Positions 1-64,000 of a stretch of DNA of 64,000 nt are shown piece after piece. Each line of letters starts with the position of its first letter. The stretch's first letter is position 1. The position numbers and the translations under genes are program-made. The notes beneath the pieces were generated by a model. The model was not told where the DNA came from. It saw nothing but the letters and a program-made list of their open reading frames with translations, and made no database searches. The DNA comes from Paraglaciecola sp. MB-3u-78. Its GTDB lineage: Bacteria; Pseudomonadota; Gammaproteobacteria; Enterobacterales; Alteromonadaceae. The stretch spans positions 186,001 to 250,000 of the forward strand of contig NZ_PJCF01000013.1 in assembly GCF_002835935.1 (NCBI RefSeq), read 5' to 3'.

Positions 1-138
1 AATAGTTTGCTTGCTCAAGGGTTTTTCACCTGGTGTCACTAACACACTTCCTGCATGAATTACCCATACATTGTCAGCAGACGCTGTCGATATACAAAAC
101 GCAAAAAAACATGTCAACAAGCTGATAATTTTGATCAT
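1..138 (-). CDS. Amidohydrolase N-terminus (partial, runs off window)
   Basis: The minus strand reads from an ATG at 138 to the window edge (46 codons). The start MIKIISLLTCFFAFCISTAS is a classic Sec signal peptide, with likely cleavage after ASA. The mature part has the pattern VIHAGSVLV..PGEKPLSKQTI, the opening beta-strand of secreted amidohydrolases (metal-dependent imidazolonepropionase/dipeptidase-like). The catalytic part lies outside the window, so the substrate cannot be stated. It is divergent from another amidohydrolase at 587, a common arrangement. The family call rests on about 25 mature residues. Confidence 0.6.
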   Translation of the reverse strand, partial: MIKIISLLTCFFAFCISTASADNVWVIHAGSVLVTPGEKPLSKQTI

Positions 139-586
139 CTTAGTACCTATTCTGATTATTGTGATTTAACGGTAGAAACGTTTACAGGAACTTTAAAGAA
201 GTGTTCTCATGCTTCCAAAACCTTGAGGAATTAACCCAGTAATGAGGTGATAATGACCCTAAACACTGCATATTTTTTTCCTTGTATAAGCAGAATAAAC
301 AACATCCTTGATCTATACAACATGCATCGATTCAGTTGGGTATAGAGTCATTATTCTTATTGTTAAACTGAATGATGAGAAAGGCAATTTCGCTTTAGAT
401 GTCATTTTTCATGCGTTATTAGGAGGAGGAACAACATGGCTTCCCTACTAATTTAGCGGGTTAATTTACATGCATTTCTGCTTGCATGATTTTTATATCC
501 TATTAATCTAACCACCATAAAACATGTACATATATGGAGCAATATCTGATTATTGTTCTTTAAAAAGGCTTCTGTAGGAGAAAATT
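139..586. other. Divergent intergenic region between two amidohydrolases
   Basis: This 448-bp gene-free stretch must hold the promoters of the minus-strand gene ending at 138 and the plus-strand gene at 587. The only clear structures are a minigene with a very strong ribosome binding site (421-456) and the hairpin after it (469-494), both listed separately. No other coding potential was recognised. Confidence 0.5.
421..494 (+). promoter_or_regulatory. Leader minigene followed by terminator-like hairpin
   Basis: AGGAGGAGG at 421-429 is followed six bases later by ATG (436) and a six-codon frame MASLLI ending in TAG at 454-456. A dyad CATGCA (469-474) / TGCATG (483-488) with an 8-base loop follows, then ATTTTT. 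A strong ribosome binding site, tiny frame and hairpin before T residues resemble a leader/attenuator in front of the amidohydrolase at 587. It could equally be the 5' stub of a deleted gene. The stem is short, so this is tentative. Confidence 0.3.
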
Positions 587-2308
587 TTGAATCTCAAAAA
601 CAAGTTAAAAATAACCAGTGCCCTAGGCCTTAGTTTGTTGTTGATGTCATGCGCTGAAAATGACGTGTCCACTGCAGAAATGGCGGCAGAATGTCTCGTC
701 GCGGATATGGTGTTGCACAATACAAAGATATATACAGCAAATGACGCACAGTGGACCGCTGAAGCAACAGCAGTGCTTGGAGATAAAATTATATTTGTGG
801 GATCAAATGCCAATGCTGCCAAATATATGTGCGGTGAAGCACAAATAATGGATTTGGCGGGAAAATATGTCTATGCAGGTTTCACCGACAGCCACCAACA
901 CGTGGAAGGTGTTGGACAGCGTCCAAAAACATTAAGCCTGTTCGGTATTACAACACTGAAAGAAACCGTTGATGCCATTAAAACCTTCGCAGTAAAGGTA
1001 CCTGCGAATGAGTGGGTTCAGGGCCGTGGCTGGATTGAACGGGAATGGACCGACGAAAAAAGATTTCTCACACGACATGACGTTGATCCATTTACTGCCG
1101 ACAAACCACTGTTTATGCCACGTGCAGATGGCGTTTCTGCCCTTGTTAACTCAAAGGCACTGGCGCTTGCCGGCATAACCAAAGATTATCCTGATCCACT
1201 GGGTGGAAAATTTGAGCGTGAAGCAGACGGCACGCCAAACGGTTATATTCTTGCCACTGCCATGAATATTTTTCGGGGTCTTATTCCGCCAAAAACACGG
1301 GAATATAAAAAAGACAGCCTGATGCAAGGCATGTATGAAAACGCCAAAGTGGGTTGGACCAATACCCAAGACGCGGGAATGCCCTACGTTAACGTTGAAA
1401 TCATCAAGGAAATTCACGCAGCAGGAAATATGTCTACTCGTATATATGCGGCAGCAAATGTGATGGAAGCGGCGATAATGCTTGAGCGCGGCCGCGAAAC
1501 AACAGCCGATAACATGTTCGATTTGCGCGGTATTAAAGTGTATATCGACGGCACGCTTGGTTCGCGCGGTGCAGCACTACTTGAAAATTATGCGGACGCT
1601 GATCATAACGGATTTATGAACCGCACAACCAAAGAAGAACTAGATCCCATTTTACGAGCAGCACTACGTCAAGGGATTCAAATCGAAACCCACGTGATTG
1701 GAGACCGGGCGGTTCGTGAACTTTTGGATTGGTACGAAGAAGCGTTTAATGCGGTGCCAAAATCTGAACGAGCAGTAGCTGAGCCTCGATGGAGACTTGA
1801 ACACGCACAAATTATTCCACCTCAAGACCAAGAACGTTTAGTTAGTTTGGGTATTCTGGTGTCTATGCAACCAAGCCACGGAATTGGTGATCTTAACTTT
1901 GCACCCGATAGACTGGGTCCCAAACGCCTTGGTCACGCTTACCCATGGCAGCAATTGATTGACCGCGGTTTGATGATCCTGGGTGGGTCTGATGCGCCAG
2001 TAGAACAGGGAGATCCACGGATTGAGTTTTACGCGGCGGTGACACGCAAAAGGCTTGATGGAACATCCGGAGAAGGATGGCATCCCGAGCTTGCTGTAAA
2101 ACGCGAAACAGCCCTTAAAATGTTTACAATATGGCCTGCCTATGGCGCATTTCAAGAAGATATTCGTGGCTCTGTAGAAGTAGGGAAATATGCCGATTTC
2201 ACAATACTTGACCGAGATTGGCTTAGCGTTCCAGAAGCGGATATTTTGACATCAGAAAACCTCATGACCATAGTAGGCGGAAAAATCACTTATCAAAATA
2301 GAATATAG
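587..2308 (+). CDS. YtcJ-like amidohydrolase lipoprotein
   Basis: This 573-residue protein starts at TTG 587 behind TAGGAG. The N-terminus ends in the lipobox LLMSC, so it is probably an outer-membrane or periplasmic lipoprotein. The body matches the amidohydrolase-3 (YtcJ/exoenzyme regulatory) family: an early composite-domain strand, the metal motif TDSHQHVEG, the central KVYIDGTLGSRGA, a metal histidine in ETHVIGDRAV, a second in EHAQIIPP and the C-terminal catalytic Asp in GSDAPVEQ. Family members hydrolyse amide or N-formyl bonds with bound zinc. The substrate is unknown. It is divergent from a second amidohydrolase at 138 and convergent with lldD, with a bidirectional terminator between them. 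Confidence 0.85.
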   Translation: MNLKNKLKITSALGLSLLLMSCAENDVSTAEMAAECLVADMVLHNTKIYTANDAQWTAEATAVLGDKIIFVGSNANAAKYMCGEAQIMDLAGKYVYAGFTDSHQHVEGVGQRPKTLSLFGITTLKETVDAIKTFAVKVPANEWVQGRGWIEREWTDEKRFLTRHDVDPFTADKPLFMPRADGVSALVNSKALALAGITKDYPDPLGGKFEREADGTPNGYILATAMNIFRGLIPPKTREYKKDSLMQGMYENAKVGWTNTQDAGMPYVNVEIIKEIHAAGNMSTRIYAAANVMEAAIMLERGRETTADNMFDLRGIKVYIDGTLGSRGAALLENYADADHNGFMNRTTKEELDPILRAALRQGIQIETHVIGDRAVRELLDWYEEAFNAVPKSERAVAEPRWRLEHAQIIPPQDQERLVSLGILVSMQPSHGIGDLNFAPDRLGPKRLGHAYPWQQLIDRGLMILGGSDAPVEQGDPRIEFYAAVTRKRLDGTSGEGWHPELAVKRETALKMFTIWPAYGAFQEDIRGSVEVGKYADFTILDRDWLSVPEADILTSENLMTIVGGKITYQNRI

Positions 2309-2364
2309 GCAGTTTCTTGCAAGTTGGGTATCAATTTTAAACGTTAAGAATTTGTCAAAGTAAT

Positions 2365-2404
2365 AAAAAGTCTGATGCGCTTATATTTGGCATCACGCTT
2401 TTTT
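2365..2404. terminator. Bidirectional terminator between convergent genes
   Basis: AAAAAG (2365-2370) pairs with CTTTTT (2398-2403) and GATGC (2374-2378) with GCATC (2390-2394), separated by a 3x3 internal loop. The A-rich and T-rich tails let it act on both strands. It sits between the convergent amidohydrolase (587-2308) and lldD (2497-3642). Confidence 0.55.
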
Positions 2405-2496
2405 ATAGCCCTCATACCGCCTAATTCCAAAAGGTTCAAATTAGTTTTATCAAATAACTATAAAACAAATATCTATTTAAATTTTTGGTTCTATAT

Positions 2497-3642
2497 TTAC
2501 CTAAATCTGAGGTTATTAACCGTTAACTCCTTTATAGACGTTTTTCCCATGAGCTTCATATCACGCTCAAGTTCTGCGCGCATCAGTCCTAATGCCCGTT
2601 CAACACCGTTTTGACCAGCAGCGGCAAGGGGATACAAATACCCTCGACCAATACCTACGGCTTTAGCGCCTAGTGACAAGGCTTTAAGTACATGTGTGCC
2701 ACGTTGAATTCCACTATCAAACAATATGTCAATTTTATCACCCACGGCCTCGACTATTTCAGCCAATTGATCAAATGAACTACGAGAACCATCTAGTTGT
2801 CGTCCACCATGATTAGAGATGACAATACCAGTACAACCTATATCCACGGCTCTTTTAGCATCTTCTACACTCATTATGCCTTTTAAACAAAATTCGCCAT
2901 CCCAGCGTTTAACCATTTCTGCTACATCGTCCCAATCCATCGATGGGTCAAGCATATTAGTAAAGTAATCGCCGATTGAACTGGCACCATTGCCCATATC
3001 TACATGGCCTTCAAGCTGCGGTAGTTTAAAAGATTCGTGTGTAACATAATTAATCCCCCACATAGGTTTTATCGCAAATTGGATCAGCCCTCCCAATGTT
3101 AGACGAAATGGCATAGAGAATCCGCTGCGTAAATCACGCTCACGATTGCCCCCCGTAATAGAATCAACGGTTAACATCATAACTTGTATGCCGGCATCTT
3201 TTGCCCGTGACATCATGGCATTATTTAATCCCCTGTCTTTATGGAAATAAAACTGATAAACCTGTGGCGTACTCACTTCTTTGGCTATTTCTTCCATACT
3301 TACCGTACCTAAAGAAGAGACTCCAAACAGCGTACCAAATTTTTCAGCCGCTTTTGCAACGGCCCTTTCTCCTTGATGATGAAATAGTCGTTGTAAAGCG
3401 GTTGGAGAGCAATACACCGGCATATCTAGTTTTTGCCCCATGACGGTAACGGATAAATCGATATCTTTTACGCCCGTCAATACATTGGGAACCAAATCAC
3501 AATCGTCGAATGCCCTTGAGTTGCGTTTTTGAGTAGTTTCATCGTCAGCGCCACCGTCTATGTAATCAAAAATAGGGCCCGGCACACGCTTTTTGGCTAA
3601 GGTTCTAAAATCGTGAAAGTTATGACATTGTGCCAATCGCAT
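2497..3642 (-). CDS. lldD: FMN-dependent L-lactate dehydrogenase
   Basis: This 381-residue protein matches the length of LldD/alpha-hydroxy-acid dehydrogenases. It oxidises L-lactate to pyruvate and passes electrons to the quinone pool at the inner membrane. Family signatures are clear: FDYIDGGADDE near residue 25, the FMN-binding PTALQRLFHHQGE around 80-91, TVDS at 159, the active-site SNHGGRQLDG (His278, Arg281) and the phosphate-binding DSGIQRGTHVLKALSLGA. It heads a lactate island with a porin, LysR regulator, lactate permease and D-lactate dehydrogenase. Other 2-hydroxy acids such as glycolate or mandelate cannot be excluded by sequence, but the neighbours favour lactate. Confidence 0.88.
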   Translation of the reverse strand: MRLAQCHNFHDFRTLAKKRVPGPIFDYIDGGADDETTQKRNSRAFDDCDLVPNVLTGVKDIDLSVTVMGQKLDMPVYCSPTALQRLFHHQGERAVAKAAEKFGTLFGVSSLGTVSMEEIAKEVSTPQVYQFYFHKDRGLNNAMMSRAKDAGIQVMMLTVDSITGGNRERDLRSGFSMPFRLTLGGLIQFAIKPMWGINYVTHESFKLPQLEGHVDMGNGASSIGDYFTNMLDPSMDWDDVAEMVKRWDGEFCLKGIMSVEDAKRAVDIGCTGIVISNHGGRQLDGSRSSFDQLAEIVEAVGDKIDILFDSGIQRGTHVLKALSLGAKAVGIGRGYLYPLAAAGQNGVERALGLMRAELERDMKLMGKTSIKELTVNNLRFR

Positions 3643-4096
3643 AATATGTATCCAAGTTAATTCTAAGAGAATGAGTACACAAACATCAGGCGTCTTTAAT
3701 ATTCACTATCTCAGTGTTGTATTATTTTGTGTGCTTAAATTTACCAACATTTTAGAGTTTATCGTTACTTTTAGCGGCATTTCGCAACCAAACCATGAAA
3801 ATCATATTGATAATCAAAAATTCATAATTTCCCATAGTCGCACCAACTTTCGCATACTGAGTGACAGCACAGTCCCTAAAATAAAAAAATGCACTTTCAT
3901 TAGTCCACATTTTAGATTGACCAAAGGTTACACACATCACTCACTATATCCCATATCTATCCATTGATTATGTCATTTATGGAAAAAGTCATTCGCCTTT
4001 TTGCCTGTTTATCTTAAATGAATGCATCCGTAGATTGTGCCCTTCTAACGAGACAAAATTAACAAACCGTTAACACCAGTTACAAATAGGAACACC
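3643..4096. promoter_or_regulatory. Divergent regulatory region lldD / porin
   Basis: This 454-bp gap should contain promoters for lldD (minus) and the porin (plus). GTTAAC-type half sites occur near 4058-4075, close to the porin start. They resemble the half sites in the LysR-permease gap at 6310-6330, so the same regulator may act here (inference). An open frame at 3671-3967 has no ribosome binding site and no recognisable similarity. Confidence 0.4.
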
Positions 4097-5224
4097 ATGA
4101 AACCGATGCATTTTAACTCAATAATAGCCAGTACCTTGGCTAGTTTATCCCTCATCAGTAGTGCTCAAGCGGTCGAGCTACTGAATATCAAAAATGGTAA
4201 TGAAGTCACTAAAGTTTCACTGGGTGGTTATGCCAAAATCGACGTAAGGCATGTCAATGGTGATATTGCTTACCAAGACTATTGGATTGCCAATATTCCA
4301 GGAGGTAAAAAGACCGAGACCTCTCATACTGGATTCAACGTCAGGGAATCACGCCTCAATTTCAAAATTACCCATGGTGATGTCACTGGTGTGGTGGAAT
4401 TTGATATGTATGGTGGTGGTGGCAACGAAGTGGTCAGCAACTCATCTAATCCAAGATTACGTCATTTCTATATCAGTTACAAAAATTGGATGGTAGGGCA
4501 GAACTGGAGCACATTTATGCCTCTGCATGCATTGCCTGAATCTTTGGATTTTGGAGGACCACACGTAGGAGAGGTGTTTTCCCGCGAAACACAAATTCGA
4601 TATTCTTACGGTAATTGGCAATTTGCTATCGAAAATACTGAAACGAACGGAGACGGTGACATTGGGGCACCTTCAAGCGCGGTTGGGCTGTCTGGTGATG
4701 AAGCCGACCCCGATGAAGCTTTACCCAATTTTGTCGCTCGATATAATCATTCAGCCGATTGGGGATTAGTTTCAATAGGCGCTTTAGTACGTAAAATTGA
4801 CCAAGGAGGGCTCGATGAACCCACCATCGCCATTAACCTTGCGGGTAAAATTAAAACCATAGATAAAGACGATTTTCGTTTTCAAGTGACTGTGGGTAGT
4901 TCAGGCCGCTTCGTTGCTGCGGGTATGACACCAGATATTGTGATCGATCCCCAAACCGATGAAATCGAAGTGGAAGAGACGATCGCCTTTACCATGGCCT
5001 ATCGTCATTTTTGGAGTGAAACACTGCGTTCAACCTTGTTTTACGGTGCTGCAGAGACTGGCATATTGCAACGTAAACGCTCGCACTGGGGGATTAATTT
5101 TATTGACAACATTACTAAACAGCTAGATGTGGGGGTTGAGATTGGTAACTACGCGGTTGATGACGTAGCTATGGAATCGATTGATTCACACTATCTGCAG
5201 CTCTCAACCAAATATGCCTTTTAG
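4097..5224 (+). CDS. DcaP-like outer-membrane porin
   Basis: 375 residues starting at ATG 4097 after AGGA. A Sec signal ends at SSAQA (about residue 26). The mature N-terminus VSLGGYAKIDVRH, followed by FNVRESRLNFKI and the hallmark GQNWSTFMPLHALPESLDFGGP, are features of the DcaP family of trimeric porins, which let small organic anions and other solutes cross the outer membrane. The C-terminus ends in a beta-strand with terminal Phe (LSTKYAF), the BAM-recognition signature. Between lldD and the lactate regulator/permease, it is probably the outer-membrane entry route for lactate or related acids (inference). Confidence 0.8.
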   Translation: MKPMHFNSIIASTLASLSLISSAQAVELLNIKNGNEVTKVSLGGYAKIDVRHVNGDIAYQDYWIANIPGGKKTETSHTGFNVRESRLNFKITHGDVTGVVEFDMYGGGGNEVVSNSSNPRLRHFYISYKNWMVGQNWSTFMPLHALPESLDFGGPHVGEVFSRETQIRYSYGNWQFAIENTETNGDGDIGAPSSAVGLSGDEADPDEALPNFVARYNHSADWGLVSIGALVRKIDQGGLDEPTIAINLAGKIKTIDKDDFRFQVTVGSSGRFVAAGMTPDIVIDPQTDEIEVEETIAFTMAYRHFWSETLRSTLFYGAAETGILQRKRSHWGINFIDNITKQLDVGVEIGNYAVDDVAMESIDSHYLQLSTKYAF

Positions 5225-5290
5225 ATTAACTGCAGCTTTTAATATTGGATCTATCTTTAAGGGTTATCAACCTTCCTTAATTTGAGCCGA

Positions 5291-6196
5291 TTAGTAAAAG
5301 TAGTCTTTTTTCTCATGAAAAGCCGTTCTGAAATGCTCAACTAGTAAATTGAGCTTTTTGTCTGGCTGCCTAGTGCGAGGGTAAACTGCATAGATCCCTA
5401 ATTTTTTCCCGGTGTATTGTGCTAACAGCGAAATCAACTTTCCTGAAACCAGCTCCTCATGCACCAATGCTCTTGGCAGGTACGCTATACCAAAATCAGC
5501 TAATGCAGCTTGTCGCAATGAATCGAGGTTATTGGTATGAAATCGTCCTTGAACCTGAACATTATGAGGTGCGTTATTAATATGAAATTGCCATAGGTCG
5601 GAGCCCGTCCCCTCCGATTTGAAGATTAAACAATGCTGCTGTAACAAATCATCAGGCATCACAGGTGTACCTTTTAGGCGCAGATAGTTTGGGCTCGCAC
5701 ACACTATCCAATGTGAATCAATCAATCTGCGCGCAATCAAAGAAGAGTCTTCTAAATGGGCTGTACGGATCGCCAAATCGTAACCATCGTCAATTAAATC
5801 AACAAAGTCATTACTGATAGACACTTCCACTTCAACCCCTGGATAGTGCTGACAAAACTTTGCTGTTGCGTGACTAAGAACCAGACCAGCGGACACCGCA
5901 GGCATAGTGATCTTGATTTTCCCTCTAATTTCGTCGCCGTAACCAGTCACGGCATCTTGAGCATCCTCCAATGCAAGCTTTGCTAAGCGCGCTTTACCAT
6001 AAAGTGCTTGACCCGCATCGGTTAGGCTTAACTTACGCGTGGTGCGATATAGAAGTTGCACGTTGAGTTCTTTCTCAAGCCGCCCAATCCGCTTACTGAC
6101 GACTGAGTTAGTTAGTTCAAGCTTTTCTGCAACCCTAGAAAATGAGCCCTCATCAACCACCCTCACAAATAAAAATATGTCATCTGCTTTAACCAT
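5291..6196 (-). CDS. LysR-family transcriptional regulator of the lactate genes
   Basis: 301 residues. The N-terminal winged helix-turn-helix (residues 1-60, FSRVAEKLELTNSVVSKRIGRLEKEL) is typical of LysR regulators, followed by a periplasmic-binding-protein-like effector domain. Pattern and length fit the CrgA/DhcR-type subgroup. The ATG at 6196 has a good ribosome binding site (AGAGGGTG). It is divergent from the lactate permease, the usual layout for a LysR activator and its target, with an inverted repeat in the gap. Lactate or pyruvate as effector is an inference from neighbours. Confidence 0.85.
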   Translation of the reverse strand: MVKADDIFLFVRVVDEGSFSRVAEKLELTNSVVSKRIGRLEKELNVQLLYRTTRKLSLTDAGQALYGKARLAKLALEDAQDAVTGYGDEIRGKIKITMPAVSAGLVLSHATAKFCQHYPGVEVEVSISNDFVDLIDDGYDLAIRTAHLEDSSLIARRLIDSHWIVCASPNYLRLKGTPVMPDDLLQQHCLIFKSEGTGSDLWQFHINNAPHNVQVQGRFHTNNLDSLRQAALADFGIAYLPRALVHEELVSGKLISLLAQYTGKKLGIYAVYPRTRQPDKKLNLLVEHFRTAFHEKKDYFY

Positions 6197-6309
6197 TTCA
6201 CCCTCTACTTTTTACTTTTGCACCCATTTATTATGTCAAAAAAAGAAATAAACATTGTCTTTAATGCATATATATCAAATGTAATAGCGAGAGTACAGTC
6301 GGTCACGTT

Positions 6310-6330
6310 TTGTTAACCCAAACTTAACAA
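6310..6330. promoter_or_regulatory. Candidate LysR operator (TTGTTAA-N7-TTAACAA)
   Basis: A perfect 7-bp inverted repeat, TTGTTAA (6310-6316) and TTAACAA (6324-6330) with a 7-base spacer, lies midway between the divergent LysR gene and the lactate permease. A further GTTAACAAAA half site follows at about 6352. Size and position fit a LysR recognition site; binding is inferred. Confidence 0.45.
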
Positions 6331-6395
6331 CTACTATCATCGAACAAACAAGTTAACAAAAGGGTAATAAATGTCATGCCCTCCTGGAGAATAGA

Positions 6396-8100
6396 ATGAG
6401 TGAGTTAACCCTAGGATTATTAGCACTGCTTCCAATTGTGATATCGGGTTGTGTTGTTGCTTGGATTGCAGTGGCCGGCCCAAAAGGCCATGCCAGTGGT
6501 TTTAATCGTAACGATTATTTTAGCGCTATTTGTTTGGAACATGTCATATGAACGGGTTTCTGCATCTATTCTACAAGGGGGAATTATCACCGTTTCCGTT
6601 ATGTGGATTGTGTTTGGAGCGATATTTCTGCTCAACACACTCAAACATACAGGGGCGATTCAAGTTATCAGACAGGGTTTTACCCATGTCTCACCGGATC
6701 GCCGGGTGCAGGCGATCATTATTGCTTGGTGTTTCGGTACGTTTATTGAGGGTGCATCAGGGTTTGGCACTCCGGCTGCTATTGCAGCACCTCTACTAGT
6801 GGCAATCGGTTTCCCAGCCTTAGCCGCAGTACTCATGGGTATGATGATCCAAAGTACTCCGGTCTCTTTTGGTGCGGTGGGCACACCGATTATAATTGGT
6901 GTCAATAAAGGCTTAGATTCAACTGTAATAGGTGCACAACTTGCGACTGAAGGATTACAGTGGGAGCAGTTCATGCAACTAATCACCACCGAAGTGGCGA
7001 TTATTCATGGGATTATAGGTACCTTTATGCCGGTTTTAATGGCGATGATGCTGACACGTTTTTTTGGAAAAAATCGCAGCTGGCGCGAAGGCCTTCAGAT
7101 ATTACCCTTTGCTTTGTTTGCAGGCCTATCTTTTACTATTCCCTATACATTAACAGGTATTTTCTTAGGGCCTGAATTCCCTTCATTAATGGGTGGTCTG
7201 GTAAGCATGGTTGTTGTGGCCAGCGCAGCCAAAAGAGGTTTCCTAGTGCCTAAACAACACTGGGACTTCCCAGATAAATCAGAATGGCTGGAGTCTTGGT
7301 TTGGAAAATTGAACATTAAACAGGATGACATAAATGAGGCACCTAAAATGTCAGTTGTAGTAGCTTGGGTCCCCTATCTTATCGTTGCAGGACTGTTAGT
7401 CTGTTCACGTGTTTTTGCGGATTTTAAAGAACTGCTAACCGACGTCACCCTTAATTTTTCTGATATTCTTGGGCAAACAGGTATTAGTGCAGGCTTTAGC
7501 CCCTTATATTTACCAGGCGGATTACTGCTTATAGGGGCCTTGTGTGCCGCGATGTTACAAGGTGAATCAGGTAAAAAAATGGCGGCACTTTCAGGCGCGA
7601 TGAAAGACTCCAGTAAAACAATACTTGGCGCGGGATTCGTGCTGATTTTTACCATACCTATGGTGCGATTATTTATAAACTCGGGTGTCAACTTGTCAGA
7701 TATACCCAGTATGCCGGTCGCCAGTGCCGAGCTATTTGCTAATGTTTTTGGCAGCGCCTTTCCGATGATCAGCCCAACAATTGGGGCCCTAGGCGCATTT
7801 ATTGCGGGTTCAAATACAGTATCAAATATGATGTTTAGTCAGTTTCAGTTTGAAGCAGCACTTAGCTTAAACCTTTCACCTACTCTGATCATTGCTAGTC
7901 AAGCGGTTGGCGCAGCGGCAGGAAATATGATTGCCATTCACAATGTTGTTGCAGCTTCTGCAACGGTTGGATTACTCGGACAAGAAGGTGCAACACTGCG
8001 TAAAACATTGATACCTACAGTGTATTATGTGGTGTGTGCAGGCGGGATTGCGATGATTGCTTTATATGGTTTGCAAATAACTGGTCCCTTGGTGCGTTAG
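6396..8100 (+). CDS. lctP: L-lactate permease, apparent +1 frameshift near N-terminus
   Basis: LctP/LldP-family inner-membrane lactate:proton symporter with about 12 or more membrane helices. Family motifs include [39 protein letters not shown] and the C-terminal [17 protein letters not shown]. The long frame (549 residues) opens only at GTG 6451, which lacks the family's first segment. That segment is present one frame away: ATG 6396 behind CTGGAGA gives [17 protein letters not shown]. Removing one G from GGG at 6446-6448 joins both parts into a normal N-terminus ([21 protein letters not shown]). Either the strain has a frameshift mutation or the assembly has a homopolymer error. Translation from GTG 6451 alone would lack most of helix 1. 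Confidence 0.85.
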
Positions 8101-8162
8101 GGTATATTTAAAAATATGAGTCTGCTGTGTGGCAAAGTCACATGGCATTAGGGAGAATAACT

Positions 8163-9866
8163 ATGTCAAATCATGCACTTGTTGAAGCGCTTCAAGCCTT
8201 ACTTGGGACGGACTATATTAAGATCGGAAAACGCCACACCGAACATTACCGCAAAGGCTGGCGTTCAGGGGGCGGCAGCGCATTAGCGGTTGTATTTCCG
8301 CAAACGTTAGTGGAGTTTTGGCGAGTGCTTCAGGTCTGTGTTGAAGCTGACTGTATTATGGTTATGCAAGCCGCTAACACCAGCCTCACAGAAGGTTCAA
8401 CACCCAGTGGCGATGAATATGACAGGGATGTCATCGTAATCAATACATTAGCCATGAACACACTCATTGTGTTGGGCAAGGGTGAGCAAATTATTGGTTT
8501 ACCGGGTACCACATTACACACCTTAGAAAAAACCTTAAAACCTCTCAGCCGCGCGCCCCATTCTATTATTGGCTCTTCATGTTTAGGCGCATCGATTGTG
8601 GGAGGAGTAGCCAACAACTCTGGCGGCGCTTTGGTCAAACGTGGACCTGCATATACAGAACTGTCATTGTTTGCCTGGGTAAATGAACAAGGTAAGCTAC
8701 AGCTGGTCAATCACTTAGGCATTGATCTAGGTGATTCACCCGAGCAGATACTGTCAAACCTTGAATCAGAAAGCTTCGTCTTACCTAGCTTAATCACTGA
8801 CAAAAAAGCATCTGCATCTGATTACACAGAGCGGTTACGAGAGGTAGATGCAGACACGCCAAGTCGCTTTAATGCCGATTCGACTAGATTATATGAGGCG
8901 AGTGGTTGTGCCGGTAAGCTTGCGGTGTTTGCCGTACGCCTAGACACCTTCGAAGTAGCTAAGCAAGAACAAACTTTTTACCTTGGTACAAATGATCCTG
9001 CCACGCTTACCAAAGTTCGTCGCGATATACTGTCTGATTTTAAGCATGTTCCAGAAGTGGGTGAATACATGCATCGCAATACGTTTGAGATCACTCAAAA
9101 ATATGGCAAAGACACCTTTTTAAGTGTGCAACATTTAGGTACAGATTTATTACCCAAGATGTTTGCTATCAAAGGTCGAATGGATGCAGTGCTCAACAAG
9201 GTTTCGTTTTTGCCCAAATACCTTTCAGACAGATTGATGCAAGGATTGAGTAAAGTGTTTCCGCAGCACCTGCCTAAACGTATGCTGCAATATCATGATA
9301 AGTACGAGCATCATCTAATATTAAAAATGAGTGATGCGGGGATAGATGAAGCCAGAACATACTTACAACAATTTTTCACCCATGAGCCTCAAAAAGGGGC
9401 TTTTTTTGAGTGTACAGCAGATGAAGCCAGTAAGGCCTATTTACATAGATTCGCCGCCGCAGGAGCTGCAGTAAGATACCAGACGCTTAACAGTAAAAAG
9501 TTGGGTGACATTCTGGCATTAGATATAGCGCTGCGCAGAAACGATGATCAATGGGTGGAAGAACTGCCAGAGAGTATCAGTCAACAAATCGAAACGCGCT
9601 TGTACTATGGCCATTTTTTCTGCCATGTATTCCATCAGGATTATGTATTAAAAAAAGGCGTTGATGCACACGTTTTGAAACAGCAAATGTTAGCGTTACT
9701 GGACACTCGTGGCGCTAAATATCCAGCTGAGCATAACGTTGGGCATTTATATAAAGCGGAAGCGCCATTACAGGAATTCTACCGAAAACTGGATCCAACC
9801 AATCGCTTTAATCCTGGTATAGGTAAAATGGATAAACACAAACGCAATTGCGCTTGTTGTGCCTAG
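8163..9866 (+). CDS. dld: Quinone-dependent D-lactate dehydrogenase
   Basis: 567 residues from ATG 8163 behind GGGAGA, close to the 571 residues of E. coli Dld. This peripheral inner-membrane FAD enzyme oxidises D-lactate to pyruvate. The FAD-binding PCMH motif appears as QAANTSLTEGSTPSG, followed by IIGSSCLGASIVGGVANNSGGALVKRGPAYTE spread over residues 135-165. The membrane-binding C-terminal half contains EHHLILKM and AEHNVGHLY, ending in RFNPGIGKM and a Cys-rich tail. An upstream GTG (8127) would add 12 residues but has no ribosome binding site. It lies 62 bp after the permease, in a likely operon. Confidence 0.92.
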   Translation: MSNHALVEALQALLGTDYIKIGKRHTEHYRKGWRSGGGSALAVVFPQTLVEFWRVLQVCVEADCIMVMQAANTSLTEGSTPSGDEYDRDVIVINTLAMNTLIVLGKGEQIIGLPGTTLHTLEKTLKPLSRAPHSIIGSSCLGASIVGGVANNSGGALVKRGPAYTELSLFAWVNEQGKLQLVNHLGIDLGDSPEQILSNLESESFVLPSLITDKKASASDYTERLREVDADTPSRFNADSTRLYEASGCAGKLAVFAVRLDTFEVAKQEQTFYLGTNDPATLTKVRRDILSDFKHVPEVGEYMHRNTFEITQKYGKDTFLSVQHLGTDLLPKMFAIKGRMDAVLNKVSFLPKYLSDRLMQGLSKVFPQHLPKRMLQYHDKYEHHLILKMSDAGIDEARTYLQQFFTHEPQKGAFFECTADEASKAYLHRFAAAGAAVRYQTLNSKKLGDILALDIALRRNDDQWVEELPESISQQIETRLYYGHFFCHVFHQDYVLKKGVDAHVLKQQMLALLDTRGAKYPAEHNVGHLYKAEAPLQEFYRKLDPTNRFNPGIGKMDKHKRNCACCA

Positions 9867-9917
9867 ACAAATATGATGACAATAGCCGACTCTTTAAGTC
9901 AATAATCCCCCTAGAAT

Positions 9918-10631
9918 TTACCCAAATAATATAGGCAGAATCAAAGAAGTGGCAATACCATTCACGCAAAGGGCCAAAGAGGCGAAGGCTGTGCACTGCT
10001 CGCTAATTGAAATGGCTCGGGCGGTACCGACTGCATGCGAGACCGCACCTAAAGCGGTGCCTTGAGCTGCTTGATTGTGTACCCCAATTAACGCGAACAA
10101 AGCCGGACCACAAATAGCGCCCACAATTCCCGTGCTAATAACAAAAACCGCCGCCAATGAAGGTATGCCACCGATGGCTCCCGCCGCATCCATAGCCAGT
10201 GGCGTGGTAATCGATTTCACTAACATAGTCATTTGCAAGTTAAGGGGTGTATCAAGTAAATATAGGCATGTCCAAGATAAGGCCGGTGATAAAACCCCAG
10301 CAACCGATATTGGCACTAATACTCGCCAGCTCATTTTCATCAATATATTAAGTTGCTTATATAAGGGTACCGCTAAAGCAACAGTAGCGGGTCCCAAAAG
10401 AGCAGATAGCAAATTAGTGTAATCTTGATATTCAGAAACGCTGGTATGGGTCCATGATTGCAACAATATAATCAGCAATGTACTCACTATAAGCGGATGT
10501 AAAGCTGGATGTATAAACCATAAAGGCTTGGTTATTTTATACAAATGCAAGGCGCCGATATAAATGATAACCGTGACCATCAACCACAACAGCGTCGCCA
10601 GCCAATTGATCTCATTTAGAAAGGTGAGCAT
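9918..10631 (-). CDS. lrgB: LrgB/CidB-family membrane protein
   Basis: 237 residues starting at ATG 10631 directly behind GGGAGGGGAG, one base after the lrgA stop. It is highly hydrophobic with the LrgB signature: KSITTPLAMDAAGAIGGIPSLAAVFVISTGIVGAICGP, then GTALGAVSHAVGTARAI and EQ. With LrgA it forms a membrane complex. In Bacillus and Staphylococcus, LrgAB-type pairs (PftAB) take up pyruvate or modulate murein hydrolases. Here the position beside three lactate genes favours pyruvate/lactate transport (inference). Confidence 0.85.
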   Translation of the reverse strand: MLTFLNEINWLATLLWLMVTVIIYIGALHLYKITKPLWFIHPALHPLIVSTLLIILLQSWTHTSVSEYQDYTNLLSALLGPATVALAVPLYKQLNILMKMSWRVLVPISVAGVLSPALSWTCLYLLDTPLNLQMTMLVKSITTPLAMDAAGAIGGIPSLAAVFVISTGIVGAICGPALFALIGVHNQAAQGTALGAVSHAVGTARAISISEQCTAFASLALCVNGIATSLILPILFG

Positions 10632-10632
10632 C

Positions 10633-11034
10633 TTAACTCCCCTCCCTTGGCGGTTTATCACGGTTTACATTTGCAGGATCCAACTTGTGCATTAATTTCT
10701 GACTAATCCAACCGGTAACAGCCAAACTCACTAATGTCGACACCACAATAGAAAAAAACAAGGCCAAAGGAAACGCCGCGATTAAGTCAATAAAATTCAC
10801 AATAGCGACAATGGCTGGAATAAAAAATAGAGACATATGCCCAAGCAAGGGATTAGCTGCATTAGAAATGACCTTTGGCACGCCTTTAATCCATAACAAG
10901 CCACAAAACAAAACGGCTATACCCAGCAAAGCAGGTGGAACATTTATGTTAACCAGAAGTAGCAGATATTTAGCTACAAAAAATAAAATACTCAGAAAAA
11001 AAAGGCCTATCAAAAATTGACTCAGGTTTTTCAT
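10633..11034 (-). CDS. lrgA: LrgA/CidA-family membrane protein
   Basis: The ATG at 11034 gives 133 residues with four predicted helices and the LrgA pattern VPPALLGIAVLFCGLLWIKGVPKVI...LLGHMSLFFIPAIVAI. An in-frame TTG at 11139 would add a 35-residue Ser-rich tail unlike the family, so the internal start is preferred although its ribosome binding site is weak. It is the first gene of the lrgAB pair and transcribes toward the convergent dld end. It is partner of LrgB in a putative pyruvate transporter or holin-like complex. Confidence 0.8.
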   Translation of the reverse strand: MKNLSQFLIGLFFLSILFFVAKYLLLLVNINVPPALLGIAVLFCGLLWIKGVPKVISNAANPLLGHMSLFFIPAIVAIVNFIDLIAAFPLALFFSIVVSTLVSLAVTGWISQKLMHKLDPANVNRDKPPREGS

Positions 11035-11257
11035 AAAGCTGAATTTAGATGCTGCGCTTTGGGGGGATGATGATGAAATAATGAGTCCCTTTCTTTGAGT
11101 TGTCGACTTTAAACTCTTTGTTATTAAAGAAGAAATCAATAATAAACGCTATCCATGAGCTAGGCAATGAGGAAATTATCAATGTCGGAGTTAATGTAAA
11201 AACGCAGCCTTAAAATTAACATTACTGTTCTGTTAATTCCCTACTAGAGCACAATTC

Positions 11258-11302
11258 AGTTATTTACATAGACATTGTAAACATTGTCAAAGAATGACGA
11301 TA
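11258..11302 (-). promoter_or_regulatory. 45-bp motif shared with 20846-20892; possible lrgA promoter
   Basis: The minus strand reads TTGACA then, after 18 bases, TAAATA, a plausible sigma-70 promoter facing lrgA. Most of this block, including the TTTACAATG core, recurs at 20846-20892 downstream of cstA. The recurrence makes either a shared regulatory element or a dispersed repeat possible. Confidence 0.3.
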
Positions 11303-11374
11303 AGTATCTACGAAGTTACGTCTCCTGATCTGAGAGAAATCCAAAAACGATGATAGTTTTATTCACACAATGGC

Positions 11375-11488
11375 AAAATAGTGCCAAATTCCCTTAGCCC
11401 GCATTCTAAATAAATGAAAGTTTGTAAGCAGGTTATGCCTGCGAAGATGTCATGGGTATTTAATGCAAACCTGACCCCAAGTAGTTTA
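11375..11488. repeat. 114-bp dispersed repeat, copy 1
   Basis: Same length and orientation as 19178-19291, roughly 88 percent identical by eye. Conserved cores are GCAGGTTATGCCTGCGAAG, which contains the dyad GCAGG/CCTGC, and the terminal CAAACCTGACCCCAA. The two copies bracket the insertion-sequence cluster at 12.6-19.1 kb. Confidence 0.7.
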
Positions 11489-11506
11489 TACATCTTGGGA
11501 GTTTTC

Positions 11507-11764
11507 CTAGAATCCTTGGAAAAAAGGAATTTTAAACCAAATAGTACCGACATCTGTTTTCCAAATATCAAAAGCATACCCGTTTTCAACACCTCCATTT
11601 TGTTTATCTGCAAGGTTAACTTTATAACCAATTTTTTCTAGGTATCGGTAGCATAACTTCATTGCTTCTTGACTAGATCTTGCATTTTTAAAATGAAATG
11701 CGGTTTCTTTGGACTTTCCATCACCAATTGCTGCAGGCAGATTTTCAGAAAAAACATTCGACAT
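11507..11764 (-). CDS. Small conserved-looking hypothetical protein
   Basis: 85 residues from ATG 11764 behind AGGAG. The protein is soluble, with the pattern AIGDGKSKETAFHFKNA.S..EAMKLCYRYLEKIGY and a C-terminal DVGTIWFKIPFF beta-hairpin. This opening (GDGSSxxxAI) is familiar from short uncharacterised gammaproteobacterial proteins, but no function is known to me. It stands alone between repeats. Its start and ribosome binding site are good enough to think it is real. Confidence 0.5.
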   Translation of the reverse strand: MSNVFSENLPAAIGDGKSKETAFHFKNARSSQEAMKLCYRYLEKIGYKVNLADKQNGGVENGYAFDIWKTDVGTIWFKIPFFQGF

Positions 11765-11946
11765 TGATGCTCCTTGTGTAAAATAAAAACCGACAATGTA
11801 ATTAACATTCCAACTGGAACAGCATCACCGGCAAAGCCATAGTAATTTACTGAAGAATTACCATGGGTAATCTTGGTAAATAATTATAAATTAAAGGCGA
11901 ATGATGCCTCATATTTGCCATATTTACCTCTCTTTTATATCCTTGA

Positions 11947-12036
11947 GGGAGTGAAAGTCGGCTATTTTCCGTCTATTACTCAAACGTTTTCACATAATTC
12001 AAAATTCAAAACAAGCACCTCCCACTGTTGTGCAAA
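11947..12036. repeat. Dispersed intergenic repeat A, copy 1
   Basis: Inverted relative to 24462-24553 and partly shared with 39991-40029. Conserved parts are GTGAAAGTCGGCTATTT, TCTATTACTCAA and CAAGCACCTCCC. It is not coding and of unknown origin, probably a small mobile or miniature repeat family of this genome. Confidence 0.65.
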
Positions 12037-12320
12037 CCAGTTTTGAATATTGCTTTGGTTTATTATGATGAACTGCTTTTATTCAAACAGACTTATCTGA
12101 GGTGGCCCTCTACTTTTTGGGGGTAATAATTCGACGACTTAGTCATTTTTTGTATTGAGGTGAGCATAAGCCGCCAGATCAATTATTTAACCTGAACTCG
12201 ATGTATGGACGTGCCGGGTCCCTAGAAGTAATTACAATAAAAACAATATGTTAGATGCTGACAATTAGTTTGCGAAGACATTGAACGATTCCAGTGCTGC
12301 TATTATTGCGTTTATCGAGG

Positions 12321-12408
12321 CGAGCTTGTGAGGGAATAGCGCGCTATTGTGAGCAAGTTCAACGAAGATAGGCGCAATCATAGTGGTACTGGACGGTATG
12401 GCTTATCC
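12321..12408. repeat. 88-bp dispersed repeat F, copy 1
   Basis: Matches 47389-47476 in direct orientation with the same length. Shared cores are CGAGCTTGTGA, GCAAGTTCAAC and GGACGGTATGGCTTATCC. Both copies lie near fragments resembling the end of a decayed IS4-type element, so this may be an IS-derived remnant. Confidence 0.6.
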
Positions 12409-12608
12409 CGATCTCATAATCGATGGGATCAGGTTGAATGGTGATTATTTTGCAATATCTCTTTATAAGATTGCTCATCAAGCACGAATAATGACAGCTA
12501 ACATCAGATGATATTCGTGGGGATCCCTCAGGGTCAGGTTCATTGAAAAATAGAAATCATTTGATTTTTAATGCGTTAAACGCCTTGGACCTTCTATCAC
12601 CGCCTTGT

Positions 12609-13821
12609 CAGGGCAATCGCATTAAAATATTTGTAGCAGTTTCAGCAAGTAATCATTATCCCAACCTGCCATTTGCCGCTTAATCTTAATACCTACCTTA
12701 TTATCATTATCTGACGTTAATAAATTCAAAGATATGTGGCGTAATATTGCCATGTTTTGATCTGCATATCCTTGACGAATTCGACAATGATCTTCGTCAA
12801 ATGCCATATCTAATCTCCAGTGAAGATTATTCTCTACACCCCAATGAGCACGTACATAGTGAGCAAATTTCTCTGCATCGTTATGCTTAACGCTACTAAT
12901 AAAGTATCGCGTTTCTTCTGACCATTCGTTCGCAAGAAATCTTCTTGATTTGACGCTAACAATACTGGCAAGGTGTGGGTGAGTATGATGCTCAGTAAGC
13001 CAGTCAATTCGGTTGCAGGAAGTCACTGTTCTTTCTTCAATACGGCCATGCCCTGAATCAATACTCTTATAAGTATTTAACGTGCCCTCATAACTTTTAG
13101 GGGTATTTTCAAAGAATAAAATCACATCATCATGTAGGGTGCTTTGATTTCCTTTCAGTGCGGTTAAATAATCAGCGCCTTTACTCACGATCAGTTCAGC
13201 CGATTTCTTTTGTGTGTTTAATGCATCGGTTGTGATGATACTGCCTGTGATGTCTAAGTTTTTGAGTAGGGAAGGTAAGGCGGTTATTTCATTCGATTTT
13301 TCATCAACTTTCACTTGTCCAAGTGCCAGCTGATTATCATGTGACCATGCGCTAACCATATAAATAGCTGATTTATTAGATGACTTATCATGAGTGCGTC
13401 GAAGGCATTTACCGTCAATAGCGATCACATCGCCCGTGACATTTTTTACTATCTCTTTGATCCAGCTAGAAAAACAGGTTTGAAATTGCTCAGGATCAAT
13501 TAAGGAAAAAATACGTCCCAAAGTATCATGAGACGGAATACCATTTTCTAGGGATAAATATTGTTCAAACCAAGTGCGTTTAATGTTGGCAAATTTTTCA
13601 ATGGCAACCCAGCCATCACAGCCACAGATAACGGCACATAGGGTAATAAAAAAGATGTCATCTAATTTATGTAATTGTTTTCTTAGAAGACGAGGATCTT
13701 CAATGTCTTTGAAATGTTCGATAAGTGTGGGCTTGTATTTGGTCATATTACGTCGCGTAAAGCGAAGTAATAGATCAAATTAGGGGATCTGTGTCAAGCC
13801 ATTTTTAATGCGATTGCCCTG
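12609..13821 (-). mobile_element. ISAs1-family insertion sequence, copy 1
   Basis: 1213 bp bounded by the 19-bp inverted repeat CAGGGCAATCGCATTAAAA (12609-12627 and, reversed, 13803-13821). The 10-bp direct repeat ACCGCCTTGT is at 12599-12608 and 13822-13831, a clean target duplication. It has one transposase gene. It is the same length as copy 2 (17880-19092), with an identical transposase protein, so transposition was recent. Confidence 0.95.
12622..13746 (-). CDS. ISAs1-family transposase, copy 1
   Basis: 374 residues, the full family length (H-repeat-associated/YhhI type). N-terminal DDE_Tnp_1-associated region (DPRLLRKQLHKLDDIFFITL, residues 17-36), then a DDE catalytic domain with GDVIAIDGKCLRRT, ITTDALNTQ, and the C-terminal HWGVENNLHWRLDMAFDED, which supplies the final acidic residue. 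The protein is identical to that at 17955-19079. The ATG sits shortly inside the right inverted repeat. It probably catalyses its own transposition. Confidence 0.95.
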   Translation of the reverse strand: MTKYKPTLIEHFKDIEDPRLLRKQLHKLDDIFFITLCAVICGCDGWVAIEKFANIKRTWFEQYLSLENGIPSHDTLGRIFSLIDPEQFQTCFSSWIKEIVKNVTGDVIAIDGKCLRRTHDKSSNKSAIYMVSAWSHDNQLALGQVKVDEKSNEITALPSLLKNLDITGSIITTDALNTQKKSAELIVSKGADYLTALKGNQSTLHDDVILFFENTPKSYEGTLNTYKSIDSGHGRIEERTVTSCNRIDWLTEHHTHPHLASIVSVKSRRFLANEWSEETRYFISSVKHNDAEKFAHYVRAHWGVENNLHWRLDMAFDEDHCRIRQGYADQNMAILRHISLNLLTSDNDNKVGIKIKRQMAGWDNDYLLKLLQIF

Positions 13822-13887
13822 ACCGCCTTGTGGTGATAGCTTGACTCTTCTGGATAAAAGGGGTCGGGGATAAAAGGGGTCGTAGTC

Positions 13888-15446
13888 GAATGGCACTTAA
13901 TTAAGGATAAAATCACATGATATCAAATAGTTACTTCATCTTTTGTGGGTGACCATTCTTCATAATATCTTGTCTGGCTTCAGACCTAGGGATCATCAAT
14001 AACTTATAGGGTTTGGGTCGCCGCTTGATGGCTCTGGGCTCCATCCTTCCAGGTCTGTTGCCTACGAGCCGCTTTGCTATCAAGGCAAACATCGGAGCAT
14101 CCAACGCTTTTTCCAATAAAAAATACGTGTTCCATATTTGTACCGTATGTTTAAAACTCAGTTGCCTTGGTAGTAAGTCTTGCTCAACGGCGGCTTGCGC
14201 CATTAATAACCGGATTAGATTATTGGCCAAAAAGTACACCCACATCTCCTTTTGACACATTTCAGGTGTTTTACAACTCAGTACAACCAGACCTAATGTC
14301 GTCTTGAGGTTTCTAAAATCGACTTCAACATGCCAACGTTGTTTAAACAACGCACCTAGCTCTTTTTTAGGATACTCCTTTGCAGCTAGCATAGTGGTAA
14401 TAAGCGTTTTTTGACCGACCTTAAATTCTCGAATGGTAATTTTTTCAGGTGCTTCATGAAAGGCTTTCTGAGTCATCCAATCTGGTTTTATTTTAGGTTT
14501 ACTGAAATCGATTAAGTGGTCTTTTTTAGCTAACGCGATACCTTTTCCAAAATCGGTCATTAATTTGCGAGGGCCTAGTTGTTCAAACAGCACATCAACA
14601 CCTCTGTTCATCATTTCAACCAATAAAAAATAACTTCCAAAAAAAGCATCGCCTACCACTATATCCCCAACGTTAAAGGTATCGAGTACATTACGAAGCA
14701 AACTTTTCTCATCACTTCCTTTACCTTTACAAGGTCCTATTGATGCATTAAGGATAACACCTGTGTGCAAACAACTTACTGCGAGTAACCGGCATATAGG
14801 GAAACCTAGCCCTTCTTTTTGATTCTTTGGTTGTGGGTAAGCAACCTGTGATTTTTCAGTGTCCGGCATTGATATTGTCGTACCATCAATCAGTCGAACA
14901 GACCGGCCAAACCATTTCCATTGAGGGGGAGTATTTTGAGAAATACTATTACCCACTTTAACGGTAAGCTGAGTTAACAAAGCTAAAGGTAATTTCTGCC
15001 GGGCAAGACAGTACGCTCCAGTATTGGGGCTGATTGTTCGCGAATTTTCTTGTGATTGGGTTTGAATAATCAGGTCATTAACAGCTTTACTGCAAGAACG
15101 ATCATCACTTAGAGCTTGAGCCATAAACATAGATAATGTTTGCATGGGCGTGTAAATTTGCTCCCTGTATTCGGGGATATTCTCTTCTACTATTGAAAGC
15201 CATTCATCATTGTACAACAACTCAAGAAAGTCGGTTGCTGTGATGTTTGTTGCGTATTTTTTAATTTTTGACTGTTGAGAAAGATAAAATTGGGAGATAA
15301 TGGACATTGAGGTAGAGAGCTTTTGTGAACGTTTTTGTGGTGAAAATATTTTACAGGACTCTCTGCCTTTTTTGGTTTTTATTTAGATAAACAATTAACT
15401 TAACCATTTGTTTATTAAATAATATATCCTTAATTAAGCGCCATTC
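13888..15446 (-). mobile_element. IS4-family insertion sequence, intact
   Basis: 1559 bp with 22-bp terminal inverted repeats (13888-13909 and 15425-15446, one mismatch; core CTTAATTAAGGATA). The 11-bp direct repeat GGGTCGTAGTC is at 13877-13887 and 15447-15457, in the 10-13 bp range typical of IS4 elements. Rejoining the flanks restores an uninterrupted repeat-like sequence. It is nested between the two ISAs1 copies. Confidence 0.92.
13931..15307 (-). CDS. IS4-family transposase
   Basis: 458 residues with N-terminal insert domain and DDE transposase core: RLIDGTTISMPDT (first Asp, about residue 139), GDAFFGSYF (second Asp) and the YREK-like region LGALFKQRWHVEVDFRNLKTTLG carrying the catalytic Glu/Asp. 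It is full length with no internal stop and occupies almost the whole element between its inverted repeats. Function is transposition of this IS. Confidence 0.93.
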   Translation of the reverse strand: MSIISQFYLSQQSKIKKYATNITATDFLELLYNDEWLSIVEENIPEYREQIYTPMQTLSMFMAQALSDDRSCSKAVNDLIIQTQSQENSRTISPNTGAYCLARQKLPLALLTQLTVKVGNSISQNTPPQWKWFGRSVRLIDGTTISMPDTEKSQVAYPQPKNQKEGLGFPICRLLAVSCLHTGVILNASIGPCKGKGSDEKSLLRNVLDTFNVGDIVVGDAFFGSYFLLVEMMNRGVDVLFEQLGPRKLMTDFGKGIALAKKDHLIDFSKPKIKPDWMTQKAFHEAPEKITIREFKVGQKTLITTMLAAKEYPKKELGALFKQRWHVEVDFRNLKTTLGLVVLSCKTPEMCQKEMWVYFLANNLIRLLMAQAAVEQDLLPRQLSFKHTVQIWNTYFLLEKALDAPMFALIAKRLVGNRPGRMEPRAIKRRPKPYKLLMIPRSEARQDIMKNGHPQKMK

Positions 15447-15515
15447 GGGTCGTAGTCAATTTAAATTCTGTTATTCTAACGTTCATTATAGATATTATTA
15501 TTTTTACAAATATTC

Positions 15516-16172
15516 ATGCTCATATATTTACGAAAATTAGGACGGATTTCATTAGATAAAGCTAAAAATAGCCGCGGTTCAATGAAGTCTTGGATTGGAC
15601 GATTTATATTTGAATCTGCCCTTATTATGTTCAGTATATTATGTGCTCTGGCGATCAACAGCTGGCACAACGACCAAGAAAATAGAAATTTGGTTCATCA
15701 ATCTCTCTTAACCTTTCAACGAGAAGTTGGATACAACCAACAATGGGTGGACAGTTCTTACCCTTATATATTGGGGGTGCGAGATGTCATCGTTAACACA
15801 CAACAAAATAACCATCCTTTGGGAATAGAAGATTTTCAGCAAATGATCGGCTCCATCCAACTGGCATTATTGCGAAAAAGCACTTGGGATACGGCAGTCA
15901 GTGCCGGAGTATTAACCCATATGAATTTTGAACTGGTGGCCGCACTCTCATTAACCTATGGGTTACAAGAACGTGTAGAAACTATCCACAATGATGGGCT
16001 GTCAGAGGTGGTGAAAAATACGTATGAGCTGGCAGAGAACACCAGAGCTTTGAATTACAGCTCTGTGCGTTACTTAAATAGCATCCTGGAAGCTGAGTCT
16101 GAATTAAAAGCAGCCTATGATCAGGTGAACGAAATATTACGATTGCAGGTTGAGCTGTATTCTAAAAATTAG
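15516..16172 (+). CDS. DUF6090-like membrane-anchored protein
   Basis: 218 residues. The N-terminus MLIYLRKLGRISLDKAKNS then a single hydrophobic helix (about 30-48, ALIMFSILCALAINSW) followed by NDQENRN resembles DUF6090 proteins, which start similarly and carry one helix. The rest (residues 50-218) is helical and predicted periplasmic. Function unknown. The ATG at 15516 has no good ribosome binding site. An IS4 element ends 70 bp upstream, so its native promoter may be displaced. It is convergent with the phosphate-binding-like gene, only 8 bp apart. Confidence 0.6.
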   Translation: MLIYLRKLGRISLDKAKNSRGSMKSWIGRFIFESALIMFSILCALAINSWHNDQENRNLVHQSLLTFQREVGYNQQWVDSSYPYILGVRDVIVNTQQNNHPLGIEDFQQMIGSIQLALLRKSTWDTAVSAGVLTHMNFELVAALSLTYGLQERVETIHNDGLSEVVKNTYELAENTRALNYSSVRYLNSILEAESELKAAYDQVNEILRLQVELYSKN

Positions 16173-16180
16173 TTAATAAT

Positions 16181-16678
16181 TTATAACCTATATTCATAAT
16201 CTTTGTCATCTGGAAATTTACCATTTACTTTCAAAATTTTGGCATTCACGGGGACTTGTGAAAGAGGTACAAAGGTAATTGCACCAGGAATGGCCGTAAC
16301 TAAATTTATCGCCATACTCAAACTGTACATAACTTTAGGTGCTGAAGCGACTTCAGCTTTGAACATCTTGGTTATCCAATATTTGCGAAACTCTTTTTCA
16401 GACATTTGATATATCTGCCTAAGCCCGAAAGTTCTTTCAGGTGAAACAGGCGCACGAATAAGCAGCGTGATACGACTATTATCCGGCCAAAATTGCTGTT
16501 CGGCCAAAAATATTCTAGCGACTTCGTCCTGAGTTAATTCATCCACATTGGTATCTGGGTGGGTAATAATGGCTAATGGTCCAACAAGTTCTTGTGCTGC
16601 TCCACATGCCAAAGCAGAGATATTGCTTAGCACAAGAAATGCAAGTATCTTAATTATTGCGTGGCGTTGCGGCTTCAT
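16181..16678 (-). CDS. Short PstS-like phosphate-binding protein
   Basis: 165 residues from ATG 16678 behind GGAG; an ATG at 16690 adds only four residues. A signal peptide ends around ALACGAA. The mature protein is of the short PBP-like type (PBP_like_2): IITHPDTNVDELTQDEVARIFLAEQQFWPD, followed by SPERTFGLRQIYQMSEKEFRKYWITKMF and AINLVTAIPGAITFVPLSQVP. Related proteins are annotated as phosphate ABC-transporter substrate-binding proteins. No permease genes are here. It follows an outer-membrane barrel gene by 16 bp, a pairing suggesting a phosphate- or anion-responsive system (inference). Confidence 0.7.
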   Translation of the reverse strand: MKPQRHAIIKILAFLVLSNISALACGAAQELVGPLAIITHPDTNVDELTQDEVARIFLAEQQFWPDNSRITLLIRAPVSPERTFGLRQIYQMSEKEFRKYWITKMFKAEVASAPKVMYSLSMAINLVTAIPGAITFVPLSQVPVNAKILKVNGKFPDDKDYEYRL

Positions 16679-16694
16679 AATATTCTCCATGAAA

Positions 16695-17801
16695 TTATAA
16701 GTTTAATGAATTAGGTAACACGATACTCAACTGCAGAGCAACACTGTTATATCGCTTATTCTTACTTACCTGCTCATTTCGATATTCCATTTTTAACGTC
16801 GTATAATCGGCAATGTCATAACGCAATCCCAAAGTTGTGCTTTCGAATGACTGGTCTTTTGCAAACAAAATATCATCTTGATTAGCACTGATCTTATCAA
16901 ATCGTAGGTAGGGTTTTAACTTTTCAAATTGGCCATCCAACCGACGTGCCACCTGAATATAATAACCACTACCGGTATTGCTCAACTCTCCTCCCTTATC
17001 CAGCTGATGATCCCAATATATATACTCAGCCACAATCTCAAGCTCCTCCCTTTCTAATGCCACATGAAATCCAGTTATCGATTCCTTAATATTAGGTAAA
17101 TGTTCGGGAGACGAATGGTCTTCTTGTTCTTCCATATTCACGGTGTCCTGATAATAACTCGCACCAAATTCTAGCCCTGGAAGCGCACTAGAACGTATGT
17201 AAGTTTGTAACGTAATTGCATTATCACCTTGGGTTACATCGTGGTGTCCACCCTGCACGGAAATGTTATTATGAAGGCCATTACCCACTCCAGCTCGATA
17301 GCCAAAGTTCAGTGAATCAACTGGCACAGCGCCTTCCAGCAAAATACCTTCAAAGTGAATTGGTATGATTTGGCTGCCAAACTTCATCACGCGCGGTCGA
17401 TCAATTGTGGTTTGTAACCATGCCCCATGATGATAAGTAGAATTCCAGTATCCTAATGGCGTGTGGTATTTACCCAATGAGAGCTTGAACCTATCAGAAA
17501 AATCATACCGGACAATAAAACGTTCCACATCTGTGGTTGTTTTGGATGATTTTGTAGTAAGAGTCACTTCGGAAAAAATTGTGAGGTGATCACTCAGTGA
17601 CGATATTAAATGGCCGACCTGTTGACCCGACACTACATCACCTTTGCCATTCATATCTTCTGAATAATAATGGGCCTCGCCAAACAAGTGAATGGCTAAA
17701 TTGGGATACGGATTTTCGATTTGGTAGGCAGGTGCTTCCTTCGAATTCACACTGTGTGGACATGCCATAACGCATGAACAAATAAGCAAGCGCTTTAACA
17801 T
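16695..17801 (-). CDS. Outer-membrane beta-barrel porin-like protein
   Basis: 368 residues, ATG 17801 behind GGGAAG. Signal peptide of about 20 residues with a Cys-containing core. The mature protein alternates polar and hydrophobic residues in repeated beta-strands, with motifs common to phosphate-selective porin-like barrels: SLGKYHTPLGYWNSTYHHGAWLQTTIDRPR near residue 110, LEFGASYYQDT, EIVAEYIYW and the C-terminal LRYDIADYTTLKMEYRNE. It is cotranscribed with the phosphate-binding-like gene. The solute is not determinable. The ISAs1 copy 2 insertion lies 78 bp upstream and may affect its promoter. Confidence 0.72.
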   Translation of the reverse strand: MLKRLLICSCVMACPHSVNSKEAPAYQIENPYPNLAIHLFGEAHYYSEDMNGKGDVVSGQQVGHLISSLSDHLTIFSEVTLTTKSSKTTTDVERFIVRYDFSDRFKLSLGKYHTPLGYWNSTYHHGAWLQTTIDRPRVMKFGSQIIPIHFEGILLEGAVPVDSLNFGYRAGVGNGLHNNISVQGGHHDVTQGDNAITLQTYIRSSALPGLEFGASYYQDTVNMEEQEDHSSPEHLPNIKESITGFHVALEREELEIVAEYIYWDHQLDKGGELSNTGSGYYIQVARRLDGQFEKLKPYLRFDKISANQDDILFAKDQSFESTTLGLRYDIADYTTLKMEYRNEQVSKNKRYNSVALQLSIVLPNSLNL

Positions 17802-17879
17802 GTATTCTTCCCTAAATTATAAACAATTTGGATGATCTCATATCCCGTCTAATAGGACAATAGATGTCTTATATTGTGC

Positions 17880-19092
17880 CAGGGCAATCGCATTAAAAAT
17901 GGCTTGACACAGATCCCCTAATTTGATCTATTACTTCGCTTTACGCGACGTAATATGACCAAATACAAGCCCACACTTATCGAACATTTCAAAGACATTG
18001 AAGATCCTCGTCTTCTAAGAAAACAATTACATAAATTAGATGACATCTTTTTTATTACCCTATGTGCCGTTATCTGTGGCTGTGATGGCTGGGTTGCCAT
18101 TGAAAAATTTGCCAACATTAAACGCACTTGGTTTGAACAATATTTATCCCTAGAAAATGGTATTCCGTCTCATGATACTTTGGGACGTATTTTTTCCTTA
18201 ATTGATCCTGAGCAATTTCAAACCTGTTTTTCTAGCTGGATCAAAGAGATAGTAAAAAATGTCACGGGCGATGTGATCGCTATTGACGGTAAATGCCTTC
18301 GACGCACTCATGATAAGTCATCTAATAAATCAGCTATTTATATGGTTAGCGCATGGTCACATGATAATCAGCTGGCACTTGGACAAGTGAAAGTTGATGA
18401 AAAATCGAATGAAATAACCGCCTTACCTTCCCTACTCAAAAACTTAGACATCACAGGCAGTATCATCACAACCGATGCATTAAACACACAAAAGAAATCG
18501 GCTGAACTGATCGTGAGTAAAGGCGCTGATTATTTAACCGCACTGAAAGGAAATCAAAGCACCCTACATGATGATGTGATTTTATTCTTTGAAAATACCC
18601 CTAAAAGTTATGAGGGCACGTTAAATACTTATAAGAGTATTGATTCAGGGCATGGCCGTATTGAAGAAAGAACAGTGACTTCCTGCAACCGAATTGACTG
18701 GCTTACTGAGCATCATACTCACCCACACCTTGCCAGTATTGTTAGCGTCAAATCAAGAAGATTTCTTGCGAACGAATGGTCAGAAGAAACGCGATACTTT
18801 ATTAGTAGCGTTAAGCATAACGATGCAGAGAAATTTGCTCACTATGTACGTGCTCATTGGGGTGTAGAGAATAATCTTCACTGGAGATTAGATATGGCAT
18901 TTGACGAAGATCATTGTCGAATTCGTCAAGGATATGCAGATCAAAACATGGCAATATTACGCCACATATCTTTGAATTTATTAACGTCAGATAATGATAA
19001 TAAGGTAGGTATTAAGATTAAGCGGCAAATGGCAGGTTGGGATAATGATTACTTGCTGAAACTGCTACAAATATTTTAATGCGATTGCCCTG
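17880..19092 (+). mobile_element. ISAs1-family insertion sequence, copy 2
   Basis: 1213 bp, the same length as copy 1 but inverted. It is bounded by the same 19-bp inverted repeat and flanked by its own 10-bp target duplication TATATTGTGC (17870-17879 and 19093-19102). Distinct duplications at the two copies show independent insertions. Confidence 0.95.
17955..19079 (+). CDS. ISAs1-family transposase, copy 2
   Basis: 374 residues, identical to the protein at 12622-13746, with the same domain order: N-terminal associated region and DDE core with AIDGKCLRRT, TTDALNTQKK and ENNLHWRLDMAFDED. Complete and apparently functional. Transcribed away from the porin at 17801. Confidence 0.95.
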   Translation: MTKYKPTLIEHFKDIEDPRLLRKQLHKLDDIFFITLCAVICGCDGWVAIEKFANIKRTWFEQYLSLENGIPSHDTLGRIFSLIDPEQFQTCFSSWIKEIVKNVTGDVIAIDGKCLRRTHDKSSNKSAIYMVSAWSHDNQLALGQVKVDEKSNEITALPSLLKNLDITGSIITTDALNTQKKSAELIVSKGADYLTALKGNQSTLHDDVILFFENTPKSYEGTLNTYKSIDSGHGRIEERTVTSCNRIDWLTEHHTHPHLASIVSVKSRRFLANEWSEETRYFISSVKHNDAEKFAHYVRAHWGVENNLHWRLDMAFDEDHCRIRQGYADQNMAILRHISLNLLTSDNDNKVGIKIKRQMAGWDNDYLLKLLQIF

Positions 19093-19177
19093 TATATTGT
19101 GCAGAATATTGGAACAAAAAGGGGTTTCTCGGTGGTGTTATAACTCGTGTTTTAGGTCAGGGGACGAGCAGGTCCCT

Positions 19178-19291
19178 AAAATAGTGCCCATTTCCGTAAG
19201 GCAGCATTCTCAATAAATGACAGCTTTTAAGCAGGTTATGCCTGCGAAGATGTTATGGGTATTTAATGCAAACCTGACCCCAATTAGTTTA
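19178..19291. repeat. 114-bp dispersed repeat, copy 2, with 23-bp tandem tail
   Basis: Directly repeated relative to 11375-11488. The last 23 bases (19269-19291, starting CAAACCTGACCCCAATTAG) are immediately duplicated at 19292-19314. No gene is present in 19103-19399; the rest should contain the promoter for the LysR gene at 19400. Confidence 0.7.
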
Positions 19292-19399
19292 CAAACCTGA
19301 CCCCAATTAGTTTATAGTTACTGCAAAGTGCACGAAAAAACCATTGTCATCAACCGGTAATCAGCAGGGTGAGACTAACCTTAGGAAGCATAAATAACG

Positions 19400-20296
19400 A
19401 TGGCCAGAAAATTACCACCGCTACATCTGCTTCACCTGTTTGAAGCTGCCGGTCGTAATTTGAGTTTTAAAAAAGCTGCAGAAGAATTATTTCTAACGCC
19501 TTCGGCGATCAGTCATCAGATTAAAGCCTTGGAAGAAAACCTAGAGACCACGCTATTTACGCGCCAAGCTCGTGGAGTCAAACTCACAATAGCCGGAACA
19601 AGTTATCTGGCTGTGGTTCAAGAGGTATTCGAGAAACTTGATCAAGGTACTATGCAACTTAAAAAACAGCATAATTCACAATCTTTACGTATCGCCACGT
19701 TTTCGACCTTAGCAAGCAATATCATTATTCCTCGCTTGAGTTTATTCCAGCATGCCTTTCCTGAGATTAAATTGAGTATTGAAACCAGTACTGAGTTGGT
19801 TGATCTGCATTACGATGAGTTTGATATCGCCTTACGCCTTGGTAAGGGTGATTGGCCGGGGGTAATATCTGAAAAATTATTCGATTTACAAGTCAGCCCC
19901 ATGTGTTCTCCTGCATTTTCACAAAAATACAAACTCACCAGTGTGAGCCAAATACCCCAAGTACCACTGATCAAACTATCTAATATTGAAGATGCCTGGT
20001 CTACGTGGGCCGAAAATGTTGGACTAACTGGACTTGAATTGCAGTCAAGTTTGAGTTGTGGCTCATACGATGCAGTCATTCAGGCAGCCCAACAAGGGCT
20101 TGGCTTAGTACTTGGCGCCCTGCCCCTAGAAAACTCGACTCTGAAAAATGGACAACTCGTCAAACCCTTTAAAGAACAAATACAGTTCGAGCAATCCTGT
20201 TATGCAGTCTATCTACCCCAAGATAAACAGCGCCAAGATATAAGTGTGTTTCTTCGCTGGTTTAAACAGCAAGTGAAGCGTCCCGCAATATTATAG
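19400..20296 (+). CDS. LysR-family regulator (GcvA-like)
   Basis: 298 residues. The N-terminus MARKLPPLHLLHLFEAAGRNLSF..AAEELFLTPSAISHQIKALE is the winged HTH of the GcvA/AmpR-type subgroup, followed by an effector-binding domain (residues 90-295). An 85-residue membrane protein follows in the same direction. Targets are unknown. cstA at 21-22.5 kb is the nearest metabolic gene but converges from the other strand. Confidence 0.85.
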   Translation: MARKLPPLHLLHLFEAAGRNLSFKKAAEELFLTPSAISHQIKALEENLETTLFTRQARGVKLTIAGTSYLAVVQEVFEKLDQGTMQLKKQHNSQSLRIATFSTLASNIIIPRLSLFQHAFPEIKLSIETSTELVDLHYDEFDIALRLGKGDWPGVISEKLFDLQVSPMCSPAFSQKYKLTSVSQIPQVPLIKLSNIEDAWSTWAENVGLTGLELQSSLSCGSYDAVIQAAQQGLGLVLGALPLENSTLKNGQLVKPFKEQIQFEQSCYAVYLPQDKQRQDISVFLRWFKQQVKRPAIL

Positions 20297-20392
20297 ATGA
20301 ACCAAATTCACCTATAACACGAATATTTTACGTTTGTGTGTCATCTAACCCTTCACTATAGTCAGTGCTCAAACAACTGAGGAGTTAGCATC

Positions 20393-20650
20393 ATGAACAA
20401 CAAAATTATGACATTTGAAACCATTCGTTGGGTAAGTATCGCGGCAATGTTAGCCGTTGTAAGTTATGGATTTTTCACACCCATTTCTATTATTCAGGCA
20501 TTGGTTTATAACCCTATGCTGATAATTGGCTTATTAAGTATTGCAGGCTATGTTAGTGGCAGGATTGAAAGCATGAAACAAACGGCTGAAATTCATCATT
20601 TAGTCATGAAGGACAAACAAACTCAGCAAACAATATGCAGGGCAGCGTAA
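20393..20650 (+). CDS. Small two-helix membrane protein, hypothetical
   Basis: 85 residues, ATG 20393 behind GAGGAG. Two hydrophobic segments (about 12-32 and 37-55, ending in GYVSGR) and a charged C-terminal tail. No family recognised. The strong ribosome binding site and position 97 bp after the LysR gene support a real gene, perhaps cotranscribed. Confidence 0.6.
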   Translation: MNNKIMTFETIRWVSIAAMLAVVSYGFFTPISIIQALVYNPMLIIGLLSIAGYVSGRIESMKQTAEIHHLVMKDKQTQQTICRAA

Positions 20651-21063
20651 ATGCCTATTGTCGACGCGCAGATAAGGTGCCTTGGGTAAGCATAAATCAC
20701 TTTGATTACCCAAGGTATTGCATGGGTCACTTGACCAAAATATGCGGCTTGAACATTGGCTATAGAGAAACGCACTAGGCTCAAATCAATTTACCCAGAT
20801 ACCTGCATCAGACACACTTAGTCTTCCACCAGCCAGGTTGTAAATAGCTATTTACATGGACCCATTGTAAATATTGTCAAAGAATGACAAATCATCGTAA
20901 TATCTAGCAACAGCAAAAATCCCTTATCTTGGATGACACTATCACTCGTAGCTGACTTTTTAGCACTGATGAAAAAAGGCAGTTAGATAAAATGGATTTC
21001 ATTTGAAAAAAGCCTGCGACCGCCATCAATGACAGTACCCGCAGCCCATGCTTAGATTAAAGT
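20651..21063. other. Convergent intergenic region
   Basis: 413 bp between the small membrane protein and the 3' end of cstA. Contains the second copy of the 45-bp motif (20846-20892) also found upstream of lrgA. No gene or convincing terminator was seen. Confidence 0.4.
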
Positions 21064-22527
21064 CTAAGCCGCTACTGACTTATGTTTGTTATGCATAAAC
21101 ACCAATAAGACCAAACCAACCACCACAACAGCGGCACCGATTGGACGCCCAAAATCAGCAGACAAATTAAAACCAATTGCCGCTGTCATAATATAGGAAA
21201 CGGTTACACCTGTGGCCAGCACCGCTGGAATACTAGCAATCCAATGAAACGTACCACGGTCAAATAAATACTTAGTTGCCAACCACAATACGCTGGTCGA
21301 CAACAGCATATTTGAAAACGCGAAGTAACGCCAAATCACCGTAAAATCAAGCTTGGTCATAAAATACGCTATGGTCAAAATAGGCACGGCAAGTAACAAT
21401 CGATTGCGAATGCTTTGGGGAATGTTGAATGCATCAACGAGAGTCAAACGCAGTGAGCGAAACGCAGTATCACCCGATGTAATGGGGAATACAGCCACAG
21501 CTACAATCGCCATAATGCCCCCAAACACACCCAAATAACTGTTGGCAATATGATTGACTACCAAACCTGGGCCTCCAGCATCTAGCATGGATTTAAGACC
21601 GGCGTACCCCTCAGGAAAAGCCGCAATACCCGCTAATGCCCAAACACAAGCAACAACACCTTCACAAATCATCGCACCGTAATAGACAGGGCGAACGTAT
21701 TTTTCATTGGTCAAGCAGCGGGCAATAATAGGTGCCTGTGTGGAATGAAAACCACTAATAGCACCGCAGGTTATCGTAATGAACAATAGCGGCCAAACAG
21801 GTAATCCGTCTGGATTCGGGGCTAAAAAATCGTGGGCATGATCGGTTGTAAAATAAGCAAAAAAGTCACCTGTTATCGGTAGGTGCGGCGCATCCATTAA
21901 TAGCGCAATGGCGATCATTGCAGTCATGACTATCATCAATAAGCCAAAAATAGGGTAAAACCGAGTGATGATTTTATCAATAGGTAACAAGGTAGCAAAA
22001 AAGTAGTAACCCAAGATCACCAGCACCCAAAACGTATTGTCTGCCAAAAAGGTATCTTGAAATGCGTCTAGGTTACTTAATAAACCTGCTGGACTCATGA
22101 TAAAAACCACGCCAACAAAGAACAACAACATAGCGGTAAAGAGCAACATCACCCCTTTAAATACGATGTTATAATAGTGCCCGGCTATTTCAGGCAGACT
22201 TTTACCGTCTTCTTTAATGCTCATCACACCTGAGAAATAATCGTGAACCGCCCCCCCTAATACATTACCTATCACAATCCAAACCAATGCGACTGGCCCA
22301 TAAATCGCGCCGAGTATAGGACCAAAAATCGGCCCTACACCGGCAATATTTAAAAACTGAATTAAAAAAGCCCGAACAGGATGAATAGGCACATAGTCTA
22401 CGCCCTCACTGAAACGACTTTGTGGAGTAGCAATAGTGGGGTCGATCCCAGCTTGTTTTTCAACAAAGGGGCTATAAAATTTATAACCGAGGAACAATAT
22501 GGTGATACAGATAAAAAAGATGATCAT
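21064..22527 (-). CDS. cstA: CstA/BtsT-family carbon-starvation transporter
   Basis: 487 residues with about 12-13 membrane helices. CstA family signatures: RFSEGVDYVPIHPVRAFLIQFLNIAGVGPIFGPILGA near residues 38-75, GGAVHDYFSGVMSIKEDGKSLPEI, GFHSTQAPIIARCL and PITSGDTAFRSLRL. Family members import pyruvate (BtsT, CstA) or peptides under carbon limitation, probably by proton symport. The protein is shorter than E. coli CstA (about 700), consistent with the compact CstA subgroup. With LrgAB and the lactate genes it suggests this region is oriented to lactate/pyruvate use (inference). Confidence 0.85.
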   Translation of the reverse strand: MIIFFICITILFLGYKFYSPFVEKQAGIDPTIATPQSRFSEGVDYVPIHPVRAFLIQFLNIAGVGPIFGPILGAIYGPVALVWIVIGNVLGGAVHDYFSGVMSIKEDGKSLPEIAGHYYNIVFKGVMLLFTAMLLFFVGVVFIMSPAGLLSNLDAFQDTFLADNTFWVLVILGYYFFATLLPIDKIITRFYPIFGLLMIVMTAMIAIALLMDAPHLPITGDFFAYFTTDHAHDFLAPNPDGLPVWPLLFITITCGAISGFHSTQAPIIARCLTNEKYVRPVYYGAMICEGVVACVWALAGIAAFPEGYAGLKSMLDAGGPGLVVNHIANSYLGVFGGIMAIVAVAVFPITSGDTAFRSLRLTLVDAFNIPQSIRNRLLLAVPILTIAYFMTKLDFTVIWRYFAFSNMLLSTSVLWLATKYLFDRGTFHWIASIPAVLATGVTVSYIMTAAIGFNLSADFGRPIGAAVVVVGLVLLVFMHNKHKSVAA

Positions 22528-23430
22528 AACTACGTATATCTCTGGTTAGGGGATGCGTGATAAAGCGCAACAATCCCACACTTCATTAACTGATTTAGCC
22601 GAATGACTTATCAGCGGGCCAAAATTATGGCGGCAGAGTAACAAAGTTGACCCCAACAAAATATCAAAAAAACCGACCATTAAAATTTGACTAACAAAAG
22701 ATTATTCACCACACAGAACGCGGCGCTTCACAGAGGAAAGAAATCGTCAGTAAATAGTGACTAGAAAATAGTAGATAGGTGAAAAAGCGCTTCGCTGCTC
22801 AGAGAAATGAAAACGGCAGTGGATAGATAAAAGTAGTCAATAACAGAGGTAAATATGAGTTCGCCAAAGGTAACAATGACTCAATTAAAATCTATGTCTT
22901 GTTAACTGTAATAGCTCATACTCGATCTAATGCTTGAAAATAGTAAGTTCTGACTCACTATGATAGACGGGTATGAGCGAGGAACGGTTATTCGAGTAGT
23001 CGTAGCCGAACGACTGCTTAGCCCAAGATTGCGGACGTAGCTATTTATGGTGTTTTAGTCCCTTTGAGCGAAAACCGGTCATACGATTGAATAAAACGTG
23101 ACTGGTAAGCGATTGAAAATAGGAGCCGTTGAGTAATCTTGGTAAAAGTCAAAAATGCCTGATAGCTGACTTAAGGTTTTTGTTATTATTGGCGCCGTTG
23201 TTTGGCTGGAAGGTGCCAATAATCGGAAGTTGAGGTCACGATTCGCGATCTCAAGTTTTAATTCAATCGAGTTTGGATTTTAAACAGATCGAATCCGACC
23301 TGTTTGTGCTATTTGGAGTCCAGGCACAACAAATCCCGCTATTCAGTTTATTAAGCAGAACTGAGTTTCAAATATTAATATACTCGTACACAAAGCGCTA
23401 TTTCACACGCAAAACAGGGACAGAAGGTCC
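22528..23430. other. 903-bp gene-free region with dispersed repeats and a hairpin
   Basis: Includes a TTCACAGAGGAAA repeat (about 22728-22740) of the same family as 37264-37350. A block around 22978-23040 (GAGCGAGGAACGGT, TAGCCGAACGACT, GCCCAAGATTGC) is shared with 43694-43840. A stem ATTATTGGCGCC (23185-23196) / GGTGCCAATAAT (23212-23223) has one mismatch. The cstA promoter must lie near 22528-22620. No gene recognised. Confidence 0.45.
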
Positions 23431-23721
23431 CTAAGCTGGAACTAATTCAATATTTATTTTTTTACCAATAGTTCGGGCTGCATGATCTAATGTATTCAAC
23501 GTAATGGATGTATTTGTAGGGTCGAGTAAGCGATCAAGTGCAGAACGACTTGTTTCTAACCTGAGCGCCATTTTTGCTTTAGATATATGCTGCACTCTCA
23601 TCATTTCACTGAGCTCCCACGCAATTACGCGCTTTATGGCAACAGCGTTAACCTCACATAACTCACCAGTCTCTTCGAGTAGATCATCAAGACTTGAACC
23701 GACATGAATATTATTACTCAT
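23431..23721 (-). CDS. higA: XRE-type antitoxin (HigA-like)
   Basis: 96 residues. The C-terminal half is a helix-turn-helix (LSEMMRVQHISKAKMALRLETSRSALDRLLDP, about residues 37-68), as in HigA/XRE antitoxins. It overlaps the upstream toxin gene by 8 bp. Expected to neutralise the RelE/HigB-like toxin and repress the operon. Toxin-before-antitoxin order is diagnostic of higBA. Confidence 0.8.
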   Translation of the reverse strand: MSNNIHVGSSLDDLLEETGELCEVNAVAIKRVIAWELSEMMRVQHISKAKMALRLETSRSALDRLLDPTNTSITLNTLDHAARTIGKKINIELVPA

Positions 23722-24073
23722 TTTCCACTTCCTTTTTGCGTTTTTTGGCCAGATCTAAATCTTGTTTAGGAGTACTCTGGGTTTTCTTAATGAATCCCTG
23801 TAACAGAATCATATGTTCGTTATGAATAAAAAATAAGACCCGAGCAATGCGGTTATTTGACAAATCAGTTCTAACTTCGTGGAGACCGTTTCCCATCGGT
23901 TTGCATGTAGGCATCCCTATTGGCCAGCCATATTCAGTAGTCTGAATATCGGTACCAATTGCTACCCTGTCTTTTTTTGCTAAGCCCAGTAGCCAATCTC
24001 TAACGGGCTCACTACCACCACGACTTCTATAAAACTTTGCACAAACTCTTTTGTGTGACTTTCTTTTTTTCAT
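23714..24073 (-). CDS. higB: HigB/Gp49-family toxin
   Basis: 119 residues of the phage Gp49-like (DUF891) HigB class: FYRSRGGSEPVRDWLLGLAKKDRVAIG, then KPMGNGLHEVRTDLSNNRIARVLFFIHN and HMILLQGFIKKTQSTPKQDLDLAKKR. These match the RelE-fold mRNA interferase pattern, including the basic Arg residues and the C-terminal Lys/Thr-rich strand. First gene of the pair; ATG 24073 behind AGGTGAG. Probably a ribosome-dependent mRNA endonuclease (inference from family). Confidence 0.82.
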   Translation of the reverse strand: MKKRKSHKRVCAKFYRSRGGSEPVRDWLLGLAKKDRVAIGTDIQTTEYGWPIGMPTCKPMGNGLHEVRTDLSNNRIARVLFFIHNEHMILLQGFIKKTQSTPKQDLDLAKKRKKEVENE

Positions 24074-24785
24074 ATAGTTATTATTCTCACCTCACAAGAA
24101 AGTACCATCTTTGGTACACTTCGTCAATTGAAATTTAACATAAAGTTTGAAGGGAAGTGCTTAACTTAGGAAAAATGATTACGCTCCATACATCAACATA
24201 TCAAAGTTTGAAACTCGCACAACTATGTTAAACCCGCTGTTGGTAAGTTTTGTCGCAAAATCCGCTTAAATTCAATGAACAAAATTGCCACAAAGTTCTC
24301 CTTCAGGTTTAACACTCGACTGTCCGGTATTAGGCTCAGAGCTGCCTGATTTAATTCTCAAATGACTGCTATGCCCAAGAAACCGGACGTAGCAATTTTT
24401 TTCGTTTATTTCCGTTTTGAGCGATCAAAGGACAGTCGAAGACTGTCAAGGCTATTACTGTTTTGCACAACAGCGGGAGGTGCTTGTCTTGAATTCTGAA
24501 TTACGTAAAAACGGTTGAGTAATAGACGATAAATAGCCGACTTTCATTCCCTTAAGAATATAAAATAGATGTCAATATGGAAGTAAAAAATCGCTATGTT
24601 TCGCCGTATTAGTTGAAATTTATACAGAGTATCAATAACAAACAATATGTAATTCATTGATTTTTTAATAACTTGCAAATTAAAAACACAGATTTAAGTG
24701 TAAAGAAAAAACATTAACTATAATGTCTAGGTCAAACACCCGCTAGCAGTTTCCTTTAACACCTTTCTCTCAAAGGATGAGAATA
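24074..24785. other. 712-bp gene-free region with repeats
   Basis: Holds a block (24288-24326) occurring inverted at 28405-28435, an element TGTCCGGTATTAGGCTCA (about 24320) also found at 27165, and dispersed repeat A copy 2. The 200 bp before 24786 should carry the nucleotidase promoter. No gene was found. Confidence 0.45.
24462..24553. repeat. Dispersed intergenic repeat A, copy 2
   Basis: Reverse-complement match to 11947-12036: TTTGCACAACAG, GGGAGGTGCTTG, TTGAGTAATAGACGA and AAATAGCCGACTTTCA are shared in order. By eye 85 percent or more identical over 90 bp. Confidence 0.65.
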
Positions 24786-26561
24786 ATGAAATACAGCTAT
24801 ATAATATTATTGTTGGTCAGTACTTTATTGAATACAACCACCACGGCAAACGCTAAAGGTAATACAAAAATGGAGGTGTGTCATATACCGCCTGATGACC
24901 CGTCTAATTACCATACTCTGAACATAAATAATAAGGCTATGAAAGCCCATCTTGCCCATGGCGACATAGCCGGAAATTGCGAACAAGCGTTTCCTGATGA
25001 AGTTGAACTTAAAATACTAGCCATCAATGATTTTCACGGCAATATCGCTACCTCATCGGGCAGCTTTGGCGGGACAGGTCGTGCGGACTTTCTCTCGGCC
25101 AACATACAGGCTGCAAAATCTTTGGCGGATAACTCTATATTCGTATCCGCAGGGGATTTGATCGGTGCCTCGCCACTTGTCTCTTCACTCTTTCATGATG
25201 AGCCAACGATCGAAGCAATGAACTTGATAGGTTTAGATATCAACGCTTTAGGCAACCATGAGTTTGACGAAGGCCCTGACGAATTACTGCGTATGCAGAA
25301 TGGTGGTAGCCATCCCGTTGATGGTGATTTCGACGGTGACGAATTTTTAGGAGCCGATTTTGAATTTTTGTCAGCTAACGTCGTTGTTGATGCAACAGGC
25401 GAGACGCTCTTCCCTTCGTATTCTATACGTGATTACCAAGGTATTAAGGTAGCGTTTATAGGAATGACCTTAGAAGCAGTGCCGACAGTCGTTTCACCTA
25501 CTGGTGTCGTCGGACTTTCTTTTCAGGATGAAGTTGATACGGTAAACGCGCTTGTTCCTATACTTCAGCAGGATAATATTGAGGCCATCGTAGTTCTGCT
25601 GCACGAAGGCGGGCGATCTGATGGCGGGCTTAATGATTGTGGTTCTGGATTGACCGGACCCATAGCAGATATCGTTCCGCTATTAGATTATGCTGTCGAC
25701 TTAGTTATCACTGGACACACCAACGATGAGTTTGTCTGTGAAATTGATGGGAAATGGGTGACTATGGCGGACAATCGCGGTCGACTATTCACCGAAATCG
25801 ACGTAATATTAGACCGTCATAGTAATGATATGACTGTAATGTCAATCAACAATAGACCAAATCTGCAGGAAGGTATTGTTCCTGACTCAGCGGTAACATC
25901 GCTCATAGACAAGTACGACGCTCTCTCTGAAACACTCGCTAATTCCGTTATTGGCTCGATTACCGCCGATATTCTAAGAGAAGGCAATATAGCAGGCGAA
26001 TCCTCACTTGGTGATATCATCGCCGACGCCCAACTGCAGTCGACTGCACTGGTTGGTTTTGGTGACGCGGTAGTCGCTTTCATGAATCCAGGTGGTATTC
26101 GCAATGACTTTCTTTTCTTGACGAGTGGACCCGAGGCTGACAGTGAAGTTACTTTTAGCGAAGCGTTTTCAACACAACCATTTGGTAATAGTCTTGTAAC
26201 CATGAGTTTAACAGGTGAACAGATTGACACCTTGTTAGAGCAACAATGGGTAGGTCAGAGCTCTCCGCGAATTTTACAGGTGTCCAATGGTTTTACCTAT
26301 GTATGGGACGCTAATGCGGTTGAAGGGGATCGAGTTGATGCTGCCTCTATTGTCATCAATGGCTTTCCAATTGATCTGACTTCAAGCTATAGGGTAACAG
26401 TAAACAGCTTCCTAGCAGAAGGTGGTGATAATTTCTCTGTTCTTAAAGAAGGTACGAATAGACTTGGTGGCGAAATTGATCTCGATGCGCTGGTAACGTA
26501 CTTCGGGCTTAATTCACCCGTTGCTCCAGGGTCACAAGATAGGGTCACCAGACTGAATTAA
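24786..26561 (+). CDS. Secreted bifunctional metallophosphatase/5'-nucleotidase
   Basis: 591 residues from ATG 24786 (AGG 9 bases upstream); ATG 24777 adds three residues. Signal peptide ending TANA. A small Cys-containing segment follows (VCHIPPDDPSNYHTLNI..HLAHGD..GNC), a compact motif seen attached to assorted secreted proteins. Then come a metallophosphatase domain (ILAINDFHGNI, VSAGDLIGASP, ALGNHEFDEGP, VVLLHEGG, ITGHTNDEF) and a C-terminal nucleotidase domain (GESSLGDIIADAQL, NPGGIRNDF, FGNSLVTMSLTG, NSFLAEGGDNF). It should release phosphate and nucleosides from extracellular nucleotides in the periplasm, using two metal ions. It stands alone. Confidence 0.9.
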   Translation: MKYSYIILLLVSTLLNTTTTANAKGNTKMEVCHIPPDDPSNYHTLNINNKAMKAHLAHGDIAGNCEQAFPDEVELKILAINDFHGNIATSSGSFGGTGRADFLSANIQAAKSLADNSIFVSAGDLIGASPLVSSLFHDEPTIEAMNLIGLDINALGNHEFDEGPDELLRMQNGGSHPVDGDFDGDEFLGADFEFLSANVVVDATGETLFPSYSIRDYQGIKVAFIGMTLEAVPTVVSPTGVVGLSFQDEVDTVNALVPILQQDNIEAIVVLLHEGGRSDGGLNDCGSGLTGPIADIVPLLDYAVDLVITGHTNDEFVCEIDGKWVTMADNRGRLFTEIDVILDRHSNDMTVMSINNRPNLQEGIVPDSAVTSLIDKYDALSETLANSVIGSITADILREGNIAGESSLGDIIADAQLQSTALVGFGDAVVAFMNPGGIRNDFLFLTSGPEADSEVTFSEAFSTQPFGNSLVTMSLTGEQIDTLLEQQWVGQSSPRILQVSNGFTYVWDANAVEGDRVDAASIVINGFPIDLTSSYRVTVNSFLAEGGDNFSVLKEGTNRLGGEIDLDALVTYFGLNSPVAPGSQDRVTRLN

Positions 26562-26811
26562 ATCGACAACTAGAGGGGCTGAAAAATAACCTAGACACCC
26601 AAAATAATAAAGTACCCAGTCCCAGCATAATCAACAAGTACAATGTGATAATAGAGTTGTAGTTGTAGTCATTGTAATTAACTTGGTAACTTGGTTTAGA
26701 TATCAATTTTTGTTTTTGCCAAGTAATTAGGAAGTTAGTAGTTAGATTTGCTTAATTTAATAATTCACAGTAAATTCTTGATAAGCGACTGATGTTACAA
26801 AAACAACGACT

Positions 26812-27099
26812 ATGAACATTATTCTTAAGACGCTCAAATGGCTTGGCACAATTTTACTGTTTTCTGTACTTGTTGCAGTGGCCTTTATTTACCATAACCA
26901 AGCACCCCAGTACGAAGCGCCGTATCCTGTTATTTCAGCAAGCACTGATCCTGACATCATTGCACGAGGTAAATACTTATTTTACGGTGCAGCACATTGC
27001 GCCGGCTGTCATGCACCTCGAAACCAAGTTGCAGATTCACAGCGAGGTGTAGCGGTTTTACCGAGTGGTGGCAGCAAAGCGTTCGCATTTGCAATTTAG
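26812..27099 (+). pseudogene. Truncated membrane-anchored cytochrome c
   Basis: 95 residues: an N-terminal membrane helix (10-26), then ARGKYLFYGAAHCAGCHAPRN with a c-haem CxxCH, the start of a class-I cytochrome c of the kind fused to or partnered with dehydrogenases. After LPSGG the expected methionine-ligand half is missing and the frame ends in AFAFAI, exactly where dispersed repeat sequence begins (about 27060). It is probably a 5' remnant cut by a repeat-associated rearrangement. Confidence 0.65.
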
Positions 27100-27341
27100 G
27101 AATAAAACCTGACAGTCCGGTTATTGGCAGACTTGATAACTCTCCCAGCGAGCATTGACTGTCCGGTATTAGGCTCAAAGGAGTCATACGATACATTCCT
27201 TCACTGTTCGCAATCTGCTAATTAGGGCCGTTCGTTGATTAGTTCGGCTAGCTGTCCGTTAAATCTTTATTTAAGTCCAATAGTACATATAGGGTGTACC
27301 TATCGTAGACTGATCAGATTGGGCCGAAAGCAGCGCAAAAA
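27100..27341. repeat. Repeat-derived intergenic block
   Basis: Contains GACAGTCCGGTTATTGGCAG and GACTGTCCGGTATTAGGCTC, two related half-units, the second also present at about 24315. This suggests a stack of the genome's dispersed GACTGTCCG repeat. No gene is visible. Confidence 0.4.
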
Positions 27342-27674
27342 CTAATGATTAATACCGCTTTCAACTTGTCGTTTAACAAAATCATTCAAGCTAACATTGT
27401 TTTCTTTTGCGGCGACCATGGCCGCTAAGTGTAATTTGTGGCCAATGCGAACATTAAACGAGCCCTTACAAGGCGTTGCAGGTTCAACAGCATTAACAGC
27501 ACAATCCGACAGGTAGTCTTCTACAGCCTCTTTAAATGCCGCCTCAAGTTTCGCGATTGTTTCTCCTTCATAATTAATTAAAGGACTAATGAACTCCAAT
27601 TTACCAAATAAGCAATTATCCTCGATACTAGCCTCTATTGAGCCAAAATATCCCTTATGTTTTAACATCTTCAT
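27342..27674 (-). CDS. hicB: HicB-family antitoxin
   Basis: 110 residues. An N-terminal partially degraded RNase-H-like HicB fold (KGYFGSIEASIEDNCLFGKLEFI, YEGETIAKLEAAFKEAVEDYL) is followed by a C-terminal ribbon-helix-helix-like segment (SFNVRIGHKLHLAAMVAAKENNVSLNDFVKRQV). It follows hicA by 13 bp. Expected to neutralise HicA and bind the operon promoter through the C-terminal domain. Confidence 0.85.
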   Translation of the reverse strand: MKMLKHKGYFGSIEASIEDNCLFGKLEFISPLINYEGETIAKLEAAFKEAVEDYLSDCAVNAVEPATPCKGSFNVRIGHKLHLAAMVAAKENNVSLNDFVKRQVESGINH

Positions 27675-27687
27675 AATATGACTCTCA

Positions 27688-27936
27688 TTAAATTAACTTG
27701 TATTCTTTCAGTTTTTCTCTGATCTGTTTTACAGAGTATTCTTTCAGTTCATTTCCAGGATGCGGCTTATGCAAATTTAATAATTGCTCAGGATTATCAT
27801 TATCAAACTTAACTCGAGAGCCGTTCCCTTCGATAACGCAATACCCCAGCCCTTTAAGCATTTTTACTAATTCTGTCCATTTAAAGCCGGTACTCGCGAC
27901 CATAAACCTTGCGATTAGTTTTTCTTGTTTGCTCAT
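27688..27936 (-). CDS. hicA: HicA-family toxin
   Basis: 82 residues of the long HicA type: FKWTELVKMLKGLGYCVIEGNGSRVKF, then the His-containing LHKPHPGNELKEYSVKQIREKLKEY. The dsRBD-like fold with the catalytic His on the third strand fits an mRNA interferase. ATG 27936 behind AGGGATT; first gene of the hicAB operon. Confidence 0.85.
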   Translation of the reverse strand: MSKQEKLIARFMVASTGFKWTELVKMLKGLGYCVIEGNGSRVKFDNDNPEQLLNLHKPHPGNELKEYSVKQIREKLKEYKLI

Positions 27937-28551
27937 ATTAATCCCTAAACCATATACGCTCAGTCTATCATAATACGTACTAAATGCAACTAAATATAGT
28001 TGCTCTTAAGATTTATTGGCTGCCCTAAATCTTTATTTATCTTGTTATGTTGAATTGTTACAAGTTTAAGTTTTTTGTAATTTGATGCTCTAAGAATATG
28101 AAGAACTTTTTTTGAAAGGCGCTTAAGATAAAACGTATTGGTGGATACTCGACGTTCTATTTTGGGTGTACCTGCCATAGACCGTAACTATAAAAATCTT
28201 AATTGACATAAAGAAGGCCAATTCATCAGCTAAAACAATCCAAGTGGTTGCAAAATTTTCGCTTATATTCATCAAGCGTTAGAGACTTCGTGCGCAATCG
28301 AGACATTAGTTATTGCTTGATTTTAAGGTCAGCAGATAGCCATTTGCGGAAGTTCAGATGGACTGCATTGACCGATTGAACTCACAGCCTAAAAGCAGAC
28401 AGTCGAGCTGAAACCTTACGGAGAACTTTGTGCTATGAGCGGCCATAGCGGTGGCTCGAAAAAACTGGTTTTGACGATCTCGTTTACCACCATTGCGGAC
28501 AGTCGAGGGATTTTCGTTTTAATCTATGGCGCTATTCAAAAGCGGACGGTC
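27937..28551. other. Gene-free region between hicA and the cassette array
   Basis: 615 bp. The block at 28405-28435 is the inverted partner of 24288-24326, and GCGGACAGTCGAGG (about 28495) belongs to the same repeat family. The proximal 100 bp should hold the hicAB promoter. No gene recognised. Confidence 0.4.
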
Positions 28552-28656
28552 GTTAACGCCTATTTAATGGACGGATAATAGTTTGCTAAAATGTGTAGCG
28601 AAGCGGAATTGAGCAAACTGTTAGCAGTCCTGCTTTAAATTCTTGTTAGGGGCTAA
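28552..28656 (-). repeat. Candidate integron attC site 1
   Basis: Read on the minus strand, right after the stop of the gene at 28659: CTAACAAGAATTTAAAGC...GGAC at one end and GTCC...TTAAATAGGCGTTAACG at the other, about 105 bp apart. The ends are imperfectly complementary with unpaired bases, and there is an inner dyad (GTTTGC/GCAAAC). Gene, then TAACAAG, then GGCGTTA is the layout of a mobile gene cassette. Confidence 0.6.
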
Positions 28657-28658
28657 TT

Positions 28659-29039
28659 TTAATATTTCCCCTTTAGCCATCTTTTAGCTGTAATTTTTTC
28701 AAGCCTTCTCCTGTACTTAGTTGGCGAAAACTCTTCAATATTACCCTTTACGAGGTCAAAAATATCTTCTGATAGTATTGCTCCAATAACATGGATTGCT
28801 TCATGGCGATTCAAGCCTTGTCTTGTAAGTTTGGCGATTGTTTCAGGTATCAGCTCAACACCCATCGCTAATTGATTCTCAACTATTACATGAATGGATA
28901 AATGTATCGACAAAGCATCAACTGGCATTTCAAGATCTAGTTCTGCATGAAAGTCACGAACCAATTCTATTTGTTTAGCTTCATCTAGTGCTAACCATTC
29001 TTCTGAACCTATTGGATTAGCAGGATCATATTTATCCAT
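28659..29039 (-). CDS. DUF1841-like protein in an integron cassette
   Basis: 126 residues. The stretch HLSIHVIVENQLAMGVE...TIAKLTRQGLNRHEAIHVIGAIL (about residues 47-90) matches the DUF1841 pattern of conserved histidines and a Glu-Asn pair. Function unknown. It lies between two attC-like sites (29071-29183 upstream, 28552-28656 downstream), so it is the single gene of a cassette. It has no obvious promoter or strong ribosome binding site, as usual for cassettes. ATG 29039. Confidence 0.72.
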   Translation of the reverse strand: MDKYDPANPIGSEEWLALDEAKQIELVRDFHAELDLEMPVDALSIHLSIHVIVENQLAMGVELIPETIAKLTRQGLNRHEAIHVIGAILSEDIFDLVKGNIEEFSPTKYRRRLEKITAKRWLKGKY

Positions 29040-29070
29040 TATTGTCTCGAATGCTTGAGTTTACACTGGC

Positions 29071-29183
29071 ACCTAACGCCGCTGTAATGCACATTTTTGT
29101 GTAGTGGAGTTTTGGGGTAAAGTGGCGAAGCCACCCCAAAACGGAGCGAAGCAAAAAATGTCCGATTGACAGCCTTGTTAGTA
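29071..29183 (-). repeat. Candidate integron attC site 2
   Basis: Top strand starts ACCTAACGCCGCTGT (fits RYYYAAC at 29071-29077) and ends ATTGACAGCCTTGTTAG (29165-29181). The arms CTAAC..GCTGT-AAT-G-CACA and CTAACAAGGCTGTCAATCGGACA pair with a few extrahelical bases, and a long inner stem (TTTTGGGGT...ACCCCAAAA) fills the centre. It is placed directly between the two cassette genes in the correct orientation. Confidence 0.72.
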
Positions 29184-29186
29184 CTT

Positions 29187-29579
29187 TTACTCTTCATATT
29201 CTGGATATTGCTCTGGATTAATACCAGCTGACTTAACAATCCTCGGGTATTTTACTTTACTATCTTCTGCAACACGTTTTCTTGATTTTTTGATCTGGAA
29301 AAGCCAATTATCTCCGTAGTCGAATAGGTAATAAAGCTTGAACCCAGTCATAGGATATATTTCATTCAGCTTCGTATCCTCTGAAATGGCGCCGGATTTA
29401 TTTCTCCTATTTTTACCGATATAAAACTCATACAAGTGATCATTATCAAACGCCACTATTTCTTGAATACAATCATGCAATTGCCCAAGGCTAAAGTTTT
29501 CTTTAACTTCAACTACCCGTACCCAAGGTTCGTATTCTGAATCAAAAGGAAAAGATATTTCTAGTGTAAAAATCTCCAC
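29187..29579 (-). CDS. pRiA4b ORF-3-like protein in an integron cassette
   Basis: 130 residues from GTG 29579 behind GAGGAAG. The pattern IFTLEISFPFDSEYEPWVRVVEVKENFSLGQLHDCIQEIVAFDNDHLYEFYIGK...LFDYGDNWLFQIKKSRK, given here in parts, is that of the plasmid pRiA4b ORF-3-like family (residues 1-110). Biochemical function is unknown; homologues occur on plasmids and in cassettes. It is followed immediately by attC site 2. The start of its own cassette is not clear upstream. Confidence 0.78.
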   Translation of the reverse strand: MEIFTLEISFPFDSEYEPWVRVVEVKENFSLGQLHDCIQEIVAFDNDHLYEFYIGKNRRNKSGAISEDTKLNEIYPMTGFKLYYLFDYGDNWLFQIKKSRKRVAEDSKVKYPRIVKSAGINPEQYPEYEE

Positions 29580-29980
29580 GACTTCCTCTATCTATTGGCT
29601 GAGTATGCTAACAGTGTACTAGTGCGAACTTACAAGGTCGACAACTTAGCAAGCTAGATTACCTTGTATGATTGTAAAGTCCAGAGCACGCGATGGGCGC
29701 CAAGGTGTCAATTGCCTTTCATTCCGTCGTATGACTATATATCGCTCGAAGCTGTTTGTCGCCTGAGTGCCAATACCCACCATTCGGAGTCACTACAGTT
29801 AAACTGATTTTCGCGATAATTTGTCAGTCTAGTTCGCAGCCCAAAAGGGCAGCAAACGACCTATAGCGGACGTTAGCTAATTCGGCTAATTAGTTTTTCA
29901 ACCACTAATGCCCATATCTTTGCACTATAAAGTTCCGCATACCGACAATAAAAAAACACACCTATACTGTATAAACATAA
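29580..29980. other. Gene-free region before the IS1595 element
   Basis: 401 bp. A TGCTAAC at about 29606 could be a worn cassette boundary, but no partner site is visible at cassette distance. Fragments resembling the GACAGTCG repeat family occur near 29830-29880. No gene. Confidence 0.35.
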
Positions 29981-30470
29981 GGGCTATCCATTTAGAGCAA
30001 CCAGTGTCAATATGTAGTGATGAGCAAAGAATCCAAATCACTCAAAGCAGGCATTGATTACCCTAAAAACTGGGATCAGTTTATGAACTGCTTTCACGAT
30101 GAACAATCATGCCTAAGTTATTTAAAAAAACTTCGCTGGCCTAATGGTTTTATTTGCCCAAACTGTTTTAGCGAAAGTGTTCCATATAGTCTTCCAAAAA
30201 ATAAATTTAAATGTGTTAAATGCCGTAAGCAAACTTCTGTAACAGCAGGTACTATTTTTGATAAGACCAGAACCCCTCTAAAAAATTGGTTTGCTGCTGT
30301 TTGGTATTTAACAAATCAGAAAAATGGAGTCAGTGCGCTTGGTATGCAACGTTTACTTGGACTTGGTAGTTACCAAACGGCTTGGACAATACTGCATAGA
30401 TTACGCCATGCTATGGTAAACCCAGAAAGAGATAAGTTATGACGTGGTCAACCTAATACGACCACCTTAG

Positions 30471-31349
30471 TTAAGCTACTTTTTGTAATTCATTGTTTTC
30501 TCTTTCAAAGTCATTAGGACTTTGGTAATCCAAGTACGAATGAAGTCTATGGCTGTTGTACCACATGGTCATGTAATTCAATATATCTTGTTGGGCGCTA
30601 AATCGTGTTGAGTAATTGCGCCAATGCACCCGCTCTTGTTTTAGGCTTCCAAAGAAACTTTCTGCTACAGCATTGTCCCAGCAACATCCTTTTTTACTCA
30701 TGCTCCCTACAAAACCATATGTCTTTATAAGGCGTCGATAAGCTTTGCTGGCGTACTGTACGCCTTGATCTGAATGCACAATCAATCCTGCTTTCGGTTG
30801 TCGTTGCCATATCGCCATGGTTAATGCGTCACAGACTAAACTGGCCTTCATTCTTGAACTCATACTCCAACCCACGACTTTGCGTGAATATAAATCAATC
30901 ACCACAGCTAAATACAACCAGCCTTCTGATGTCCAAACGTAGGTGATATCTTGCACATAAGCTTGGTCAGGCTTTTGTGCTACAAAGTCTTGCTTAAGTA
31001 CATTGTCATAAATAGGCTTTTTATGGTCACTGTTGGTGGTGGCTTTATATTTCTTTTTATACCGCACCCACACGCCTGCTTCTTTCATCAATTGGGCTGT
31101 TTTCCTGCGACTCACAGGAAAGCTCAGCGCATTCAATACTTTTTGAATGCGTCGTTCGCCATAGGTATTATCGCTGAACTTGGCGATATCCTTTACCCAT
31201 TCCAGCATCTCTTGATGCGTTAGATCATCAGGTTTATTCGTTTGACGCTTCTGATAACTGTAATAATTGTTACTTTGTACACCGAGCAGCCTGCACATTA
31301 AGCGCACAGGCCAGGTCTTCTTATATCGGGTAATAAACGAATACTTCAC
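30471..31349 (-). CDS. IS3-family transposase OrfB (DDE integrase)
   Basis: 292 residues. An HTH_21-like segment (YGERRIQKVLNALSFPVSRRKTAQLM) then the rve core: AYVQDITYVWTSEGWLYLAV (first Asp), VHSDQGVQYAS (second Asp) and DNAVAESFFGSLKQE (Glu). It starts at GTG 31349 overlapping the orfA stop by 4 bp in the -1 frame. Expression is probably by programmed -1 slippage on the A-run at 31379-31385 of the minus strand, giving OrfAB. Confidence 0.93.
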   Translation of the reverse strand: MKYSFITRYKKTWPVRLMCRLLGVQSNNYYSYQKRQTNKPDDLTHQEMLEWVKDIAKFSDNTYGERRIQKVLNALSFPVSRRKTAQLMKEAGVWVRYKKKYKATTNSDHKKPIYDNVLKQDFVAQKPDQAYVQDITYVWTSEGWLYLAVVIDLYSRKVVGWSMSSRMKASLVCDALTMAIWQRQPKAGLIVHSDQGVQYASKAYRRLIKTYGFVGSMSKKGCCWDNAVAESFFGSLKQERVHWRNYSTRFSAQQDILNYMTMWYNSHRLHSYLDYQSPNDFERENNELQKVA

Positions 31350-31639
31350 TTCGTTTCTTTGGCAAAGAAGACCGTCGCTTTTTTTAATATTTCACGCTCC
31401 ATTTCGAGACGCTTGACTTGCCCCTTCAAGCTGCGGATTTCGGCTTGTTCGGGTGTCAGGGTGCCGTTACCTCGAAAAGCATGACCATCATCGTCTTCGG
31501 CCTCTTTGAGCCAACGACCGAGTATCTGAGGACTGAGGCCTAAATTCCTAGCGGCCTCGACTCGACTGTATTTTTGCTCTACCACCAATGCGATGGCATC
31601 CAATTTAAATTCTTTTGAGTATTTCTTACGTGCTGTCAT
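31346..31639 (-). CDS. IS3-family transposase OrfA (HTH)
   Basis: 97 residues: HTH_8 fold (KYSKEFKLDAIALVVEQKYSRVEAARNLGLSPQILGRWLKE) and a C-terminal leucine zipper (SLKGQVKRLEMEREILKKA). It binds the IS ends and is the N-terminal part of the OrfAB fusion transposase. ATG 31639. Confidence 0.93.
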   Translation of the reverse strand: MTARKKYSKEFKLDAIALVVEQKYSRVEAARNLGLSPQILGRWLKEAEDDDGHAFRGNGTLTPEQAEIRSLKGQVKRLEMEREILKKATVFFAKETK

Positions 31640-32296
31640 TATCTATCTCCAGTTAAGCTTATTATGTCTTAACTGAGGTAGTCGGATCTAGTTAACCACG
31701 TCATTATCTGGTATTGTTGAAGTAGATGAAACTTTCGTTGGTGGAATAGTTCATAAAACTTCCACTGAAAATCAACAAGATAAAACAAAATCTGTTGTTC
31801 TAATTGCTATAGAGTTATTAGAGCCAAAAGGATTTGGTCGCATCAGATTACGACAGGTAGATAGAGCAACAAAAAAGAATATTGAACAATTCATAAGTGA
31901 TGTCATTGAACCTAACTGTAAAATCTGTACTGATGGGTCACAAGCTTATAGCTCATTGAATGAGATGGGGCATTCAAGAAAGAAAACAGTTCACCTTGGC
32001 TCAGATAAACCAGCTCATGAAACTATGCCTGGGGTTCACAGAGTTGCTTCTTTATTGAAACGTTGGCTATTGGGAACCTATCAAGGTGCTGTTCAGCCTA
32101 AACAATTAGATTACTACTTGGATGAGTATACATTCAGGTTTAATAGAAGAAAGTCTCGTTCTAGAGGATTATTATTTTATCGATTACTCGAACAATCAAT
32201 AGTAACTAAACCGCTCACTTACAAAAAAATCAAAAGTAGATAAACACTACATCTAGTGGTTGGTTGCTCTAAATGGATAGCCCTTTTACCGAATGT

Positions 32297-32494
32297 GAAA
32301 AATGTCAAAGGCATAATGTGACGATAATTGCCTGTATAATTGAACCTGCCATCATCCACAAGATATTGTCGTATATAGACAAACAAGGCTCACCCATCAC
32401 TGATAACAATACCAGAGCACCGCCAGTCGAAGCTTTAGAGCAAGTTATGGTTGATGATTTCACCATCCAAAGAGATTTTGACTTTGGCGCATGA
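32297..32494 (+). pseudogene. Transposase C-terminal fragment (IS91/IS801-like tail?)
   Basis: The frame ECEKCQRHNVTIIACIIEPAIIHKILSYIDKQG...DFDFGA is reminiscent of the C-terminal tail of IS91-type (Y2) transposases: a CxxC, then IIACIIEPAIIxKIL and a terminal DFDFG. It begins inside the IS1595 right end and has no start of its own. The parent protein is missing. The family assignment rests on memory of this tail pattern and is uncertain. Confidence 0.4.
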
Positions 32495-32690
32495 CACACG
32501 AAAATCGCAATGATGCTTGAACATAGTATATGTTGAGGCAAGGCCTTTCGCATCTTCCTATCCAGAGTTCAGCACCAAAGGTCTGCTTACTTACTCACCT
32601 TAACGACAAATATTTCGCAAATCTCATGAACACCACAAATAAGTAACCACAAACCTACCCGCAAATACAGCTGTCACCACGGGAGTATAT

Positions 32691-34063
32691 TCCAATTAAC
32701 AAATGAGTCTTAAGTAAGTAAATTTTTAGGCTCGTTTATTCTGTTCAAAGATCTGGTTAAATAATTCATTACGTTCTTTTTGAAGTAATTCAGCACAAGC
32801 ATTATCTGTCATTTCCATAGCTTGCTCATCTAGTATTTCAAAATGAAAGTCTGCTTTCAAATATGTTTTGGCATTGGGTAAAGATTTTAGTTTTTCATAG
32901 GGCGTCATCATACTTTTGTAAGGGTAAGTTTTACGTTGTTTCCCTTTATCATCAGTGGTGACTTCAGGAAAGAAACAAGGTCTATGATAATTGATATACG
33001 GGTAAAGATATTTTAAATTAAACGTATTGATTAACGGTGCCCATTTCTGTGGAATATGTGTGTAACCAAACTGTTTTCTTACAATTGATGCATTTTTACT
33101 TTCTGCTAAGGCATTATCGTTTGAGTGTCTTGAGCGTGATTTAGTGAGCTCTATTTCAAGTTTGGTGAGTAATTTACACACGTGTTTGTTGATGTATTCA
33201 GAGCCATTATCTGAATGAAACCCTTTGATAATAAAAGGAAATGCGGCCATCATTTGCGTTAGTACTGGAATGAGGTAACGCTCACTAATACGTTCAACTG
33301 AGCAAACAACCTCAAACTGTGTCACCTCATCAACTGCATTAATATGATACACGCCTTTTTGTTTATCTAGGTCTCCTTGGTGCACGGTATCAATACGAAT
33401 ATAGCCAGGCTCGCCGTTGGGTTGAGGTTTACGCCGTTCGCCAATAGGCACTTGTCTTGATTGTGTTTTTGTGAAGTGTCTGCGTTGTTTTTGGTAGCCT
33501 TGAGAGTGCCTCAAGTTATATAAATGTGAAACAGAGATAGTGGCAAGCATTTGGTATTCTGATTGCTCAAACGTATTGTAGGCACGCTCCAACAGCTTTT
33601 TAGTGGCATGACCACAGATATCATCATGCCTTGCGTCCATTTCAGCCAGTAGCTTAATATCCTTTGTACTGTAAATGGTTGAAAAGCCGTTAGTTCGGCA
33701 AGGTTGCCAGTTAATTCTGCCGACGTCCTTGTATTGTTTTATCAATCGAGTGAGTTGCTGCCGCGAGTAGCCTGTCACCTTTTTAAGGTATTGATTGACG
33801 ATCCCTTTGTCGGTTTTTTTTAACGTGATATAGCGAAATTTTATCAATGTTTTTTGAATGAATTGATATCGCTGATTTTTATCACCTAAAACGGTAAAGG
33901 CGACGGCTTGGTTACCTTGAATAAAGCGTTCAAGCTCTTCAATAGTGGTGAGGTTTTCTATATTCATGATCGCTTGCATCTTATGATCATGAACAGAATT
34001 TAAGTCTTTAGACGCATTTCATTTTGGAAACACGCAATTAGTTAAGACTCATTTCATATTGGA
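32691..34063 (-). mobile_element. DDE insertion sequence, family uncertain
   Basis: One long transposase gene between imperfect inverted repeats TCCAAT..AAATGAGTCTTAA (32691-32713) and its complement (34042-34063). No target duplication is obvious, so the exact ends are uncertain. It lies 105 bp upstream of ccoG. Confidence 0.65.
32726..33979 (-). CDS. Integrase-core (rve) transposase
   Basis: 417 residues. An N-terminal HTH region (VNQYLKKVTGYSRQQLTRLIKQYKD) is followed by an rve catalytic core with RIDTVHQGDLDKQKGVYHINAVDE (first Asp), GFHSDNGSEYIN (second Asp) and SNDNALAESKNASIVRKQFG (Glu). IS481/IS30-like in style but larger; I cannot fix the family. The frame is intact, so it is likely active. 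Confidence 0.85.
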   Translation of the reverse strand: MQAIMNIENLTTIEELERFIQGNQAVAFTVLGDKNQRYQFIQKTLIKFRYITLKKTDKGIVNQYLKKVTGYSRQQLTRLIKQYKDVGRINWQPCRTNGFSTIYSTKDIKLLAEMDARHDDICGHATKKLLERAYNTFEQSEYQMLATISVSHLYNLRHSQGYQKQRRHFTKTQSRQVPIGERRKPQPNGEPGYIRIDTVHQGDLDKQKGVYHINAVDEVTQFEVVCSVERISERYLIPVLTQMMAAFPFIIKGFHSDNGSEYINKHVCKLLTKLEIELTKSRSRHSNDNALAESKNASIVRKQFGYTHIPQKWAPLINTFNLKYLYPYINYHRPCFFPEVTTDDKGKQRKTYPYKSMMTPYEKLKSLPNAKTYLKADFHFEILDEQAMEMTDNACAELLQKERNELFNQIFEQNKRA

Positions 34064-34167
34064 CAAGGCTGGATCAAGCACGGTAGTTAACATGCTGATA
34101 TACTCTTAACGTTATCAGCATGTTGAACTCTCAACATCTACTTTTTTTGATATACCAAGGACACCCA

Positions 34168-35607
34168 ATGAGTGAGCGAATTCCCGTAAAAAACATCTCA
34201 CCCGTAAAAGTACACCGCCCAGATAAAAATAAGCATGATAATTCCTATACTCCTCGCAGCAGAATATACGTGCGAGCGGTCACAGGCATGTTGGAAAATA
34301 TACGTCGCTTTTTTGGACTGTTTTTTTTAGGCGGTTTTGCACTTCTACCTTGGATACATTTTAATGGCAGCCAAGCTGTGTTATTTGATTTTGGTGCACA
34401 GCGTTTTACTATATTTAGCTTAACACTATGGCCACAAGATTTGACGTTATTGGCATGGATTTTAATAGTGGCCGCTTTTGCACTATTTTTTGTCACCACA
34501 TTTGCTGGTCGTGTTTGGTGTGGTTTTATGTGCCCGCAAACTACCTGGACCTTTTTATATATCTGGTTTGAGGAAAAAATTGAAGGCAGTCGCCACAAAC
34601 GAATGAAGCTAGATGAAAGAAAAATGGACTTTGACAAGCTGTGGCGCAAAAGCCTTAAACATGTTGCTTGGGTTGGGATTGCTTTACTTACTGCTTTAAC
34701 TTTTGTTGGCTACTTCACACCAATTGACCTTTTATTTATAGAATTTTTCACTTTTTCAAGTGGTTTTTGGGTAGTCTTTTGGGTGCTATTTTTCACTTTT
34801 TGCACCTATGGTAACGCCGGATGGATGCGCGAAATCATGTGTACCCACATATGCCCCTACGCACGTTTTCAATCTGCAATGTTCGACAAAGACACATTTA
34901 CCGTTGCGTATAACACCTCTCGTGGAGAACAACGGGGACCCAGAGGACGAAAAGTCAGCCATGAGGAGAATCAAGCCAAAGGCTTAGGTGATTGTATTGA
35001 TTGCAACCTATGTGTTCAAGTTTGTCCTACTGGAATAGATATTCGCAACGGTTTGCAATATGAATGCATAAATTGCGGAGCCTGTGTAGATGCCTGCAAT
35101 GGTGTAATGGAAAAGATGAACTACCCCAAAGGTTTGATTAGTTTTACCTCAGAAACAGAATTATCAGGGGGTAAGACAAAAATATTTCGTCCTAAATTAA
35201 TCGGCTATGGCATTGTTTTATTATTAATGTTGGGGCTGTTGGTATTCGAAATTGCATCTAGAAAACCTTTGGAAATAGACATTATAAAAGACAGAGTTCC
35301 TATGTACCGGGAAACAGGTTATGGACTTATTGAGAATGTATTTACTTTAAAAATTCTGAATAAATCTCAGCGCACACAACGCTATCATATATACATAGAT
35401 AATCTTGAAGGGCACACTTATATTGGTGAAGATGAAGTAACAGTTACAGGAGGAGAAGTATTTAATTTACCTCTAAGCATCGCAATCAATCCAAATAAAT
35501 TAACTCAAGAGTCCACTGAATTTAGCTTCAGAGTTGAATCAGTTGATGCTGAAAACGCCCCAGTGAAGGTACAAGAAATAAGTAAATTTTTGTACCCTGA
35601 TTTGTGA
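34168..35607 (+). CDS. ccoG: Cytochrome c oxidase accessory protein CcoG
   Basis: 479 residues from ATG 34168 behind CAAGGA; an upstream frame extension to 34120 lacks family similarity. Inner-membrane polyferredoxin (RdxA/FixG family): helices around 47-65, 92-112 and 168-212, with cysteine motifs WCGFMCPQT (118-124) and CTHICPYAR (225-233). Two 4Fe-4S clusters lie at CIDCNLCVQVCP (276-287) and CINCGACVDAC (300-310), with a C-terminal IG-like domain. CcoG is a Cu reductase needed for cbb3 oxidase assembly. No ccoNOPQ genes are in view. It is isolated, behind an insertion sequence. Confidence 0.92.
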   Translation: MSERIPVKNISPVKVHRPDKNKHDNSYTPRSRIYVRAVTGMLENIRRFFGLFFLGGFALLPWIHFNGSQAVLFDFGAQRFTIFSLTLWPQDLTLLAWILIVAAFALFFVTTFAGRVWCGFMCPQTTWTFLYIWFEEKIEGSRHKRMKLDERKMDFDKLWRKSLKHVAWVGIALLTALTFVGYFTPIDLLFIEFFTFSSGFWVVFWVLFFTFCTYGNAGWMREIMCTHICPYARFQSAMFDKDTFTVAYNTSRGEQRGPRGRKVSHEENQAKGLGDCIDCNLCVQVCPTGIDIRNGLQYECINCGACVDACNGVMEKMNYPKGLISFTSETELSGGKTKIFRPKLIGYGIVLLLMLGLLVFEIASRKPLEIDIIKDRVPMYRETGYGLIENVFTLKILNKSQRTQRYHIYIDNLEGHTYIGEDEVTVTGGEVFNLPLSIAINPNKLTQESTEFSFRVESVDAENAPVKVQEISKFLYPDL

Positions 35608-35748
35608 GTACTTTTAATTTTTCGGAGCTCACATTGCACTAAAGACCGAGTTGTCGATTCTAAGTGATGATATATAATCCAAGTGCTGACTCAACTTGTT
35701 TAGAGTGGGATTAAGTTAGGTTTTCTAAATAATGCGATATCCTATAAT

Positions 35749-35773
35749 GGTCGCACTAGTTGCGACCTTTTTT
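35749..35773 (+). terminator. Rho-independent terminator after ccoG
   Basis: GGTCGCA (35749-35755) and TGCGACC (35761-35767) form a 7-bp stem with a 5-base loop, followed by six T residues. Confidence 0.75.
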
Positions 35774-35885
35774 ATAACTTCTTAAAATTATTACTTCTAT
35801 TAACATTGCTTTACAAAGTCCTATCGGATTTTTTGGGTAGCTATGTTAATCTGCTCATAATTCTGAAAATAAGTTGTGAGACGTT

Positions 35886-36509
35886 ATGAAAAAAATATTA
35901 TTGTTACTCAGTTTGGCTTTATTACTGCCGCTCAATGCTTGTGCTCAGGAAAAGTGGCGAGAAGGTACACATTATAATGTCATTGATGACCAAGCTACTG
36001 AGAAAAAAGAAGTATTAGAATTCTTTTCATTTTGGTGCCCACACTGCTTTAATTTTGAACCTATAGTCAAAAACATGAAAACCAAACTGGCTGATGATGT
36101 TGAATTCAAAAAAGTACATGTGAATTTTATGGGCTTTACCAGCAAAGCCATTCAAGATGATGCCACTAAAGCAATGATGGTAGCCAGAGAGTTGAATAAA
36201 GCAGATGAGCTTAATCAAGCCATATTTAAAAATATACATGAATCCCGCTCGGCTATAACAAGTCTTTCAGACTTAAAAAATATCTTTTTGGTAAATGGTG
36301 TAGAGCCAGAAGAATTTGACAAAATGATCTCTAGTTTTGGCGTAAATAGTAGGTTAAAGATGAATAATAAGACTATTCAAGAATACAAGAAAAACGTTAG
36401 TAGCGTACCAAACTTTATTGTAAATGGTAAATATCAAGCTACCTTTACTCGCGATATGAAACAAGACGAGATGGTTGATTTGATTGTATTCTTATCAAAC
36501 AAAAAATAA
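35886..36509 (+). CDS. dsbA: DsbA-like thiol:disulfide oxidoreductase (CPHC)
   Basis: 207 residues. The N-terminal signal contains LLPLNACAQ, a possible lipobox, so periplasmic or lipid-anchored. Thioredoxin-like with inserted helical domain: EFFSFWCPHCFNFEP active site at about 48-56, the helical insert (MMVARELNKADELNQAIFKNIHE) and cis-proline VPNFIVNGKY. Catalyses disulfide bond formation in secreted proteins. A paralogue follows at 36612, with a terminator between them, so each has its own transcript. Confidence 0.88.
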   Translation: MKKILLLLSLALLLPLNACAQEKWREGTHYNVIDDQATEKKEVLEFFSFWCPHCFNFEPIVKNMKTKLADDVEFKKVHVNFMGFTSKAIQDDATKAMMVARELNKADELNQAIFKNIHESRSAITSLSDLKNIFLVNGVEPEEFDKMISSFGVNSRLKMNNKTIQEYKKNVSSVPNFIVNGKYQATFTRDMKQDEMVDLIVFLSNKK

Positions 36510-36540
36510 TTACATTTTCGTAAATATAATCAGTCCTTGA

Positions 36541-36573
36541 GCCAGTTGTTTAGCAACTGGCGTTTTCCTTTTT
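36541..36573 (+). terminator. Rho-independent terminator between the dsbA paralogues
   Basis: GCCAGTTG (36541-36548) / CAACTGGC (36554-36561), a perfect 8-bp stem with loop TTTAG, followed by a T-rich tract. Confidence 0.85.
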
Positions 36574-36611
36574 AACCTCAAAATTGATAAATAAACTTTA
36601 AGAGAGTTTTT

Positions 36612-37220
36612 ATGCGCCGGTCATGTTTAATGGTGTTTTTATGTTTAGTTTCATTCAATTCTTTAGCCCAAGCCAAGTGGCAAGAAGGTACTCATTATAA
36701 AGTGATCGCCAAAGAGGCGAGCGCGACACCTAAAGTGCAAGAGGTCTTTTCATTTTGGTGCCCCGCTTGTAACGCATTTGAAACCATAGTGCCGCAGATT
36801 AAACGCGCCCTACCCGCACACGTTCCCTTTCAAAAGGTACATGTAAATTTTAATGGCAGCACATCTAAAGACACCCAGAATGATGCAACAGCCGTAATGT
36901 TAGCTGCAAAAGCACTAAAAACCGATGTGCTGTTCAATAAAGCGTTATTTAATGCTATCCATCAAAAAAGAACAAAAATTGCCAGCAAAGCTGACATCCT
37001 TGCAGTTTATGCAGCGACAGGATCAGACACAGTCAAGCTAGAAAAAATGATTTCTAGTTTTGGGATCCGTAGTCAAGTTACCAAAAACGACAAAATTGCT
37101 CGGGGTGTAAGAAGTGTACCTACCATCATTATCAATGAAAAATATCAGGCTATATTCACCCGCGATATGACCCCAGATCAATCTGTTGAGCTTATCAGCT
37201 GGTTAGTTACACAGAAGTAA
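36612..37220 (+). CDS. DsbA-like paralogue with CPAC active site
   Basis: 202 residues, signal peptide ending SLAQA. Aligned throughout with the preceding DsbA (KWQEGTHYKVI, EVFSFWCPACNAFE, FQKVHVNFNGSTSKD, MISSFGIRSQ, VPTIIINEKYQAIFTRDMT). It has CPAC in place of CPHC and cis-Pro Thr-Pro contexts. The dipeptide between the cysteines sets redox potential, so CPAC may favour a different partner or substrate (inference). It arose by tandem duplication. Confidence 0.85.
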   Translation: MRRSCLMVFLCLVSFNSLAQAKWQEGTHYKVIAKEASATPKVQEVFSFWCPACNAFETIVPQIKRALPAHVPFQKVHVNFNGSTSKDTQNDATAVMLAAKALKTDVLFNKALFNAIHQKRTKIASKADILAVYAATGSDTVKLEKMISSFGIRSQVTKNDKIARGVRSVPTIIINEKYQAIFTRDMTPDQSVELISWLVTQK

Positions 37221-37263
37221 CAACGCCGGTCTTCGGGCTACGAGCTAAAAGATAAAAGCTTAT

Positions 37264-37350
37264 CACCACAGAGAAAAGGAGCGCTAAGGCTTCACAGAGG
37301 AAAAGATTCAACATCTTGTTTGTTTTTTCCTCTGTGCATCTTTGTGGTAG
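37264..37350. repeat. Hairpin repeat (CACAGAGG family)
   Basis: Inner arms CACAGAGGAAAA (37293-37304) and TTTTCCTCTGTG (37325-37336) are perfectly complementary, and an outer ACCACAGAG/CTTTGTGGT pair encloses them. Single arms recur at about 22706-22740 and 45352-45375. This is a REP- or MITE-like element. Confidence 0.6.
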
Positions 37351-37682
37351 TAATTTTATTCTTTTAACCAACGTCATATCCCCCAAAAGCATATTAAACT
37401 GATCAGTTAATTAGTTGTTAGTTAGACAGAATGTGGGAGAACAATAAAGTTATTAACAAAATACTACTTTGAGCCCGTAAATGGGCGAACCTAGAAACAG
37501 CAGCAAATTAATAGCGTTGTTAACTTTGGACCCAAGACAACAATATTGTTGTTTTAGAGTCACAAACATTACAATAAAGATGTTAACTTTCTGACTGTTT
37601 TGTGCCAACGGTCATTCGTAGGTCTTTCAATGAACGATCCCAAATAGCAGAAAGCAGACGGTCGATGAAATTGACAGTATGA

Positions 37683-37787
37683 CTCCTTTGAGCGAGGAAC
37701 GGTCGTAACCCAAACTGAATATATTGTTCACTTTTTTGATATTTGTGGATGCTATCGGTCGGAATCCTAGTGGCAGGTGTTCCGACA
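37683..37787. repeat. 105-bp dispersed repeat C, copy 1
   Basis: Aligns without gaps to 43689-43793 with about 6 mismatches (94 percent). The two copies are in direct orientation on either side of the GGDEF-EAL gene and RIT element. Confidence 0.8.
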
Positions 37788-37936
37788 TAGCAGACATACG
37801 AACGAAGAATTCCATTGCTGTATTTTGCTGCTAAAACCCTTCAACATCACCTTCCTCTATCCGTCGGCCATGTCCCATTAAGCGGACATACACGACTTCT
37901 CTACAAGGTCACTTATGGTGAGGAACAGTCGTCAAG

Positions 37937-39865
37937 TCAGTTAGCCTGCCAAGAATCATCCGCTTTCCAGCTAGAGATCCATTCTGGAATATCACCACTA
38001 GGCATGGGTCGAGCAATGCCATAACCCTGCGCCAACTCACAGCCCAGTTTCAGCAGTGCTACTCCGTGTTCGATGGTTTCGACTCCCTCTGCAATCACGT
38101 CACGCCGGAATGCCTTAGCTAAACCAACTACGCCTTCAACAATCGCTAAATCGTCGGCATCTTCTAACATGTCTCGCACGAAACTCTGGTCGATTTTAAT
38201 CAAGTACGCTGGCAGGCGTTTGAGATAGGTGAGTGATGAATACCCCGTGCCAAAGTCATCTAAAGCAAAGCGTACGCCAAGCTCATGGCATGCATTCATG
38301 GTCGCAGACACTTGGCTGATGTCATGTAACGCACTGGTCTCCAATATCTCAAATTCTAAACAATGCGGGGGCACTCCGGGATGTGCTGCCAACAAATCTG
38401 CTAAGCGAGTTGTGAAGTTAACTTGTTGTAGTTGATAGGCACTAATGTTGACACTGATAGCTAGGTTTACTCCTATGCTTCGCCACTGGTTTATTTGGCT
38501 CAATGCGGTATTTATGACCCATTCACCCAGTTCCAGACTAACGGCATGGCCTTCTATAGCGGGTAAGAACTCTAAAGGTGGGACTAAACCACGGACAGGA
38601 TGCTGCCAGCGAATTAAAGCTTCTGCGCCTATCACTTCGCCAGTGTGCATATTTACCTTGGGTTGATAGTGCAGTAAAAACTCACGTCTATCCAACGCTG
38701 AACGAATATCGCCTATACTTTGCCCGTGTGTCTTGCTCGCATTATCTTGTGCGGCATCAAAAAAATGATAACGGTTTTTACCTGCTTGCTTAGCAACATA
38801 CATGGCTTGGTCTGCGTGACGCATGAGAATGTCTGCACCTACATGGTCTTCTTGTGAATAAACGCTGACACCAATACTCGCTGTAACTTGCAGTGCAGCA
38901 TCACCCAAATTAACAGGAGCAGCAGCGGCCTTTAGTAGTCGTTTTAATACAGGCTCACTATCTTCAATGTTTTCCAAATCAACAATGACAGCAATAAATT
39001 CATCGCCGCCAATACGTGCCAGCGTATCACCTTCACGTAACGCCTCTTTCATGCGCTGTGCCACTTCAACGAGTAGTTCATCCCCCACATTATGGCCGTG
39101 GCGGTCATTGACGGCTTTGAAGCCATCTAAGTCCATAAACGCAACGGCTAATGATTGATTGCGACGTTGACAGTGGTTCACTGCTTGGCTTAAGCGCTCT
39201 GCGAGTAGCACTCGATTAGGTAGATTAGTCAATAAGTCGTAATGAGCAACGAGCTTTAAATCGCTAATTTGTCGCGTAATGAGTCTTTTCATTGGCTCAA
39301 AAATAAACAACACTACTAGGATAAGCAAAATCATAGTGAGCGCCCATAGCCACGTTTGAATCTGATAAAACGAGCTAACCCGTTTTTGAGCATCGTTTTC
39401 AAAGACACTAACAACCAAATTCAAATCATATAGGAGCCTGCCGGTGTCCACCTCGGCAATCCGTTGGACGAGAGATTCTCGCGACGTCAAGCCTTTGATG
39501 AAACTGCTCACAACATTGATCAAGGTCTTAGAGCGCTCGTCTAATTGAATTTCACCGAAGTAGAGTGATTTAGCCCCATCTGAAATGTTCTTTACGTTAG
39601 TCAATTTATTATGGTTACTGGCAAACGTTGTGACGGCGTCCTTGAGCTGTTTGTTAACAACATCGATTTCACCTGCTTTATCAGTTCGATTGGATAGCAG
39701 CGCGATCCGTTGGCTTAACATTCGCTGTTGACCGGATACATTGATAATTTGTGCATCTTGGTCGTGTTGGATAATTATTTTCGACAACCAAAACCAATAA
39801 GCGGTGGCCAACGTTGCCAACAGAAATACGGCTAGTAAATATCTAAAGCGGATCGACAGGGTCAT
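37937..39865 (-). CDS. Membrane GGDEF-EAL c-di-GMP protein with PilJ-type sensor
   Basis: 642 residues. Membrane helices at about 8-27 and 170-190 bracket a periplasmic type IV pili methyl-accepting-like sensor (INVSGQQRMLSQRIALL, 41-57). GGDEF domain: GGDEF at 286-290 intact, with an RxxD inhibitory site (R277-D280), so it is a plausible product-inhibited diguanylate cyclase. EAL domain: GAEALIRW (413-420) and the metal-binding DDFGTGYSS are intact, so phosphodiesterase activity is also possible. No partner gene is adjacent; it precedes the RIT element and lies between two copies of repeat C. Confidence 0.9.
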   Translation of the reverse strand: MTLSIRFRYLLAVFLLATLATAYWFWLSKIIIQHDQDAQIINVSGQQRMLSQRIALLSNRTDKAGEIDVVNKQLKDAVTTFASNHNKLTNVKNISDGAKSLYFGEIQLDERSKTLINVVSSFIKGLTSRESLVQRIAEVDTGRLLYDLNLVVSVFENDAQKRVSSFYQIQTWLWALTMILLILVVLFIFEPMKRLITRQISDLKLVAHYDLLTNLPNRVLLAERLSQAVNHCQRRNQSLAVAFMDLDGFKAVNDRHGHNVGDELLVEVAQRMKEALREGDTLARIGGDEFIAVIVDLENIEDSEPVLKRLLKAAAAPVNLGDAALQVTASIGVSVYSQEDHVGADILMRHADQAMYVAKQAGKNRYHFFDAAQDNASKTHGQSIGDIRSALDRREFLLHYQPKVNMHTGEVIGAEALIRWQHPVRGLVPPLEFLPAIEGHAVSLELGEWVINTALSQINQWRSIGVNLAISVNISAYQLQQVNFTTRLADLLAAHPGVPPHCLEFEILETSALHDISQVSATMNACHELGVRFALDDFGTGYSSLTYLKRLPAYLIKIDQSFVRDMLEDADDLAIVEGVVGLAKAFRRDVIAEGVETIEHGVALLKLGCELAQGYGIARPMPSGDIPEWISSWKADDSWQAN

Positions 39866-40170
39866 ATTACAGCGTTAACCTTGAATGCAAACTAAACGGG
39901 GATGAGCCTGAACTTTAGCAAGGAATGTGAAAATAACAAACGTTGATTATGCTCATACAAAATAAGTCAACGTGATATAGATAAAATGAAACGTAATTCA
40001 GAATTCAAAACAAGCACCTCCCACCGTCCGCTTCTCGCTCATTGCCGTCAGTCAAGTTTGATTAATCGTATGATGATTTTGCGCTCAATATAGTCTGATA
40101 GTTTGAATTCTATTACGACAGCTATAGGTCGATTTAAGCCTTTTCTAGACTAGAACCTTATGTCGGCTTT
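39866..40170. other. Gene-free region between the GGDEF-EAL gene and the RIT element
   Basis: 305 bp. Includes a partial copy of repeat A (39991-40029, AATTCAAAACAAGCACCTCC) and the promoter area of the GGDEF-EAL gene. The last bases, GTCGGCTTTTGGCAC, resemble GTCAGCTTTTGGCAC at 45296, a possible RIT target sequence. Confidence 0.5.
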
Positions 40171-40205
40171 TGGCACCTATGCACAGAAGCTAACTATGTA
40201 TAGTT
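40171..40205 (+). repeat. RIT left terminal inverted repeat
   Basis: 35 bp, complementary without mismatch to 43606-43640. Its inner part AACTATGTATAGTT is nearly self-complementary, a likely recombinase-binding core. Confidence 0.92.
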
Positions 40206-40260
40206 TTGCCCGTCACCCCATACGCTACTAGACACTGCTGGTAGCGAACTGTACATAATT

Positions 40261-41277
40261 TTACAGCGACTGCAGGAACTGCATCAGTTCGTCATCTGCG
40301 GGATGATAGAGATGCATTTTTGTATCGGGCTCTTGAAGCTTTGCCAGCGCCTTCGTTTTCATCTCCAAGTTTGCCTCTACGTATCGATGGGTGGTGATCA
40401 TGCTTTCATGCCCGAGCCATAACGCAATCACACTAAAATCGACACCTGATTGCAGTAAATGCATTGCAGTCGTATGCCGAATTGTGTGCGGCGAAATACT
40501 TCGTTTGGATAAGCTGCTGAATTTCTCGGTCGCCTTGACTACTGCGATATTGAGGCGTTGCGATACGTTACCGCGTGTCATTGCGTGTCCAGCACGATTT
40601 GGCAGCAGGGCAGCATCCCTCCCAAACGTTGGGTTGTATTTAAGCCAAGCCCGAATTTCCTGAACAGTGCTTTTCCACAAAGGTGTTGAGCGTTGCTTAC
40701 GTCCCTTGCCGAGTAGGTGTACACAGGCTGCTACATCCAAAACAACATCACAGACACGTATGCCGATAATTTCCGAGACTCTCGCTCCGGTGTTGTATAG
40801 CAAAGTCAACAACAAATGGTCACGCTTGGATGTCCATGTATCGCCTGGCTGACCCAGCACTGCCAACATCTCCTCGCGCGACAGAAATCCAAGCATCGGT
40901 CGTTCAAAACGTTTCATCGGTACACCCAGCGCACTCTCGATGAAGTAGAAAGAGGATACATCACGCCGTGCCGCGAATTTCAGGAATGAACGTAACGCGG
41001 TCAGCCGGAGGTTTCGACTACGAACCGAATTGTGTCGGTCAATTTCCAAGTGATCCAGAAATGCCAGAATCAAATCCGGATCAAAGTCCGACAGGCTAAG
41101 TGCTGTCGGAGACTTGCCCAAACGTTCATGCGCGAAATCCAGAAACAACATCATCGCATCCCGGTAAGAAGCAATAGTACGTGGACTCACTGCACGCTGT
41201 TTTACCAGGTACTCGGTAAAAAATTGCTGAATCAAGGATGCAAATGATACAGAGCGTGGCGCTATTATTTCAGACAT
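40261..41277 (-). CDS. ritC: Tyrosine recombinase of the RIT trio (third gene)
   Basis: 338 residues, ATG 41277 behind GGAGGTGAG, overlapping the previous gene by 13 bp. N-terminal SAM-like core-binding domain (residues 14-105). Catalytic residues are all present: Arg in NTGARVSEIIGI, Lys in GKGRKQRSTPLW, HxxR in SPHTIRHTTAMHLL, His in LGHES and Tyr in THRYVEA. Acts with its two neighbours to move the element; the division of labour within trios is not known. Confidence 0.9.
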   Translation of the reverse strand: MSEIIAPRSVSFASLIQQFFTEYLVKQRAVSPRTIASYRDAMMLFLDFAHERLGKSPTALSLSDFDPDLILAFLDHLEIDRHNSVRSRNLRLTALRSFLKFAARRDVSSFYFIESALGVPMKRFERPMLGFLSREEMLAVLGQPGDTWTSKRDHLLLTLLYNTGARVSEIIGIRVCDVVLDVAACVHLLGKGRKQRSTPLWKSTVQEIRAWLKYNPTFGRDAALLPNRAGHAMTRGNVSQRLNIAVVKATEKFSSLSKRSISPHTIRHTTAMHLLQSGVDFSVIALWLGHESMITTHRYVEANLEMKTKALAKLQEPDTKMHLYHPADDELMQFLQSL

Positions 41278-42245
41278 GGCTCACCTCCCTGCATTTGCGT
41301 AAACGCTTCAAATTTATTTGCCACCACGGTCATGAGTTGCGGTACACCGCTGAGATACCAATAGGTATTGGTTACCTTTGCGTGCCCCACATATGTGGAC
41401 AATGCCAGCATCTGCTGATCGACATTCACGCCCTGAGAATGCCAAAGCATCACGCGATTAACGATAAATGTGTGTCGCAGGTCGTGAATGCGAGGGGCAT
41501 CGTTAGTGCCGCGATTGAGCCATTTTAATTGATCGCGCAAGCCCGCAAAGACTCTATGTACCTGGCGCAATCCCAAACAATGACCTTTACGACGACCGCG
41601 AGTGCCCACAAAGAAAGGCATTTCTTCGGTAAATTCAATGTGTAAATTGCGTAAGGATTGATAACGTCTGAGTACGTTGACCACGCTCGGGTGCATCGGC
41701 ACATAGCGTGATTTGGCGAACTTGGTCATCCGGATAATCAGCATACCCGCCTTCAGGTCAACATCTGTCTCCAGTAAATTTACTGCTTCTGAAACACGTA
41801 GTCCTGTCGAAGCCATTAAGCCAAACAGTGTTTCGTAGGTTGCACCTCGTAATCCAGGGAACGGGCCGAGACTACGTGCTGCAGCCAGCAATTCGATGAC
41901 TTCCTGCTCAATATAGATATGTGGTGCTGGCCTCTGCCCGGTTTGGCCAAAGGTGAAGTCGTTAGGCACTTCTGTAAGCGGTTCAAATTGTTGCAGGTAA
42001 CGGGTAAATGGACGTAACTTGCCCAGGCGCCGCGCCCATGTCTTGGGATTGCCGCTATTTCCTTTGTCGCACTGTGCCCAAGCGGTCATGACCTCGATGG
42101 TCAGTGGCCCCTCTAAATTAAGAGAGTCAACATAGCCTGCAAAACTATTGACAGAATAGCCTACCGAGCGCAGATCAAAACCAAGCCGGCGACGTTCTTC
42201 AAGGTAATTGGTTGCGTGCATTTGCATCGTAATGTGGGTAATCAT
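41265..42245 (-). CDS. ritB: Tyrosine recombinase of the RIT trio (second gene)
   Basis: 326 residues starting at ATG 42245, which overlaps the first gene's stop as ATGA, so translation is coupled. Catalytic set: Arg in STGLRVSEAVNLL, Lys near MTKFAKSRYVPMH, HxxR in IHDLRHTFIVN, His in VGHAKVTNTYWYL with the nucleophile Tyr in that stretch. The N-terminal half is core-binding. A GTG six codons upstream is less likely. Confidence 0.9.
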   Translation of the reverse strand: MITHITMQMHATNYLEERRRLGFDLRSVGYSVNSFAGYVDSLNLEGPLTIEVMTAWAQCDKGNSGNPKTWARRLGKLRPFTRYLQQFEPLTEVPNDFTFGQTGQRPAPHIYIEQEVIELLAAARSLGPFPGLRGATYETLFGLMASTGLRVSEAVNLLETDVDLKAGMLIIRMTKFAKSRYVPMHPSVVNVLRRYQSLRNLHIEFTEEMPFFVGTRGRRKGHCLGLRQVHRVFAGLRDQLKWLNRGTNDAPRIHDLRHTFIVNRVMLWHSQGVNVDQQMLALSTYVGHAKVTNTYWYLSGVPQLMTVVANKFEAFTQMQGGEPCLK

Positions 42246-43483
42246 AATGCGCTCCCTGGCCAAGGTAGCGCGACCGCAGCGAGATTTCTACTGTCGAGCT
42301 TGGCGTAAATCATCGTTGTATTCAGCGAGCGATGTCGCAGAACATCCGCTACTTCCTTGAGCGAACTACCACCTTCGAGCAAACGATTTGCCATCGTGTG
42401 TCTCAGAAGGTATGGCCGTGTGTGCGGCAGACCAGCTCGCGCAAACGCCTGTCGTATTGTTTTACTGATTAGATGATGACTAATTGCCTGATCGCGCGGA
42501 GCGATGTTGCGCACAAAAACAGCACGATTGGAGGTTTGTGGTCGTTCAAGTCTTAGGTAGTCGGCAATGGCGCGACCTATCGCTGCAGGTAAAGGCATGA
42601 CATCTTCGCGGCAACCCTTGGTTCTTCGCAGTGCAATGGTGGCAGCACGCCAGTCGATATCATCTAGCCCGAGATTGGCTATTTCGCCACTTCGCAGCCC
42701 AAGACCCAACGCACAATGCACGATGGCCGCAGCTCTGCGTGCAGATGGGCCGTCATGCTCAAGTGACCCAATCAAACATTCGATCTCGACGCTATTGAGC
42801 GTCTTTGGCAACGAAGCAAGTTGCCACTTAGCTGGGCGGCATAGAACCCCAGTTAGATGATGGACTGGATCGCCTTGCGTAGCGCGATAGCGAAAATACC
42901 CACTCAATGCCGAGATGGTGGGAGTAATACTGAGTGGGGTGCTGCACAACTCGCTCTGCTTCGCGACAAACTTGCGCACATCATCGGGATTCATCGCGGA
43001 AATTATCACAGTGTTATTTGCGAATTTATCAAGCAGCAGACGCGCAATGACTCGAAGGCGCTGTCGGCACGTACTTGGCGCAAGCCCTCGAGCATGGCTC
43101 ATATACATATCGAAGCGGCGTAATTCCTCATCTGCTGGCGTCATGCCAATTGCCGGCTTTTCGATGACTGCATTTGCGCGTAGGACGCTGAGAAGATGGT
43201 TGAGTGCAGTTTGTAATGTTCTGCGAACACGGTATACCCGACTTGCGCAGTCGCAATGCGGCAGGTGCTCATAAAGAAACTGATGAACTATTTGTTCATC
43301 GATTCCATGAATATCGATTCCAGATTGAGTTAACCAGTGAGCGAAGTGGGCAATGCTGGCTAAGTAATTGTCAACGGTTGTAGGGACGTAGCGACCTTCC
43401 GTAAAGCGACGCTTGAAAGCGTCAACGTATGCCGCCAGTTGGCTTTCAAGAAGCCAAGTGGTTGAGTGATAGTTGGGGTTCAT
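42242..43483 (-). CDS. ritA: Tyrosine recombinase of the RIT trio (first gene)
   Basis: 413 residues from ATG 43483 behind CAGGAG; an upstream GTG at 43513 lacks a ribosome binding site. The largest of the three. An N-terminal extra domain (residues 1-170) precedes the catalytic domain with Arg in GLGLRSGEIANLGL, Lys in RRTKGCREDVMPL, HxxR in LLRHTMANRLL, the RHRS position and Tyr in TMIYAKLD. It is first in the transcription unit. Confidence 0.9.
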   Translation of the reverse strand: MNPNYHSTTWLLESQLAAYVDAFKRRFTEGRYVPTTVDNYLASIAHFAHWLTQSGIDIHGIDEQIVHQFLYEHLPHCDCASRVYRVRRTLQTALNHLLSVLRANAVIEKPAIGMTPADEELRRFDMYMSHARGLAPSTCRQRLRVIARLLLDKFANNTVIISAMNPDDVRKFVAKQSELCSTPLSITPTISALSGYFRYRATQGDPVHHLTGVLCRPAKWQLASLPKTLNSVEIECLIGSLEHDGPSARRAAAIVHCALGLGLRSGEIANLGLDDIDWRAATIALRRTKGCREDVMPLPAAIGRAIADYLRLERPQTSNRAVFVRNIAPRDQAISHHLISKTIRQAFARAGLPHTRPYLLRHTMANRLLEGGSSLKEVADVLRHRSLNTTMIYAKLDSRNLAAVALPWPGSAL

Positions 43484-43605
43484 TTCAGTCTCCTGAGGTG
43501 GGTGGATTACCACTTCAGAATACGGGTAAAACTATGTCAAGTTAATGGGTCATGGCCTTGCCTGAAGCCCAATAGAATAGAGAGTCTTGGATTTTCAAAA
43601 ACAAC

Positions 43606-43666
43606 AACTATACATAGTTAGCTTCTGTGCATAGGTGCCACTATGTATAGCTGTACATAGTGGCAC
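43606..43666 (-). repeat. RIT right terminal inverted repeat and adjoining dyad
   Basis: 43606-43640 is the perfect complement of 40171-40205. It runs into an imperfect palindrome (43636-43666) whose CTATGTATAG and CTGTACATAG arms repeat the inner core, ending in TGGCAC. The right end therefore carries an extra recombinase-site-like dyad absent on the left. Confidence 0.88.
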
Positions 43667-43688
43667 ATTTGCGACGCTCAGCGAATGG

Positions 43689-43793
43689 CTCCAATGAGCG
43701 AGGAACGGTCGTAGCCCAAACTGAATATATTGTTAACTTTTTTGATATTTGTGGATGCTATCGGTCGGAATCCTAGTGGCAAGTTTTCCGACA
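43689..43793. repeat. 105-bp dispersed repeat C, copy 2
   Basis: Ungapped match to 37683-37787 with about 6 differences. It begins CTCCAATGAGCGAGGAACGG and ends at CCGACA. Confidence 0.8.
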
Positions 43794-44056
43794 AACCTGA
43801 CCTTAGCCGAACGACTCCTTTGCCCAAGATTGCAGACATTCGAAAAGCGAGTTTCAAACGCTGGAATGAGCGAATTGGAGACACTAGTTCTCACTATTTT
43901 TTGGGTCTGGTTCTAGCACACCGCAGACTTATATTCCTCTAATATTGAGAATGAGTTTTCTTTCCTTTTATCTCAAAAGATATGAGGTTTCAGCTTTTAT
44001 AGAATATATCGTCTATTTTGGCGTGTATAGTTTGATATACCTATGTATGCCTTCAA

Positions 44057-44075
44057 ATTACTACAATGTAGTAAT
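44057..44075. promoter_or_regulatory. PadR operator candidate ATTACTACA-A-TGTAGTAAT
   Basis: A perfect 9-1-9 palindrome 57 bp before padR. A second half-site ACTACATTGCAG sits at about 44101-44112, just before the ribosome binding site. TAC-TACA/TGTA-GTA dyads are typical autoregulatory sites of PadR and related winged-helix repressors. Confidence 0.65.
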
Positions 44076-44131
44076 AGCTTTTGCAAAGTCTCCTTAAAAA
44101 ACTACATTGCAGGAAATCTTAGGAGGTAATT

Positions 44132-44476
44132 ATGAATCAAAAAACGTTAGGTGAATTTGAACACATCGTATTGCTCGCATTGTTGCGATTAGAATCCAAT
44201 GCCTATGGCGCAGCTATTCGTCAGCTTTTACAGGCTGAGATAGACAGAGATGTTGCGCTAGGAGCTTTGTACTCAACTCTAGATCGAATGGAGAAAAAAA
44301 GCTTGGTCGTGTCTAAACTTGGAGAGGCAACCGCTCAGCGTGGCGGAAGACCTAAACGATTTTTTTCTGTGACTGCCGAAGGTAAAACAGCGCTCAAACA
44401 CGCTAAGCGAGCCATGGATAGCATGTGGCATGGCGTTGTACTTACAGTAGGAGGTGAGAGTCATGAACAGTACTAA
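44132..44476 (+). CDS. PadR-family transcriptional regulator
   Basis: 114 residues, ATG 44132 behind TTAGGAGG. Winged helix: LGEFEHIVLLALLRLESNAYGAAIRQLLQAEIDRDVALGALYSTLDRMEKKSLV, then the wing RGGRPKRFFSVTAEGKTAL and a short C-terminal dimerisation helix. This PadR subtype is usually found beside permease-prefix-domain membrane proteins, as here. It probably represses its own operon through the palindrome upstream. Confidence 0.9.
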   Translation: MNQKTLGEFEHIVLLALLRLESNAYGAAIRQLLQAEIDRDVALGALYSTLDRMEKKSLVVSKLGEATAQRGGRPKRFFSVTAEGKTALKHAKRAMDSMWHGVVLTVGGESHEQY

Positions 44477-45164
44477 TTCAAGTGAAGAACAAAGCACTGG
44501 AATGCCCAAAGTAGCTACGTGGTTATTGTCTCGATTAGCAAATCCTATATACCGTGACGTACTTATTGGCGATATGGAAGAAGAATACACCGAGCGTCAA
44601 CAAACTAATCAAGAGTCAACCAACTGGTTACTACGACAAACCGCATTGGCAATTTGGGATGGTCAAAATGCAATGGTGAAAACAACAGGTTTTGTAAAAG
44701 TATTGAGTATTGTTTTATGTGTACTGACGTTACCAACGATTACATTTTTCGTTGGTTGGTTATCAAACATGCGGGAGCCTTCAGAGCACCTATGGCAGCT
44801 TTTGATGGCGGGTGAAGTACATTCCATATTGTTTAATGCCGAATATTGGAGGCTTGCATGGAGTGAGAGTGGTATATCTCACCTTGAACTTGCAATGTTT
44901 ATTAATATTCCATCCATTCTTTGGGCAATGTTGTTCGCTGGTTCGGCTTATTTATTTTTGAAAAAATCTAACCCGTCGGTCTGGGTATTTAGCGCTTTTG
45001 CCTTGGCCTATATGTTGTTGCCTTACCTTTTTGGATATACGTTGATCAGTTCAGTAGATCCTGTTCCCCAATTAGTGGGACCGATTCTGGCCTTTATGAT
45101 GTTGGCACCATTTTTCACTTTACCTTTGTATGTTTGCTTTTTGTTTAGGCAGTTTTCAAAGTAA
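44463..45164 (+). CDS. Permease-prefix-domain membrane protein
   Basis: 233 residues, ATG 44463 overlapping padR by 14 bp with GGAGGTGAG as ribosome binding site. The N-terminus TWLLSRLANPIYRDVLIGDMEEEYTER (18-44) is the permease prefix domain type 2, normally joined to MacB-like permeases regulated by PadR. Here it is followed by four hydrophobic helices only (about 82-101, 140-165, 172-190, 200-228), with no MacB/FtsX permease. A stand-alone version of unknown role. Confidence 0.78.
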   Translation: MNSTNSSEEQSTGMPKVATWLLSRLANPIYRDVLIGDMEEEYTERQQTNQESTNWLLRQTALAIWDGQNAMVKTTGFVKVLSIVLCVLTLPTITFFVGWLSNMREPSEHLWQLLMAGEVHSILFNAEYWRLAWSESGISHLELAMFINIPSILWAMLFAGSAYLFLKKSNPSVWVFSAFALAYMLLPYLFGYTLISSVDPVPQLVGPILAFMMLAPFFTLPLYVCFLFRQFSK

Positions 45165-45446
45165 AGCTATTTACTGACCAATATGAAAGCTGGTTGATGC
45201 CAGCTTTTTCTGCATTTTCGAACTCCATAGTAATTTAATGTTTAATGTCTGCAATATAAGTCCAAAGTGATATTTCATATGGGAGCTAGCGGAGGTCAGC
45301 TTTTGGCACATTAGAGCCAGACAGTTCTAGCTCCTTAACCCAATATACCTGTTTTTCCTCTGTGCCCTGTGTGGTTCAATTTCTCTTATCTTTTACTTTC
45401 TAGTGAGTCAACTCTCTAGGTTTAAAATGCCAGTCCTTTTAACCTC
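45165..45446. other. Intergenic region with single repeat units
   Basis: Contains GTCAGCTTTTGGCACATT (about 45296), resembling the sequence at the RIT left edge, and a CCTCTGTG...GTGTGGT arm (45352-45375) of the hairpin repeat family. No gene. Confidence 0.4.
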
Positions 45447-46211
45447 TTAGCCACGACTCAAGGCGAGTATTTTCTGGGGGGAGATCTCATCGGTGTAGTC
45501 CGCCCAACCTGTTACCTGCTGCAATTGAGCTTGTACTGATAAGCGGTCAGCGAGTTCGTTGCCCTCTGTCCCTAAATGGGCCCTGACGTGTGTCATCTGT
45601 ACCTTTCCGATTAGAGGGCGACTAAGGGCGTAACACTCTTTGATTAATTCAAGGTTTTGTATTGGGGCACTCCCTCCCTTGGTCCAGTTCTTTTTCTCCC
45701 AACCCTCTGACCAAACAAAGACGGCTTTAAGGGAATAATCCGAGTCGCTTAGGATTTCCACTGGCTGACCTTTTTCGATGTAGTAGTGGGCTAACTTAAT
45801 GGCCTCTCTTAATGCGATTAATTCAGCGGTGTTATTTGTACCCTTTGGTGAATGGTAGCCATACTTTAAGGTAGTTAACTTTCCATACTCATAGACCACA
45901 AGGCCAGAACCCGTCGCACCTGGGTTAGGATCGCAAGCACCGTCTGTGTAAATCTGTATGGGGAACTGATAGGCCAATACCACAGTTAATCCCTCAGGAG
46001 TATTGGCAACTGCGGTCCCTTGCGTAGACTTTGGGGGTGAGGTTCCGGGTAACGTTGACGTGTTCCCAAGGTATTCGTCAGCCTCTTCCTTAGTAGTGAA
46101 TGATTTGAATGCAGCTCCAGAATAGCCCTTGGTCGATGCCTGACAGGCCGCCCATGTAGTGAAGATACCAACCTTATGGCCCTTTAGTACTGCGTAAAAC
46201 TTTTTAGCCAT
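45447..46211 (-). CDS. rnhA: Ribonuclease H1 with N-terminal hybrid-binding domain
   Basis: 254 residues. A viroplasmin/hybrid-binding domain at 1-47 (KKFYAVLKGHKVGIFTTWAACQAST..YSGAAFKSF) is joined by a linker to an RNase H domain from about 84. Active-site carboxylates: Asp in IYTDGACDPNPG, Glu in NNTAELIALREA, Asp in EILSDSDYSLK, Asp in GNELADRL, plus the HVRAH histidine. Degrades RNA in RNA:DNA hybrids. The architecture resembles eukaryotic/Clostridial RNase H1 and is less usual than plain RnhA, so this is probably an accessory enzyme. Confidence 0.88.
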   Translation of the reverse strand: MAKKFYAVLKGHKVGIFTTWAACQASTKGYSGAAFKSFTTKEEADEYLGNTSTLPGTSPPKSTQGTAVANTPEGLTVVLAYQFPIQIYTDGACDPNPGATGSGLVVYEYGKLTTLKYGYHSPKGTNNTAELIALREAIKLAHYYIEKGQPVEILSDSDYSLKAVFVWSEGWEKKNWTKGGSAPIQNLELIKECYALSRPLIGKVQMTHVRAHLGTEGNELADRLSVQAQLQQVTGWADYTDEISPQKILALSRG

Positions 46212-46268
46212 TATGCTCCTTAAAACGCGGCATTGTTGTCGAACTCATTGCTTTGAAATTCGTTTGCT

Positions 46269-46614
46269 TCATCTAGGATGATCGTAACATTTATCAACAT
46301 TCTTTAATGTCTCTATGATATTGACTAATACAAAAAAAGCGATGACGGCCTCGATAGGGGGAATGGAGAGACTCACCAGTTTAAAGAATGACAGCGACAG
46401 ATGATCCCAGTCAAACCAGATATGCATAACACCTTGCAAGAGATAATCAGCGGCGATGTCGTTTAGCCCTCGATGTGAAGGTAAGCTGATCTGCAAAATA
46501 AGATGGCTGTCACTTTGCCCCTTAGTGATGATCGATCTTGTTCGCAACTGTTCGAGTTGTAATTCGAATATAGCCGCATCCAGTTTGTAGGGGACAGTGA
46601 CTGAGGGATCCTAA
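46269..46614 (-). pseudogene. Unidentified C-terminal fragment
   Basis: An open frame (TVPYKLDAAIFELQLEQLRT...HLILQISLPSH...) ends in a hydrophobic helix (FFKLVSLSIPPIEAVIAFFVLV). It begins exactly where the IS4 remnant at 46463-46996 loses similarity and lies in another frame. It may be the 3' end of a membrane protein fused to the IS remnant by deletion. No family recognised; coding status is doubtful. Confidence 0.25.
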
Positions 46615-46619
46615 AACCT

Positions 46620-46960
46620 GCATCAGTGACGATAACGGGTGTTACATTTTGAGGTAACATCGCCTTTAACTTTTGCATAAATAGCCGATGTGTTTTGGGT
46701 TTCTCTTTAAGACTCAATGGGTGAATTTCTTCATAAAGCGTTAATGAACGTCCTTGAGTGGCAATCGATGCGCGAATGAGAAAATGCTGCTTACGAGTAT
46801 CCATGTTACGACCTAGTCCAGTAACAGAAAGTACCCCACCATTAATGGTACTTTCAATGGCTGCAAATAAACTCAATCGACGAATTTTGTGCATGGTTGG
46901 CGTGACATCTAATAAATATTTTGATATTAGTTGTTTTACATTCACAGTGTTTTCCGTGAT
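46620..46960 (-). pseudogene. Decayed IS4-family transposase
   Basis: The frame contains IS4-type segments LISKYLLDVTPTMHKIRR, ESTINGGVLSVTGLGR, then KQHFLIRASIATQGRSLTLYEE, KPKTHRLFMQKLKAMLP and PVIVTDAGFR. Between GLGRNM and RKQHF the region with the first catalytic Asp is deleted, and everything after DAGFR (second half, catalytic Glu) is gone. Different from the intact IS4 at 13888. TTCGTGGGGATTCGTCAGGG at about 47047 is probably its outer end. Confidence 0.8.
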
Positions 46961-46996
46961 TATTTTTGTTTGGCGATAGATCTGATCACCAAACAC

Positions 46997-47680
46997 TATG
47001 AATGTTCACTTTACTTTCTAATTATCTCATTGTTTTTTATGTATATTTCGTGGGGATTCGTCAGGGCCTGCCCCTTTTTACTTAAGCATACAGCCTGAAA
47101 TTTCAGCAGTGCACCTATTTAACAGCATTCATCTCGTCCAATCCCAAATAAGCCCGAATGGCTCATTTTAAAACTAATGATAAAAAACAGCTCTGCCACT
47201 TTGCTTTGTTGATTACGCTGAGATTAAACACTTTAATGTTTTGGATGTTTTGGGTGTTTTGTATAATCATCATCCATTCAAAGCATTGATTTAATTGACT
47301 TTTCACTAATTAATCACAATGAATGCCTTTGTAATTAATTGGAAACCATCAAAGAGCTAAAAATGGAAGAGTCTAAAAATGTATTAGCCGAGCTTGTGAA
47401 GGAATAGCGAGCTATTGAGAGCAAGTTCAACCAAGATAGTCTTGATAATAACGGTGCTGGACGGTATGGCTTATCCAGAGTTCAGGTTAATTATCCTTAA
47501 CTCATTTTATCGATTTTAAACTACTTAGCAACGGACAGTACAGATAACAAATCTAACAATCAATACTGAACGCCCTGCGCTATAGAATATACATCCCTTG
47601 AATCCATGTAATACTGGATGAGTCGAATGAGCCATTCGCAGTATTAAGTTTACCCTGCCACAAGATACTTTTAGTCAATA
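46997..47680. other. Gene-free region with IS remnants
   Basis: Contains the presumed outer end of the decayed IS4 (about 47047-47066) and repeat F copy 2 (47389-47476). No gene recognised. Confidence 0.45.
47389..47476. repeat. 88-bp dispersed repeat F, copy 2
   Basis: Direct match in length and order to 12321-12408 (CGAGCTTGTGA, GAGCAAGTTCAAC, GGACGGTATGGCTTATCC). Confidence 0.6.
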
Positions 47681-47708
47681 AAAAAGCGAACTTTGAGGTT
47701 CGCTTTTT
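47681..47708 (-). terminator. Terminator of the CsgG-DUF4810-GNA1162 operon
   Basis: AAAAAGCGAAC (47681-47691) and GTTCGCTTTTT (47698-47708) form an 11-bp perfect stem with loop TTTGAG. Tails on both sides make it efficient on the minus strand, 57 bp after the last gene. Confidence 0.85.
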
Positions 47709-47764
47709 ATTAACCAAAACATTGTTGCCAATAGATTTTTATGGGGTTAACTTAACCTCTACTC

Positions 47765-48439
47765 TTATTGTTTTTCGCTAGTCGCTGGTTGGCCATACTT
47801 AGCCGAACGGGGGCCGTATAATAATCCATTATGCATTTCTGAAGACAACAGACGTGAATTAGCGATGGCAGCAATGTCGAATCCTTTATCAGTTACTGTT
47901 TCTAGAATTTGATTCACCGCGGCTTCAACCAACATGCCAACTAAGCCCCCTCCACTATTGCCTCTTGTTTCAGCACTTGATGATCTAGCCACATTTTGCC
48001 ATAAGACAGTACCGGTTTTTAAGTCCACTAACGTGGCAGAAACACTGACAACTGTGTCGCTAGAAATCAAAATGTAGCTTGTTCCATATTCTTCAATGGT
48101 TAAATACAAAGCCGCATCGGCAGCGAATATTTCGTACAACTTTTGCACTGGCACTGCATGAATATCGTTAGCAACAGTTAAACCATTATTTTTAAAGGTT
48201 TGATCTACCAACGCAACAGGAAATACATAGAATCCAGACTCGGCAATAGGCGCAACCATTTGCGACATAACACTATAAGGAGCAATCACTTCTGTTGACT
48301 TATTGATGGGTGGCAGAACCAAAATTGAATGTGGATCGGCAGCCCTAAATCCAGCGTAATCATGGCCGGGAGGTGCAGAAACACAGCCGCTGACTAAGGT
48401 CATAATCAATACTATTAGGGTTAATTGTATGGCTTTCAT
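47765..48439 (-). CDS. GNA1162/DUF799-family lipoprotein
   Basis: 224 residues with lipobox LVSGC. The body ADPHSILVLPPINKSTEVIAPYSVMSQMVAPIAESGFYVFPVALVDQTFKNNGLT matches the Neisseria GNA1162 (DUF799) family, with an ATP-grasp-free alpha/beta fold related to the CsgG/TolB-N type. Start codon overlaps the previous stop (ATGA). Third gene of a conserved three-lipoprotein operon; probably part of an outer-membrane assembly or secretion apparatus (inference). Confidence 0.85.
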   Translation of the reverse strand: MKAIQLTLIVLIMTLVSGCVSAPPGHDYAGFRAADPHSILVLPPINKSTEVIAPYSVMSQMVAPIAESGFYVFPVALVDQTFKNNGLTVANDIHAVPVQKLYEIFAADAALYLTIEEYGTSYILISSDTVVSVSATLVDLKTGTVLWQNVARSSSAETRGNSGGGLVGMLVEAAVNQILETVTDKGFDIAAIANSRLLSSEMHNGLLYGPRSAKYGQPATSEKQ

Positions 48440-48798
48440 ATATTCGCCCCTGAAGATTGATTGATTAAAAAATCGATATACGCTGCTGACTCTGGAAATA
48501 ACGCTTTCTCTTGCTCAAAATGGTTTGTGCCTTGGTCGTTATTGCCGCTTTCAAAATACAGCATACCTAAATGAGCATGCACCCCAGGTGCGACAGGTTT
48601 ACCTTTACCTCGCGCTTGTGCGATAACCTCTTCTAAAATGGTGATTTGCTGGCTAACTGGCGTTTCATCTGCTTTAAAATAACTATAAACAGCTTCTGAA
48701 TAATTACCGTAGTAGTACATTGACTCTGTCGTTTTGCAACCTGACATCAATATCGTCGCACAACTCAACACAATGGTGACACTGTTTTTTAACCTCAT
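48436..48798 (-). CDS. DUF4810-family lipoprotein
   Basis: 120 residues from ATG 48798, which overlaps the csgG-like stop (TAATG); a TTG at 48810 is less likely. Lipobox LMSGC. MYYYGNYSEAVYSYFKAD and VAPGVHAHLGMLYFESGNNDQGTNHFEQEKALFPES show a TPR-like helical fold typical of DUF4810. Middle gene of the trio. Function unknown, presumed subunit or adaptor of the CsgG-like pore. Confidence 0.85.
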   Translation of the reverse strand: MRLKNSVTIVLSCATILMSGCKTTESMYYYGNYSEAVYSYFKADETPVSQQITILEEVIAQARGKGKPVAPGVHAHLGMLYFESGNNDQGTNHFEQEKALFPESAAYIDFLINQSSGANI

Positions 48799-49469
48799 TA
48801 TATTTTCCAACTGCCGGTTTCCATGCCATTTACTAAGTTGTTAACTGCTTCGCGGATCGCTAAATCGAGAACTTTACCATTTAGCGTAGCGTCGTACCCT
48901 GCAGTACTGCCAAAACCGACTACCTCACGTTGTGACAAACTAAATTCTCCTGCTCCTTGTACTGAGTAAACTAACTCAGATGTATTCACATCAACAATAT
49001 TCAATGTGACTTTAGCGTATGCAATTTGTGATTTACCTTTGCCGAGCAAACCAAATAACTGTTTATCGCCTACATTTTTACGGCCAAATTCTGTGACATC
49101 TCCAGTCACAACATATTTTGCACCTGATATGGTTTGCTCGGAACCAGCAAAGTTTGCTTCACTTGTTAACATTTGCATATTATCTCGGTCTAATACCAAA
49201 AAACGATTGGTTTGCTGTAAATGACTCAACAAAGTTGTTTTAGCTTGACTACCTAACCTATCAGTACCAGAAGAAAAAATACCATTTTGGAAACTCGACC
49301 TATTCACAAAATTGCCCACCACAATTTTATTCTTTACCCCCGTATATGCTGTGTTATAGGTGTTCACCTTAGGCGTTTCAATAACCTTTGAAGTAGTTGA
49401 TGTGCATCCTGTTGTAAATAATATGATGAGGGCACTGACTAGGGTGAATTTAGATAAATTTGATTTCAT
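48798..49469 (-). CDS. CsgG/HfaB-family outer-membrane lipoprotein
   Basis: 223 residues with lipobox LFTTGC. CsgG core motifs are IVVGNFVNRSSFQNGIF, KTTLLSHLQQTNRFLVLDRDNMQML, GAKYVVTGDVTEFG and YAKVTLNIVDVNTSELVYSVQGAGEFSLSQREVVGF. CsgG proteins form nonameric export channels for curli subunits. No csgA/B/E/F genes are here, and the DUF4810/GNA1162 partners mark a different, poorly characterised system. First gene of the operon. Confidence 0.88.
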   Translation of the reverse strand: MKSNLSKFTLVSALIILFTTGCTSTTSKVIETPKVNTYNTAYTGVKNKIVVGNFVNRSSFQNGIFSSGTDRLGSQAKTTLLSHLQQTNRFLVLDRDNMQMLTSEANFAGSEQTISGAKYVVTGDVTEFGRKNVGDKQLFGLLGKGKSQIAYAKVTLNIVDVNTSELVYSVQGAGEFSLSQREVVGFGSTAGYDATLNGKVLDLAIREAVNNLVNGMETGSWKI

Positions 49470-49967
49470 TTTTAATCCTTGAATGAATTTTTTTGGGTTA
49501 ATAATTATTTAAAAAAAGATGCCAATATAGTTGAAGTTAGGTAATAAACTTGCAACCGTTAAAGCAGTGTAATGGAAAGCCGTTATGTTTTTGCAGGCTG
49601 CAACTTATAACGCAGTTTGTCATTAAGTGCTACTGAATTAACAATCGAACTATTAAATAAATATCTAGAAGTAAAACATCTATTTAATATTCCAATCCTA
49701 ATTACGTCACATAAAAAAAGCCCACTATTGAAGTGGGCCTCGAATATCTCATAACAACTTATTTACTGGGAACAATAGACCTGTCGATCCATTATTAAGT
49801 TTGTGACTTTATATTCAACTGATCGTCAATGACAGCTTAGATCCTAATTTCTAGTAAATTGCGATGGGGGGTCTTGTTAAAATGTCCATGATAAAGAGTA
49901 CTTGTTCGCGTGTAATGAATTCGGTGGTTTTGGTATACTTTGCCAAAATTAGCGTCATTTGTGTTTC
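49470..49967. other. Gene-free region upstream of the CsgG operon
   Basis: 498 bp. It holds the CsgG operon promoter and a terminator (49711-49738) oriented for a minus-strand gene that is no longer present. Nothing else recognised. Confidence 0.4.
49711..49738 (-). terminator. Orphan minus-strand terminator
   Basis: GCCCACT (49720-49726) / AGTGGGC (49732-49738) with loop ATTGA, followed on the minus strand by seven T residues. No minus-strand gene ends just before it, suggesting gene loss here. Confidence 0.6.
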
Positions 49968-50402
49968 ATGTACTTACCCAAAAACTGCCGCGTTATTACC
50001 ATTGGCGATGGAGATTTAAGTTTCTCCCGTGCCCTACTCACCCATGTTTCCCGTGAGGATCTCATCGCAACCACTTATGACAGTGAGGATGTACTAAGGG
50101 ACAAATACACACGAAACGCACTAGATAATTTATTAAACGCGGGGGTAATGGTCGAGCATAGTGTCGATGTAAACGATTTAGTAAGCATTAACCGCCTGCC
50201 TCAGAACTTTGCCGATATCGTGATGTGTGGTCAGGACATTGCAACATTGAAAAGTGAACAGAACAAAAAGGGGCAGTGTCAAATAAAGCTAAATATTCAA
50301 TGTTACATTCTTAGCTTTCATCTTACCCAACGACATTTTGGTATTTTCATTAAAAAGCCGAATTCTTTTATAGGACCCGGCTTTTTATACTTAATAAACT
50401 AA
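49968..50402 (+). pseudogene. Truncated BMT5-like (DUF2431) methyltransferase
   Basis: From ATG 49968 the first 85-90 residues (VITIGDGDLSFSRALLTHV, IATTYDSEDVLRDKY, ALDNLLNAGVMVEHSVDVNDL, FADIV) match the SAM-binding half of BMT5-like/DUF2431 Rossmann methyltransferases, which modify rRNA uridine in eukaryotes. After about 50230 the similarity stops; the remaining frame is unrelated. The catalytic second half is missing, so it is a remnant. The deletion point is followed by GAACAAAAAGGGGCAGTGTC, a repeat-like sequence. Confidence 0.7.
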
Positions 50403-52055
50403 TTAGTTTGGATAGTAAACGTACTCGTCTCCTTCAGCCCAACCTTCTTTATCCATTTTATCTATATTGATTGGCACTTCTAAAACTGAGGTCCAACGTG
50501 GCTGCATAAGTCCAGAGTTATGGGCGATGAGTAATGTTGTTAGTTGTTTAACTTTTTCTGGATTGGATTCTGCAAGGTTGTTTTGTTCGCCTGGATCTTC
50601 AGTTAAATTAATTAACCACGTTTTACCTGGACGTTTGCTTACTTGAAGTTTCCAGCCATCCGACAATACAGCTTGATAATGATCGTGTTTCCAAAACAAT
50701 GCATTATGTAATTTTCCGCTGGATACTCCTTTGCCATGAGGTATTAAGTTTTTACCATCAATGGTCCGGTCACTAGGAACCGAAACTCCAGCTGCAGCCG
50801 CAATAGTAGGGAAAATATCTGTGTGGTGAACCACGTCGTCTACTTGTTCTCCTTTGGCAAATTGAGCAGGCCATTTAACAAAAAACGGAGTACGGATACC
50901 GCCTTCAAAAAAGGTGATTTTCCAACCGCGATAAGGCTTATTAATATCTGCCACATTAATCATGTTAGTGCCGCCGTTATCGGATACAAAAATGATCATG
51001 GTATTGTCTTCCAAGCCATTATCTTTGAGTGCTTGAGTTACACGGCCTACACTACGGTCTAACGATTTAATCATGGCTGCATAAACACGTTGTGTATGAT
51101 CTTTGATTTGCGATAGTGAATCATAATCGGATTTCAATGCTTGCAAAGGATTATGGGGCGCCCAGTGAGCCAGATTTAAGTAGAACGGTCGATCTTTATT
51201 CGTTTCAATAAACTTAACCGCTTCGTCTGTGTAGTAGTCGGTTATATAGCCATCAGGTTTGAAATAATCTAAGCCATTAAAGCTGGTGGCATATGACATC
51301 ATCGACCAGAGAAATTTGTTGTAAGCGTTTGAGTTTTGTTCGGCAGCGACTGAATTAGGATCGTCCGCTGGTAAATACAAACCACTTGCCATGAGTAATG
51401 CATCATCAAATCCTTGCTGGTGTGGCAACATGCCTTCGCCACGGCCAAGATGCCATTTGCCTATGTGGCCAGTTTGATACCCTGCATCCTTTAACATCTC
51501 GGCGATGGTAATTTCGCTATTGGGCATACCCAACTCTTCAAACGGTAGACGGTCATCTTCGCCTCTAAAAATCATCGGTGGGGCAAACTCTGTCTGCTCG
51601 GTTAATGCATTCATGACAGTCGACATGCCATCTGGTACGGGGGTTGATTCAAAACCAAAACGTGAGCCATAACGCCCCGTCATAATGGCAGCTCGAGACG
51701 GGGCACAGGTACCATCTGCGGTATAGCCCTGGGTAAAGTTAACACCGTTTTGAGCAAGTTCATTAATGTTTGGGGTTTGCAGTGCGCCATTAGCGACACC
51801 ACCGCCATTGAGGCTGATGTCGTTCCAACCTAAGTCGTCGGCTATGATAAGAATAATGTTAGGTTTACGTTGTATGGCAGGAGTCACGGCTAAATCAGCT
51901 GGTTGAGGTGTCCACAGGATCTCTCTATGTTCCGCTACGGGATGTTTCAGTTTATTTATAATGCCCGGGGCATGTAAAATAATTTGCTTTTGCATGATAG
52001 CGCCGATACCGACAATGAGTACTAAGGTAATACCTGTCCATTTTAAAAATTTCAT
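50403..52055 (-). CDS. Formylglycine-type sulfatase, membrane-anchored
   Basis: 550 residues. An N-terminal hydrophobic helix (7-25) without clear cleavage suggests an inner-membrane anchor with periplasmic domain. S1 sulfatase motifs: PNIILIIADDLGWND (metal Asp pair), CAPSRAAIMTGRYG with Cys117 as the residue oxidised to formylglycine, HIGKWHLGRGEG, LNLAHWAPHNPL and IFVSDNGGTN. Cleaves sulfate esters; substrate unknown. Marine bacteria use many for sulfated polysaccharides, but no carbohydrate-active gene is nearby. It lies at the edge of the proposed TetR regulon, with an operator-like dyad upstream at 52285. Confidence 0.88.
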   Translation of the reverse strand: MKFLKWTGITLVLIVGIGAIMQKQIILHAPGIINKLKHPVAEHREILWTPQPADLAVTPAIQRKPNIILIIADDLGWNDISLNGGGVANGALQTPNINELAQNGVNFTQGYTADGTCAPSRAAIMTGRYGSRFGFESTPVPDGMSTVMNALTEQTEFAPPMIFRGEDDRLPFEELGMPNSEITIAEMLKDAGYQTGHIGKWHLGRGEGMLPHQQGFDDALLMASGLYLPADDPNSVAAEQNSNAYNKFLWSMMSYATSFNGLDYFKPDGYITDYYTDEAVKFIETNKDRPFYLNLAHWAPHNPLQALKSDYDSLSQIKDHTQRVYAAMIKSLDRSVGRVTQALKDNGLEDNTMIIFVSDNGGTNMINVADINKPYRGWKITFFEGGIRTPFFVKWPAQFAKGEQVDDVVHHTDIFPTIAAAAGVSVPSDRTIDGKNLIPHGKGVSSGKLHNALFWKHDHYQAVLSDGWKLQVSKRPGKTWLINLTEDPGEQNNLAESNPEKVKQLTTLLIAHNSGLMQPRWTSVLEVPINIDKMDKEGWAEGDEYVYYPN

Positions 52056-52284
52056 ATCGAACTCTCCTTATATTGTAAATTATGGCACTTCATCTAGATG
52101 AGTGATTGGAGTACTTGGCGATAATTATATTGGTCTCAATGCTCAGCAATGACATCAAGACTGACTTCACTTTCGACTTCGATGGTCTGATATAGCCAAG
52201 CAGATGCTGATGAGCAGTTCGAGACGTGTCGATAGATTAGTTATGTGTTCGCATTATGTGATCGCGTTATATGTTCGCATTATG

Positions 52285-52307
52285 CATTGTCATTCAGCGT
52301 GCCAATA
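52285..52307. promoter_or_regulatory. Candidate TetR operator, sulfatase side
   Basis: CATTGTCAT-TCAGC-GTGCCAATA: arms match the consensus TATTGGCAT-N5-ATGCCAATA at 7 of 9 and 8 of 9 positions with the same 5-base spacing. It lies 230 bp before the minus-strand sulfatase. Confidence 0.45.
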
Positions 52308-52509
52308 AAGTCAATTTGATTTATTATTAGCTATAATACATTGTCAATGTGTGGCTCACAGAGTGGTATGACTCAGCAATACTAATTTTCACATGCCCTT
52401 TGATTTATATTGGTATCATCCATTTATTTCGGGTGAGCAGTGTTCCCCAAATCTCCTAAATCATTCACATTCTCTCACTCAAAAAATGGAGGCATTTAAC
52501 ATTTAAATA

Positions 52510-52532
52510 ATATGGCATATACTATGACTAAA
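52510..52532. promoter_or_regulatory. Candidate TetR operator before DUF1330/cytochrome genes
   Basis: ATATGGCAT-ATACT-ATGACTAAA. It shares the central GGCAT-N5-ATG with the other sites and is nearly the same as the 56875 site across GGCATA..TATGAC.AAATAAG. Confidence 0.5.
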
Positions 52533-52561
52533 TAAGAATAGTGGTATGTTGTGTTTAGTGA

Positions 52562-52963
52562 GGTGACGTTGAAGATACTAAGACAGCAAAGAGAAAATCA
52601 AAAGCTTATGAGACTTATAGCAAAGCAGTCACTCCACTAATCTTTGAAGTAGGTGGCTCTCCAATTTGGAGAGGCCGCGTCAAGACAACCGTGATCGGCC
52701 CTTCTAAGGAACAGTGGGATGATGCAATTTTGGTGTATTATCCGTCACGCCAAGCATTTATTAATATGATAAAAACTCAAGATTATAATGACATTCGTTT
52801 TCTCCGAGACGCAGGTCTTTTAGACTCAAGGTTAATTGAAACACATCCCACTTTTCTTCCCAAAACGCTAATAAAGGTTATTTGCTTGATTCAACGTATC
52901 AAGGGCAAGTTTAAAACTCGCCAGCTCAGTGAAACCTTTAAGAATATGGAGGGTATTAACTGA
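52562..52963 (+). pseudogene. DUF1330-family protein lacking its N-terminus
   Basis: Open from 52562 to 52963 with no ATG/GTG/TTG at a sensible place before residue 44. It reads KAYETYSKAVTPLIFEVGGSPIWRGRV, VIGPSKEQWDDAILVYYPSRQAFINMI and AGLLDSRLIETHP, a clear DUF1330 (dimeric alpha/beta barrel, EthD-like) core. The usual first strand (MINLLKF-like) is missing after the in-frame TGA, so it is probably a 5'-truncated gene. The frame from GTG 52691 alone would be half a domain. It lies 163 bp before the cytochrome gene. Confidence 0.6.
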
Positions 52964-53126
52964 TAGAGTAATAATCTAAAAGAGGGCTAACATTGCTTTT
53001 TTTATATTCATGAATCTTAGGGTTTAAATGTGAACACCTAATGCAATAGGCCGAATAGCAATTATGATATTACAAGCAAATGTTACCCATCTACTTCACT
53101 CTATTGCAAACAAGGTAGGCTAGGAG

Positions 53127-55337
53127 ATGTTGCGATTAGGTTTTTTACTACTAAGTTGTATATTTCTGACGGCCTGTTCTGAGCAGAAACCATTAGAGGC
53201 CCTGCCTCAAACTTTAAAACTCAATGAATTTGTCGGCAGTGAGACTTGCGGCCAGTGTCATCAAATGGAATTCAATGCTTGGCAAGGCACTCATCATCAA
53301 TTGGCAATGGGGGAAGCCACTACCGATTCGGTATTAGGAAACTTTGATAATGTTTCCGTCAATATTGGCGATCGTTCAGCTCGTTTTTTTGAACAAAAAA
53401 ATCGATTTCATGTCACCACAGACAATGGGCAAGGAAACAATGAAACCTTTGTTATATCTGACACATTTGGTATCGACCCTATTCAGCAATATTTGATTAC
53501 TTTTGATGATGGTCGAAAGCAGGTTCTTGATTTTTCTTGGGATACGCGGCCAGTTTCAGAAGGTGGGCAGCGCTGGATGATCCCTAATATTAATCATGAC
53601 TCATCTGGTGAGCCTATTACGTCTGAATTTCATTGGACTAGCAGTGCATACAATTGGAACAGTCGTTGTGCTTCATGTCATACAACGGGCTATAAAAAAC
53701 AATATGATGTCTCAAGTAATACTTATAATAGCCAATTCTCTGAAATTAATGTGTCGTGCGAGGCCTGTCATGGGCAAGGTTTGCAGCATGTGAATTGGGC
53801 TGAAGGAAAAACCCCACTAGGCGCAGATGTAAACAAGGGATTTGATCAGATCATTAAGGATTCAGGTCGTTGGCAGTATGTCCAAGATAATTTAGAAAGA
53901 AGCGGTAAAGGGCAAGCTTTGCACTTTGAAATGGCGCCAAATACTAAGACACGTCAAAATAAACTTGCCCATCAACAGGTCGATGTTTGTGCAAAATGTC
54001 ATTCGCGTCGGATGCAATTTTCAGATAGTTATTCAACAGAATTATTTACCGATAAATACCTACCTATGTTGATTGAACCGGCTCTTTATCACAGTGATGG
54101 CCAAATTAAAGATGAGGTTTTTGTTTGGGGATCCTTTAAACAAAGCAAGATGGCTATGGCTGGGGTCACCTGCAGCAATTGTCATGACAGTCATAGTTTA
54201 AAATTAAAAGTGCAAGGCAACGGCTTATGCACACAATGCCATGAATCTTCTGAATATGACTTACCCAAACATCATCACCATCCTGTAAAATCAGAGGGTG
54301 CCCAGTGTGTCAATTGTCATATGCCTGCGAACATGTATATGAGTATTGATCCTCGCCGTGATCATAGTTTCAAGATCCCTACGCCGGGTCTCAGTGCGCA
54401 GGTTGATGCACCCAATGCCTGTAATAATTGCCATCAAAAAGAAACAGTCGATTGGGCCGATACACACCTACTCAATTGGTTTGGTAAGCATTCAAAATCA
54501 CTTCTACCGCGGTTTTCGCAAGTCATGGAAGATAAAAATACCAACACGTTAATCGAGATTGCAAGTGACCTAAGTCATGCCCCCATCGTTCGGGGCTCTG
54601 CGTTGATAAGAATTGATCAGCATTCTCAAGAAAGTTTAAAGGCCATCGCGAATGCATTAAAAGAAGAGTCAGAATTAATTCGACTTGGTGCCATTCGCCG
54701 TTTAGACACTTTGCCACCTCAGTTAAGATTAAAATTACTAGAGCCTCATTTGGATGAGGCCTCTAATGCTGTAAAACTTGAAATGGCCCGAGTATTATCG
54801 CCCCTTAATCTTCAACAATTACCCACACAACTAGCCAATAAAATTCATGTTTTATTTGAATTTTTTATTACGGCTATTAGCTATAACGCAGATACCCCTG
54901 AAAATCAGTTGGTTTTAGGGGATTTTTATTTTGCGCAAGGACAACACCAGGCATCATTAAAAGCTTATCGACATGCATTGAAATTAGAGCCACATAATGA
55001 ACATGGGTTACTCAATTTGGCCGACTTGTATCGGGCATTAGGACGTGACAGTGAAAGTGAGTCTCTCCTTAAAATGGCCATTCAAAGCCACCCAAATTCA
55101 GCATCTGCTCACTATGCTATGGGCCTTTATTTCATTAGAACTCAGTCCTTTAATGATGCGCTTATTCATTTACAGTTAAGTACTCGTCTGTTACCTAATA
55201 ATCCTGTTTATATTTACGCCTATGTTTTGACACTCAAGACCACGGGTAAAATTTCAGAGGCTCATTCTTTACTTGAGCAATGGATGGTTACACATGATCC
55301 AGACGCTCAATTGCTTCAGCTCAAAAATAGTTTTTAA
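53127..55337 (+). CDS. Eight-haem cytochrome c lipoprotein with TPRs
   Basis: 736 residues, ATG 53127 behind TAGGAG. Lipobox LTAC. Eight CxxCH haem motifs: CGQCH (41), CASCH, CEACH, CAKCH, CSNCH, CTQCH, CVNCH and CNNCH, all in the first 440 residues, with NCHMP and SYST-type histidine-rich ligands. Residues 450-570 form HEAT-like helices (GSALIRI, LIRLGAIRRLDTLP) and 590-730 carry TPRs (LVLGDFYFAQGQHQASLKAYRHALKLEPHNEHGLLNLADLYRALGR). It resembles multihaem cytochromes of the NrfA/UnbV-associated type. Probably periplasmic electron transfer with TPR docking; redox substrate unknown. Confidence 0.88.
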   Translation: MLRLGFLLLSCIFLTACSEQKPLEALPQTLKLNEFVGSETCGQCHQMEFNAWQGTHHQLAMGEATTDSVLGNFDNVSVNIGDRSARFFEQKNRFHVTTDNGQGNNETFVISDTFGIDPIQQYLITFDDGRKQVLDFSWDTRPVSEGGQRWMIPNINHDSSGEPITSEFHWTSSAYNWNSRCASCHTTGYKKQYDVSSNTYNSQFSEINVSCEACHGQGLQHVNWAEGKTPLGADVNKGFDQIIKDSGRWQYVQDNLERSGKGQALHFEMAPNTKTRQNKLAHQQVDVCAKCHSRRMQFSDSYSTELFTDKYLPMLIEPALYHSDGQIKDEVFVWGSFKQSKMAMAGVTCSNCHDSHSLKLKVQGNGLCTQCHESSEYDLPKHHHHPVKSEGAQCVNCHMPANMYMSIDPRRDHSFKIPTPGLSAQVDAPNACNNCHQKETVDWADTHLLNWFGKHSKSLLPRFSQVMEDKNTNTLIEIASDLSHAPIVRGSALIRIDQHSQESLKAIANALKEESELIRLGAIRRLDTLPPQLRLKLLEPHLDEASNAVKLEMARVLSPLNLQQLPTQLANKIHVLFEFFITAISYNADTPENQLVLGDFYFAQGQHQASLKAYRHALKLEPHNEHGLLNLADLYRALGRDSESESLLKMAIQSHPNSASAHYAMGLYFIRTQSFNDALIHLQLSTRLLPNNPVYIYAYVLTLKTTGKISEAHSLLEQWMVTHDPDAQLLQLKNSF

Positions 55338-55417
55338 TTGCTTTTTCTATAATGGATCTACTTTATTATCTGGGGTTGCTGTATACCGATGATAAATGAT
55401 ATTTTATTTAAGCTAAG

Positions 55418-55440
55418 TATTGGCATGTATCGTGGCAATA
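55418..55440. promoter_or_regulatory. Candidate TetR operator before the isomerase-like gene
   Basis: TATTGGCAT-GTATC-GTGGCAATA: left arm perfect, right arm 7 of 9, spacing 5. It lies 117 bp before 55535. Confidence 0.6.
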
Positions 55441-55487
55441 TGTGGCATTGTTTCATTATTAAGCGATCTAATCGAAGAATTTACTTT

Positions 55488-55538
55488 ATGCTTAAATGGA
55501 AGAGGGTGATACCGATGTTATCTGGCCAAACTAAATGA
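55488..55538 (+). CDS. Short upstream ORF coupled to the isomerase-like gene
   Basis: ATG 55488 opens a 16-residue frame (MLKWKRVIPMLSGQTK) whose TGA overlaps the start of the next gene as ATGA (55535-55538). The next gene has no ribosome binding site of its own, so translational coupling through this frame is plausible. The peptide is probably not functional itself. Confidence 0.3.
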   Translation: MLKWKRVIPMLSGQTK

Positions 55539-56845
55539 AAAAAGCTGTGATGCCATACGTTTTAACTGCGGTTTCAAGTGACACGATACGTGATATAAAA
55601 CGACAGGTGTATTTAGCGAAGAGAAAATTACAAGGGCAACCAGCGACCCTTCATATATTTCTAAAATCAGATGATCCATATAGCTACTTACTGTTACAAG
55701 CCTTACCTTCTATTGAAAAGCGTTTTAAGGTGATTTTGAAATTTCATGTGTTTCAAAAAATAGACAGCGAAATGTTTCCACGCCTTGATATGTGGCTGGA
55801 CTATACAAAACACGACGCTTGTCACTTAGCTAAACTTTATGATTTTTCTTTTCCGAGTAAAGATGAGCTGCCCACCATCGATAAAGAAATAACAAATAAG
55901 CTAGCACTTTATTTGGTCAATATTGAAACCGATGAAGCATTTATATCGAAAGCGATACGGTGCTTAGAGGAGTATTGGTTTCAAGGCATATCTCCAGCTA
56001 TAGAAGATGTTTTGGTTAAAAAAAATCGACTGAAATTGACTGAAAATTTTGACCTTCTCACTAAGCGTGGTCATTACCTAGGTGCCATGATAAATTTTGA
56101 AGGTGAGTGGTATTGGGGTCTTGATCGTCTGGATCATCTAGAAAAACGCTTGATTGGTCTTGCAAGGACCCATGGTAAAAAAGAAAGCATACACTTCGAT
56201 CGCACCTATGAAGGATTTTGCAAAGCATCTTCATCAGATATGGCTGGCGATAATCAAATGCCTTTGATTCTTTATTGGTCTGCTCGAAGTCCTTATTCAT
56301 ACATTGCTTTAGAGCGTGCAATTATGCTCTGTGCACACTACAAAATACCCTTACTGATCAAACCTGTATTACCGATGATGATGCGGGGTATGAATGTTCC
56401 TGATACAAAAAAAATCTATATCTTTTTAGATACCAAACGAGAAGCTTCGAAACTAGGTTTACCTTATGGCTGTGTGGCCGACCCATTAGGTGCTGCAGTG
56501 GAGCGTTGTTACTCACTGATCCAGTATGCAAAATCCGAAGGTAAGTACCATGACTTTCTATTGAGCTTTGCCAGAGGAGTGAATTCACAAGGCATCAGGG
56601 CTGAAACGGATCGAGGAATGAAAACTATCGTCACACGCTGTGGGCTGGATTGGAACACAGCGAAACTTAAGCTGAAAGATCAAAGTTGGCGTGTATGGGC
56701 TGATAAAAATCTAGATGAAATGTATGCGGTTGGATGTTGGGGAGTGCCAACTATATGTTATGGCGACTCTCACTTCTGGGGGCAGGATAGATTTGGCATC
56801 ATGGAAAATTACGTCCTAAAAAGACAGACGAAGTTCAAAAAATAA
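55535..56845 (+). CDS. Tandem DsbA-fold protein, 2-hydroxychromene-2-carboxylate isomerase-like
   Basis: 436 residues with two HCCA-isomerase/DSBA-like domains. Domain 1 (about 38-215): LHIFLKSDDPYSYLLLQALPSI at its start and YLGAMINFEGEWYWGLDRLDHLEKRL at its end. Domain 2 (about 243-430): LILYWSARSPYSYIALERA, MMMRGMNVP, LGAAVERCY and GCWGVPTICYGDSHFWGQDR. The SPYSY and GVPTI..FWGQDR motifs are those of glutathione-dependent HCCA isomerases (kappa-GST-like); domain 1 has DDPYSY and no cis-Pro GVP motif, so only domain 2 may be catalytic. The family acts in aromatic or xenobiotic breakdown. No signal peptide; cytoplasmic. Confidence 0.8.
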   Translation: MKKAVMPYVLTAVSSDTIRDIKRQVYLAKRKLQGQPATLHIFLKSDDPYSYLLLQALPSIEKRFKVILKFHVFQKIDSEMFPRLDMWLDYTKHDACHLAKLYDFSFPSKDELPTIDKEITNKLALYLVNIETDEAFISKAIRCLEEYWFQGISPAIEDVLVKKNRLKLTENFDLLTKRGHYLGAMINFEGEWYWGLDRLDHLEKRLIGLARTHGKKESIHFDRTYEGFCKASSSDMAGDNQMPLILYWSARSPYSYIALERAIMLCAHYKIPLLIKPVLPMMMRGMNVPDTKKIYIFLDTKREASKLGLPYGCVADPLGAAVERCYSLIQYAKSEGKYHDFLLSFARGVNSQGIRAETDRGMKTIVTRCGLDWNTAKLKLKDQSWRVWADKNLDEMYAVGCWGVPTICYGDSHFWGQDRFGIMENYVLKRQTKFKK

Positions 56846-56874
56846 TAACTCGATATATAAAGTTGCGTGCATAG

Positions 56875-56897
56875 TAATGGCATACAGTATGACCAAA
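56875..56897. promoter_or_regulatory. Candidate TetR operator before the sulfatase operon
   Basis: TAATGGCAT-ACAGT-ATGACCAAA: left arm 8 of 9 to consensus, spacing 5. It lies 116 bp before 57013, in the place expected for a repressor site. Confidence 0.6.
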
Positions 56898-57012
56898 TAA
56901 GTTGATCCTAGATATTGTTGCGAGTAAACTTCAATTATTAATGATTTTAGGTGCTAAGTATCGGCGGCAAATCGCTGTGGCTTGTTAAACATAAATTCAT
57001 GGAGACAATAGT

Positions 57013-58761
57013 TTGAAACATTCTGTATTTAAGTCCGTATTGATAATGATTTTTCTCAGTAGTACCTACACAATGGCTGCTCAGCAAAAACCCAATGTAT
57101 TAGTGGTTCTGTTAGATGATGTGGGCTTCATGGATTTTGGCAGTTATGGTGGAGATACAGCAACACCAAACATTGATAAATTGGCGCAACAAGGGGCCAA
57201 GTTTTCTCGATTTTATACGTCACCGCAATGCGCGCCAAGCCGTGCCATGTTGATGACGGGTAAAGACAACCATCAAGTAGGTATTGGTTCTATCATTGAA
57301 TCCTTAGATCCAAAGCTAAGACAATATCCTGCATATAGCATGATATGGGAAGACGATACCAAAACTATGGCATCTCGATTAAAAGAGTCAGGCTATCAAA
57401 CCTTTGTTAGTGGTAAGTGGGGTATAGGTGAGTCTGGCGCTAACTTACCCAGTAAATTTGGGTTTGATCGTTCTTTTGTTTTAGATGCAACTGGCGCTAG
57501 CAACTATGACCACCGGCCATATATTCCAATTAGTACAACCGCTAAGTGGTTTGAAGACGGTGAGCCTACCACGCTGCCTGATGATTTTTATTCCTCCCGT
57601 AATTTAGTCGATAAGCTGATTGGATATATTGATGATGCTGAAAGCGAACAGCCATTCTTCGCGTACTTGCCGTTTATGGCTATTCATATGCCGTTGCAGG
57701 TGCCTAAAGAATACATTGATAAGTACAACGGAGTGTTTGATCAAGGCTGGGATGTCGTGGCCAAACAGCGTTTGGAAAAAGCCATTGAATTAGAGCTTGT
57801 ACCCGGTGGCACCAAACTAGCAAAATCATTAAAGACTAACCGCAAATGGGACCAATTAACTGAAGCAGAAAAGGTCTATTGGGCCCGTGCCATGCAAGTT
57901 AATGCGGGTATGTTAGAAGCGGCAGACTTTCATTTAGGTCGTTTGCTAAGTCAATTAGAAGCAAAGGGCAAATTAGAGAATACCATTGTGATAGTGACAT
58001 CAGACAATGGGCCTGAAGGCAGTACCGTGGGTTTTGACAAGGGCTTACAAGGAATTGCGTTTAGTGCGTGGATGTCCATGCACGACTGGAGTACCGAATA
58101 CGAGGATATGGGGGGTAGAAATGGCCTAACGACCATTGGGCCCGAATGGGCATCTGTGTCATCAGGGCCGTTTAGGCTGTTTAAATTTAATAGTTCAGAA
58201 GGTGGACAACGTGTTCCTCTGATTATTTCGGGATCAGGAATTATTAATCAAACTGATTTTCTTCAAGGTCGAGCTCATATGGTGGATATTTTGCCTACTG
58301 TTCTTGATGTGCTTGATATTCCATTCGATCAAGACGAATTATACGGCCGAAGCTTGATGCCATTAATTAACGAGCAGTCACAAGAAGTTTACGGAACCGA
58401 TGAGTCTTACGCTATTGAGGTGGGTGGAAATGCATCTTTGTATCGAGGTGCTTGGAAAATCTCACGGGTTAATCCTCCTTCTGGAGATGGCCAGTGGCAC
58501 TTATTTAATTTGGCGGTTGACGCAGGTGAAGCGAACGTTTTGGAGGATGAATACCCGGTACTGTTTCAAGAACTACTAAATGAATATTTAGCATATTCTA
58601 CTGAGATGGAGATCATTCAGCCAGATCTTGATTCTAATGATAGAGATCAAGTGGTCAAAAATATCATTCGCAAGCAAGCAGGTCTCATAGGGCCATACCT
58701 CATTTTCATAGTGATTCTGATCGTGGGCTTTGTTTACCTGCGTCGTCGAAAAAAAAGTTAA
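57013..58761 (+). CDS. Arylsulfatase (formylglycine type), periplasmic
   Basis: 582 residues from TTG 57013, with GGAG 8 bases upstream. Signal peptide ending YTMAAQ. S1 sulfatase: PNVLVVLLDDVGFMDFGSYGG (metal Asp), PQCAPSRAMLMTGK with Cys73 as formylglycine precursor, SGKWGIGE, AYLPFMAIHMPL and VTSDNGPEGS. An unusual C-terminal membrane helix (YLIFIVILIVGFVYL) ends in RRRKKS, so the mature enzyme is probably tethered with its tail inside. It is followed 40 bp later by the DJ-1-like gene. Aryl or alkyl sulfate ester substrate unknown. Confidence 0.9.
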   Translation: MKHSVFKSVLIMIFLSSTYTMAAQQKPNVLVVLLDDVGFMDFGSYGGDTATPNIDKLAQQGAKFSRFYTSPQCAPSRAMLMTGKDNHQVGIGSIIESLDPKLRQYPAYSMIWEDDTKTMASRLKESGYQTFVSGKWGIGESGANLPSKFGFDRSFVLDATGASNYDHRPYIPISTTAKWFEDGEPTTLPDDFYSSRNLVDKLIGYIDDAESEQPFFAYLPFMAIHMPLQVPKEYIDKYNGVFDQGWDVVAKQRLEKAIELELVPGGTKLAKSLKTNRKWDQLTEAEKVYWARAMQVNAGMLEAADFHLGRLLSQLEAKGKLENTIVIVTSDNGPEGSTVGFDKGLQGIAFSAWMSMHDWSTEYEDMGGRNGLTTIGPEWASVSSGPFRLFKFNSSEGGQRVPLIISGSGIINQTDFLQGRAHMVDILPTVLDVLDIPFDQDELYGRSLMPLINEQSQEVYGTDESYAIEVGGNASLYRGAWKISRVNPPSGDGQWHLFNLAVDAGEANVLEDEYPVLFQELLNEYLAYSTEMEIIQPDLDSNDRDQVVKNIIRKQAGLIGPYLIFIVILIVGFVYLRRRKKS

Positions 58762-58801
58762 CTAACCGCAACACAATATTAGTAAATTTGAGGAAAGTTT
58801 G

Positions 58802-59644
58802 ATGACCCTAAAAAAAGTAGGATTAATAATTACAGTTGTTTTGGCAGCCATTAGTATAGTTTATTGGGGGCTACCCAAAACCCTGAATTTAATAGGACTA
58901 CATCCTCATTATGACATCCCAGCATACGACCTAAGCGGCAAGCGTGCTCTGATTGTAACCACTAGTCATGGTGTACTTAGTGAAGAGGTTGATGACAAAG
59001 ATGCCAAAGCAACGGGGGTGTTTGGTTCAGAGTTAAGCATTCCATACTATTCTTTGTTGAATGCTGGTGTAGAGGTAGACATTGCATCAATTAAAGGGGG
59101 TAAAATTCCTATTGAACCTAACTCTATGGACTGGCCATTAGCGACTGCTGAAGATAAGCGTTTTAAACAAGACGCGGTTGCCTTGGCCAAAATTGCCCAC
59201 TCTATCCCAATTAGTCAAATTGATGCCTCTCAATATGATGTTATTTTTATGTCTGGTGGCTGGGGGGCGGCCTATGATTTGGGGCGTTCTGCTGAATTAG
59301 CGGACGTTGTGACGAAAGCCAATGCCAAAGATGCAGTGATTGGTTCCGTCTGCCATGGTGCATTAGGTTTAATCAATGCCAAAGCAAAAGACGGTTCATC
59401 TTTGATTGCAGGGCGTAATGTAACCGGTGTAACCGATTTACAGATAAAACAGCTGGATATTGAAATGACACCTTTGCATCCAGAAACTGAGCTAAGAAAA
59501 GCCAATGCAAATTATGAAGCTAATTCGGCGTTCCTTGATATTTTTGCGACACACGTGGTGGTAGACGATAATTTAGTCACAGGTCAAAACCAAAATAGCA
59601 GTGCAGAAACTGTGCATCGCATTCTTGAAATTTTAAGCAAATAA
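58802..59644 (+). CDS. DJ-1/PfpI-superfamily protein, membrane-anchored
   Basis: 280 residues from ATG 58802 behind GAGGAAAG; a TTG three bases upstream is less likely. An N-terminal helix (5-23) anchors it. The DJ-1/PfpI (type 1 glutamine amidotransferase-like) domain has RALIVTTSHGVL, GVFGSELSIPYYSLLNAGVEVDIASIKGG, YDVIFMSGGWGAAYDL and the nucleophile elbow GSVCHGALGL with the conserved Cys. Related Hsp31/glyoxalase III proteins act on reactive carbonyls or as hydrolases. Here the location in a sulfatase operon suggests handling of a reactive product (inference). Confidence 0.82.
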   Translation: MTLKKVGLIITVVLAAISIVYWGLPKTLNLIGLHPHYDIPAYDLSGKRALIVTTSHGVLSEEVDDKDAKATGVFGSELSIPYYSLLNAGVEVDIASIKGGKIPIEPNSMDWPLATAEDKRFKQDAVALAKIAHSIPISQIDASQYDVIFMSGGWGAAYDLGRSAELADVVTKANAKDAVIGSVCHGALGLINAKAKDGSSLIAGRNVTGVTDLQIKQLDIEMTPLHPETELRKANANYEANSAFLDIFATHVVVDDNLVTGQNQNSSAETVHRILEILSK

Positions 59645-59750
59645 TTCCTAAACATATTCACATTTATCCGAGAGCATGCACTGGCAGCACAAGTTTATTG
59701 AGCTAATACCAATCACCATAAGTCTTGATTTTTAGAGCGGTTTCATGATG

Positions 59751-59784
59751 AGCCAGTTGAGAGATCAACTGGCTTTTTATTTTT
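59751..59784 (+). terminator. Rho-independent terminator of the sulfatase operon
   Basis: AGCCAGTTGA (59751-59760) / TCAACTGGCT (59765-59774), a perfect 10-bp stem with loop GAGA, followed by TTTTATTTTT. Confidence 0.9.
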
Positions 59785-59874
59785 AAGATAAGCACTTTAG
59801 TTTTTAAAGTAATGACTATCCCCTATCCTTAAATACTGCAGTAATGTATTAGTGCAAACCAAACTTGAGACATC

Positions 59875-60942
59875 TTATAGCCAGTCATCTTCTAATATTT
59901 CATCGCTATTGGCAGGTAAAGTGATCACGCTGCCATCTACACCTAATGTAATGGGGCCTTGATAGGCATCATCCGTCCCTTTTAGGAATAGTGCCTCCAT
60001 TCCGGGGGCAGGCAGAGCTGGAATAATGTGGTAATACATTAAGTGTCGGGCGTTAGCCGCTGCAGCGACTTGTGCCGCTTCAACAGGTGAGGTGTGATAG
60101 TCCGGAATATCAAACATCACTTTTTCCAAGATGGGCATGTGTTTACTTTTTGCGGTAACTTGGATCAAATTGATTAATACGTTCGATAACGCTTCGTGTA
60201 CCAATAGGTCAACATTCTTAGCTGCCATTTCGACATTTTTTGACTTGGTGGTATCGCCACTGATCACCGCTGTGCGTCCCTTGTATTCAAAGTGATATCC
60301 AACAGCAGGGTAAACGGGTTTATGATCCACTGAAAATGCTTTTACGGTTAATCCATTTTTATTAAAAACTGTCACCATGACGCCTGGTTCGGGTGAAGGG
60401 AATTCTTTCGCGATTAAGCCGGCTCCAGATTTTGGGGCTACAAGGTCTGAATGGTGATCGTGGCGATATTGTGCATCTGCAGCGTAGGCTAAATTAAATC
60501 CTTCAACCACCTTTTTGGTGCCTGCTGGACCAATGACAGGTAATGGCGAAGTATTTGCGGCGTTAACCCAGCGCATCATTCCCAACTTGCCTAAACTATC
60601 AATATGGTCTGAGTGAAAGTGAGTTAATAACTGGGCGCTGATATTCCCCAGAGGGACTTGCATCTCTAGTAGGTTAGTGGTGCTGCCGGCCCCTGCATCT
60701 ACCGTAACCAAAGTGTCTCCCGCAATGATCAGTACACAAGGGCCTGAGCGCACAGGATCGGGCAAGGGACTGCCAGCACCGCACAAAACAACGTGTAAAC
60801 CATCTTCAAGTTCTGAAACTGAGTTCCCCCCTAAGCGTTGCTCAACTACAACTTCTGCGATTTTGTATCCCATGTCTGAAGGGCTGCAACCGCTCATTAT
60901 GTTGGCAGAAAAGAGTGCTACTGCGTACTTAACCAGTTTCAT
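59875..60942 (-). CDS. Metallo-beta-lactamase-fold lipoprotein (AtsA/RNase Z-like)
   Basis: 355 residues with lipobox IMSGC. MBL-fold motifs: LVTVDAGAG, LLTHFHSDHIDSLG (zinc ligands), HDHHSD, VDHKPVYPAVGYHFEYKG, AVISGDTTKS and a final ARHLMYYH histidine. It is closest in style to the RNase Z-like MBL group that includes the MBL-type arylsulfatase AtsA of Pseudoalteromonas carrageenovora, so it may be a third, unrelated sulfatase in this locus (inference). An operator-like dyad is at 60993. Confidence 0.8.
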   Translation of the reverse strand: MKLVKYAVALFSANIMSGCSPSDMGYKIAEVVVEQRLGGNSVSELEDGLHVVLCGAGSPLPDPVRSGPCVLIIAGDTLVTVDAGAGSTTNLLEMQVPLGNISAQLLTHFHSDHIDSLGKLGMMRWVNAANTSPLPVIGPAGTKKVVEGFNLAYAADAQYRHDHHSDLVAPKSGAGLIAKEFPSPEPGVMVTVFNKNGLTVKAFSVDHKPVYPAVGYHFEYKGRTAVISGDTTKSKNVEMAAKNVDLLVHEALSNVLINLIQVTAKSKHMPILEKVMFDIPDYHTSPVEAAQVAAAANARHLMYYHIIPALPAPGMEALFLKGTDDAYQGPITLGVDGSVITLPANSDEILEDDWL

Positions 60943-60992
60943 GATGGAGGTTTCCTCTGTTGGTTAGCTTTACCTTGATGTTTATAAAAATA

Positions 60993-61015
60993 CATTAGCA
61001 TGCCGCATGACAATT
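60993..61015. promoter_or_regulatory. Candidate TetR operator before the MBL-fold gene
   Basis: CATTAGCAT-GCCGC-ATGACAATT: both arms 7 of 9 to consensus with 5-base spacing, 51 bp before the start at 60942. Confidence 0.6.
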
Positions 61016-61122
61016 TAAACGAAACGTACAAAAAAATAAAAGCACGTATGTGAATTAAGGGCGCAGTAGAAAGTCGTTTTTTATAATCGCCTGCATACAA
61101 ACTGATACAGGGCGGAGCATAT

Positions 61123-61725
61123 TTATTCGAACTGTTTGACCAGACAGTTTACCTGATATTGGAGAATATCCTGAGATTTTTGGGCGTTATAATTCAAGTT
61201 AAGTCTGAGATTAATCCATGTGATGGTACTGATTAAAGAGTTTAATGCTGCAAAGGTTATGTCATCTTCGAGAATGGGATTCGGCAAGATTGTTTGCAGT
61301 GACGCCCTTTCCAACTCAAATATGCGTTCATATGTTGCTCTTAGATATTCAGAGCGAAAACGTCGCAGACTCAGACTGACTCGCATAGGAAATATTTTTT
61401 CATAGATTTCGCAGCGGTTTCGAACAAGTTCATTTAATTGTTCTCGCCAGGTTGTTGTTTTATATGGCTTTAGATATATAGGCAGGACCTGATTCTCTAC
61501 ATCTGAAGCGATTTCGCGACTCAAGCTATCCATATCATCAATATTTCGAAAAACAGTGCGTATACTTAATTGGGTTTTCTCTGCAATATCCGTAGCTCGG
61601 GGGGAATAGTTACCCGAATAGATAAGGTCATGTATGGCTGCTTTAATCATTTCTCGACTACGAATACTACGTAAACGTCGGCCATCGCTTTTAGTGTCAG
61701 AGTTAAAGCGCGATGTATCGTTCAT
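61123..61725 (-). CDS. TetR-family regulator of the sulfatase/cytochrome locus
   Basis: 200 residues from ATG 61725 with GGAG 9 bases upstream; a TTG at 61740 adds five residues but has no site. N-terminal helix-turn-helix in RSREMIKAAIHDLIYSGNYSPRATDIAEKTQLSIRTVFRNIDDMDSL (about 24-72), followed by a helical ligand-binding domain without recognisable relatives. A dyad (61807-61829) lies in its own promoter, and the same dyad recurs before neighbouring genes, so it is probably an autoregulated repressor of this cluster. Effector unknown. Confidence 0.85.
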   Translation of the reverse strand: MNDTSRFNSDTKSDGRRLRSIRSREMIKAAIHDLIYSGNYSPRATDIAEKTQLSIRTVFRNIDDMDSLSREIASDVENQVLPIYLKPYKTTTWREQLNELVRNRCEIYEKIFPMRVSLSLRRFRSEYLRATYERIFELERASLQTILPNPILEDDITFAALNSLISTITWINLRLNLNYNAQKSQDILQYQVNCLVKQFE

Positions 61726-61740
61726 AAAACCAAACTCCAA

Positions 61741-62143
61741 ATAACCAATTTAAACTCACGCTCAGTTGCCCAAGGGCAGGTCCAAAACTGATGGTATTAT
61801 ATTATGTATTGGCATATTTAATGCCGATATATGTTATGAAATATTTTACAATTCGAGTGTTGTAACTCAGAAGATTTCGCAGAATAGCATAAGCATTTAA
61901 TAATTGGGAGTTCGCCTTGTAAATAGCTGTAACTATACTCATCTCAACTTATGTATTTGCCTCCTGTGCCTATGCAGGCAATGCCAAAGCGGATCGCGCT
62001 GCAAAAAAACATACAAATGAATGTTTCCCAAGCTTATTTAAGGAGACCGAGAAGCCAATGAATAAAACAGGAAGTGTGACACCTGGATCCTCCTGTCTTA
62101 TTCTTCTATTTTGCAGCGTCTTAGCAATATTATCTATTGGTCG
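61741..62143. other. Gene-free region with the tetR operator and a possible remnant
   Basis: Holds the tetR promoter and operator. From about 61918 to 62142 the plus strand reads a signal-peptide-like stretch (VTILISTYVFASCAYAGNAK) to a stop at 62143, but there is no start codon or ribosome binding site. It is probably a gene remnant; function not identifiable. Confidence 0.35.
61807..61829. promoter_or_regulatory. Candidate autoregulatory TetR operator
   Basis: TATTGGCAT-ATTTA-ATGCCGATA, a near-perfect dyad (one mismatch), 82 bp before the tetR start. It is the best-centred example of the consensus found before the other operons. Confidence 0.72.
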
Positions 62144-63122
62144 TTAAAATCGGATTTTAACGGTAATGCCATACGTAGCAGGTTCACTATAAAAGCTAAG
62201 CAATTTCGCTGATTGTAATGGGGCTGCATAAGATATTAGCCCCTGATTATCTTTGTCAGTGATATTACGTCCCCATAAGATGATATCAGTATCATATTCT
62301 TCAAAGCTGAAGTATATGCGAGCGTTTATTTTACCGTACCCGTCAGCCTTTGAGATAGGGTCGTTTGCAGCTTCAGTATACATTGAGCCCAAATAATTAT
62401 ATTCGATCATGGCATAAGAATAAACGTCATCACTTATCTTAAATGCTTGCTGAAGACCTAATATAACCATCTCGATCAGAAGAGAATGCGGTGACTCGAA
62501 ATGCTAACTCATCCTCAATTGCCGAAAACGACTTTGCAAAGGAAACGTTTTTTAAGCCATAATTACCTAAAGTAGCTTCAATAAAACCATCATTGCCATC
62601 ATGGCTAGGCGCAACATTACGGATGTGTATGGCACCTGACGGAGTGTTTTTTCCAAACAAAGTACCTTGAGGGCCACGCAATACTTCAACCACTTCAACA
62701 TCAACGAAATTGTTGATCATTGAGCTTTGGCGGGCTCGATAAACACCATCAACGTAGATACCAACTGATGATTCTAAACCAAAGTTTTGTGATGAGGTGC
62801 CAACACCACGAATAGAAAACTGAGGGGTGGTTGAGCTTTGTGATTGAGAAATTGTCAGAGAAGGCACCGAGGCTTGTAAATCAAACATATCTTTGATGGC
62901 TGCTTCTGCTAAAGCATTTCCCGATATGGCGGTTACGGCAATTGGAACATTCTGCAGGTTTTGGCTACGCTTTTGCGCGGTCACCATGATTATCTCTAAG
63001 CCAGTATCTTCTTTTTTTATTACACCGTCATTTTGTTCCTGAGCGACTATATGAGTACTGAGTATCAGGGACACTGACGCTGCTATATAGCCCTTTTTCA
63101 ATCCTCTGTTGGAATTATTCAT
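62144..63122 (-). pseudogene. TonB-dependent receptor with large out-of-frame deletion
   Basis: N-terminal part (63122-62439): signal peptide ending THIVAQ, TonB-box/plug region LEIIMVTAQKRSQNLQNVPIAVTAISG, SIRGVGTSS, VYRARQSSMINNFVDVEVVEVLRGPQGTLFGKNTPSGAIHI and the first barrel strands. C-terminal part (62470-62144): the last barrel strands NARIYFSFEEYDTDIILWGRNITDKD and ATYGITVKIRF with terminal Phe. Family members are about 700-800 residues; roughly 400 are missing at the junction near 62460, where the frame also shifts. Non-functional. A double operator sits just upstream. Confidence 0.85.
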
Positions 63123-63447
63123 CTACAGACCTCATTGCTATAATTATATTGGCATACACTATGTCAGATGACATGCACCATGCCAATATAATTAGTTGCA
63201 AAACTAACAAGTAATTAACATTCATTGAGAAAATGAGCTGTGAAAATTAATAATTTATATACCATTGAGGTAGAAGCTTTCCAGATAGCCCCGATAAGTT
63301 TATTTAGCTAAGAGATTTAGAGCTAGACAATAGAAGCTGATAGCTCGAGCAACAGTTCACAAGCGCTGAGTCCTCGTACAAAGGCCGAGACCTATGTATG
63401 TTAGAACCACTATTTATATTTAAACCTATGATTGAAGTTAAGAAGAT
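63123..63447. promoter_or_regulatory. Receptor promoter region
   Basis: 325 bp between the receptor start and the AraC gene end. It holds the double dyad at 63147-63188, at the position of a promoter/operator for the minus-strand receptor. Nothing else recognised. Confidence 0.45.
63147..63188. promoter_or_regulatory. Double TetR operator before the TonB receptor
   Basis: A 42-bp dyad: TATTGGCAT at 63147 and ATGCCAATA at 63180-63188 (perfect arms), with an inner palindrome ATGTCA-GA-TGACAT (63161-63174). It can be read as two overlapping 23-bp sites (63147-63169 and 63166-63188), each with one perfect outer arm. It starts 25 bp before the receptor ATG. Confidence 0.7.
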
Positions 63448-64000
63448 CTAAGATTGTCGATATAAAGCTTCATTACGCACTTCTGTTGGGATTTTCTTAG
63501 ACCAACGTTTAAAAGATCTCCGGAAGTTTGCTGCATCACTGAAGCCCAATAGTGCCGATATTTCATTAATGGTTAGTTGTGTACCCGTTAAATATTCGTG
63601 AGCAAGTTTATTCCTAACTTGATCGAGTAATTGTTGGAACTTATAACCTTCTTTAGCTAAGCGGCGCTGAAGAGTGCTTTCGCTCATGTGTAATTGATTT
63701 GCAACACGCATACTCGTTGGAAATTCTGTCCCTGACAATAAGAGCACTTCTTGAACTCGCTCACTTACCATGCCTCTGTGAGTATCTTTGGATAATAATC
63801 TATCGCACTGCCGTCGAAAAATGTCTCTCGCAACTGGGTTCGCGGTTGCAATACCCAAATCTAAACCTGCTTCATCAAAACTCAACACACTTCTATTGCT
63901 GCTAAATTTTACCTTTGAACCAAATAATTGTTGATAAGGAACTTTGTCGTATGGTGCATCATAATCAAATTCTACATGTATTGATGTTCTGCCTTTTGGG
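63448..64000 (-). CDS. AraC-family regulator (partial, N-terminus outside window)
   Basis: Reads from the window edge through VEFDYDAPYDKVPYQQLFGSKVKF, the end of an arabinose-binding-like (OruR/ArgR-type) sensor domain. The C-terminal double HTH runs from about 63780: PTSMRVANQLHMSESTLQRRLAKEGYKFQQLLDQVRNKLAHEYL and LTINEISALLGFSDAANFRRSFKRW. At least 184 residues are in view. Oriented like the TonB receptor. It may activate genes of this cluster or of the region beyond the window. Confidence 0.88.
   Translation of the reverse strand, partial: PKGRTSIHVEFDYDAPYDKVPYQQLFGSKVKFSSNRSVLSFDEAGLDLGIATANPVARDIFRRQCDRLLSKDTHRGMVSERVQEVLLLSGTEFPTSMRVANQLHMSESTLQRRLAKEGYKFQQLLDQVRNKLAHEYLTGTQLTINEISALLGFSDAANFRRSFKRWSKKIPTEVRNEALYRQS

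Follow-up and report, generated by a model that had tools for sequence, protein, structure and literature searches.

A recurrent dyad as the putative operator of a TetR-family repressor in a sulfatase gene cluster of Paraglaciecola

Does a dyad that recurs before the genes of a sulfatase cluster in Paraglaciecola sp. MB-3u-78 represent the operator of the TetR-family repressor encoded among them? The sequence analysed, here called the window, is a stretch of 64,000 nt (NZ_PJCF01000013.1, 186,001-250,000), and all coordinates are relative to it. An earlier note had reported one dyad with an invariant 5-base spacing before a series of genes in this window, and the window dyads are real. All eight (the double site at 63147/63166 counted as two) were recovered at the claimed positions with a spacing of 5, and none falls within an ORF of 100 aa or more. 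The site at 61807 departs from the note's consensus TATTGGCAT-N5-ATGCCAATA by one mismatch, 55418 by two, 52285 by three, 56875, 60993, 63147 and 63166 by four each, and 52510 by six.

The spacing test and the shuffled controls agree with this claim. Three dyads with at most three mismatches are present in the window, whereas 100 dinucleotide shuffles contain 0.05 on average and never more than 1. When up to four mismatches are allowed, spacing 5 yields 7 dyads between 50,000 and 64,000 and each of the spacings 0-4 and 6-13 yields 0 or 1; in positions 1-50,000 spacing 5 yields 2 dyads and the other spacings 0-3. An operator matrix built from 81 distinct sites, all from other genera, placed the claimed window sites at ranks 1, 2, 3, 5, 6, 7 and 9, that is 7 of the 8 in the top 9, with 60993 at rank 37. 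A comparison of this matrix with chance favours the dyads: at 10 bits or more the window contains 10 matches, whereas 100 first-order Markov sequences, each 64 kb long, average 2.67 and reach 7 at most. Eight of the 10 fall within 52,000-63,300, including an intragenic match at 55576 that is not among the claimed sites. A point against the operator reading is that promoter-like pairs were not in excess (26 versus 32.6 in shuffles).

The best match to the matrix is the putative autoregulatory operator of tetR (61807..61829, TATTGGCATATTTAATGCCGATA; 21.6 bits), which is kept in the sister genome G020 and belongs to the gene of the proposed regulator, a TetR-family repressor of 205 aa (61123..61740, reverse strand). 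Rank 2 (20.8 bits) is held by the putative operator at 55418..55440, whose centre lies 106 bp from the ORF start of a DsbA-like (isomerase-like) protein of 436 aa (55535..56845, forward strand; PF01323 9.6e-17 at residues 245-424). The double dyad previously noted before a TonB receptor is present as two putative operators, 63147..63169 (19.5 bits, rank 3) and 63166..63188 (17.6 bits, rank 5), 19 bp apart centre to centre, but the receptor behind it (62144..63122, reverse strand) is a remnant: in two frames it matches residues ~4-222 and 763-877 of a relative 877 aa long, of which it keeps about 335 residues.

Sulfatase 1 (50403..52055, reverse strand; PF00884 8.9e-55), whose top solved structure is the S1_19 kappa-carrageenan sulfatase 6prm (3.1e-82), has its ORF start 241 bp from a putative operator at 52285..52307 (15.6 bits, rank 6). 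Sulfatase 2 (57013..58761, forward strand; PF00884 5.6e-56) is AtsA-like (arylsulfatase 1hdh, 2.9e-96) and would form an operon with a DJ-1/PfpI-family protein (58799..59644, forward strand; PF01965 8.2e-16); its putative operator at 56875..56897 (12.6 bits, rank 7) lies 127 bp from the ORF start. Both sulfatases are of FGly type I, with PF00884 scores above the cut-off and a C-x-P-S-R motif that reads CAPSR in both translations. A candidate for sulfatase maturation in the same genome is the one PF03781 match, 106 bits, within a 735-aa frame.

The two remaining sites are less convincing. The dyad at 52510..52532 had been called weak, and with six mismatches, 11.3 bits and rank 9 this putative operator is so. 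It precedes a DUF1330 frame (52562..52963, forward strand) and the gene of a multihaem cytochrome c554-like protein with a TPR domain (53127..55337, forward strand; PF13435 2.3e-14 and TPR models). The DUF1330 gene of the earlier note was borne out in that the frame, open from 52562 in the three-frame translation, matches PF07045 with 29 bits (cut-off 23), but it has no ATG, GTG or TTG before 52691, and the short ORF at 52691 matches no Pfam family. The dyad reported before the MBL-fold hydrolase gene (59875..60942, reverse strand; PF12706 5.8e-12) does exist at 60993..61015 and has a counterpart of 11.4 bits at the equivalent position in G020 (L022:17905), but its own 4.2 bits, at rank 37, are at chance level, and it is a doubtful operator.

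The window TetR matches no Pfam family at 1e-3 and 0 NCBIfam families at 1e-3, the NCBIfam library containing a BetI model. Its predicted structure has the all-helical TetR fold, and the structures matched include KstR and FadR at 14-16% identity. In a plasmid collection no TetR relative was found at 1e-5. The divergent congener G021 encodes a TetR that is 35% identical over 126 residues and matches PF00440 with 26.2 bits versus a cut-off of 24, together with homologues of the receptor, both sulfatases and the DJ-1, MBL, DsbA-like and cytochrome genes. Matrix matches in G021 precede tetR, a full-length receptor, dsbA and the MBL gene.

Conservation in orthologous loci had been named as a supporting check, and it is seen among 79 loci from other genomes. 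It must be noted that these loci were retrieved by TetR protein similarity, so that the co-occurrence of site and TetR in them is by design. They contain 108 exact TGRCAY-N5-RTGYCA sites versus 0-4 at each of twelve other spacings (0-4, 6-12), and 103 of the 108 lie at most 350 bp upstream of tetR or of a cluster-gene homologue (0 or 1 at other spacings); 54 of these front only genes other than tetR. A simple gene caller assigned 55 of the 108 sites to ORFs and 53 to the DNA between them, a count that goes against the operator reading; because it retains spurious long frames in GC-rich loci, it was rejected and gene starts by homology were used instead. With divergent promoters counted for both genes, the genes fronted are tetR (49), sulfatase 1 (24), sulfatase 2 (23), DUF1330-like (19), haloalkane-dehalogenase-like (16), GST (6) and dsbA, QOR and DoxX-labelled genes (2 each). 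Genes of these loci called DUF1330-like are so named for likeness to a G021 protein that itself has no Pfam match and whose resemblance to the window frame is weak (21%, E 7e-6 for one comparison). Loci of this TetR group also include DUF2855, DUF1254 and DUF1302 proteins, sulfatase homologues occur in 59 of the 79 loci, and a gene family with an FGE representative in 31.

Directly before tetR, a site with spacing 5 and at most one mismatch is found in 62 of 85 genes (49 exact), whereas any other single spacing gives 0-2. When TetR proteins are grouped at 60% identity, such a site precedes tetR in 11 of 18 groups (at most 2 at other spacings) and in none of the remaining 7. Many of the Sphingopyxis loci are near duplicates, and a distal site occurs in 8 of the 22 TetR groups formed greedily at 60%. 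Its presence in distantly related bacteria, ahead of this regulator and of genes of the kinds seen here, makes the dyad a very probable binding site of the local repressor. This comparative placement strongly supports the reading of the dyad as an operator of the adjacent TetR that also fronts neighbour genes.

We consider it highly probable that the TetR represses the nearby sulfatase and uptake genes from this operator until a ligand releases it, and that the regulon serves an amphiphilic sulfate ester. The TetR-family repressor of 61123-61740, as a dimer, would have the consensus TATTGRCAY-N5-RTGYCAATA as its operator. Ligand-free TetR would occupy its own promoter and those of sulfatase 1, the sulfatase/DJ-1 operon, the DsbA-like gene and the TonB receptor, and so block transcription. 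A sulfated substrate, or its desulfated or CoA-bound product, may then bind TetR and cause it to leave the DNA, which would permit uptake, desulfation and then oxidation of the ester. The earlier proposal that this TetR coordinates all the listed genes as one pathway is partly supported, in that the dyad stands before tetR and before homologues of the same families. Control of the MBL gene (60993) and of the DUF1330/cytochrome unit (52510) is only tentative, and one working pathway in this genome is uncertain, since the TonB receptor is here a remnant.

The sites examined lend no support to a genome-wide regulon; the regulon looks local. At up to three mismatches the genome holds 105 dyad-like matches versus 31 for a reversed control, and none of the 22 sites elsewhere that were read with their flanks, about a quarter of these near-matches, precedes a cluster-gene homologue. 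Near-matches number 2-12 per genome in congeners lacking the TetR and 14, 10 and 15 in carriers, and single weak sites therefore mean little. The cluster proteins were also compared with 58 short loci. One was an FGE locus and 57 surrounded dyad-like sites, of which 13 and a further 10 were from this genome, 19 from a genus search and 15 from G020/G021; strong homologues were present in only two, at the window sulfatase site (L010) and the G020 tetR site (L136); weak matches in L013 (BASS, 33%) and L142 (TonB, 24%) do not start behind the site. A dehalogenase homologue on contig C56 of this genome has its nearest dyad-like match (at most five mismatches) about 1.2 kb upstream. A reverse search was largely negative: the exact 23-mer, which has no match in this genome, occurred in 5 genomes (4/398 and 1/369, overlapping draws) and the reversed control in 2. 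This TetR lies beside the site in only 2 of the 5 (L175, and L176 about 600 bp away), one of which is probably already among the 79; neither TetR nor cluster homologues were seen within the 5.7, 20 and 11 kb read around the sites in L177, L178 and L179.

The number of near-matches at such loose thresholds, with 31 even for the reversed control, and two positions outside the cluster, 28201 and 7334, that score as high as claimed sites, are what a chance or composition artefact would produce. The spacing tests, the foreign-trained matrix and the placement across species make this origin of the dyads extremely improbable. Could another regulator bind them, with tetR merely one of its targets? An AraC-type gene adjoins the cluster past the receptor (63448 onward), but its protein as query gave no best non-overlapping match among those listed in the 79 loci (E<=1e-8), the site stands before tetR in 11 of 18 TetR groups, and a 23-bp palindrome fits a dimeric TetR; this explanation is very unlikely. 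A partial loss of function must be taken more seriously, and it is possible, though less likely than not, that the regulon is decaying here, with operators and TetR kept and the pathway defunct. The receptor remnant, the DUF1330 frame lacking a usual start codon and putative recombinase- and transposase-like frames read near the cluster point in this direction. Against it, the frames of tetR, both sulfatases, the cytochrome and the DsbA-like, DJ-1 and MBL proteins stay open from end to end, and a full-length receptor, 49% identical to that of G021, is encoded elsewhere in the genome (G000:C5:39632), though its nearest upstream dyad-like match (at most five mismatches) is about 6.5 kb off.

The common theme of the regulon is sulfate esters, and the alternatives for its substrate differ in their enzymes. 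Control of a carrageenan-like polysaccharide by the dyad, in a sulfated-polysaccharide utilisation locus, would fit the closeness of sulfatase 1 to S1_19 kappa-carrageenan sulfatases among solved structures and a gene family with a GH92 representative in 11 of the 79 loci. We find it unlikely, since no glycoside hydrolase is among the ten window proteins scanned (frames of at least 90 aa from part of the window), sulfatase 2 is AtsA-like, and in relatives the operator also precedes haloalkane-dehalogenase-like hydrolases, GSTs, acyl-CoA dehydrogenases and, in G208 and G332, SdsA1-type alkylsulfatases unrelated to FGly sulfatases. The predicted dehalogenase-like protein of G021 reaches 369.8 bits with NF002043 (cut-off 265) and matches 5esr at 3e-93, and the predicted Asp-Trp nucleophile motif, as QDWG, is present in 30 of 30 tblastn matches listed, some from one locus. 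One may speculate, with considerable reserve, that the amphiphilic ester is both sulfated and halogenated, as in the chlorosulfolipids, a class of algal compounds, and that Alpha-, Beta- and Gammaproteobacteria share a pathway under one TetR code in which two sulfatases would desulfate it, haloalkane dehalogenases and GSTs dehalogenate it, and the chain would be broken down by a CoA ligase with acyl-CoA dehydrogenases. The parts of such a pathway come from different genomes, and the window cluster has no dehalogenase.

The earlier note knew of no described system with this gene set, and our literature search likewise showed, among the matches listed, no description of this regulon. For a TetR group on which no description was found, the analysis offers an operator code that is precise and that links sulfatases of two unrelated folds with dehalogenase-like enzymes, with GSTs and with DUF1330-like, DUF2855, DUF1254 and DUF1302 proteins, all of unknown function. 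With it the regulon can be mapped in other genomes and the substrate sought by induction; should this be a sulfated or halogenated algal lipid, a little-known part of the aquatic sulfur and halogen cycles would become accessible.

Among known systems, KstR and FadR, TetR regulators of steroid and lipid catabolism, resemble the window TetR in fold at the low identity given above; they govern local catabolic regulons from operators that differ from the window dyad. Alkyl-sulfate (SDS) degradation is touched by the SdsA1-type alkylsulfatases behind the same operator in G208 and G332, whereas the window sulfatases are of FGly type; genes of the sdsA type are known to be governed by a LysR-type regulator. 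The window sulfatases score 124.4 and 91.5 bits as choline sulfatases, far under the cut-off of 433.45. In choline-O-sulfate catabolism the TetR repressor BetI acts through local palindromes and controls the sulfatase gene betC and its own operon, with the half-site ATTGAC, the BetI1 palindrome ATTGACG*CGTCAAT and, for BetI2, two overlapping palindromes (PMC12442346, in excerpt). As far as that excerpt goes, BetI is unlike the window system in that the BetI1 palindrome has no 5-base spacer and its genes are betC, betA, betB and betT; the window TetR, moreover, lacks an NCBIfam match. The two systems share a repressor of the TetR family, palindromes close to its genes (in the BetI2 case two that overlap), the half-site ATTGAC and, here as a prediction, regulation of both a sulfatase gene and the repressor's own operon.

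The earlier note had placed a dyad, as a putative operator of the TetR encoded at 61123..61740 (-), at 52285, 52510, 55418, 56875, 60993, 61807 and, as a double site, 63147. With the double site counted as 63147 and 63166, all eight dyads (consensus TATTGRCAY-N5-RTGYCAATA) are present with 5-base spacing between the genes of a cluster in the window (contig C2, 186001-250000, of the 6.48 Mb genome). This cluster, at 50-64 kb, comprises two type I sulfatases, a multihaem cytochrome with TPR, a DsbA-like protein, a DJ-1 protein, an MBL-fold hydrolase, TetR and the remnant of a TonB receptor. Allowing at most 3 mismatches yields three sites against a shuffle mean of 0.05, and spacing 5 gives seven sites in 50-64 kb where any other spacing gives 0 or 1. 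At the level of sequence, the strongest test of the dyads against chance is a symmetrised matrix that was built without window data, from 81 distinct 23-mers found in other genera. Within the 64 kb, seven of the claimed sites fall in its ranks 1-9, namely 61807 before tetR (1), 55418 before the DsbA-like gene (2), 63147 and 63166 at the receptor remnant (3 and 5), 52285 and 56875 at the sulfatases (6 and 7) and 52510 (9), but 60993 before the MBL gene reached only rank 37 with 4.2 bits. The matrix picks up background as well, since three unclaimed matches of at least 10 bits occur in the 64 kb: AATTGACATAAAGAAGGCCAATT at 28201-28223 (17.7 bits, rank 4), outside ORFs of 100 aa and away from the cluster genes, 7334 (rank 8) within an ORF and 55576 (rank 10) within the DsbA-like gene.

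The link to TetR was assessed in loci picked by TetR similarity alone, the best 80 of 260 confirmed stretches, among which the nearest named record is an uncultured Paraglaciecola MAG (82%); 79 were used, since L031 is the sister genome G020 again. The exact core TGRCAY-N5-RTGYCA occurs 108 times in these 79 loci (1.42 Mb), and spacings 0-4 and 6-12 occur 0-4 times. In 103 of the 108 cases the extrapolated start of a gene, either tetR or a homologue of a cluster gene from the window or the divergent congener G021, follows within 350 bp; five sites lie elsewhere, and other spacings are so placed 0 or 1 times. Forty-nine exact sites precede tetR, many common to a divergent neighbour, and 54 precede non-tetR genes only. 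A site with at most one mismatch stands directly before tetR in 62 of 85 cases (49 exact; other spacings at most 2). Kinship among the loci gives such counts less weight; greedy grouping of the 85 TetRs left 22 groups at 60% identity and 31 at 70%, with a distal site in 8 and 13, respectively, and a site with at most one mismatch precedes tetR in 11 of 18 single-linkage groups. By record titles and site scan, carriers include Rhodobacteraceae, Sphingomonadales, Hyphomonadaceae, Phenylobacterium, Comamonadaceae and Gammaproteobacteria. In six loci from Aquidulcibacter/Hyphomonadaceae-type records (L040, L043, L045, L047, L050 and L052) the operator lies between TetR and a DUF1330-like gene.

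In G020 a contig end retains TetR (82%) and MBL (86%), each preceded by a dyad in the position it has in the window, the aligned flanks being also partly alike. The TetR of G021 is 35% identical over 126 residues. In this genome the TonB receptor, both sulfatases, DJ-1, MBL, the DsbA-like protein and the cytochrome all have homologues, and it additionally encodes an acyl-CoA ligase, two GSTs, a sodium/bile-acid-symporter-family transporter, a haloalkane-dehalogenase-like hydrolase, a zinc-type reductase (nearest model curcumin reductase, score under its cut-off), DUF2855 and a protein labelled DUF1330-like. Upstream of tetR the matrix scores 17.6 bits there, with further matches upstream of the receptor (10.6 and 12.6) and dsbA (13.7), in the ligase/transporter gap (14.7, 25.2 and 18.4) and the GST/MBL gap (19.1 and 21.6), and within a gene (L023:12231, 16.3 bits). 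SdsA1-type alkylsulfatases (L111:7702-9858 and L114:8992-11049) stand behind the operator in G332 and G208, which belong to the same family. G332 carries sites of 23-27 bits before an acyl-CoA dehydrogenase, an SDR, a TonB receptor and a second acyl-CoA dehydrogenase homologue, and the SdsA1-type alkylsulfatase there is preceded by a 21-bit site. In G208, a DUF1302 gene and a two-gene unit ending in an alkylsulfatase are separated by two sites of 22-23 bits. A perfect palindrome, TATTGCAAA-N5-TTTGCAATA, precedes a tetR in G258 (L112:1575-1597), with the architecture seen in the window and a different core.

Across 22 genomes of the genus, dyads with at most 2 mismatches to the consensus number 14 in the own genome, 10 in G020 and 15 in G021, which carry TetR. 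The other 19, including G013 and G015 with weak TetR matches, have 2-12 each (mean 6.0); the reversed pattern gives 0-5 per genome. No cluster gene stood behind dyad-like sites elsewhere among the sites read, about a quarter of those in the own genome, and the regulon seems to be a local one. The distribution of TetR relatives is patchy: at E 1e-10 they occur in 6 of 395 genomes of the family, pointing to horizontal spread or to loss. The exact 23-mer operator was found in 4 of 398 and 1 of 369 genomes, the reversed control matching 2. TetR adjoins it in two of these five, one of which is probably already among the 79, and the evidence from operator back to TetR is thin.

The TonB receptor is a remnant (62144-63122, -) reduced to its two ends, whose two frames align with roughly residues 4-222 and 763-877 of the full-length 877-aa relative in G021. 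The DUF1330 frame (52562-52963, +; PF07045, 29 bits) is open after a stop and has no ATG, GTG or TTG before 52691. The pathway may be incomplete in this genome, or served by another receptor such as the homologue on contig C5 (49%). Upstream of the sulfatase cluster, the translations at 40261-43513 (-) read as three tandem tyrosine-recombinase-like frames, arranged much like a recombinase trio.

Sulfatase homologues occur in 59 of the 79 TetR-selected loci, and 31 have a family that includes an FGE representative, counted by presence anywhere in the locus. A GH92 representative (L045:6653-8935) belongs to a family seen in 11 of the 79. Among the matches listed for the dehalogenase-like hydrolases, 30 of 30 retain the Asp-Trp motif, and the top structure matches of these hydrolases are solved haloalkane dehalogenases. 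The common denominator is sulfate ester hydrolysis, then oxidation and CoA activation, from which we infer that an amphiphilic sulfate ester would be both substrate and inducer. The TTGRCA half-site is similar to a -35 hexamer, and the dyads at 63147-63188 overlap with a promoter-like pair. TetR on the dyad would occlude the promoter, a step extrapolated from the TetR family since promoter-like pairs are in no overall excess (26 vs 32.6 in shuffles).

A description of this TetR/sulfatase regulon was not found in searches of an open-licence literature library. The nearest printed case found is BetI control of choline-O-sulfate genes (PMC12442346), from which the present regulon differs in both operator and gene set.
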